DNA of 33,652 nucleotides from Melioribacteraceae bacterium (GTDB taxonomy: Bacteria; Bacteroidota; Ignavibacteria; Ignavibacteriales; Melioribacteraceae): positions 1 through 33,652 of the forward strand of contig WGCV01000049.1 of NCBI GenBank assembly GCA_015493615.1, in the 5' to 3' direction. The notes beneath the pieces were generated by a model. The model made no database searches. It saw only the letters and a list, made by a program, of their open reading frames with translations, and had not been told where the DNA came from. Both the position numbers and the translations under genes were made by a program. Shown here one piece after another: positions 1 to 33,652 of the stretch (position 1 is its first letter; every line of letters starts with the position of its first letter).

Positions 1-26
1 ATTAAGTACAAATAAAGGAAAAAATT

Positions 27-941
27 ATGAGTATCCTTTTAGACAAAAAAACGAGAGTAGTAGTACAAGGCATTACCGGAAGCGAAGGAACCTTCCATAC
101 AATGCAGATGCTTGAATACGGAACTAAAGTCGTAGCCGGTGTTACTCCCGGTAAAGGCGGACAAAAATTCCAAGATTCAATTCCGATTTTTAATACTGTC
201 GCAGACGCGGTAAAAGAAACCAAAGCCGACGCTTCGGCAATCTTTGTTCCCCCGCCATTTGCAGCGGACGCTATTTTGGAAGCAGCGGACGCAGGCGTAA
301 AACTTATTGTCTGCATTACCGAAGGCATTCCCGCCAAAGATATGGTAAAAGTTTACAATGTTATTAAACACAAAGACGTTCGTTTAATCGGTCCCAACTG
401 CCCGGGAATAATCTCTCCCGGAAAAGCAAAAATCGGGATTATGCCCGGCTTCATTCATAAAAAAGGAAAAATCGGCGTTATCTCACGTTCCGGCACTTTA
501 ACTTACGAAGCCGTTAAACAGCTAACCGATCTTAAAATCGGTCAATCGACTTGTATCGGAATTGGCGGCGATCCGGTTATCGGTTCGCAGTTTATCGATA
601 TTCTTAAATTATTTAACGAAGACCCGAACACCGACGGCGTTATCATGATTGGCGAGATCGGCGGTTCGGCTGAAGAAGAAGCCGCTAAGTGGGTTAAGAA
701 AAATATGAAAAAACCGGTTGTCGGTTTCATCGCCGGACGCACAGCGCCTCCGGGACGTCGTATGGGACATGCAGGAGCGATTATTTCAGGCGGTAAAGGA
801 ACGGCTGACGAGAAGATGAAAGCTTTGCGTAAAGCTGGAATTCATGTTTCGGAAAGCCCAGCCGAAATCGGAATCACAATGAAAAACGCTTTGGAAAAAG
901 CCGGATTGTTGCCGAAGAAAAAGACATCGAAGAAAAAATAA
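27..941 (+). CDS. sucD: Succinyl-CoA synthetase (ADP-forming) subunit alpha
   Basis: Alpha subunit of succinate-CoA ligase, the substrate-level phosphorylation step of the TCA cycle; it works with the beta subunit SucC, whose gene is presumably just left of the window. The 304-residue protein has the N-terminal CoA-binding Rossmann region ([10 protein letters not shown], residues 15-24), the IGPNCPGI segment near 121-128, and the active-site GHAGAI segment in which His248 should be the phosphorylated histidine. AAGGAA stands 6 nt before the ATG. The last residues form a lysine-rich tail (KKKTSKKK) beyond the usual ~290-residue length, which looks like a dispensable extension. A strong terminator follows within 25 nt, so this is the end of its transcription unit. 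Identification is secure; only the tail is unusual. Confidence 0.97.
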
Positions 942-964
942 ATAAATCTTAATATTTAATATTC

Positions 965-1002
965 GGGTTGTTTTGAACTTCTGTTTGAAACAGCCCTTTT
1001 TT
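965..1002 (+). terminator. Rho-independent terminator after sucD
   Basis: A 14-bp stem (965-978 with 983-996, counting G-U pairs) closes a TTCT loop and runs straight into six T (997-1002). It separates sucD from ndk, so ndk needs its own promoter or read-through. Confidence 0.88.
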
Positions 1003-1030
1003 ATAATTAGTTAAACAAGGAGAATTAAAA

Positions 1031-1459
1031 TTGGGAAACAGAACATTAGCTATTTTGAAACCTGATTGCGTTGAAAAAAACTTAATCGGTCAAGTAATTA
1101 CTAAGATTACCGAAGCCGGATTCAAAATTGTCGCAATGAAGATGACTCGTTTAACCGAAGCTTCCGCGGGCGGTTTTTACGAAGTGCATAAAGAAAGACC
1201 TTTTTACACAGACTTAGTAAAATATATGACTTCCGGACCGTGCGTGCCGATTGCATTGGAAAAAGAAAACGCTGTTGAAGATTTCAGAAAACTTATCGGC
1301 GCGACAAATCCGAAAGAAGCCGAAGAAGGGACTATCAGAAGAATGTACGCCGACAGTATTGAAGCAAACGTCGTTCACGGTTCCGATTCCGACGAAAATG
1401 CGGCGAAAGAAATTTCCCATTTCTTTTCAAGAAAAGAACTGTTAGAAAACTACGGATAA
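1031..1459 (+). CDS. ndk: Nucleoside diphosphate kinase
   Basis: Transfers the gamma-phosphate of ATP to nucleoside diphosphates through a phosphohistidine, balancing the NTP/dNTP pools in the cytoplasm. The 142-residue protein is the normal bacterial length. It opens with the family's TLAILKPD strand, and the active-site NVVHGSDS motif places the phosphorylated histidine at His116. The start is TTG, chosen because AAGGAGAA (1017-1024) sits 6 nt upstream and no ATG lies nearby in frame. It follows the sucD terminator and is followed 3 nt later by a Nudix hydrolase gene that also starts with TTG, so the two probably form a small nucleotide-metabolism operon. Confidence 0.96.
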
Positions 1460-1462
1460 ACA

Positions 1463-2008
1463 TTGCTTACAAAGTGGAAGAAAATCTCCGAAGAGACGAT
1501 TTACAGGAATAATCATTGGACTTACAAATTAGATAAATTTGAAATTCCGGACCGGCAGTCGGGCGAATATCATTATGTTCACACTAAAGGTTCGACTTTG
1601 ATTATTCCTATTCTTCCTTCTCAAAAACTTCTCCTCGTCAATCAATTCAGATACTTAATTGAACGCGAATCCGTAGAATTCCCTTGCGGCGTACTCGAAG
1701 CCGGACTTTCACCCGAAAGCAACGCGCAGAAGGAACTAAGAGAAGAAACCGGGTATGAAGCCGAAAATTTAATTTACGCGGGAAAATTTATTCCATATTC
1801 CGGAGTCAGCGATGAAGTATGCCATGTCTTCATTGCAACCGAATTAGCTGAAAATCCTCTCACTCCCGACGAAACGGAAGAGTTTGAACTCCTTGAGTTT
1901 TCGATTCAAGAGTTTGAAAATCAAATAGATGAAAACCTGATTGACGACGGAATGACACTTGCCGCTTGGATGATTTCCAAAAAGAAAATTTTATCTTTAT
2001 TGAGATAA
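1463..2008 (+). CDS. Nudix hydrolase, ADP-ribose pyrophosphatase-like
   Basis: Predicted to cleave ADP-ribose or a related nucleoside diphosphate derivative. The 181-residue size and the upstream GSTLIIPIL and VNQFRY segments match the ADP-ribose pyrophosphatase branch of Nudix enzymes. The Nudix box is residues 76-98 and keeps the metal-binding core KELREETGY. Two consensus positions differ: the first glutamate (G-x5-E) is Leu82, and the arginine of REUxEE is Lys90. The metal-binding glutamates Glu91, Glu94 and Glu95 remain, so activity is still likely. Start is TTG, 3 nt after the ndk stop with only a weak GGA ahead, suggesting translational coupling. The substrate cannot be told from sequence. 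Confidence 0.85.
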   Translation: MLTKWKKISEETIYRNNHWTYKLDKFEIPDRQSGEYHYVHTKGSTLIIPILPSQKLLLVNQFRYLIERESVEFPCGVLEAGLSPESNAQKELREETGYEAENLIYAGKFIPYSGVSDEVCHVFIATELAENPLTPDETEEFELLEFSIQEFENQIDENLIDDGMTLAAWMISKKKILSLLR

Positions 2009-2014
2009 TTTTTT
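1991..2014 (+). terminator. Possible weak terminator at the end of the Nudix gene
   Basis: A 6-bp AT-rich stem (1991-1996 with 2003-2008) overlaps the stop codon and is followed by six T. With a single G-C pair the stem is weak; position and T-run are the main support. Confidence 0.35.
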
Positions 2015-2101
2015 ATACATTACATAACAATCATAAAAAGTATTGAAACCAAGCGCTCAATCGCAGATAATGTTAAGAAGGCTTTGCATAATTTATTCTA
2101 A

Positions 2102-2204
2102 TCCCGCCTTGGCGGGAGAAGAATCTCAAAACAGATAATTATTGCGGAATTAGAGATGTTTCGGACGGCTTCAACTTCAGCTGTGGCGAACTCAATATGA
2201 CAAT
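2102..2204. repeat. Intergenic repeat relic with GC-rich hairpin
   Basis: The 257-nt gap between the Nudix gene and namZ holds a perfect 7-bp inverted repeat (TCCCGCC-TT-GGCGGGA, 2102-2117), then a stretch opening GAGATGTTTCGGACGGCTTC (2153-2172) and closing CTCAATATGAC (2191-2201). That open/close pattern resembles the short GAGATT...CTCGCAATGACGG repeats scattered between genes in many bacteria, and a second relic lies at 17189-17223. No ORF or RNA gene is visible here. Confidence 0.45.
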
Positions 2205-2265
2205 TTTAGGTTACGCAAAGGTCTTGTTAAGAAAAAAATTTTGCATAGTAGAATAAAGCCGGTAA

Positions 2266-3570
2266 ATGAAAGCAACCGATTTAACAAATATCATCCCTAA
2301 TACCGATAAAAAACGCGTCAAGTTTCGCCGTTTATCATTCACAAAAAAAGTATTAAGTTCTCTGCGAAAAATATTTCTCCTTCCGGTTCTTCTCTCCATG
2401 AACATATTTCCACAGTCCCGTTTCATGCTCGGGAATGAAAACCTGATCAGCAACCACAAAAACTTAGTTGAAAATAAAAAAATTGCGTTACTGATAAATA
2501 ACGCCTCGCTTCTTCAAAGCAATACCCCGCTTCTCGCTACTCTTCTGAAACAAAATGTTAACATAGTTAAAATTTTTACACCCGAGCACGGATTCTCACT
2601 AAACGAAGCTCCGGGAGAAGCAGTTAAAAATTCGGTAACTGCAAATTCCATTCCGATTATTTCTATCTACGGAAAAAAGAAAGCCCCAACACAAGCGGAC
2701 TTACAAAACGTTGACGTCGTAATTTATGATATTCAGGACGTGGGCGCGCGGTTTTACACTTACATTTCTTCTCTTAAATTAACGATGAAAGCCGTTGCGC
2801 GAGCCAATATTAAAATAATTGTTTTGGACAGACCCAATCCTCAAAACGGAGAAAAAATTGAAGGCGAGATTTTAAAGCCGGGCTTTTCCTCGTTTGTCGG
2901 TATTTCCCCAATTCCGATTCTTTACGGACTTACAATCGGAGAATTGGCAAAGTTATTCAAGGACGAAATACTTAATAAAGATAATCTGAATGTCGATTTG
3001 ACTGTAATTCCAATGCTTAATTACGACAGGACAAAATTCTACGATTACTATTTACCCAAATGGGTTGTAACTTCTCCCAACATCAGAACATACCAAGCCG
3101 CCTTGCTTTATCCCGGATTATGCTTTTTAGAGGCGACAAATATTTCCGAAGGAAGAGGAACCGATTTACCATTTATGCAGTTCGGAGCGCCTTTCATAAA
3201 TCCCGACTCATTAATCACGACGCTTGCAGAGAAATTCCGGAATCTAAAATTTACGCGGATAAAATTCATTCCGTCTGCTTCCCCGAATTATTCGATAAAA
3301 TATGCCGGCAAATTGTGCGTGGGATTAAAAGTTAAAATTCTTAATAATAATTTCAACTCCGTTTGGTTCGGTATAAGACTTCTCAAAATTCTTAAAGAAA
3401 AATATCCGGACGAAGTTAAGATTAAATACGATTGGCTGAACAAACTATACGGAAATGACGATTTGGAGAAATATCTCAAAAATGAAATCTCCGAAAAAAA
3501 ACTTCAAGGAATTTTACAAGAAAACCGTGAAAGATTCAGAAGAATAAGAAGCAAATATTTGCTTTATTAA
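2266..3570 (+). CDS. namZ: Exo-beta-N-acetylmuramidase NamZ-like (DUF1343, GH171)
   Basis: Member of the DUF1343 family, whose characterised members (NamZ/YbbC type) remove N-acetylmuramic acid from the ends of peptidoglycan fragments. Family motifs occur in order: FTPEHGF (104-110, the Glu being a likely catalytic residue), YDIQDVGARFYTY (about 154-166), LDRPNPQNG (187-195), and the EATNISEGRGT stretch near 289-299; the end KYLLY is also typical. A stop codon lies directly before the ATG, so the start is fixed. This leaves a long basic N-region (about 35 residues) before a hydrophobic segment at 36-48, read as an atypical signal peptide or anchor. The gene converges on purD with one base between stop codons. 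No sugar kinase or NagZ partner is visible nearby. Confidence 0.88.
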   Translation: MKATDLTNIIPNTDKKRVKFRRLSFTKKVLSSLRKIFLLPVLLSMNIFPQSRFMLGNENLISNHKNLVENKKIALLINNASLLQSNTPLLATLLKQNVNIVKIFTPEHGFSLNEAPGEAVKNSVTANSIPIISIYGKKKAPTQADLQNVDVVIYDIQDVGARFYTYISSLKLTMKAVARANIKIIVLDRPNPQNGEKIEGEILKPGFSSFVGISPIPILYGLTIGELAKLFKDEILNKDNLNVDLTVIPMLNYDRTKFYDYYLPKWVVTSPNIRTYQAALLYPGLCFLEATNISEGRGTDLPFMQFGAPFINPDSLITTLAEKFRNLKFTRIKFIPSASPNYSIKYAGKLCVGLKVKILNNNFNSVWFGIRLLKILKEKYPDEVKIKYDWLNKLYGNDDLEKYLKNEISEKKLQGILQENRERFRRIRSKYLLY

Positions 3571-3571
3571 A

Positions 3572-4855
3572 TCAAGTATCTTTCAACCCTTTGTCGGCGA
3601 TGTCCGTTCTGTAATAAATTCCGTCAAAGTTGATTTTCCCCAAATATTTGTAAGCCTCGGATTTAGCAGATTTTAAGGAATTCGATACAGCAGTTATCGA
3701 TAGAACTCTTCCTCCGTTTGTAATTATTTTTCCAACACCATTTTCCTTAGTACCGGCATGAAACAGATAGATATTATCAGGAAACTTAAAATCCAATCCG
3801 GAAATTTCTTTTCCTTTTTCATAAGCATTGGGATAACCCTCAGAAGCCGCAACAACAGTTACTGAAAACTTATTTTGCTTAAAAGCTACAAGTGATTTAT
3901 CCAACTTACTTAAAGCGGCGGAATAGAGTAATCCGGCAAAATCTCCTTCGATTAAGGGAAGAATAGCCTGCGTTTCAGGGTCGCCGAATCTGCAGTTGTA
4001 CTCAATCACTTTCGGTCCCTCTTTTGTAATCATCAAACCGAAGAATAAAACGCCTTTAAATTTTCGTCCGATTTTATTCATAGAGGATATGGTTGGAAAG
4101 ATTATTTCGTTGTCAATTCTCCGGAGCATTTCGCCCGAAACAAAGGACGCCGGAGCATATGCTCCCATTCCGCCTGTATTAGGGCCCTCGTCAATATCGT
4201 AAATTCTTTTATGATCCTGTGAAGGAGGAAGAAGTAAATAATCCTCACCATCAGTAACAGCAAAAACAGAAACTTCCGGTCCTTCGAGAAATTCTTCAAT
4301 CACTACTTTTTTTCCGGCGTCTCCGAATTTATCGTTTTCAAAAAAATCAAGAATAGCGGATTTAGCGTTTTCAAAAGTTTCACAAATAATTACTCCTTTA
4401 CCGGCGGCTAAACCATCGGCTTTAATTACTACCGGGTAACTTATTTCTTCTAAATAAGTTAGACATTTCACTTTCTCGTTATTTTTAAATACTCTGAAAG
4501 CGGCTGTAGGAATGGCAAACTCCTTCATGAAGTTTTTAGCAAAAGATTTTTCCCCTTCGATTATTGCTGCATTTTTGCGCGGTCCGAAAACATGAATTCC
4601 GTTATCTTCCAAATAGTCGGTTAATCCGTTAACCAATGGCTGCTCCGGACCGATTACAACAAGATTAATATTCTTTTCTTTTACAACAGATAAAATTCCG
4701 GCAAAAGTGTCCGGTGAAATATTAAGGTTCTCACCCAAATTCGCAGTTCCGCCGTTGCCGGGAATAAAATACAACTTATTAACGGATTTACTTGCAGACA
4801 ATTTGTAACCTAACGCGTGCTCCCTACCGCCGGAGCCGATAACTGCTATATTCAT
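3572..4855 (-). CDS. purD: Phosphoribosylamine-glycine ligase (GAR synthetase)
   Basis: Second step of de novo purine synthesis: joins phosphoribosylamine to glycine using ATP. The 427-residue protein is standard size. It shows the N-terminal GSGGREHAL (7-15) and GNGGTA (33-38) segments, the ATP-grasp loop KADGLAAGKGV (145-155), NTGGMGAYAP (226-235) and the EYNCRFGDPETQ metal/nucleotide segment (285-296). Its ATG overlaps the stop of the glycosyltransferase gene by 4 nt (ATGA), so translation is probably coupled. It is the last gene of the 12-gene run that begins with purC, putting two purine genes at opposite ends of one unit. Confidence 0.97.
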   Translation of the reverse strand: MNIAVIGSGGREHALGYKLSASKSVNKLYFIPGNGGTANLGENLNISPDTFAGILSVVKEKNINLVVIGPEQPLVNGLTDYLEDNGIHVFGPRKNAAIIEGEKSFAKNFMKEFAIPTAAFRVFKNNEKVKCLTYLEEISYPVVIKADGLAAGKGVIICETFENAKSAILDFFENDKFGDAGKKVVIEEFLEGPEVSVFAVTDGEDYLLLPPSQDHKRIYDIDEGPNTGGMGAYAPASFVSGEMLRRIDNEIIFPTISSMNKIGRKFKGVLFFGLMITKEGPKVIEYNCRFGDPETQAILPLIEGDFAGLLYSAALSKLDKSLVAFKQNKFSVTVVAASEGYPNAYEKGKEISGLDFKFPDNIYLFHAGTKENGVGKIITNGGRVLSITAVSNSLKSAKSEAYKYLGKINFDGIYYRTDIADKGLKDT

Positions 4856-6135
4856 TCTTTATTTACCAATAAAAATTGAAAAACTTTAGTTAATTCTTCG
4901 GTTAAACTCTTTCTTTCATGCCGCTCAACAAATTCATCTTTTGGGACGGGGAGTTTCCCCGCTTTATAATCTTTATAAATTTCAATTATCTTTCCCTTTA
5001 TTTCATTTATGTCATCGGGAGAAGTAAGATAGGCAGCCTCGTATTCATCCAGAACTATTTTAGCCGCTCCTTCGGGTAAATTCGCAAAAACCGGCTTCCG
5101 TGCTCCGACGTATTCCAAAACTTTACCGGGAAGGATTGAATCTATGTTTTTTCTTTTCCCAATCATAAACCAAAGTATGTCGCTCGAAATAATTTTACGG
5201 ACGGCTTCTTTATGTTCAAGATAGCCGTAAACTTTAACTATTGTCTGTAATCCCAGCTTTCGTATCATTTTAACGTATGTTCTATCTACGATTCCCACAA
5301 GATGAAATTCAATGTCCGCAGCAATGTCGGGATTTTCCAGAACCAATCTGCGTAAAGCTTTAAAGATAAATTCCGGCGTTGTGTATTCAATAAAATTCCC
5401 GGAATGCGTAATCAAAAGTTTATTGTTTTCCTTCTTAATGGGAGCATTGTTCTCAAAATCTTCTTTATCGTAACCGTGTCTGATGATAATTACATCTTCA
5501 TGCCTTAAAAATGGAAAATCTTTCAGCAGTTTTTCTTTAATTTTTCTATTTGTTACGGTAACTTTATCCGCTCCCTTAAGCGCGGCATATTCCAGTTTAT
5601 AATGCATAAATTTATGCGCTTTAGTAGGATAAAAAGCAAAGTAACTCTCATACCATAAGTCTCTGTAATCAAACACGATAGGAACATCGAACTTTTCTTT
5701 TAACTTAGCGATTTCCGAGAAAGCCGAAAACGGGGGACCCGTTACGAAAACCGCGTCAAACTTCTTTTCCTCCAGCAGTTCCCCTGCAATTTGAAAAGCC
5801 TTCTTAGACCAGGATTTTTTGTTGTCGGGAATAAAAATAGTCTGACTGATTTTATTCAACACTTTTCTGACGGATTCTCTCGGAGCTTTTGATGTTCCTA
5901 TTTTTTTTAATACGGTATTCGGATCAAGCGCTTCGGTACGGATAATGTTTATCTTTCTTTCCGTAATCTCCCGGAGCATGTTTTCGTCATAAGCAAAATA
6001 AGCTGTTTTTCCGGTTGTAATAACTGTAGGATTCCACCCGAAATCGGGCATATATTTCACAAACTTCAGAGTTCTCTGAACTCCGCTCAAACCCATAGGA
6101 GGGAAATAATATGCAATAATAAGAGCATTAAACAC
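4852..6135 (-). CDS. Glycosyltransferase family 4-like protein
   Basis: Probable retaining GT-B glycosyltransferase acting in the cytoplasm on a lipid- or surface-linked glycan; donor and acceptor cannot be predicted. The N-terminal half begins LIIAYYFPPMGLSGVQR (residues 5-21), the usual GT4 acceptor-side glycine loop, and includes the FDYRDLW segment (155-161). The linker has RHGYDKEDF (219-227). The C-terminal half has LPGKVLEYVGARKPVFA near 355, the family's donor-binding E-x7-E region. Length of 427 is complete. Start is GTG at 6135; no in-frame ATG is close. It sits 7 nt after guaB and overlaps purD by 4 nt, an unexpected place for a glycan gene. No polysaccharide cluster surrounds it. 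Confidence 0.86.
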   Translation of the reverse strand: MFNALIIAYYFPPMGLSGVQRTLKFVKYMPDFGWNPTVITTGKTAYFAYDENMLREITERKINIIRTEALDPNTVLKKIGTSKAPRESVRKVLNKISQTIFIPDNKKSWSKKAFQIAGELLEEKKFDAVFVTGPPFSAFSEIAKLKEKFDVPIVFDYRDLWYESYFAFYPTKAHKFMHYKLEYAALKGADKVTVTNRKIKEKLLKDFPFLRHEDVIIIRHGYDKEDFENNAPIKKENNKLLITHSGNFIEYTTPEFIFKALRRLVLENPDIAADIEFHLVGIVDRTYVKMIRKLGLQTIVKVYGYLEHKEAVRKIISSDILWFMIGKRKNIDSILPGKVLEYVGARKPVFANLPEGAAKIVLDEYEAAYLTSPDDINEIKGKIIEIYKDYKAGKLPVPKDEFVERHERKSLTEELTKVFQFLLVNKE

Positions 6136-6142
6136 AAAATAC

Positions 6143-7618
6143 CTATGATTTATTTATTTGATAATTCGGCGCTTCCTTAGTCATTATTACGTCATGCGGA
6201 TGACTTTCGCGCAAACCGGCTCCGGTAATTTTAACAAAGGATGCGTTGTTTTTCATTTCAGTTATATTCCGCGCTCCCACATATCCCATAGCGGCTCTTA
6301 ATCCGCCGATAAATTGATGCAGCGTATCTTCAAGAGCCCCTTTATATGGAACGCGCCCTTCAATTCCTTCGGGAACAAGCTTCTTAATATCCTCTTCCAT
6401 ATCTTGAAAATACCTATCCTTGCTCCCCCGTTTCATTGCAGCCAACGACCCCATTCCGCGATACTCTTTAAAACTTCTTCCTTCGTACAAAACCTTTTCA
6501 CCCGGAGTTTCGTCCACGCCGGCAAGCATCCCCCCTATCATCACGGAATCCGCTCCTGCGGCAATCGCCTTCGCAATATCTCCCGTCTGTTTAATTCCTC
6601 CGTCGGCAATCAGCGGAATTCCTCTTTTGCGAGTAGTTTCCGCAACCTTTAAAACGGCTGAAATCTGAGGAACGCCTACTCCCGCCACAATCCGCGTAGT
6701 GCAAATGGAGCCTGCTCCGATTCCCACTTTTACGGCATTTACTCCCGCGTCTATTAAATCGTCCGCGGCTTCGGCGGTAACAATATTGCCCGCAATCAGC
6801 TGCAAATCGGGATACGCCTTTCTGATTCCCTTAATTGTTTCCACAACTCCGCGAGAATGCCCGTGCGCCGTATCAACTACGATTGCATCTGCGGATGCCG
6901 AAACAAGCGCTTCGACGCGTTCAAACGTATCTCCGGAAACTCCGACCGCTGCGCCGACGCGCAATCGTCCCAGATTATCCTTACACGCGTTAGGATACTT
7001 TTCCTTTTTCGAGATATCCTTAAATGTAATTAAACCTTTCAATATTCCGTTATCGTCAACAACGGGAAGTTTCTCAATTTTATATTTCTGGAGCAACTCT
7101 TTTGCTCCTTCAAGCGTGGTTCCTTCGGGAGCGGTAATAAGATGATCTTTTGTCATCAATTTGGCGACGGGAAGAGCAAAATCCGGAGTAAAGCGCAAAT
7201 CGCGATTTGTAATTATGCCGATTAATTTATTATTATCGTCAACAATCGGAATACCCGAAATATGGTATTTGTGCATAATTTCTTCGGCGTCCCCTACTGT
7301 TTTATCTACGGTAAGAGTTATCGGATCGTGAATCATGCCGCTTTCATACCTCTTAACTTTATCAACTTCGTCTGCTTGCTCCGCAACAGTTAAGTTCTTA
7401 TGAATAATCCCGATTCCCCCGTTCTGCGCCATTGCGATAGCCATTTTTGATTCGGTTACGGTATCCATTGCGGCGGAAATGAACGGGGTTAACAGTTCAA
7501 TATCCGTTGTTAATTTTGATCTTAAATCAACCTCCCTCGGTAAAACTTCCGACTTACTCGGGATTAACAAAATATCATCGAAAGTCAAACCTTCAAACAA
7601 AACCTTATTTTCTATCAT
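6143..7618 (-). CDS. guaB: Inosine-5'-monophosphate dehydrogenase
   Basis: Converts IMP to XMP with NAD+, the committed step to guanine nucleotides. The two halves of the TIM barrel flank a pair of CBS domains (about residues 97-150 and 155-205). The catalytic loop [18 protein letters not shown] carries the active cysteine (Cys306 from the chosen start), followed by [27 protein letters not shown] and the [10 protein letters not shown] flap. I chose the ATG at 7618 because GGAG lies 5 nt upstream; a GTG two codons earlier (7624) overlaps that site and is less likely. The gene is 17 nt after the acyl-CoA dehydrogenase and 7 nt before the glycosyltransferase. It is the third purine gene in the run with purC and purD. 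Confidence 0.97.
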
Positions 7619-7635
7619 CTTCACTCCGAAAATTT

Positions 7636-8805
7636 TTAATTAAAAGCGGGAATTCCCGTTATATCTTCCCCTATAATCAGGGTGTGCATTTCATGCGTTC
7701 CTTCGTAAGTTTTCACGGTTTGCAGATTATTCAAATGGCGCATTACTGGATATTCGGCAAGAATTCCGTTTGCTCCGTGAAGCTCTCTTGCGTCCTGAGC
7801 AATTTTAAGAGCTTGCTCCACATTATTTCTTTTAGCCATTGAAATTTGCGTATGCTTAACTTCGCCGGAATCTTTTAACCTTCCCAACTGCAGAACAAGT
7901 AGTTGCGCTTTGGTTAATTCGGTTAACATATTTACGAGTTTAAGCTGTGTAAGTTGATATGATGCAATAGGTTTACCGAATTGAATTCGAGTTTTGGAAT
8001 ATTCCAGAGAAGAATCGTAACAAGCCATCATTGAGCCTACAACGCCCCAAGCGATACTGTACCGCGCCTGATTCAAACACATCAAAGGAGAACGCAATCC
8101 GGTTGTTTTCGGGAGCAAAGCGCTCTCCGGAACAAACACATCCTCCATTATCAGCTCGGAAGTAATCGAGGCGCGAAGGGAATGTTTTCCCGTCATTAAT
8201 ACCGACGAAAAACCTTCGTTGTTCGTATCCACAATAAATCCCCTAACCTTTCCGTCCAGTTTTGCCCAAACAATCGCCACATCGGCAATAGAGCCGTTGG
8301 TAATCCACATCTTGGTTCCGTTCAGAATGAAACCATCCTCGGTTTTTTCCGCTTTGGTTAACATGCCACCTGGATTAGATCCGAAATCCGGCTCCGTCAG
8401 TCCGAAGCAGCCGATTAAATCTCCGGTAGCCAGTTTAGGCAAATACCTTATTTTTTGCTCCTCGGTTCCGAACGTATATATCGGATACATTACCAGTCCG
8501 CCTTGAACGGAAGCGAAACTTCTCAGTCCGGAATCTCCTCTTTCCAATTCCTGCATCGCCAAACCGTAAGCCACATTTGAAACGCCTGCTCCGCCGTATT
8601 CTTCCGGCAAAGTCATTCCGAGCAGTCCCAATTCTCCCATTCTGCGAACCAATTGCGTAGGGAAAGTCCCCTTCATGTAATATTCCTCGATAATCGGGAG
8701 CGCCTCCTTATCTGTGAATTCGCGCACTGTGTTTCTGATTAATCTCTCTTCTTCGGTTAATAAGTTCTCTATGTTGTAATAATCAACACCTTTAAAATTC
8801 GGCAT
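7636..8805 (-). CDS. Acyl-CoA dehydrogenase, glutaryl-CoA dehydrogenase-like
   Basis: FAD-dependent acyl-CoA dehydrogenase whose closest recognisable relatives are glutaryl-CoA dehydrogenases, which oxidise and decarboxylate glutaryl-CoA to crotonyl-CoA in lysine and aromatic degradation. Matches include [11 protein letters not shown] with the arginine used for the glutaryl carboxylate, [16 protein letters not shown], the [17 protein letters not shown] flavin segment, and the end [15 protein letters not shown], where the glutamate is the catalytic base (residue 368 from the chosen start). Start is ATG at 8805, with AAAGGAAATT ahead of it; an upstream ATG at 8832 would add nine residues. The start lies inside the end of recX (14-nt overlap). 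No other gene of the pathway is near, so substrate is inferred from homology only. Confidence 0.88.
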
Positions 8806-9424
8806 TATTAATTTCCTTTCTAACTTCTTCAATTATTCGGTTAATTATTCTTGTTGAATAAGCCTTATAAGCAAGATGACTTCGCAGCTTAGCCGGAATA
8901 TCCGTACTGTTTCTCGCCTTCAGACTTTTAAGTTTTTTAGCGGCTAATTCCCTTGCATTTGCAAAAACATCCTCTTCGTCAAGTGTGTCTAACTCATTTT
9001 CAATCAAGGCTTTATCGACTCCCTTTTTAAGTAAATCATAATAAATTGCTTTGGGAGATTTCTTCTTATAACTAAATCTTGACCGGACATAAATTTCAGT
9101 GAAACGCTCATCGCTTAAAAGATTTAATTCCACAAGCTCCGCAACAACAGTTTCAATATTCTCGGCTGAATATCCTCTTGTTTTCAATTTATCTTTAAGC
9201 TCTTTAGAAGAATGCTCCCGGCGCGCCAGCATTCTCAAAGCGCTTGCCTTAATCAAAAAAATCTCATTAATATTAATGAGATTTTCTTTTTGTTCGCAAT
9301 TTATTTCATCGCCCACCTTCAGCCGGGCGTCTTCAAATACCGACTTGGCAAACTGTAGTTTTTCTCCGTTATCAAACAACAGATATACTTTACCTCGCCA
9401 AATATTTATTTTTTGAATAACCAC
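8792..9424 (-). CDS. recX: Recombination regulator RecX
   Basis: RecX binds the RecA filament and modulates its activity; here it lies directly after recA, the classic arrangement. The 210-residue protein has about 60 N-terminal residues, then the helical RecX repeats, recognised by ALRMLARREHSSKELKDKL (about 62-80), the RGYSAENIETVVAELVELNLLSDERF region and YVRSRFSYKKKSPKAIYYDL. Start is GTG at 9424, 12 nt after the recA stop, with AAGGAT about 8 nt upstream. Its 3' end overlaps the acyl-CoA dehydrogenase start by 14 nt, so the downstream gene is probably translationally coupled to it. Confidence 0.92.
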   Translation of the reverse strand: MVIQKINIWRGKVYLLFDNGEKLQFAKSVFEDARLKVGDEINCEQKENLININEIFLIKASALRMLARREHSSKELKDKLKTRGYSAENIETVVAELVELNLLSDERFTEIYVRSRFSYKKKSPKAIYYDLLKKGVDKALIENELDTLDEEDVFANARELAAKKLKSLKARNSTDIPAKLRSHLAYKAYSTRIINRIIEEVRKEINNAEF

Positions 9425-9436
9425 CCGGATAAATCC

Positions 9437-10489
9437 TTATTCTTCCGCTGAAGCGGTTTCTTCGGGAACGTCTTCTTCGATAATGCCCAACTGAACTTTT
9501 ACGTCGTGCTCCAGACTGTTCATCATTTCGGGATTTTCTTTCAGTTTACGTCTGAACTGATCTTTCCCCTGAAAACGATCTTCATTATAGGTGAACCACG
9601 ATCCGCTTTTCTTTATCAGTCCGAACTCAAGCCCAAGGTCGATTAAATCCCCCGTTTTGCTTATTCCTTCGTTGTACATAATATCAAACTCAACGGTTTT
9701 GAACGGCGGAGCAACCTTATTTTTAACGATTTTCACTCTGGTTCTGTTGCCGACAACCTCCTGCCCATCCTTCAGCGCAGCTATTCGGCGAATATCTATT
9801 CTAACCGAAGAATAGAATTTAAGAGCGTTTCCTCCGGTTGTGGTTTCCGGACTGCCGAACATAACTCCGATTTTACTCCGAAGCTGGTTAGTAAAAATAA
9901 CAACGGTTTTGGAACGGCTTACCGCTCCGGTAATTTTCCGCAATGCCTGCGACATCAATCTTGCCTGAACTCCCATTTGAGCGTCTCCCATATCCCCTTC
10001 CAATTCGGAACGGGGAACAAGAGCCGCAACGGAATCAATTACGATTACGTCCAGCGCATTGCTCCGAACTAATGTATCAACGATTTCGAGAGCTTGCTCC
10101 CCGTAATCAGGCTGGGAAACCAGCAAGTTATTTACGTCAACGCCTAACTTTTGCGCGTAACCTATATCCATAGCGTGCTCCGCATCAATAAATGCGGCTA
10201 AACCGCCGGTTTTCTGAGCTTCGGCAACAATATGCAAACAGAGAGTAGTTTTACCTGAAGATTCCGGACCGTATATTTCGACAATTCTTCCTCTCGGAAC
10301 GCCTCCGATTCCGAGAGCCGCGTCAATCGAAAGGGAACCTGTGGAAATCGATTCGATTTTATTAATTACATCGTCTCCGAGACGCATAATTGTTCCCTTG
10401 CCGTATGTTTTTTCAAGATTGGAGATTGTTTCCTGCAGCATCTCCAATTTTCTTTCTTTTTCAGAAGCAACTGTTTTTTCTTTAGCCAT
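9437..10489 (-). CDS. recA: Recombinase RecA
   Basis: ATP-dependent strand-exchange protein for homologous recombination and SOS signalling. The 350-residue sequence has Walker [10 protein letters not shown] (residues 74-82), the VIDSVAAL Walker B strand, the [12 protein letters not shown] segment, and the L2 region [22 protein letters not shown]; the tail is acidic ([13 protein letters not shown]). The ribosome binding site AAAGGAAAA is inside the last codons of thpR, and the two genes are separated by one base. I saw no promoter or LexA-like palindrome immediately upstream, so damage induction, if any, would have to act through the whole operon. Confidence 0.99.
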
Positions 10490-10490
10490 T

Positions 10491-11048
10491 TTATTTTCCT
10501 TTTAAATTATATCTTTCCAAAATTTTATAAACCGATCCTTTCGGGAGCAGCAAGCTTTTAACAAGCAGAATTTCGTCTGCAGTAAAGGTTTTCTCCACAA
10601 ATTTATGATTATTAAACCTCTCCAAAATACTTTTTTCGGCTCTATCTTTTACTCTGTAAAGCGTCAAGTGAGGCGAAAACTTTCTCCCCTCAACCTGAAA
10701 TCCGACTTCGCTTAACCTGCGTTCAAGTTCTTTCTGATATTCAGTGAGCGCTCCGTTATATTTAAAGCCCGCCCATAATACTTTCGGTTTTTTATCGCGA
10801 TAAAACGCTCCGAATCTATCTAACGTCATCCGAACAGGTTTTTTATCCGCAATAAATTCTTCAAGAACATTTTTAACGTCTTCAATTTTTGTTTCTTCCA
10901 CATCTCCGAGAAATTTCAAAGTAATGTGAAATTTCGAAGAGTTTTCCCACTTTAATTTCCGAAAATTATCAACTTCGTCTATCCGCTTTAGAATATATTC
11001 CCTGACTTCACGAGGAATTTCAAGAGCGATAAAACATCTAATCTTCAT
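10491..11048 (-). CDS. thpR: RNA 2',3'-cyclic phosphodiesterase (LigT/ThpR family)
   Basis: 2H-family phosphoesterase that opens 2',3'-cyclic phosphate ends of RNA; older literature calls the family 2'-5' RNA ligase. Both catalytic H-x-T motifs are present: [10 protein letters not shown] with His41/Thr43 and FSPHLTLYR with His127/Thr129, in a 185-residue protein of normal size. I chose the ATG at 11048 ([12 protein letters not shown], the usual family start); a longer reading frame to 11084 only adds residues inside cinA. The chosen start overlaps the cinA end by 11 nt. The cinA-thpR-recA order also occurs in Deinococcus, which suggests an old association rather than chance. Confidence 0.94.
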
Positions 11049-12294
11049 CGGAAATGCCCAGCAGATAACGCCGCACAATATCAAGCGCTTGCTGAGAAGT
11101 TTTATCCTTATTAATTAATCTGTCGTCGCCGAAATGGAATTCGCGGACCTTACAGCCGTTTTCGTCAGACAATCCGATATAAACCAAACCTATCGGTTTG
11201 TTCATTGTTGCTCCGGTCGGTCCCATAATTCCGGTAACCGACAATCCCAAATCGGTGCCGCAGCTTTGTCGGACTCCTATTGCCATCTGCTCGCAAACTT
11301 CGGGACTAACCGCTCCGTTTGTCTGCAATGTATCTTCGTCAACGTTCAGAAGCTCCACCTTTGCGCCGTTGCTGTAACTTACAATTCCCCTTTCGAAATA
11401 GCTGCTCGATCCGGGAATATCGGTTAATCTCGAAGCAATCAATCCGCCGGTACAGGATTCCGCCGTTGAAATCGTCATATCCCGATCAATCATTAACTTA
11501 GCGACAACTTCCTCCAACTTCTGATTGTCCGTACCGTATATATACCTTCCGACTTTGCTTCTTATTCTCTGTTCAATCTGCAACAGTTTATCCATCGCTT
11601 CATTGCGCGTTTCCCCTTTTACCGTCAGGCGCATTCTGACGCCGAACTGGTTAGGCAGAAAAGCCATTGAGGCGCCGTCGAGCAGTTCCTTCAAGTCGCC
11701 TAATTTCAGAGCCAATTCCGACTCCGGCAATCCGGTAGTAAGTAGGGTTTTCCTTACAACATTGCTTCCGGTAAAATTTCCCAGCGTTCTTAATCGGGAG
11801 CATATAAAATCATCTACCATAGCTTTCATTTCAATCGGCACGCCCGGCATCACCGCAAGATATTTTTCGCCGTGTTTAATCCACATCCCCGGCGCCGTCC
11901 CTTTCGTATTGGGAATCATCTCCGCGTTTGCGGGAAGCAATCCTTGAGATTTGTGAATCTCTTTAAATTCCATTCCCCGCTTTTCAAGAAATTGCTTTGT
12001 GTTTTCAAGAGCTTCCTCGTTCTCAACCAATTCGGTATCGAAGTAACTCACAACGGCTTCGCGCGTAACGTCGTCGTGCGTCGGTCCTAATCCCCCCGTC
12101 ATCAAAACAAGGTCGGCATAGTTAAATCCGTTATCCAATTCCCTTTTAATCGCTTCAACATCATCGGGAATATCGCAGATTTTCACTACGTCCAATGAGA
12201 TTTCGGTCATCTTTTGCGCAATATAAGACGCATTTTTATTAATAACCTGACCTATTAGCAACTCGTCCCCAATACTGATTATGTAAGCTTTCAT
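11038..12294 (-). CDS. cinA: CinA family protein (nicotinamide-nucleotide amidase / ADP-ribose pyrophosphatase)
   Basis: Two-domain CinA. The N-terminal domain (about 1-170, MocF/COG1058 type, with ISIGDELLIGQVIN at 6-19 and GGLGPTHDDVTREA at 67-80) has ADP-ribose pyrophosphatase activity in characterised members. The C-terminal domain (about 255-415) is the PncC-type nicotinamide mononucleotide deamidase, marked by TAESCTGG (277-284) and the SVTGIMGP segment. Together these recycle pyridine nucleotides. Full length at 418 residues. It starts 7 nt after pgpA and overlaps thpR. Firmicutes keep a pgsA-cinA-recA order, and the same three genes appear here in that order with pgpA and thpR interleaved. 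Confidence 0.95.
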   Translation of the reverse strand: MKAYIISIGDELLIGQVINKNASYIAQKMTEISLDVVKICDIPDDVEAIKRELDNGFNYADLVLMTGGLGPTHDDVTREAVVSYFDTELVENEEALENTKQFLEKRGMEFKEIHKSQGLLPANAEMIPNTKGTAPGMWIKHGEKYLAVMPGVPIEMKAMVDDFICSRLRTLGNFTGSNVVRKTLLTTGLPESELALKLGDLKELLDGASMAFLPNQFGVRMRLTVKGETRNEAMDKLLQIEQRIRSKVGRYIYGTDNQKLEEVVAKLMIDRDMTISTAESCTGGLIASRLTDIPGSSSYFERGIVSYSNGAKVELLNVDEDTLQTNGAVSPEVCEQMAIGVRQSCGTDLGLSVTGIMGPTGATMNKPIGLVYIGLSDENGCKVREFHFGDDRLINKDKTSQQALDIVRRYLLGISDED

Positions 12295-12301
12295 AGTAGT
12301 T

Positions 12302-12745
12302 TTATTTTATTATTAAATAAATTGTTATCTGTCCGATAATATTTGCGTACAATGCCGCTATAACATCGTCAGCCATTATTCCCAATCCGCCTTTTAACTT
12401 CTCGGCGTTTCTAACCGGAAACGGTTTGAGAATATCAAAAAATCTCCAGACAATAAATATAAAAATTATTGAATAAAGATTTAAAGGAATTGCGAAAAAG
12501 GCAACCCACGTTCCGACAAACTCATCAAGCGTAAATTGCCCCGGATCTTTGCCGTATTCAACTTCAAACTTGCCGCCGATATATATTCCGTAGAAGAAAA
12601 AAACAAGAATCAGCGCCGCAAGCGCTTCTTTTCCCAATGGGAGAAAAGCCAGCGCAAGTAAGCTTCCCACCGTTCCGGAAGCAAAAGGAGAATATCCCGT
12701 TAAGAGTCCGCTTCCGATCAATTTTTCAAACTTGTTGGGCTTCAT
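12302..12745 (-). CDS. pgpA: Phosphatidylglycerophosphatase A
   Basis: Removes the terminal phosphate of phosphatidylglycerophosphate to give phosphatidylglycerol in the inner membrane. The 147-residue protein has the PgpA landmarks: GYSPFASGTVGSLLAL (17-32), FTLDEFVGTW (71-80, acidic pair Asp74/Glu75) and GGLGIMADDVIAALYAN (119-135, Asp136/137-type acidic pair in ADD). Several hydrophobic stretches are membrane segments. Its ATG overlaps the pgsA stop by 4 nt (ATGA), so it directly follows the gene for the enzyme that makes its substrate. Identification is firm. Confidence 0.94.
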   Translation of the reverse strand: MKPNKFEKLIGSGLLTGYSPFASGTVGSLLALAFLPLGKEALAALILVFFFYGIYIGGKFEVEYGKDPGQFTLDEFVGTWVAFFAIPLNLYSIIFIFIVWRFFDILKPFPVRNAEKLKGGLGIMADDVIAALYANIIGQITIYLIIK

Positions 12746-13332
12746 TTTTTCTTCGTCAACCGAAAAAGATTTCTGTTATGAATAAAATAATCGATCAATG
12801 TGTATAAAGTAAGCAATGTTATTGCAAACATTGTCCAGTATATCGCAGTTTGATTATCAAGAAACGTAAGCGCTTCTTTCCAAATTCCATTTTCCGGTTT
12901 GACTTTTTCGAAAAAATAGAGAAGAAGAAGAAAATAAAGAAACGCCATTTGGATGAAAGTTTTTGCTTTGGCGATAGAACTTGTTTTGAAATCAAGCTCT
13001 TTTATCTCGGCATAAATTCTGACTCCGGTAATAAAAAAATCACGAAAAACAATGATCAGCGCCATCCAAAGTTCAAGTCTGCCGATAATCACAAATCCGA
13101 AAAAAGCTGTGGAAGTAAGGATTTTATCCGCAAGAGGATCAAGGAATTTTCCCCAATCCGTAATGTAATTGTACTTCCTCGCAAGCCAGCCGTCGTACCA
13201 GTCCGTAAGGGCGGCAATAAAAAATACGAAAACCGAAATAAGGTTCATCGTAAGATTATCGCTCAAAAAGAGCCATAAAAAAACCGGCGTGAGTAAAATC
13301 CGCAGAACCGTTAATTGATTGGGTAAGACCAT
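12742..13332 (-). CDS. pgsA: CDP-diacylglycerol-glycerol-3-phosphate 3-phosphatidyltransferase
   Basis: Makes phosphatidylglycerophosphate from CDP-diacylglycerol and glycerol-3-phosphate, the step before PgpA. The CDP-alcohol phosphatidyltransferase signature D-G-x2-A-R-x8-G-x3-D-x3-D fits exactly at Asp47, Gly48, Ala51, Arg52, Gly61, Asp65 and Asp69. The protein has 196 residues with about five to six membrane helices. Its ATG shares a base with the stop of the preceding DUF971 gene (TAATG), with GGGGAG as ribosome binding site just ahead. Together with pgpA it forms a two-step phospholipid module within the mixed operon. Confidence 0.95.
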   Translation of the reverse strand: MVLPNQLTVLRILLTPVFLWLFLSDNLTMNLISVFVFFIAALTDWYDGWLARKYNYITDWGKFLDPLADKILTSTAFFGFVIIGRLELWMALIIVFRDFFITGVRIYAEIKELDFKTSSIAKAKTFIQMAFLYFLLLLYFFEKVKPENGIWKEALTFLDNQTAIYWTMFAITLLTLYTLIDYFIHNRNLFRLTKKK

Positions 13333-13634
13333 TACTCCCCTAATTCTTGGAGATATTTAAACTCGTAAATTCCGGTGCTGTGTCCATCTTTCCAGAAAAT
13401 ATTAACCGCATAATTTCCAACTATCTCCATCTTAATGATTTCATATTTTCCGCCGATGTTGAGCGTCGGGAACGCTTCCTTGTACTCAACTTTCTTATCC
13501 TTCTTCGAGGCGCATTCCGCGCAGGGACAAGCGTCCCGTAATTTTTTCAGCGGAATTTTAGTTTCGCTGTTGTCGTTCCACAATATATATAAGTTTTCTT
13601 TATTCCGAACTTCAATTTTAACGGGAGATTTCAT
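13332..13634 (-). CDS. DUF971 (GBBH-like N-terminal) domain protein
   Basis: A stand-alone 100-residue DUF971 domain, the fold found at the N-terminus of gamma-butyrobetaine hydroxylase and sometimes beside ApbC/Mrp iron-sulphur proteins. Visible family marks are LYILWNDNSE (15-24), the cysteine cluster CPCAEC (Cys36, Cys38, Cys41), a likely metal or Fe-S site, and WKDGHSTGIYEF (81-92). AAAGG precedes the ATG by 6 nt. It sits 15 nt after purC and overlaps pgsA by one base. No Mrp or Fe-S assembly gene is in the window, so a role in cluster handling is only an inference from the family. Confidence 0.88.
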   Translation of the reverse strand: MKSPVKIEVRNKENLYILWNDNSETKIPLKKLRDACPCAECASKKDKKVEYKEAFPTLNIGGKYEIIKMEIVGNYAVNIFWKDGHSTGIYEFKYLQELGE

Positions 13635-13649
13635 TTTAACCTTTCATTT

Positions 13650-14540
13650 TTAAATTAGAGAATATCCTGTAAGTATTTTTAATGCCGCATTATATTTATC
13701 CGTTGTATTCCGAATAATTTCTTCCGGCAGTTTGGGAGCCGGCGGCTCTTTATTAAAATTAATCGAAAGAAGAAAATCGCGCACATATTGCTTGTCAAAG
13801 CTTTTCTGAGCGCCCCCTTTTTTGTAATCTTCAATAGGCCAGAACCGCGAGGAATCGGGAGTAAGGAGTTCATCTATTAAAATTACTTCTCCGTTTACGA
13901 TTCCGAATTCCATTTTTGTATCTGCTATAATAATTCCTTTTTCTTCAGCATAGGCAGATGCTTGTTGGTAAATCTTAAGAGTATAACTTTTTATTTTGCC
14001 GTAAATTTCGTCGCCGACAATCTCGCGCGCTTCATCCTCTGTAATATTTTCATCGTGATCGCCGATTTCCGCCTTTGTAGAAGGAGTAAAAATCGGTTCG
14101 GGAAGTTTTTCGGATTCTTCCAAACCCGCGGGGAGATCAATTCCGCATATGCTTCCTTTTTCCTGATATTCTTTCCAGCCGCTCCCCGAAATATATCCGC
14201 GCACGATGCACTCAAGCGGAATCAGAACCGCTTTTTTTACAAGCATCGAGCGTCCTTCGAGAATTTCGCGGTATTTCCGGACTTCGGGAGGAAACTCGTC
14301 TATGTTTGCAGTAATCAGATGATTTTTAACAATGCTTTCCGTTTCGCGAAACCAGAACTCCGAAATCTTTGTCAGCGCCTTTCCTTTAAGTGGAATTCCG
14401 TCGCGCATAATTACGTCGAACGCTGAAAGTCTGTCGGTTGAAACAATTAAAAAGCTGTCGCCGAGGTCGTAAATATCTCTTACTTTTCCTCTTTTGAAAA
14501 GCGTTAAATCGGGGAAATCGGTTTCAAGTACAACGGTCAT
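13650..14540 (-). CDS. purC: Phosphoribosylaminoimidazole-succinocarboxamide synthase (SAICAR synthetase)
   Basis: Joins aspartate to CAIR in de novo purine synthesis. The 296-residue protein is of the longer type seen in yeast and several bacteria. Key segments are GKVRDIY (18-24), STDRLSAFD (34-42), [19 protein letters not shown] (107-125) and [16 protein letters not shown] (151-166). AAAGG lies shortly before the ATG and a sigma70-like promoter 40-75 nt upstream, making this the first gene of the 12-gene run. The gap to the next unit holds that unit's terminator. Confidence 0.97.
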
Positions 14541-14586
14541 TTAATATACCTTTCAATAAGAAATATATAATTTAATTAAGAATTAA

Positions 14587-14615
14587 AATATAAATACACT
14601 CTTACCGTTATTCAA
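14587..14615 (-). promoter_or_regulatory. Predicted promoter of the purC-purD operon
   Basis: On the minus strand TTGAAT (14610-14615) is separated by 17 nt from TATATT (14587-14592), a good -35/-10 pair, giving a leader of about 40 nt before purC. This assumes a standard housekeeping sigma; many Bacteroidota use a different consensus. Confidence 0.4.
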
Positions 14616-14690
14616 GGTGTAAATTGCTCTTGAAGTAATTAATTATGCAGCTAACAAGCAAGGAAAGTTATATGAAATATCAGAGTCTGA

Positions 14691-14743
14691 GGTAAAAAAT
14701 CACAAATTCCGGCTTTCGGAGTATTCTCCCGAAAGCCGGAATT
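14691..14743 (-). terminator. Rho-independent terminator after the Asp-box protein gene
   Basis: A perfect 15-bp stem (14705-14719 with 14729-14743) with a 9-nt loop begins 11 nt after the stop codon of the 14754-17057 gene. It is followed on the minus strand by TTTGTGATTTTTTACC. It isolates this gene from the purC operon. Confidence 0.88.
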
Positions 14744-14753
14744 GAAATAAATC

Positions 14754-17057
14754 TTACTTGAGTAAAATCATCTTCTTCGTTGAAGTGAAGTTACCCGCAT
14801 TTAAGCGGTAAAAATAAATTCCGCTCGGAAGCTGTTCCGCATTGAATTTAACTTTGTAGCGTCCGGCGTTCTGCATCTTATTTGTAAGAAGAGAAGCGAC
14901 TTTCTGCCCCAATGCGTTGTAAACCGTTAAGGAAACATTTCCCGCTTTCGGAATCGCATATTCAATTTCCGTTGTCGGGTTAAACGGGTTAGGATAATTT
15001 TGCGCCAGGTTAAATTTAACCGGAATAGCGTTTTCATCTTCAACGCCCGTTAATGTACCAACATAAGGTATTCTTGCGTACATTACGTAATATCCCAAAG
15101 ATGAATTGGGATTCGCCTCAGTCCAAACGACTTCCGCACCGCCTTCAAATCCCACTTCGGCGTTCGCTTTGCGCACTTTTCTGCCGATTGTCGGGTTCTT
15201 TGTGGAATAACCGCTGCCGTTGGTTTGGCTAAGATTAGTCAACGATTGAACGTCGTTCCATGTCGCGCCGCCGTCCGGCGAAGTGCGGTATTTAATATTG
15301 TAAATATTGAAACCTGTCGTCGTATCTTTTCCCGTATTTTCCTCCCACAGAACATAAACGCCGAAATTCGGATCGATAGAAATATTCGGGCGCATAACGG
15401 TTACCGTATCAGCCGTGTTATCGAGACGAACGGAGTCGCTCCAAGTAGTTCCGTCAAAAGTTTTATATAAAATATGGCTTCCGTTTTCGTCAAGATAAGC
15501 CATGTGCAAAACGTGGTTCGGGTCCGAGGCAATCGAAGGTTCGCCCTGACGCGTTCCCCCTTTTCCCCAGCTTAACTTGGTTACCGTCGTCATTGTGTTT
15601 CCCGGAGCCAAATCAAGCTCGGTTACGCCGGTGTTTCCGTCGTCTCTCCAGCTTTGTGCGTCATACGAAGAAATTCCCAATTTGTCGTAAACGAAATCGC
15701 CGACCGCAAACGTGTCGGGAGCGGTTCCGTATCTGTCGTAAAGAAAATCCTTGCCTATCACAATTAACTTTTTCCCCGATGTGTTTAAGTAGTTAATCAG
15801 TTCGGGATTATCTTCGTCAGCGACGTTCCAGAAAGCCAAGTTTTTGTAATCGTCTCCGGTAAACCAAATTACCAAATCTTTTCCCTCATAGTCTGATGCG
15901 CCAGGAATATCGGTTGCCATTCCGCCGTTATCTCCACAATCAAAATTTGTGTAGGAATAACCCAAATTATCAAGAACATCGGTAATTGCAGCTTCGTTGT
16001 TGTATCTGTTGTCGTCGTCAACAAACAAGATGGAGGAACTTGAAGTAATCCCCATTGAAGTCATTACGTCGCCGATCCATTGAGTGTTATCCGAAGCGGG
16101 AACAGTGTAGTAAGGATTGAACGCGGCGGTAAAAACCTGCGAAACGCCGTTATCATAATAAAGAGCGGATGTTTCTCCCGCAAATGTGTAACCCGCGGGT
16201 CCCATCTGATAAACGGAAACGGCTCCGTCAACCGGAGTTAAAGCGTCAACGTATTTCTGAACTTGGTCGCCGCCGTCAAAAATGGGAGAAACGATTTCCG
16301 GATAGCTCCAGCCTTGCGTTGGTGTATATTCGGAAAAAAGAATTTCATACTGATTTGTGATTTCAGTCGGCTTATCTTCCCAAACCGCGTACATTTTGCC
16401 GTCAGGTCCCGAAGCCAAATTCACATCCATGTAGTTGAAAGGAAGCACGTCCGGAGTAGGAAATTGACTGGTAAGATTGTCGGTTGTCCAGGTAACTCCG
16501 CCGTCATAACTTTTGGAAACATAAATATTTGCTTTAAATATTGCCGGATCGTTCCAAATCGAGAACATAATAAAAGGATTGTCGTAAATATCGGTATCGA
16601 TTGTTAAAACTCCGGTGTTGTTATCGATTGTATCGGCAACAACGGGAGTTGTCCAAGCGTGAGTAAAAGCGTCTTGAAAAGTACATTTTGAAAACATGGC
16701 GTTCCTTGTTCCGTCGGCGGCTTTCTCTTTCCACGCCGCAAAAACATGCCCCGCTTCATCGGCAACAACAGCCGGAATGCCGGTGGCGTTTGTTGTTGAC
16801 TGGCTCAGCTGAGCTACATCCCACGACTGGAAGGCGGGATTGTAATTTGCGTACCAGATATCCTGATTTTCCCAACCGGATCCCGGCTCAAACACAACGA
16901 TTACATAGCCGTCTGTTGTACGCGCGATGTTTCTTGCGCCTGAATAACGCGTGGCGTTATAATAATCGATCTCCGTTATAGCCGTCCCTGAAGTTTGAGC
17001 AAAACTTAAAAAGCTCATTGACAAAATCAGAGCAAAAAGCGTAAATAGCTTTTTCAT
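14754..17057 (-). CDS. Secreted Asp-box (BNR/sialidase-like) protein with T9SS sorting domain
   Basis: A 767-residue exported protein. Residues 1-20 are a signal peptide ending SFAQ. Two Asp-box motifs (SxDGGxTW at about 183-190 and 593-600) point to beta-propeller blades as in sialidases, but I see no sialidase catalytic set (RIP motif, FRIP arginine triad), so an enzymatic role is not supported. Between the propeller parts, about 342-450, lies a different segment starting SILFVDDDNRYNNEAAITDVL with LVIWFTGDD and KKLIVIGKDFL, which looks like an inserted alpha/beta domain. The end (about 684-767), with NYPNPFNPTTEIEY and SGIYFYRL, is a T9SS type A sorting domain, so the protein should be secreted or surface-bound. 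AAGGAGG precedes the ATG. It is probably transcribed alone. Confidence 0.85.
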   Translation of the reverse strand: MKKLFTLFALILSMSFLSFAQTSGTAITEIDYYNATRYSGARNIARTTDGYVIVVFEPGSGWENQDIWYANYNPAFQSWDVAQLSQSTTNATGIPAVVADEAGHVFAAWKEKAADGTRNAMFSKCTFQDAFTHAWTTPVVADTIDNNTGVLTIDTDIYDNPFIMFSIWNDPAIFKANIYVSKSYDGGVTWTTDNLTSQFPTPDVLPFNYMDVNLASGPDGKMYAVWEDKPTEITNQYEILFSEYTPTQGWSYPEIVSPIFDGGDQVQKYVDALTPVDGAVSVYQMGPAGYTFAGETSALYYDNGVSQVFTAAFNPYYTVPASDNTQWIGDVMTSMGITSSSSILFVDDDNRYNNEAAITDVLDNLGYSYTNFDCGDNGGMATDIPGASDYEGKDLVIWFTGDDYKNLAFWNVADEDNPELINYLNTSGKKLIVIGKDFLYDRYGTAPDTFAVGDFVYDKLGISSYDAQSWRDDGNTGVTELDLAPGNTMTTVTKLSWGKGGTRQGEPSIASDPNHVLHMAYLDENGSHILYKTFDGTTWSDSVRLDNTADTVTVMRPNISIDPNFGVYVLWEENTGKDTTTGFNIYNIKYRTSPDGGATWNDVQSLTNLSQTNGSGYSTKNPTIGRKVRKANAEVGFEGGAEVVWTEANPNSSLGYYVMYARIPYVGTLTGVEDENAIPVKFNLAQNYPNPFNPTTEIEYAIPKAGNVSLTVYNALGQKVASLLTNKMQNAGRYKVKFNAEQLPSGIYFYRLNAGNFTSTKKMILLK

Positions 17058-17277
17058 TATTCCTCCTTGCGAGTTAATAATTTAGTTTTTTATTATGTTT
17101 AAGTATAATCAAATCTTATCAATATAAAACTGGAAGAGAAAAATCAGAGCTTTGGTCGTTAGCCATTTGTTATGCCGCGCTTGCCGGTGAGATTGCTTGG
17201 TTGCAAGCTCCTCGCAATGACGGCGACAGTGTTATTCACAATTCACAAAAAACAAAGGTTTAGCTGTAATACAAAAA
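17058..17277 (-). promoter_or_regulatory. Gap with likely promoter for the Asp-box protein gene
   Basis: This 220-nt gap separates the C10 protease from the Asp-box protein. The part next to the latter is AT-rich, with a -10-like TATACT on the minus strand (17102-17107) but no convincing -35. The rest holds a repeat relic. No T-run terminator is visible after the protease gene, so read-through is possible. Confidence 0.3.
17189..17223. repeat. Interspersed GAGATTGCTT...CTCGCAATGACGG repeat relic
   Basis: The stretch reads GAGATTGCTTGG, then TTGCAAGCTCCTCGCAATGA followed by CGG. It matches from memory the small repeat found between genes in many bacterial genomes (GTCATTGCGAGGAGC...GAAGCAATCTC on the other strand). 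Internal arms GCTTG/CAAGC allow a short hairpin. It is probably non-coding. Confidence 0.55.
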
Positions 17278-19359
17278 TCATTTCAAAATCATCATTTTCT
17301 TTGTCAAACTCATTCTTCCGGCTTCCAACCGATAAAAATAAATTCCAGCCGGGAGTTTATCTATATATTCCGACGGATTAAAGATTACGGAATAATTTCC
17401 CGCGGTTTGATATTTATTCACAATTACAGCTACTTCGCGACCGAGTATATCGTAAACTTTAAGTCTAACCCGGTAAGCCGAAACGCCGCCCGCTAAATCT
17501 AAATTCGGAATTGAGTAAGATATCGTCGTTGAGCCGCTTCCCTTTCCTTCGCCATTAACATAAAAAGGATTGGGATAATTTTGATTTAACTTAAAACCGT
17601 CCGGCTGTAAATTATCATCCACCGAATTGAAATTGTTAAATGCAACGGTGTCGAGCGTTTGAAACTCGTTCATCGTTAAAGTATAATAGCGGTTTTCAGA
17701 TTCCATAACGAGGTTGCCTGTCTCTTGAACTCCGAATCTGTAAATCAGCTGAGAACCGGCGTCGTCGAAATCAAAAGTCAAAGTCAATTCATAAACTCCG
17801 TCTCCGTCGTCGTCGGTCATCGGCTCGCTGTTGGTTGAACCGCTCAACGGCGGTATGTTTCCGCGAATAATAACTTCGTCTCCGCTCCCCAGATTAACTC
17901 CGCTCATATCAACGAGAAACGTTACGTTCAAATCGGCTCCGAGCGTAACCTTCTTCGGATAGGAATAATCCCACCAGATTCCGTCGCGATGCGCTCTAAC
18001 TCTGTAATAATAACTTCGCATATTTGACACGGTTACAGTGTAAAACGAATCCGGAATTGAGCTTGAAAGCGTTGTGTAAGGTCCGCCGAACTGCGTAGAC
18101 TGCTGAAGCTGATAATAGTCGGCGTTTTCGTGAACGCTTCTCTGCCACGATAAAACAAACGTAAGGGAATCAATCCTTTCAACTTCGGCGTTAATCATCG
18201 GCGAGGGAACAATCCCTTTCACCGCTCCCACAACCGTATTGTAGCCGCTCATGTTCCAATTGCCGGAAATATCGTACCAACCGATGTAATCTCCGTACCA
18301 CCCCGGATTGACATGGTAATAGTTGTTCGTTTCGGAATAACCGTCAACAACCGCCGCATGTCCGATTCCTGTTCCGGTAATAGAAATGATTCCGGGACGG
18401 GCGTCGAGCATGTTATTCTTAAGCTCGTTCCAAAATCCCGAAGAGCCGGAACTTTTGTAATGTCCGCTGAAACGGAAATAATTTTTCAAAGCGTAAGGAG
18501 CGTCCGACGTACTTGCGGTTGAGCCGTTTGCTTCAAAATCCATATTAACGCTTACGGAAGTATGATAGGTTAAAAGTCCCGCTGCCTGCCGTTGCGCGTC
18601 GGTTGGCAGAACGTTTTCATATTGGTCAAGAGTGTTTGCCCAATCGTAAAAAGTATTGTAAAAATCGGCAAAATGGTAACCGGTATTATTATCCGTATAA
18701 CCGTGGCTTCCCAATCCGCGGACGGGCCATTTGTAATAATTTAATATCTGCGCCATTGCCGTCGCTACGCATCCCGAGGGCCAATGATTGGGAGTGTAGT
18801 AATTATAAAGGGGTTCGCCGTTTACGTAACCTTGTCCCCAATCGGAATTTAAGAACGGTCCGTAAATTTCTTTCGGGATTCCTTTCTCCCACGGAAAAGA
18901 CTCATCCGACAAATAGATATTCCATTCCGAATGATTCTTTCTCAGAACTTCTTCCGGTATTGCGTTATCCGATAAAGCTCTTTGATGATTTTTATATTTT
19001 TCAATCAGAAAATTGTAAACAAAATTATCTTTGCTGAAAAAGTCCGATTTGATTTCCCCTTTTTCCGAGTAACCAATAACCGGAGAAAAATTTTCATCGG
19101 TTGAAATTAAAATAAACCCTTGCGGACTTAAATTAACTGCCCAAGCAACAACATCACCGGAAGATTTTACAGCTTTAATCTCTTTGACGGAATAATCATT
19201 TGAAATATCAAAATCGAGCGTCAAAAAATTATTCTTGAGCCAATTTAACGCCAACTGGCTTATCTCCTTTTTAGTAACATTCCCGGCAAAAGCCGAAACC
19301 GATAAAAGCAAAACAATCGATATTACAAATTTTATTTTCTTCATCTTATTTTTTATCAT
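17278..19359 (-). CDS. C10 family (streptopain-like) cysteine protease with T9SS sorting domain
   Basis: Secreted papain-fold endopeptidase. After a signal peptide (about 1-25) comes a Spi-type propeptide (about 28-130, with VNLSPQGFILISTDEN). The C10 catalytic domain has NHWPSGCVATAMAQILNYY with nucleophile Cys197, and GTGIGHAAVVDGYSE with His334, followed by the HVNPGWYGDYIGWY segment. Downstream are a fibronectin-III-like domain (about 395-470), a beta domain opening NVTFLVDMSGVNLG (about 475-575), and a T9SS sorting domain (NQNYPNPF, LPAGIYFYRL). ATG at 19359 overlaps the preceding gene by 14 nt; ATG at 19344, directly after that stop codon, gives an MKKIKF start and is equally plausible. 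It is the last gene of the nine-gene run and likely supplies extracellular proteolysis. Confidence 0.92.
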   Translation of the reverse strand: MIKNKMKKIKFVISIVLLLSVSAFAGNVTKKEISQLALNWLKNNFLTLDFDISNDYSVKEIKAVKSSGDVVAWAVNLSPQGFILISTDENFSPVIGYSEKGEIKSDFFSKDNFVYNFLIEKYKNHQRALSDNAIPEEVLRKNHSEWNIYLSDESFPWEKGIPKEIYGPFLNSDWGQGYVNGEPLYNYYTPNHWPSGCVATAMAQILNYYKWPVRGLGSHGYTDNNTGYHFADFYNTFYDWANTLDQYENVLPTDAQRQAAGLLTYHTSVSVNMDFEANGSTASTSDAPYALKNYFRFSGHYKSSGSSGFWNELKNNMLDARPGIISITGTGIGHAAVVDGYSETNNYYHVNPGWYGDYIGWYDISGNWNMSGYNTVVGAVKGIVPSPMINAEVERIDSLTFVLSWQRSVHENADYYQLQQSTQFGGPYTTLSSSIPDSFYTVTVSNMRSYYYRVRAHRDGIWWDYSYPKKVTLGADLNVTFLVDMSGVNLGSGDEVIIRGNIPPLSGSTNSEPMTDDDGDGVYELTLTFDFDDAGSQLIYRFGVQETGNLVMESENRYYTLTMNEFQTLDTVAFNNFNSVDDNLQPDGFKLNQNYPNPFYVNGEGKGSGSTTISYSIPNLDLAGGVSAYRVRLKVYDILGREVAVIVNKYQTAGNYSVIFNPSEYIDKLPAGIYFYRLEAGRMSLTKKMMILK

Positions 19360-21301
19360 AAACGCATCTGAATCCGAGATTAACCAAACCCTTGTCAGGA
19401 TTGATTCCCAGTCGCATAGTGCTTCTCAAAACGGCGTACTCGGTGTCCCAAGCTCCTCCTCTGATTGATTTCATCGTAGCTGTCGAATCCTTAATAAACG
19501 GGTTCTTAACCGGAGCGCTTCCCAACTTCTTATAAATTCCGTAAACGTAGTCGTCCGCCGTCCATTCCCAGACGTTTCCGCTCATATCCTTAACTCCGTA
19601 ATAGCTCGACGTTTTGTAGTAACCGACCGGAGTAGTCCCCGGCATGTTGAATTCAAACGGGTCGTCCGTTCTATCGTAATTTGCCAAGTTTTTTTTCATC
19701 ATGTCGGATCTGACCGAGTAGAAAGATTTTTTATTCTTGCGGTAATCCCAGCTTGCCGCTTTTTCCCATTCAGCTTCGGTCGGCAATCTTCCTCCGTAAT
19801 ATTTTGCATATTCCGACGCTCCCCAATATGTAGCCAATATTACGGGAAAATACTTTCTGTTTTTCTTTACCTTAAATTTATTGCGCTTGAAGAAAATCTC
19901 CGCATAAGGGTTGCCGGCGTCGTAAAGAATTTTTGAATTCCGATTCAAAATAACTTTTCCGTTTTTAACGCTGATTTTATCCTTTGATAAGTAGTTATTT
20001 AAGAACTTGGCAAACTTGTAATTACTCACTTCATATTTATCGATAAAATAAGAATCGAGATAAACCTCGTGCGCGGGTTTTTCACAACTCCAAACCTCTT
20101 CGCTGTTCGTTCCCATTACAAACTTTCCAGCCGGAATTTTAACTCTTGCGTTTATATCTTTCGGGCGAGAGACTCTGCCGGTAAAAGGTTTTTCATTCTT
20201 CCGCGAAGTAAAAATCGAATCGCGGACAAACGAATACAAATCCGTTAAAAGCCGCGCCGTTTTATCCTGCGCTTTCAGCGGGATGCGCATCGTGTTGGGA
20301 GTTTCGAAATGCAATCCGTTTCTGAGAAAATCTCTTCTGAGCGCGCCGTACGTCCGAGCGCCGAGTCCGGTGTAAAAAAAGTGAAGTTTTACGCCGTCGT
20401 AATAATAGACTTTGTCCTCGGGTAAATTACCGAAATATAAATCGGGCGGATTCTTGTAGTAATTTTTTCTGTTGCGATAGTAAAAAGCTTTAATTCTTCT
20501 TAATTCCGCATCTGAAAATCCCATGCCCATTCCCTCGATAACGGGACGCTCGATTTTCCGTCCGTCCGGATATTTCACCGTTAAATCATGTCCGTGAAAA
20601 CTGCAGTACAACTTAAACCGTTCTCCGTATTTCATTTTACTGTTCGTAAGAACGCTGTCCTGAAAAACTTTATATTTTGCTTCCGCCGCTTTATTCCATT
20701 CCCTAACGGGGATTACGCCTCTGTTTCCCTTTTTCGGCTCCTTCATCAACGGACGGTTGCAGTCGTACCAAATTCCTCGATATGAAACTCTGCATCCGTA
20801 CGCGGCGGTCGAAGGAATTCCGGAAAGCCGCGTCATCTTCTTTACTACCGCGCCGGTTTCGTTATCGCAGTCGCCATGCGGCGCGCCGTAAGCGTAGCCC
20901 TTCCATTTTGAAAGAACGCCGTGATAATTTTCAACCTTAAAAGCGATTGGTTTAGGAGAAAGCGAAGTTTCGCTTAATTTGATTTTTTTTATTTTTATCG
21001 AATTGAAGCCGGACTTAAATTTAAAAGCCTCCGCAATTTCTTTATGAACGGCAAACTCGTTATCCTTCCCGAAAAACATGTAAGGACGCAAATCCATTTG
21101 ATAACCGTTGGACAAAATACGGATCGGCGTTCCTTCTTTAATTCCGTTTTCCTTAATGAAATTCCTGCTGAAAAATATGGAAGGTCCCAGCTGTCTTGTC
21201 GCGACGGGAGGTTTAACTAATTTCAAATTGAATGAATTATTGCCGGAACATGAAAATGAAATTACCGCAATTAAAATTATCAGACTAAGCTTCTTTAGCA
21301 T
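19346..21301 (-). CDS. Lipoprotein with N-formylglutamate-amidohydrolase-like and SUMF1 (FGE-like) halves
   Basis: A 651-residue predicted lipoprotein: the N-terminus ends SFSC, giving lipidation at Cys18. Residues 120-360 resemble the N-formylglutamate amidohydrolase/zinc-peptidase-like fold: APHGDCDNETG (140-150, His142 with acidic residues), RGIWYDCNRP (175-184), SFHGHD (234-239) and HFETPNTMRIP (331-341), in the order expected for metal ligands and the catalytic acid. Residues 386-651 are a SUMF1/FGE-sulfatase domain (IPAGKFVMGTNS, LPTEAEWEKAA, DMSGNVWEWT, SIRGGAWDT, NLGFRC). The active cysteine pair of true formylglycine-generating enzymes is missing (T/V-type residues after RGGAW), so this half is probably structural, as in GldJ/GldK lipoproteins. 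A perfect AAGGAGGAG site precedes the ATG. It overlaps both neighbours. The N-terminal assignment is tentative. Confidence 0.75.
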   Translation of the reverse strand: MLKKLSLIILIAVISFSCSGNNSFNLKLVKPPVATRQLGPSIFFSRNFIKENGIKEGTPIRILSNGYQMDLRPYMFFGKDNEFAVHKEIAEAFKFKSGFNSIKIKKIKLSETSLSPKPIAFKVENYHGVLSKWKGYAYGAPHGDCDNETGAVVKKMTRLSGIPSTAAYGCRVSYRGIWYDCNRPLMKEPKKGNRGVIPVREWNKAAEAKYKVFQDSVLTNSKMKYGERFKLYCSFHGHDLTVKYPDGRKIERPVIEGMGMGFSDAELRRIKAFYYRNRKNYYKNPPDLYFGNLPEDKVYYYDGVKLHFFYTGLGARTYGALRRDFLRNGLHFETPNTMRIPLKAQDKTARLLTDLYSFVRDSIFTSRKNEKPFTGRVSRPKDINARVKIPAGKFVMGTNSEEVWSCEKPAHEVYLDSYFIDKYEVSNYKFAKFLNNYLSKDKISVKNGKVILNRNSKILYDAGNPYAEIFFKRNKFKVKKNRKYFPVILATYWGASEYAKYYGGRLPTEAEWEKAASWDYRKNKKSFYSVRSDMMKKNLANYDRTDDPFEFNMPGTTPVGYYKTSSYYGVKDMSGNVWEWTADDYVYGIYKKLGSAPVKNPFIKDSTATMKSIRGGAWDTEYAVLRSTMRLGINPDKGLVNLGFRCVYDKK

Positions 21302-22427
21302 AGCTTAGCTCCTCCTTATTTTCTTTACTCAAATAGCCGAGGGCAAACTCTTCCATTGACTTGTACATCGGCAAAATTTTATCAATTAAAATGTGTTCGT
21401 TATCGCCGTGATGATCTTCCCCGACCATCTTAACAATCACAATCGGGACTCCGGCGTTAGCGTAAAACCGCGCGTCGGAAGAGCCGTTTTCCGTTCTTAA
21501 TGCAATTTCTCTTCCGAAATTCTTTTCCATAATCTCTTTAAGCTCAAGAGCGTAGGGAGAATCGGGATTTATGAATACCCGTTCACTTTTAACAAAAGGA
21601 GTAATTTCCGAATAGTTAAATTCGTCTTTTATCTTCTCGATCAGCTCATCGGTCGTAATATCTTCAGTAAAATAGATTGTGATTTTGGCTTCCGCCAAGT
21701 CCGGAGTATAAAACTCCTTGTTATGAACTTTAACGTCGTAAACGGCATAAGTTGTATGCCAATTATCTTCGTCGGTTGCGCTGCCGTTTTCGGAAAAAAG
21801 CTTATCTAATTTTTTATAATCGTCAACAAACAAATCAAAAGCGTTTTTCCCTTTCCACGGATAGGGATGCCGGTCGGGATTCGCCTCGGTTTTCATCCTG
21901 AATTTTAAGATGCCCTTCTCCCCGTAGATTACTGAGTAATTATATCCGCCGTCGCCGTTAAAGAGTAATTCGGCGGAGTATCCCAGTTCCGCCATTTTCT
22001 CTGCGCCGTTCTCGCTTCCGATTTCCTCGTCAAAAGTAATTATCAGACCAACGTCCAGGTCGGGATTATCCTTAACAAATTTCATCGCCAAAGCCACAAA
22101 AGACTTCATATCAACGCTCCCGCGTCCGTAAAGTTTATTTCCCTCAATGAGCGGCGTAAACTGTTCATCCTTTCCGTTAACAACATCAAGATGCCCTTGG
22201 AATAACAGCTTGGGACGTTTTGTTTCTCGCGCTGCAATAAACAAAGCTGGAAAACCGTTGAACGAATGTTCATTAATTACAACGCCGCTGTCGGAAAAAT
22301 AGCTTTTAACAAAGTTTACCGTCTTCTTAAATTCAGTAAAATTTTTCGGCGTCGTCTTAAACGAAATCATTTTTTTTATCAGTTCAAGTAATTCGATTTC
22401 CCTTTTGTCAATATTTCTATTTTGCAT
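21285..22427 (-). CDS. M20 family metallopeptidase (ArgE/DapE-like)
   Basis: Two-zinc M20 hydrolase, cytoplasmic (no signal peptide), acting on a small peptide or N-acylated amino acid. Ligands are in the usual order: GHLDVV (His79, Asp81), GRGSVDMK (Asp106), ITFDEEIGSENG (catalytic Glu134, metal Glu135), NGDGG (Asp159), and a C-terminal histidine in EDHHGDNEH (about His345). Length 380 is normal for ArgE/DapE deacylases, but neither biosynthetic role has support from neighbours; a dipeptidase role fits the adjacent peptide transporter better. The ATG lies within the last codons of the XRE gene (11-nt overlap) and its end overlaps the lipoprotein gene by 17 nt. Confidence 0.88.
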   Translation of the reverse strand: MQNRNIDKREIELLELIKKMISFKTTPKNFTEFKKTVNFVKSYFSDSGVVINEHSFNGFPALFIAARETKRPKLLFQGHLDVVNGKDEQFTPLIEGNKLYGRGSVDMKSFVALAMKFVKDNPDLDVGLIITFDEEIGSENGAEKMAELGYSAELLFNGDGGYNYSVIYGEKGILKFRMKTEANPDRHPYPWKGKNAFDLFVDDYKKLDKLFSENGSATDEDNWHTTYAVYDVKVHNKEFYTPDLAEAKITIYFTEDITTDELIEKIKDEFNYSEITPFVKSERVFINPDSPYALELKEIMEKNFGREIALRTENGSSDARFYANAGVPIVIVKMVGEDHHGDNEHILIDKILPMYKSMEEFALGYLSKENKEELSYAKEA

Positions 22428-23241
22428 TCAATTGGTCCTTAAAAAACTTTATTACCTCTTTCCTTTCGGAAATCTGCGCAAACTTGAACTTAAGCGCTTC
22501 GACTTCCGTAAGGAAATGATTCAAAATCGATTCGTGCGTCTGCCTGAAAAAAACGCTTCCCAAATCAAACAGAATTACCTCGCGATTGATTATTTCGTAG
22601 TTCACAAGAAAAAACTGGCGCGGAATAAGAACTACTTCAAAATTAAGCGCGTCGTTTTGCAACCTCTCTATCACTTGCTCGATGCTATCATAAACAAGTT
22701 TGGGGGTAAGCAAATCAAAAGGTGGACGAAGACTTATGTAGTCAATCAATTCGGAATAAACGACTATCTCAAGCCGCATTTTTTCCTTGTTTACAATAAC
22801 TTCCTTCCTCTTTTCAAAAGCGTTCAACGCGGCGCCGATATCCTTCTTCGGAAGCCGGTAAATCTTTTCAAGAAATTCTTTTCGTAATTCGGTTGACTGG
22901 TTAACAATACTAAGATTTCTCGAAACCGAGATCCTTTCTCCGCCGGTGGGACCGAACCAAATATTTTCAAATTCGGCATAACTCAAAGGAGCTTCGTGCG
23001 GGCTTGAAAATATAGGGAACGTATTAACTTCAATATCGAGAAGCGAATCTATGCTTAAATGAAGTTCCCGGCTTATCGCGCTAAGTTTTTCCACGCTTGC
23101 GTGATGATGCCCGTTTAAAATCGAATACAACGTCTGAAGTTCAATTCCGGTCCGGCTTGCAAGCTCTTTAACTGAAATATTATAGGAATTCATCGCCTGA
23201 CGAATTTTTTTTCCTAATTTTGCTATGTCAATTTCACTCAC
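22417..23241 (-). CDS. XRE-family helix-turn-helix regulator with unrecognised C-terminal domain
   Basis: DNA-binding regulator. Residues 7-69 form a Cro/CI-type HTH (KLGKKIRQAMNSYNISVKEL, then SRTGIELQTLYSILNGHHHASVEKLSAISREL). The remaining 200 residues are not a domain I can name; they contain aromatic and acidic stretches such as LSYAEFENIWFGPTGGERI and FEVVLIPRQFFLVNYEII, suggesting an alpha/beta ligand-sensing or dimerisation module. Start is GTG at 23241, overlapping the previous stop by 8 nt. Being inside the transporter/protease run, it is a natural candidate to control it, possibly through the inverted repeat at 32749-32768; there is no direct proof. Confidence 0.8.
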   Translation of the reverse strand: MSEIDIAKLGKKIRQAMNSYNISVKELASRTGIELQTLYSILNGHHHASVEKLSAISRELHLSIDSLLDIEVNTFPIFSSPHEAPLSYAEFENIWFGPTGGERISVSRNLSIVNQSTELRKEFLEKIYRLPKKDIGAALNAFEKRKEVIVNKEKMRLEIVVYSELIDYISLRPPFDLLTPKLVYDSIEQVIERLQNDALNFEVVLIPRQFFLVNYEIINREVILFDLGSVFFRQTHESILNHFLTEVEALKFKFAQISERKEVIKFFKDQLNAK

Positions 23242-23752
23242 TTTTTATCTCTTTTAATTCGTTAATGCAATCGTTTAATATAATAATTGATTCGTTAAAA
23301 CTCTCTTTTGCCGCTTTGATATAGCCGTCTATCGCCGCGGATACCGCGCGGTTCATCTTCCTTTCTGCGTTGGCGTAAATCGAAATTAAATTAGTATAGT
23401 TTTCAATTTTAATTTCATTGATTAAAGCAAAACGAGCTTCCTCAATATCAGGCTGCGCATCGGTAAATACTTCTTCGATTTTTTCCTTATCGTCGTAAGT
23501 TAAGTTCACTTTATAATATTCACAAAGCTCGGCTAACTTATAAAACTTCTGCAGCAATAAATCGGAACTGACCCCCTCCTCCCCCTTTTTTTCAATATTT
23601 CTTTTTTTCAATTTTCTATCAATCAGAATGGCAATAATCATTACAAAAGACGCCGCCGAAAATCCCGTCCAGTTTATTTCAGCGCCGGAAGCAAAGATAG
23701 CGGCTGCAAATAATGAAACAGCTATTACGATATATAAAGCGACAAATATCAT
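23234..23752 (-). CDS. Hypothetical two-TM protein with cytoplasmic helical domain
   Basis: I do not recognise this 172-residue protein. It has two hydrophobic helices close together (about 3-23 and 31-45), then the basic stretch RKLKKRNIEKK, then about 115 residues of charged helical sequence (LLLQKFYKLAELCEYYKVNL, NEIKIENYTNLISIYANAER). By the positive-inside rule the long helical part is cytoplasmic. It starts one base after the OPT transporter stop with GGA ahead of the ATG, and overlaps the XRE gene by 8 nt. Placement suggests an accessory to the transporter or a membrane input for the regulator; both are guesses. Confidence 0.75.
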   Translation of the reverse strand: MIFVALYIVIAVSLFAAAIFASGAEINWTGFSAASFVMIIAILIDRKLKKRNIEKKGEEGVSSDLLLQKFYKLAELCEYYKVNLTYDDKEKIEEVFTDAQPDIEEARFALINEIKIENYTNLISIYANAERKMNRAVSAAIDGYIKAAKESFNESIIILNDCINELKEIKSE

Positions 23753-23753
23753 T

Positions 23754-25487
23754 TTATCCGAAAACCGTTATTAATGCAAAAACAATAATCATAAGGGCTT
23801 CGCCGAGAATCAGTCCAGCCGAAAATGGAATCCCTTTATTTTCAACCCAATGCTTACCCTTCCACCTCATGAATATTACGCTTAGGATACTTCCGAGTCC
23901 GTACGGCAAAATATACTTCATCGAAAGATACATTGCGATTCCCATAATTACTCCAAGCCCGGGAATAGAAGTAAATGAAAGTATCGCTCCGATAATTCCC
24001 CCGGCAAGAAATTTATCCGCAGGCACATTGCCGTCCACAACAGAATCAATAGTCGCCCCGAGCGCAACAGCTTGCGGCGCTTCGATGTCCGTGCCCGGTC
24101 CGAATCCCGGGAGACGATTTCCCGTTGCGGGATCGATTCCGCCGGAGTTCCAAATAAGCAGCATTACGGATAACGAAATCACAGGACCTATGCCGGCTAC
24201 AAGAAGCTGAAGCGTTTGCTGTTTAATCGGCATGCTTCCCACAAGATGCCCCGTTTTCAAATCCTGCATCATATCTGCGCTTTCCGCAATAGCGACCGAT
24301 ACCGCCGCTCCGATTAACACCGCCGTTGTTACTTCATCGGAACTGAGAAAAAGCATAAGGATTGCAACCGCAATTAAACTCATTCCGCTAATCGGCGTCC
24401 AGTCTGTCATTCCCGTAGCCTGCGAAACGATAATTCCGGCAAACATCAACCAAATTGTACTTACAATTGAGATTAGTATTGCTGTCGGGAGAGAAATATC
24501 CGAAGTAAAATAACTTGAAGCCACAAAGAGCAAAAACGCGAGGAAGATTACTTTGTAAAGAACCGACAAGGAAAGTTCCTCCTTGCCGGAACTTCCAACG
24601 GCGGAATAACTAAAACTTTTGAAAGTCGCTTTTATCGCGGGAATAATAAGAACTATGCTCATTAACGAACCGCCAATAAGCATTCCGATACCGAGCGGGC
24701 GGGTTACGGCGGAGTGAACAAACGATGAAAAATCGGCTTCGGCGATATTCGGCGGGATCATCCCGAGAGAAATGATAACGGGTGTAATAAGCCAATAAGC
24801 CAAAATTCCGCCGGCGAGTACGAACAGTCCGTTGCGTCCCGCAATAAAGCCGATTCCCAAACTAAGCAGGGACACCGCCCAAATATTGTTGATGTAATCG
24901 GGAAGATGAAACAACGGATTTAAATCAAAACTTGCGGGAATAATTTGAGGAAGACCCATAGTCGGGAATTTAATTATAAAGTAAACGGAAGCCGAAATTA
25001 TTCCGCCCCACAACAGTAGTTTTGATTTCTGCAAACCTTCCGCGGGCGAGCGAAGAATTGACGCGATTGCGGTTCCCGACGGAAAGCGAAGACGGTCAAC
25101 GTCAATCATCTGTTTCCGAAGCGGAATAATAAAACCGACTCCAAGAATTGCACCCGCAACGGCAGCCGCAAGCACCCACCAGAAATTAAATTCCGCGCCT
25201 CTGATTAAAAGCACCGGCACGGTAAAAATTACTCCCGCGGTTGAAGTGTTAACTCCCGATGCCACGGTCTGAATTATGTTGTTCTCAATTATTGTTCCCC
25301 GCTTAAAAATCGCGCTCATTATTCCCCAGCCGAGAACCGCCGCAACCGGAGAGCCGTTAGTTGAAAAGCCGAGCACCAAAGCCGCATAGGAAAAACTAGC
25401 CGTCATTAAGATTCCGATAAAAAGTCCTACCGCTACGCCGAGCGGCGTATAATCTTTGTACTCGCTATTCTCGTGAGGATTATTCAT
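23754..25487 (-). CDS. OPT family oligopeptide transporter
   Basis: Integral inner-membrane transporter of the OPT/YSL family, whose members move small peptides or metal chelates, usually with protons. The 577-residue protein is hydrophobic throughout, with roughly 14 membrane segments. Family marks are NNIIQTVASGVNTSTAGVIF (about 69-88), DRLRFPSGTAIASILRSP (131-148) and the repeat-like MTDWTPISGMSL and MMQDLKTGHLVG segments. Its ATG shares a base with the stop of the PorV-like gene (TAATG). With a secreted protease, TonB receptor and M20 peptidase in the same run, peptide import is the best reading; metal-chelate import remains possible. Confidence 0.9.
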   Translation of the reverse strand: MNNPHENSEYKDYTPLGVAVGLFIGILMTASFSYAALVLGFSTNGSPVAAVLGWGIMSAIFKRGTIIENNIIQTVASGVNTSTAGVIFTVPVLLIRGAEFNFWWVLAAAVAGAILGVGFIIPLRKQMIDVDRLRFPSGTAIASILRSPAEGLQKSKLLLWGGIISASVYFIIKFPTMGLPQIIPASFDLNPLFHLPDYINNIWAVSLLSLGIGFIAGRNGLFVLAGGILAYWLITPVIISLGMIPPNIAEADFSSFVHSAVTRPLGIGMLIGGSLMSIVLIIPAIKATFKSFSYSAVGSSGKEELSLSVLYKVIFLAFLLFVASSYFTSDISLPTAILISIVSTIWLMFAGIIVSQATGMTDWTPISGMSLIAVAILMLFLSSDEVTTAVLIGAAVSVAIAESADMMQDLKTGHLVGSMPIKQQTLQLLVAGIGPVISLSVMLLIWNSGGIDPATGNRLPGFGPGTDIEAPQAVALGATIDSVVDGNVPADKFLAGGIIGAILSFTSIPGLGVIMGIAMYLSMKYILPYGLGSILSVIFMRWKGKHWVENKGIPFSAGLILGEALMIIVFALITVFG

Positions 25488-26530
25488 TAGAATCTAAATT
25501 CCAGTCCCATTATGTTAACGCCGCCTAAATCTCCGTAATTAACCCAAACATAATCGATAGAAACATCGCTATCGATAATTTGACTGAAGTTAAGTCCGAA
25601 ACCGGCGGAAAAATTTTGCGTATCATAAAAGAACCTGTAACCTGCGCGAAGATAAAAAATATCGTTCCATCCATATTCCGCGCCTATGTTGATTCTGAAC
25701 GGATCGTCAAAACTGTCGATGATGCTTCCCGAAAGGAGCAGCTTATGTTCCGCGTTTTTAATCCAGGTTGTTTTTCTTCCTACGACAACAGCCGAGACGC
25801 CGAGAGAAAAACTAGTCGGAAGCGGATACTTATCCATAGCTAATTCGGCTTTTGGGGAAGGACTTCCCGGGAAATCATCCGGTTTCCTTTTAAAGAATAA
25901 AAGATGCGGTCCGTCGGTTATTCCCATATCCGTCCCAAGATTAAGAATATTCATTCCGATTCTCAAACCGAGTTCGTCAATGTTGTAAATCGTCCCAATG
26001 TCGAATGCAAAATTCTGCGCCGTTTCCATCCAAATCCGCTCGTAAATATATTTTGCGGTAACGCCGACATGCACTCGGTCTGTCAGCTGTCTGGAATAGT
26101 TAAGCGCGATTACCGTATTGTTGGCGTCGAATGTTTCGCCGGTTCCCTCGGGATTCTGAATTGTCGTAACGTCCATTTCCCCAACCGATAAATACTGAAC
26201 CATAATCCCGATTCCGTCGTCGTCTGTAAGCGGGAAAGTCAATCCGGCAAAATGCCGCTGGATATCGGCGTACCGCTGCCCGAATTGATACTGCACAGTC
26301 GGTTTTTTAATTAACGATGTTCCCGCCGGATTCCAAAAAAGCGTCGAAGCGTCGTCGGCTACTCCCACATACGCTCCGCCCATCCCGATCGCCCGCGGGC
26401 CTACGTCCATTAGCAAAATATTCCCCGAAGTCGTCCCGATTTTAGAGCTTAAATCTTCCTGCCCATAACTTTGCGACACGGCAAACTGGAAAATAAATAA
26501 TATGTAAAATAAAAATCTGAAATTCTTCAT
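25487..26530 (-). CDS. PorV/PorQ family outer-membrane protein
   Basis: Predicted 14-strand FadL-like beta-barrel of the family that includes PorV and PorQ, T9SS components; PorV shuttles cargo to the cell-surface attachment step. Residues 1-24 are a signal peptide (cut near SYGQ). The hallmark GPRAIGMGGAYVGVADDAST (45-64) is followed by LFWNPAG (65-71). The end IMGLEFRF has the terminal aromatic residue of barrel proteins. I chose the ATG at 26530; the codon before it is TTG and unlikely. The gene lies right after the 1061-aa secreted protein and before the OPT transporter. Whether it is a dedicated export partner for its neighbour or a substrate porin is open. Confidence 0.88.
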   Translation of the reverse strand: MKNFRFLFYILFIFQFAVSQSYGQEDLSSKIGTTSGNILLMDVGPRAIGMGGAYVGVADDASTLFWNPAGTSLIKKPTVQYQFGQRYADIQRHFAGLTFPLTDDDGIGIMVQYLSVGEMDVTTIQNPEGTGETFDANNTVIALNYSRQLTDRVHVGVTAKYIYERIWMETAQNFAFDIGTIYNIDELGLRIGMNILNLGTDMGITDGPHLLFFKRKPDDFPGSPSPKAELAMDKYPLPTSFSLGVSAVVVGRKTTWIKNAEHKLLLSGSIIDSFDDPFRINIGAEYGWNDIFYLRAGYRFFYDTQNFSAGFGLNFSQIIDSDVSIDYVWVNYGDLGGVNIMGLEFRF

Positions 26531-26539
26531 CAATCAAAC

Positions 26540-29500
26540 CTATTTGATTATAGCAAATTTATCTACTTTATGAGTTCCGTCCGGAGATTCGACAGTATAA
26601 ATATAAACTCCGTAAGCAACTTCCAACTGGGATTCGTTCTGCAGGTTCCATCTCTCCTCGCCGACGCTTGAGCTGCTGTGATAGAGCGTTTTAACCAAGT
26701 CGCCCCGAAGCGTATAAATTTTGATTGTGCATTCCGGCGGCAGATGCGTAAATCTTAATTCGCGCGTGTATCTGTCGCTTCTTGCGGCTCCCTGCTCGGC
26801 AAGGTTGTAACCGATATAGGGATTGGGAACGACTTTTATTTTCGAAAAATCATAACCGTTTTTGGAAGTCATTAATTCGCTTGTATTAACAATATATTTA
26901 TCGTTATTCTTGAACGGCTTCTTAGTATGATAAACATAAATATCGCCGGCGGAAGGAGCCAGAGAAGAATCGCTCCAATTAACCGTAAACTGCCACGTTC
27001 GGTGCTGAACGTCCGGCTCGAGCAGATAAACAAAATCGCCGCTTGCCCAAGGCGTTCCGGGATTTCTCATATATAAATTAACGGGCGAAGTCATTTGCGG
27101 ATCGTTCGTAATATTGAAAACTTGGAACGGAACCTTTGCGCTTGTCGGCAGGTTGTAAAATTTCAAACTGGAATCGCCGAACACAATGGCATAATCGCAT
27201 TCCAATCCGCTCGTATCATTCAATTCCGTAAGAGCCGTAAAATCATAATCGGATGTATCGCCAACCACATTATTCCAACCTTGGTCTAATTCCTCCAAAA
27301 CATTATGATTAATAACTTTCAAACCGATTCCGTCAAAAATCGGTCGCGGCTGAGCTATTGCCGATTCGCTCTCTTCCCAGATCCTGCTGAAATCGGTAAC
27401 CACATATTTACTTTTCGTTTCATCGTAAACGTCAAAGGTAAGGGAATCGGCGGCTCCTTTAAACTCAATTCTGTATGTATCGCCGGTTATTGCAATCGGG
27501 TCTATTGTCTCAACCGAAATCGGTCCCGTAGCCAATCCTTCGGTATGAATTACGTTCGGATCGGCTTCGCCGGGAGTAAATCCCTGCGGAGTAACGCCCG
27601 GAATAACATCTACAGTTTGAATCAATCTCGGATCGTTTCCTTTGTAAGATTCGAGAGAAGGCTGCCCCGCCGAAACGACCGGATAATCATAAGCCGTAAT
27701 TGTGTAACGGTATCTTACTCCGTTCAGAACATCATGATCAACAAATGTATATTTCAATCCCGAATTATCTCCGAGATTAAAAAACGGATTAAGCGGATCT
27801 TGCCCCGACCACTCGTCTATTTTATCATAAATTGCAAGAGGCTTGTAACCGACAATCTTTTCGCCGGTGTAGTCGTAAATAGGCGTTCCCCATTCCGGTT
27901 CCCCTTGTCCGTCAAGATTTGCCTGCGTGCGGTAAATTCTGTAACCTTCAAAATCTTTTTGCTTAGTAACAATCTCGTAGGAATCTTCCGATTTCGAATC
28001 CCAGTAAAGAGTTACTTTTCCATCTTCTCCGTAAACGACAGGCAAATCGTTGTTATCCAAAACTTTTGTCCCAACCGCTGATAGCTTGGGAGCTTCCGGC
28101 GGGCGGAATCCGATAAAATTATTGTTATATAAACTGTCCGCCTGAACAAGCGCGTCAAACACCGACTTAAATCTTACATCCGGCGGATTTGTTGGAAATC
28201 CGTCAGCATCAAGCGGACCGGGATTCGGAACGCCTCCGACTATACCGATGTGAATCGGGATAGTGTCTCCGGGACTTATTGTAAAAGGTCCCGAACTAAA
28301 CCAGAACTGAACATCGGGACGGCTCCCGACAGGGTAGCTTTCCTGATAATCTTTCAGCAGTTCGATATCGTCCATGTGAGGATCGGTTCCGTGAAACCAT
28401 TTTGCTCTGTCCGCTTCCGGAACAAGTTGCGGCTTGCCGGAAGAGATAGCGTAGAAAGTTTTTTCTAACTGTGCGTTTACGGGAGCCGGGCGCATCGCTT
28501 CATCCTGATCAAACCAGTGAAAATCCGTTATGCCGATTTCCGGACTGTTGGGGTCGCTAGGATTTTTTTTCGGCGTCTTAAAAAAGTTTATTCCGTAAGC
28601 CGAAACCGGTCCAGTATTCTGAGGATAAACTTGATCGGTAAAGTAATCCTGTTTATCGTGAGCGATAAAAACGTCAACCGTTCCGTCGCCGTCGTAATCG
28701 TAAATCAATCCGTAATCATCCTCAGCCCAAGGAGTCGCCTGGCGAAAATTAGAGCCGGGGACTAAGTATCTGCCGGGCAAGTCGGGATCGACAAAAAACG
28801 CAAAATAAACGCTGTCGATTGTTCCGGTGTAGTGATGACGATTCGGGTCGTAAAATTTTGATTTCGGATCGTTCAGTTCTTCTTCCGTATGATAAATAAA
28901 GTTGATATTAAAAAAAGTTACATTCTCGTATAACGGAGTTGAATAACTGTAGCCGGAAACTTCCATATCGATGCCGACCGGATAGCCGTATTTTGCAGTT
29001 GTAGCCCCCGAGCGGATTCCGTTATATTTATCGGAAGCGATAAAATAAATGTCTTTGTTCGACGTAAAGTTGCCCGGAATTTCCTGTCCGTAAGTCGGCG
29101 AACTTTCATCCGGATCAACAGCCCAATGTCCGGGCCAGTGATATTCACCCGGTGTGGAAACCCAGTTCCCCGAGTCGTCAAAATATCCTTGAGGCCAGCT
29201 CGTCGGGAAAGTGCTTGTAGCTACCATCGCCATATTATCCTGCAGAAAATCTCCGTGCAGATATTTGCTCGAATTGTCGAGAGCTTCCCAATCGGTAAAA
29301 TTAGCTCCGTCTCCCTGAATGCAGTGGATAGCCGAAAAAGATTCGATCGCGTTATACTCTTTGCTTCTGTCTTCCGGCAGCGGATCTCCGCCGGTATTCT
29401 GCGCGCCCCAAGGTCCGGGAGGCATTAATAGCACGGGAGCGATCCATCTTACTTCGCCCCAATCGCCGTGGAACGCGCCGGGGTACCAGCTCTGATAGCC

Positions 29501-29725
29501 GGGAGGATCATATCCGCTTAATAATCCGTAGTTGTAAACGCCGTGGACTTTCATTTTTCCGGCGTCCATAAAACCGACCGCTCTGTCAAAAACGGACTTC
29601 GGTTTTTCCAAAGGAATTTTGTTATTATCGTTCTGCTCCTTCTTATCCTGAGCAAAACTTACTCCGATTACAAAAAGGAGTATAAGTAAAATTGTTCTTT
29701 TCATTATTTTAAATATATTTTTCAT
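26540..29725 (-). CDS. Large secreted protein with Fn3-like region and VVPNPY-type C-terminal sorting domain
   Basis: A 1061-residue exported protein with no named catalytic domain. The signal peptide ends near VSFAQ (residue 26). An alternative ATG eight codons in (29704) would give a more compact signal, MKRTILLILLFVIG. The middle has an Asp-rich calcium-type loop DYDGDGTVD (343-351), an SSGPFTISPGDTIPI stretch (477-491), and a fibronectin-III-like part at about 545-680 (GKVTLYWDSKSEDSYE, EGYRIYRT, YRYTITAYD). The last 97 residues, from VVPNPYIGYN, resemble T9SS C-terminal domains (YGVYIYTV, FAIIK) but with VVPNPY in place of NYPNPF. It starts on the stop of the TonB receptor gene (TAATG). 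The position suggests a surface partner of the receptor, analogous to SusD; this is an inference. Confidence 0.8.
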   Translation of the reverse strand: MKNIFKIMKRTILLILLFVIGVSFAQDKKEQNDNNKIPLEKPKSVFDRAVGFMDAGKMKVHGVYNYGLLSGYDPPGYQSWYPGAFHGDWGEVRWIAPVLLMPPGPWGAQNTGGDPLPEDRSKEYNAIESFSAIHCIQGDGANFTDWEALDNSSKYLHGDFLQDNMAMVATSTFPTSWPQGYFDDSGNWVSTPGEYHWPGHWAVDPDESSPTYGQEIPGNFTSNKDIYFIASDKYNGIRSGATTAKYGYPVGIDMEVSGYSYSTPLYENVTFFNINFIYHTEEELNDPKSKFYDPNRHHYTGTIDSVYFAFFVDPDLPGRYLVPGSNFRQATPWAEDDYGLIYDYDGDGTVDVFIAHDKQDYFTDQVYPQNTGPVSAYGINFFKTPKKNPSDPNSPEIGITDFHWFDQDEAMRPAPVNAQLEKTFYAISSGKPQLVPEADRAKWFHGTDPHMDDIELLKDYQESYPVGSRPDVQFWFSSGPFTISPGDTIPIHIGIVGGVPNPGPLDADGFPTNPPDVRFKSVFDALVQADSLYNNNFIGFRPPEAPKLSAVGTKVLDNNDLPVVYGEDGKVTLYWDSKSEDSYEIVTKQKDFEGYRIYRTQANLDGQGEPEWGTPIYDYTGEKIVGYKPLAIYDKIDEWSGQDPLNPFFNLGDNSGLKYTFVDHDVLNGVRYRYTITAYDYPVVSAGQPSLESYKGNDPRLIQTVDVIPGVTPQGFTPGEADPNVIHTEGLATGPISVETIDPIAITGDTYRIEFKGAADSLTFDVYDETKSKYVVTDFSRIWEESESAIAQPRPIFDGIGLKVINHNVLEELDQGWNNVVGDTSDYDFTALTELNDTSGLECDYAIVFGDSSLKFYNLPTSAKVPFQVFNITNDPQMTSPVNLYMRNPGTPWASGDFVYLLEPDVQHRTWQFTVNWSDSSLAPSAGDIYVYHTKKPFKNNDKYIVNTSELMTSKNGYDFSKIKVVPNPYIGYNLAEQGAARSDRYTRELRFTHLPPECTIKIYTLRGDLVKTLYHSSSSVGEERWNLQNESQLEVAYGVYIYTVESPDGTHKVDKFAIIK

Positions 29726-32634
29726 TAATAACCTGCTCCGCCAAATTGAACTTCAAGTCCGAAGTAAATTGTTCTCGGTAAACCGAAATTATTGTTGTTG
29801 CGCGAATCCCAGTAAGTGGAAGACCTTGTGTAAAAGGAGGATGTTCCCGGATTCGTGGGAGAACCCGTTAAAGTATAGCCGGAAATTACGTTTTTCGTAT
29901 CAAAAATATTTTTGACCTGAAACAGAGCGATAAATTTCATTCCGTTCATTCTCCACAATCTTGATATTCTCACATCAAATCTGTGGGAAAAGGGCCAATT
30001 TGCAGAATACGGCTCTACGATTACTCCTCCTTTGATTGTAGGAGTGTAAGGCATACCGCTTGCGCCGTAGTAATTAATTGCAATATCGGAATTCCCGAAG
30101 GGCTTAAATCCAAGTATCTCAATTCCTCCATCCTTGGGAAGCGAGTATTGGAAACTGGCGCGAATTACGTGAGTCTGATCCCACGGAGCCGTAGTTTCCT
30201 TTTTGGGAATATTATTTTCGGTATCGCCCGACCAATAACCATCCCAAGATGTCGGCTGCAAAACTTTCGCTTTGGAATATGAATAATTAATATAAAAGCT
30301 GTAATTATTCGATAGTCTTTTCTTCAGATTAATCTCCAAACCGCGCGCCGAACCGAGATTGTTGTTGACAAAAATCGAGTAGGTAAAAGGATTATCCCGT
30401 CCCGGGTCGGAGTATGCAGGCACTACAACAGAGCCGACTTGATTAATTGTTTCCTTGTTCCACAAATTAATTTTGATTACATAATCATCCAGAAATTCCT
30501 GCTGAAGCGCTATTTCGTACTGCACCGATTTTTCGGGAGACAAGTTGGGGTTGCCGATCAAGTTTCCTTTTACAACGCTGATATCTCTGTTGCTCCCCGT
30601 TGCGCGGTACATATCCCGATAGTTCGGCGTCTGATAAAAATGCCCGAAGTTGAAGGAAATTACTGACGATTCCGTCAGCGGATAAGCGATTCCGATGCGC
30701 GGACTGAAACTCAGCTTCGGCTTTACTTTAATCAGCGGATTAAAATGTATCGAATCGCTTGAATTATCCTGCGCGGGAAGCGGATCAAACGGGTTAGCCC
30801 AAGTGTAGCCGCCCGAGTTCAAATAATCCATACGCCCGCCTACATTAAAGATAATGCTCTCAAACTCGGCTTTAACCTGCAGATACAAAGCGCCTTCAAG
30901 CGGTTTATAATGATAAAGCGTAGGATATGGATCAACACCGGAAACATTCTGATAGGAGTGATAATCCAAATCTATCAAGTTTGTTTGAAAGCCCGTCTCA
31001 ATCATATAGCGTTCGGTAACCTGACTTGTAAAATCAAATCTCGTTTCGTAGTTCGTGCTGAAATCGCCCGAGTACCAGCGGTTATCAGCCGACAGATAGA
31101 ATGAAGATTCAAACGGATCGCGCACGGCTTCGGAACTTGCGTAAGGTATATATTCCGAAGGGAGTTTAATATTATCATCCGGAGGTCCGAATATATTAAA
31201 CTTACTTGCGTAACGCCGGCTGTAATCCTTCAAAATTCTGATTCTTCTTCTTTCAAAAAACCTTGATAACCGGAGGGAATAAAATGTTGAATTACTTAAG
31301 GTGTGGTTAAATGTAAGGGTTTGCTTATCGCTCGATAAAATCTGTATATTTTGCCCTTTCATATTATAATCATAATAAGCATTAAAATTATTGAATTGCC
31401 GGTAACGCTTATCCATCAAAGATGAAAAAACAACGCGCAAATTCTTAATAGGTTTAAAAGTAAATTTACCGAAAAAATTGTAGTAGTTGTTCCATCCTAA
31501 ACCGGTCCAGCCCTTGTACATATCTATCGGATTGATTTTTCTCCCGTCAGGCCCGATTACCTTTTTCCAATTTTGACTTAGTCCCGCCTGAACGGAGTCT
31601 AAACTTCCGTAGCGTAAATATCCGTTAATAATATCGCCGGATGTCGGCAGCTCTAATAATTCGCCGTCGGAATCAAGCTGAATCGTGCGATTATCGTCCC
31701 AAGTTATGTTATCGAACAATAATGTGGTTCCGCTGCTTGCGCTAACTTCACTCGAAATAAAATAAGAAACGCTATGTAGAAACGGGACTCTCCCGCTTAA
31801 ACTCCCTTGAAAGTTTTGAAGACGGAGAGCTTTACTTCTTCCGTTAGTAATAAAATCTGCGCCAAGTGGATTTGAAGACCAGTATCGCACGCTCCCGGCT
31901 GTTTTTTCCGAGCCGTCCTTTGTCGTCAGGTTAATCACGCCGGAAAGCGCATTTCCGTATTTGGCGCTGTAACCTCCCGATTCAATCGCCACCTGCTTAA
32001 TCGCATTTTTACTAATCTGCGTTCCGAATCCTCCGAAAACCGGATTTGAAACTTTAACTCCGTCTATCATCAACGCCACTTCGTTGCTGCGTCCTCCGCG
32101 AAGACGAATATCGTCAATTCCGCGAGCGTTATATCCAGCTTTGGCATTGGGAGTATTCGATAAAACGCTTATGTTGGATTGCGTGGAAAGGACTTCCTGC
32201 AAATTCTCCACCGGAAGTTTCTCCAGTTCGTCCGACGAAAGAGTGGTTACTTTAGTCGTTGCATCCTTCTGTATCAATTTCTCTTTAGGAGTTACGATAA
32301 CTTCCTGTCCGAGAGAAACCGACGCTTCTTTTAACCTAAAAGTAAGCGTGGTTGTAAGTCCGGGCTTAACGAGGACATTGGTAATCCTCACTTTTTGATA
32401 ACCAATATAGGAGGCGACAATCGAATATTTTCCTGGAGAAATATTAAGTATTATGAAATGTCCGTCTAGTCCGGTGCTTGCGCCAAGACCTTCTCCTTGA
32501 ACAATCACATTAACTCCGGGCAATGGATTCCCCGATTCGTCAAATACATTTCCCGCAATTTTTCCGGGGACTTGCGCAAATATTGTTACCTGAATTGCGA
32601 CAAGAAATAAGAATAGCTTAATAAATTTTAACAC
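29725..32634 (-). CDS. TonB-dependent receptor with carboxypeptidase-regulatory N-domain
   Basis: Outer-membrane active transporter. After a signal peptide (1-21) comes a carboxypeptidase-regulatory-like beta-sandwich (about 24-102: GKIAGNVFDESGNPLPGVNV, GLDGHFIILNISPGKYSI). QEVIVTPKE (110-118) looks like a Ton box. The plug runs about 125-240, with LRGGRSNEVALMIDGVKV and GGYSAKYGNALSGVINLTTK, followed by a large barrel to residue 969. This is a SusC-like architecture though somewhat short. Start is GTG at 32634; an in-frame stop lies five codons... to six codons upstream and no ATG is available. It is the first gene of the nine-gene run and overlaps the next by one base. The substrate is unknown; the neighbours point to peptides. 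Confidence 0.93.
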   Translation of the reverse strand: MLKFIKLFLFLVAIQVTIFAQVPGKIAGNVFDESGNPLPGVNVIVQGEGLGASTGLDGHFIILNISPGKYSIVASYIGYQKVRITNVLVKPGLTTTLTFRLKEASVSLGQEVIVTPKEKLIQKDATTKVTTLSSDELEKLPVENLQEVLSTQSNISVLSNTPNAKAGYNARGIDDIRLRGGRSNEVALMIDGVKVSNPVFGGFGTQISKNAIKQVAIESGGYSAKYGNALSGVINLTTKDGSEKTAGSVRYWSSNPLGADFITNGRSKALRLQNFQGSLSGRVPFLHSVSYFISSEVSASSGTTLLFDNITWDDNRTIQLDSDGELLELPTSGDIINGYLRYGSLDSVQAGLSQNWKKVIGPDGRKINPIDMYKGWTGLGWNNYYNFFGKFTFKPIKNLRVVFSSLMDKRYRQFNNFNAYYDYNMKGQNIQILSSDKQTLTFNHTLSNSTFYSLRLSRFFERRRIRILKDYSRRYASKFNIFGPPDDNIKLPSEYIPYASSEAVRDPFESSFYLSADNRWYSGDFSTNYETRFDFTSQVTERYMIETGFQTNLIDLDYHSYQNVSGVDPYPTLYHYKPLEGALYLQVKAEFESIIFNVGGRMDYLNSGGYTWANPFDPLPAQDNSSDSIHFNPLIKVKPKLSFSPRIGIAYPLTESSVISFNFGHFYQTPNYRDMYRATGSNRDISVVKGNLIGNPNLSPEKSVQYEIALQQEFLDDYVIKINLWNKETINQVGSVVVPAYSDPGRDNPFTYSIFVNNNLGSARGLEINLKKRLSNNYSFYINYSYSKAKVLQPTSWDGYWSGDTENNIPKKETTAPWDQTHVIRASFQYSLPKDGGIEILGFKPFGNSDIAINYYGASGMPYTPTIKGGVIVEPYSANWPFSHRFDVRISRLWRMNGMKFIALFQVKNIFDTKNVISGYTLTGSPTNPGTSSFYTRSSTYWDSRNNNNFGLPRTIYFGLEVQFGGAGY

Positions 32635-32690
32635 GGCTTCACAAAGTTTTTATTGTTTAGCCATAAAATATATCAAAAGAAATGATAATG

Positions 32691-32698
32691 CAAATATA
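32691..32698 (-). promoter_or_regulatory. Possible Bacteroidota-type -7 element for the TonB receptor operon
   Basis: The minus strand reads TATATTTG, matching the TAnnTTTG -7 element, about 57 nt before the GTG start. No TTTG is seen at the expected -33 position, so support is partial. Confidence 0.28.
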
Positions 32699-32748
32699 AA
32701 ATTGGATTTTTTTCTCATTTGAATATTGATTGGGAAAAATTCCTCGAT

Positions 32749-32768
32749 TTGGGTTAAAATAAACCCAA
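32749..32768. promoter_or_regulatory. Inverted repeat, candidate operator upstream of the TonB receptor operon
   Basis: TTGGGTT (32749-32755) and AACCCAA (32762-32768) form a perfect 7-bp inverted repeat with 6 nt between. It lies about 115 nt before the receptor gene, the size and symmetry of a dimer binding site. There is no T-run on either side that would make it a terminator. Confidence 0.35.
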
Positions 32769-33055
32769 TATTATCTTTAAGAGAAAAATGGGCTATTTTA
32801 TTGAAAAACAGAAAGTTGACCAGCAAAAAAAAACGTAGATCTCGGATAAAAAATATGTGATAAAATCTTGCAAAATGAAATAATACTTATTTGTGGTACA
32901 GATTGATTAGTGAGCTTACGAGCAGTCTCCGCCACGGTGGAATGTAAAAATAAAACTTGCACAACTTGGCAATTTTCATTTCCATATAAAACAAAAGAAA
33001 GCATAAAATTTTAGCGATTCGTGGGTCAAAATATTATTTAATTTTTACAACTACA

Positions 33056-33155
33056 AACCGTTAAAACGGTTATTGCCACGCTAAGTTATTGTTAACCAAC
33101 GGCTTAAGCCGTTGGTTAATGAAAAACTATTAATATTTTAACCGGTTCACCGGTT
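33056..33155. repeat. REP-like element of three palindromes
   Basis: Three perfect hairpins stand in 100 nt: AACCGTT-AA-AACGGTT (33056-33071), a 28-nt uninterrupted palindrome (33092-33119, centre GGCTTAAGCC), and AACCGG-TTCA-CCGGTT (33140-33155). The first and third share the AACCG arm. The arrangement resembles REP/BIME elements mobilised by REP-associated tyrosine (Y1, IS200-like) transposases in Bacteroidota. No transposase gene lies in the window. None of the hairpins has a T-run. Confidence 0.6.
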
Positions 33156-33389
33156 TTCCCCTCTTACAATAGCACAAAAATTATTTTTATTTTTATTGCC
33201 AACTTATTCTATTTTGATAAATTTTTTTAACCCCGCATTGCTGTAAAATTAGCTTTATTTTTTATAAAAAAAAAACCAAAACAAGTTTGCCCGCCCATGC
33301 ATTTTGCGAGAAATAAGTAAACTGTACTACAATAAACTGTTTATTATCCGGGATTTCCGATTACAAATTTTAAATGACAATTTTAGGAT

Positions 33390-33416
33390 AAAAAAAACTG
33401 CAAAACAAATTTGCAG
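33390..33416 (-). terminator. Rho-independent terminator behind the tRNA-Ser-like sequence
   Basis: On the minus strand CTGCAAA pairs with TTTGCAG around a 5-nt loop (33398-33416) and continues into a run of T (33397-33390). It would end transcription coming from the GIY-YIG gene and tRNA-like sequence. Confidence 0.75.
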
Positions 33417-33420
33417 CTTT

Positions 33421-33519
33421 TGCGGAGAGGGCGGGATTTCCCGCCAACCGGCGGGACGGTACCCTGTTGAGAGTACGACGGTTTAGCACCCCGCAAAATG
33501 CGGGGTCAGCCACTCACCC
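33421..33519 (-). pseudogene. Degenerate tRNA-Ser(GCU)-like sequence
   Basis: On the minus strand this 99-nt stretch is collinear with a class II tRNA-Ser(GCU). It has TGGCTGA at the D-arm start, TGCTAAACCG around a GCT anticodon (33485-33487), a long variable arm GTACTC-TCAACA-GGGTAC that folds perfectly, and an end like a T-stem/acceptor, CCCGCCCTCTCCGCA. It does not look functional: the D-loop is replaced by the hairpin CCCCGC-ATTT-TGCGGGG, the TTCGA T-loop is absent (GCGGGAAATCCCGC instead), and the 5' acceptor strand GGAGAGG is not present. The GIY-YIG stop codon lies inside its 5' end and a terminator follows 4 nt after it. I read it as a tRNA-derived relic or mimic. Confidence 0.55.
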
Positions 33520-33651
33520 GCTAATTAGCTGTTTAAAAGCATTGCCGCCCTTGTAACTCTTGATTTTTCTTTCGCGTTGGAGCGCTAATCTCTTTGTGGG
33601 ATACTCTTCAGTATAAATTATTTTCCAAGGAGTGAAAGATTGTGTGGATTT
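33514..33651 (-). CDS. GIY-YIG endonuclease family protein (3' end only)
   Basis: The last 45 codons of a gene running off the right edge. The peptide begins KSTQSFTPWKIIYTEEYPTK and continues with LALQRERKIKSYKGGNAF before LISG and stop. This is the C-terminal half of the small (80-100 residue) stand-alone UvrC-type GIY-YIG nucleases: the TxxxxPWKLIYxExxxxKxxAxxRExxIK pattern with the metal-binding glutamate in LQRE. The catalytic GIY and YIG strands must lie beyond the window. Its TGA stop falls within the tRNA-Ser-like sequence. Confidence 0.85.
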   Translation of the reverse strand, partial: KSTQSFTPWKIIYTEEYPTKRLALQRERKIKSYKGGNAFKQLISG

Positions 33652-33652
33652 A

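What the first reader, a model, noticed from the sequence alone, without database searches (positions are those of the whole stretch)
17278..32634. Nine-gene run that looks like a complete protein-to-peptide acquisition locus
Seen: TonB receptor, 1061-aa secreted protein, PorV-like barrel, OPT transporter, two-TM protein, XRE regulator, M20 peptidase, FGase-like/SUMF1 lipoprotein and C10 protease follow each other on one strand with overlaps or gaps of at most 6 nt. Known: C10 enzymes are secreted endoproteases, OPT moves peptides, M20 enzymes cut dipeptides or acyl-amino acids, TonB receptors import large substrates. Inferred: a peptide counterpart of a Sus-type sugar locus, with the VVPNPY protein in place of SusD and a dedicated PorV-like barrel. 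I know of no described system with this exact set.
Basis: partly seen in the sequence, partly recalled or inferred. Interest (0 to 1): 0.72.

Follow-up and report, generated by a model that had tools for sequence, protein, structure and literature searches.

The report
Conserved T9SS–TonB–OPT peptide-uptake operon
A run of ten genes in a little-known bacterium looks like one conserved kit for cutting up proteins at the cell surface and pulling in the pieces, and it contains a small, unnamed partner protein that accompanies one class of peptide-type transporters in very different bacteria and archaea.

Summary
The nine genes are real, co-directional and nearly gapless. Their order recurs in relatives as far as contigs reach, except two loci, and relatives add a tenth gene, 14754-17057. 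The receptor/1061-aa/PorV triad is a common multi-copy module; its 1061-aa member ends in a weakly matching T9SS-type tail. The OPT has the barley YS1 fold and its three proton-coupling aspartates. The two-TM protein, without Pfam or NCBIfam family, lies downstream of OPT in 77 of 80 loci from many phyla including Thermococci, is fused to OPT in two, and is absent at 23 of 23 paralogous OPT loci: most likely an OPT subunit. The lipoprotein is double-psi barrel + N-formylglutamate-amidohydrolase-like fold + SUMF1 domain; its N-terminal part occurs in 6 of 58 genomes, all carrying the transporter core. Peptide uptake, much like the P. gingivalis gingipain–RagAB–OPT route, is the best reading; the substrate is inferred. 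Thiol or gamma-glutamyl peptides and metal chelates remain open.

The parts
29725..32634 (-). TonB-dependent outer-membrane receptor, 969 aa, with N-terminal carboxypeptidase-regulatory-like domain; not SusC by NCBI's cut-off
   Evidence: PF00593 80 bits, PF07715, PF13715; TIGR04056 102 bits against cut-off 368; orthologues in L118, L121, L125, and partly L111
26540..29725 (-). 1061-aa secreted protein, no Pfam family; C-terminus like T9SS PorZ/PorU tails; presumed surface partner of the receptor
   Evidence: NF052228 residues 985-1061 E 8e-6, below cut-off; 9/15, 7/15 and 6/15 family members match PorU, PorZ and TIGR04183 at E up to 0.01; matches in 58 of 58 genomes
25487..26533 (-). PorV/PorQ-family outer-membrane barrel, presumed cognate T9SS shuttle for the 1061-aa protein
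   Evidence: NF033709 184.6 bits, cut-off 90; next to the 1061-aa relative in 27 of 27 loci
23754..25487 (-). OPT-family inner-membrane transporter, YS1-like fold, D362/D405/D409 match the proton-coupling aspartates of HvYS1
   Evidence: PF03169 193 bits; profile hit to 7wsr E 5.5e-15; fold match Z 31.4 for the fused homologue L146
23234..23752 (-). TM2: two-TM protein with helical domain, presumed cytosolic; invariant E130, R135, S138, D142 in the 40 sequences aligned; presumed OPT subunit
   Evidence: no Pfam/NCBIfam family; downstream of OPT in 77 of 80 loci; fused to OPT in L146 and L151; alignment A5
22417..23241 (-). XRE-type regulator, 274 aa, conserved C-terminal domain without a Pfam family
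   Evidence: PF01381 36 bits; orthologues 51-98% identical in six further genomes
21285..22427 (-). M20 (ArgE/DapE-like) metallo-hydrolase without an evident signal peptide, presumed cytosolic peptidase or acyl-amino-acid hydrolase
   Evidence: PF01546 93.6 bits; closest solved chain 2rb7 E 2e-38
19346..21301 (-). Lipoprotein (lipobox by eye) of three domains: double-psi barrel (22-112), N-formylglutamate-amidohydrolase-like fold (118-364), SUMF1/FGE-like domain (385-647)
   Evidence: PF03781; Foldseek/VIA 2odf Z 13.3, 203 residues, rmsd 3.9, and p97 N-domain barrels Z about 12
17278..19359 (-). C10 cysteine protease with Spi-type prodomain and T9SS sorting tail; Cys197 and His334 align with interpain A
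   Evidence: PF01640, PF13734 and TIGR04183 over cut-off; alignment to 3bba; positions
14754..17057 (-). Tenth member: 767-aa secreted protein with T9SS sorting tail and a BNR-repeat match under cut-off; 220 nt after the C10 gene here
   Evidence: PF18962 47.5 bits, TIGR04183 48.6 bits; follows C10 in L112, L117, L121, L122 and, after one inserted gene, in L125

Best explanation
A ten-gene operon for acquiring peptides from outside protein. Proposed steps: the C10 protease (T9SS-secreted) and the surface amidohydrolase lipoprotein cut or trim proteins at the cell surface; the TonB receptor, with the T9SS-delivered 1061-aa partner (carried by its own PorV shuttle), moves the pieces across the outer membrane; the OPT transporter, in complex with the two-TM subunit TM2, moves them across the inner membrane with protons; the M20 hydrolase breaks them in the cytosol; XRE controls the operon. 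Shown here: gene set, order, conservation, domain make-up, T9SS tails (two firm, one weak), OPT fold and aspartate triad, OPT-TM2 linkage and natural fusion. Inferred: substrate, direction of flow, complex formation, co-transcription, places in the cell.
For: Conserved order across Melioribacteraceae and a Caldithrix contig; L125, the Caldithrix locus, branches first in the clade of the midpoint-rooted OPT tree, so the set looks old. OPT, XRE and M20 orthologues all-or-none in 7 of 58 genomes; lipoprotein N-terminal part in 6 of these 7 and nowhere else of 58; C10 in 4 of those 6 against 4 of the other 52 genomes, the two misses (G003, G004) having contigs that end inside the lipoprotein gene. 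T9SS in the genome: SprA 943 bits. C10 active-site Cys/His conserved. OPT has YS1 fold and D446/D490/D494 equivalents. TM2 downstream of OPT in 77/80 loci, fused in 2, absent at the 23 paralogous OPT loci returned. Precedent: in P. gingivalis an opt mutant takes up several dipeptides less and a pot-opt double mutant scarcely grows, with RagAB as the supposed outer-membrane route (PMC8048996, passages read).
Against: No substrate, expression or complex was tested. OPT-fold proteins also carry metal chelates and glutathione. L119 and L120 keep the core without C10, lipoprotein and triad, so no single surface protease is essential to it. In 67 loci of other phyla no further same-strand family beside OPT/TM2 recurs in more than 13 loci (only a few of those families were identified), so no peptidase goes with OPT-TM2 in general. 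In G031 the C10 matches lie on another contig than the core. One genome (G224) has TM2 away from its OPT. The 1061-aa/PorV pair occurs widely without OPT.
Confidence: 0.62

Rival explanations
1. The operon takes up one special small peptide class, gamma-glutamyl or thiol peptides such as glutathione or Cys-Gly, mainly for sulfur or cysteine, rather than general protein fragments.
For: In L119 the core is followed by gamma-glutamyltransferase, a TonB receptor, AhpC/TSA and DsbD-type genes, and in L120 by AhpC/TSA and a class-V aminotransferase. A yeast OPT-family protein is described as a glutathione transporter (PMC12687453, start of abstract in a listing).
Against: None of these genes is in the window's run, and the five triad-type loci that reach past the lipoprotein continue with C10 and the 767-aa protein. 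L119/L120 are a pair inside the triad-type clade. A broad secreted C10 protease fits general protein better.
Confidence: 0.15
2. A metallophore or metal-chelate uptake locus: TonB receptor plus a YSL-like inner-membrane transporter, with M20 hydrolysing the chelator.
For: The closest solved fold is barley YS1 with Fe(III)-deoxymugineic acid; TonB receptors classically import metal complexes (recalled); NCBIfam's receptor matches under cut-off include haem and siderophore types.
Against: No chelator biosynthesis or metal-regulator family among the run's matches; protease, lipoprotein amidohydrolase and T9SS tails do not fit; YS1 is the only OPT among solved chains found, so the fold match cannot separate substrates.
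Confidence: 0.1
3. The receptor and PorV barrel serve secretion or surface assembly of the C10, 767-aa and 1061-aa proteins, not import.
For: A TonB-type receptor, Oar, is needed to secrete protease PopC in Myxococcus (PMC6434023, start of abstract in a listing). PorV has a proposed shuttle role in the T9SS, and a FadL-type barrel sits with surface lipoproteins in the Bacteroidota BAM complex (PMC12578637, passages).
Against: The C10 and 767-aa proteins have their own T9SS tails and the genome has SprA; the inner-membrane OPT and the M20 would have no role.
Confidence: 0.05
4. Neighbouring but functionally separate modules: a generic receptor triad, an OPT-TM2-XRE-M20 module and a protease module that happen to be adjacent.
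For: Modules occur apart: relatives of the 1061-aa protein in 58 of 58 genomes, the core without triad in L119 and L120, C10 in four genomes without the core.
Against: Near-zero gaps here, same order in a Caldithrix locus at 29-62% identity, lipoprotein confined to core genomes.
Confidence: 0.08

Closest known systems
P. gingivalis gingipain - RagAB - POT/OPT - dipeptidase pathway
   Same: Secreted cysteine protease (T9SS route recalled), TonB-dependent outer-membrane peptide entry, OPT among the inner-membrane routes, cytosolic dipeptidases (PMC8048996, passages)
   Different: There the genes are not one operon (recalled); the protease is of another family (C25, recalled) and the outer-membrane partner a SusD-type lid; here C10, a T9SS-type-tailed 1061-aa protein and a PorV barrel, plus TM2 and the amidohydrolase lipoprotein. 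Whether P. gingivalis Opt has a TM2 was not tested
Sus-type (SusCD) polysaccharide utilisation loci
   Same: One locus that joins surface enzymes, a TonB receptor with a partner protein, an inner-membrane transporter, a cytosolic enzyme and a regulator (general make-up recalled)
   Different: No SusD, receptor far below the SusC cut-off, no carbohydrate enzyme among the matches, T9SS-tailed parts
Barley YS1 / OPT family
   Same: Fold (Z 31.4 over 527 residues) and proton-coupling aspartates
   Different: A second small membrane protein, TM2, goes with this prokaryotic OPT clade; substrate unknown
N-formylglutamate amidohydrolase (Atu2144, 2odf; enzyme name recalled) and SUMF1/GldK-type proteins
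   Same: Fold of residues 118-364 and sequence family of residues 385-647
   Different: Joined in one lipoprotein behind a double-psi barrel; no Pfam match for the amidohydrolase part; only two Cys (406, 646) in the SUMF1 part

Membership tests
SusC/RagA receptor | Score over NCBI cut-off TIGR04056 | tested here: not met
   102.3 bits against 368.25
SusCD / PUL locus | SusD-family partner protein in the locus | tested here: not met
   No SusD family among ten proteins at E 0.001 nor any Pfam family in 15 members of the 1061-aa family at E 0.01
OPT transporter family | Pfam OPT over gathering score | tested here: met
   PF03169 193.2 against 25.8; the equivalog TIGR00733 (158 against 182.5) and TIGR00728 (128.0 against 128.35) are not reached
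OPT transporter family | YS1-type fold with the three proton-coupling Asp | tested here: met
   Z 31.4 for fused homologue L146; D446/D490/D494 align with D362/D405/D409
Peptidase C10 | Family score, catalytic Cys and His, Spi prodomain | tested here: met
   PF01640 138 bits, PF13734 30.3 against 25; alignment with interpain A
T9SS cargo | Type A sorting domain on C10 and 767-aa proteins, SprA translocon in the genome | tested here: met
   TIGR04183 29.0 and 48.6 against 23; Pfam PF18962 47.5 for the 767-aa but 22.5 (cut-off 27) for the C10 protein; SprA 943 bits
T9SS cargo | Sorting domain on the 1061-aa protein | tested here: inconclusive
   C-terminal match to PorZ E 8e-6 below cut-off; 6 of 15 family members match TIGR04183 at E up to 0.01, best 0.00093
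PorV/PorQ family | NF033709 over cut-off | tested here: met
   184.6 against 90; PorV and PorQ equivalogs not reached
N-formylglutamate amidohydrolase | Family by sequence | tested here: not met
   No amidohydrolase family in 8 members up to E 1, only weak barrel-type and other matches; the only PDB sequence match is a decarboxylase at E 0.66
N-formylglutamate amidohydrolase | Fold | tested here: met
   2odf Z 13.3, 203 of 250 residues; model confidence mixed, mean pLDDT 61; catalytic residues not mapped
Formylglycine-generating enzyme | Pair of redox-active cysteines | tested here: inconclusive
   Only Cys406 and Cys646 in the domain; position of the pair recalled, not aligned
OPT-TM2 two-component transporter (proposed here) | Physical complex | not testable with these tools
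   Linkage and fusion only; TM helices of TM2 in the fusion model have block pLDDT 41-67

The most novel reading that the evidence does not exclude
One clade of OPT transporters, in archaea and many bacterial phyla, is a two-subunit transporter whose small partner (TM2: two TM helices and a helical bundle with a conserved E-R...R..S...D motif) has gone unnamed; in Melioribacteraceae and Calditrichota it was built into a T9SS-assembled, TonB-driven operon that carries protein fragments from the surface protease to the cytosolic peptidase, a non-SusCD counterpart of a polysaccharide utilisation locus, with XRE as its sensor.
Probability: 0.5. Interest if true: 0.75.

Novelty: new variant of a known kind. 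Interest (0 to 1): 0.6.

Why it matters
OPT transporters are common in bacteria (56 of 58 genomes here), but to my knowledge (recalled) few of their substrates are known. A conserved operon with the protease, outer-membrane route, transporter, presumed subunit and peptidase side by side makes the function directly testable, and a TM2 family that goes with OPT in archaea and bacteria would mean that this transporter class has been studied without one of its parts. It also suggests how T9SS bacteria may build SusCD-like uptake without SusD.

Tried and rejected
Promoter/terminator scan: promoter-like sites are near the shuffled expectation (41 against 32.5 +/- 5.9), terminator-like sites above it (36 against 20.1 +/- 4.5) but on both strands and not sorted by place; neither is used as evidence. 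First fusion alignment (A7) put all 38 TM2-only rows on the wrong part of the protein; it was dropped for folding (its OPT rows were used for an OPT profile, and the tree) and replaced by A9 after trials (38 of 38 motifs in place in the chosen trial; A9 itself was not checked again). Eleven of 17 genomes hit by the TM2 profile in the 395-genome search scored 20-26 bits, had no OPT beside them and were treated as chance. The two weak XRE hits (G025, G041) cover the HTH only and were left out of the core count; the weak M20 matches outside the seven genomes (28-35% identity, most over part of the protein) likewise. Of the 30 loci three contig fragments of this same locus (L073-L075) were left out of the PorV count. 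The TM2 soluble bundle matched only de novo designed ABLE bundles (Z 11-13) and common helical proteins below that: uninformative. A first profile of OPT against PDB sequences (A2, six close rows) found nothing; a wider profile did. The receptor has no PDB sequence match at E 1e-5. Literature: the rows listed by searches (25 of 73; 15 of 24; 15 of 55; 12 of 62; 1 of 1; 10 of 78) show, by title and start of abstract, no paper on a small partner of OPT or on this gene set; the rest of those hits were not seen, and subscription papers and preprints are not held, so this is no proof of absence.
Full report
Observation. Behind the run lies a 767-aa T9SS-tailed protein (14754-17057) after 220 nt, then genes of nucleotide, lipid and recombination housekeeping. 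The genome has a type IX secretion system: SprA scores 943 bits.

Whose genome. The OPT gene product is 99% identical to that of a Melioribacteraceae MAG contig (L111), which has the length and gene places of contig C339 of G004, a genome of the window's own genus. So the window is from Melioribacteraceae (Ignavibacteria).

Conservation. Among 58 genomes (own included) OPT, XRE and M20 orthologues occur together in 7: G000, G002, G003, G004, G027, G030, G031 (OPT at least 71%, XRE 51-98%, M20 46-94%; two HTH-only XRE hits left out). A scan of public genomes with the OPT alignment kept the best 80 of 294 loci. In the 13 with OPT at 62% or more (L111-L122, L125), read by BLAST of the window proteins: TM2 in 13 of 13; XRE in 12 of 12 whose contig reaches; M20 in 10 of 10; SP1061/PorV before OPT in 8 of 10; lipoprotein in 8 of 10; C10 and the 767-aa protein in 5 of 7. 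The misses are always L119 and L120. All ten genes are seen in L121 (Melioribacteraceae) and L125 (Caldithrix, with a glutamine-synthetase gene inserted before the 767-aa gene, and that last gene cut by the end of the fetched stretch); the others are cut by contig ends. In the midpoint-rooted OPT tree of 21 rows this clade is 100/100, L125 branches first and L119+L120 lie inside it, their place against L118 unresolved. So the ten-gene form looks older and the form without triad derived.

The lipoprotein. Its N-terminal 380 residues match 6 of 58 genomes, one copy each, all six among the seven core genomes (hypergeometric 1.7e-7, shared ancestry ignored). C10 occurs in 8 of 58: in four of those six and in four of the other 52 (0.002). 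In G002 and G030 it is the next gene; in G031 it lies on another contig, in two copies. The two misses, G003 and G004, have contigs that end inside the lipoprotein gene, although G003 is given as 100% complete. A model from nine sequences (mean pLDDT 61, much of the N-terminal part 70-92) matches Atu2144, 2odf, over residues 118-364 (Z 13.3, rmsd 3.9, 203 residues, 12% identity) and double-psi barrels over 22-112 (Z about 12). That 2odf is an N-formylglutamate amidohydrolase is recalled; the PDB title says only 'gene product Atu2144'. No such family was found by sequence. The SUMF1 part has only Cys406 and Cys646, which argues against formylglycine-generating activity.

The triad. The 1061-aa protein has matches in all 58 genomes, 1 to 20 each, many covering only its C-terminal half or tail (at most 13 candidates per genome were scored). 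In 27 of 27 loci checked (25 paralogous, 2 of this locus, of 30 returned) a PorV/Q barrel is the neighbour; the receptor was seen in 6 of 27, the flank being too short in the rest. These loci are the best match of each genome, so weaker paralogues are not covered. The own genome has 14 PorV/Q matches, 9 over cut-off, and matches to the 1061-aa protein beside PorV genes on C44, C60 and C41, the last two over about 100 C-terminal residues only. Fifteen family members match no Pfam family; their C-termini match PorU (9), PorZ (7) and type A sorting tails (6) weakly. I read the triad as a general T9SS-served receptor module, here joined to an OPT operon.

The transporter. A profile of 33 OPT proteins finds barley YS1 at E 5.5e-15, and its Asp446, Asp490 and Asp494, on which the YS1 paper centres its proton-coupling analysis (PMC9691689, passages), align with D362, D405 and D409 of the window protein; D405 and D409 are invariant and D362 nearly so in 33 sequences.

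TM2. A profile started from the window and eight close relatives gained 66 further members in its first round and 3 in the second, by sequence alone, without use of position except that minus-strand ORFs were not taken in. All 78 hits at E 1e-5 lie downstream of OPT on the same strand, in 77 of 80 loci (one split gene gives two hits); 59 begin within 300 nt and 19 further on (309-1473 nt), several inside longer ORFs; what lies between was not examined. The three loci without are L154, L155 and L161, the last cut by its contig end. Hosts include Thermococci, Planctomycetota, Myxococcota, Gemmatimonadales, Cloacimonadota and Thiotrichales. In L146 and L151 OPT and TM2 are one uninterrupted ORF; the two are 88% identical, so this may be one fusion event. 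Controls: reversed ORFs gave no hit below E 0.18 among 5368; 7 of 7 orthologous OPT loci have TM2, 0 of the 23 paralogous ones returned (about 30% identity, flanks up to 1.5 kb) do. Converse: of 395 genomes of the phylum (at most 8 candidates scored each), 6 have a TM2 over 100 bits and 5 of these have OPT beside it; in the sixth, G224, no OPT lies within the 12 kb read and the OPT of this clade (466 bits) lies elsewhere. Forty members share invariant E130, R135, S138 and D142, the others being 15-40% identical to the window protein. The fused protein folds with mean pLDDT 80.7 and pTM 0.82; the OPT part matches YS1 (Z 31.4), the bundle at 690-794 is confident, the two TM helices are not. So contact geometry is not claimed.

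Mechanism. Surface proteolysis by C10 and perhaps the lipoprotein, outer-membrane import by the receptor with its T9SS-delivered partner, proton-driven import by OPT-TM2, cleavage by M20. The chain as a whole is inference. Its closest precedent is P. [quoted passage not shown] there POT, not OPT, is the main carrier. Against certainty: L119 has gamma-glutamyltransferase, AhpC/TSA and DsbD genes and L120 AhpC/TSA and a class-V aminotransferase behind the core, which points to thiol or gamma-glutamyl peptides in that pair; and the only solved OPT found is a metal-chelate carrier.

Verdict.

Noticed in passing
L119:14226-21567, L120:14209-18152: Alternative genes behind the OPT-TM2-XRE-M20 core: gamma-glutamyltransferase, TonB receptor, AhpC/TSA, DsbD (L119); AhpC/TSA and class-V aminotransferase (L120).
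   Followed up: partly
L122:9-2311 (same contig as L105): OPT and TM2 are each split over two reading frames, by decay or assembly error.
   Followed up: no
L118:4510-4971: A small gene that looks by eye like an IS200-type transposase lies between the TonB receptor and the 1061-aa gene.
   Followed up: no
nine loci among L131-L144, for example L133:13081-13845: A shared gene family follows TM2; in L133, the one scanned, it is an FKBP-type isomerase.
   Followed up: partly
L145:12335-14086: A secreted protein that looks by eye like a C69-type dipeptidase follows OPT-TM2.
   Followed up: no
L110 (G040:C294) 2203-8275: A distant M20 homologue (29%) lies near a TonB-receptor-like gene and a T9SS-tailed protein, another possible locus of the kind.
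   Followed up: no
window 22417-23241: The XRE protein's C-terminal 200 residues are well conserved in its orthologues but match no Pfam family; possibly the ligand sensor.
   Followed up: no
window 32635-33652: About 1 kb without a gene of 100 aa upstream of the run, ending at the contig end; room for the promoter.
   Followed up: partly
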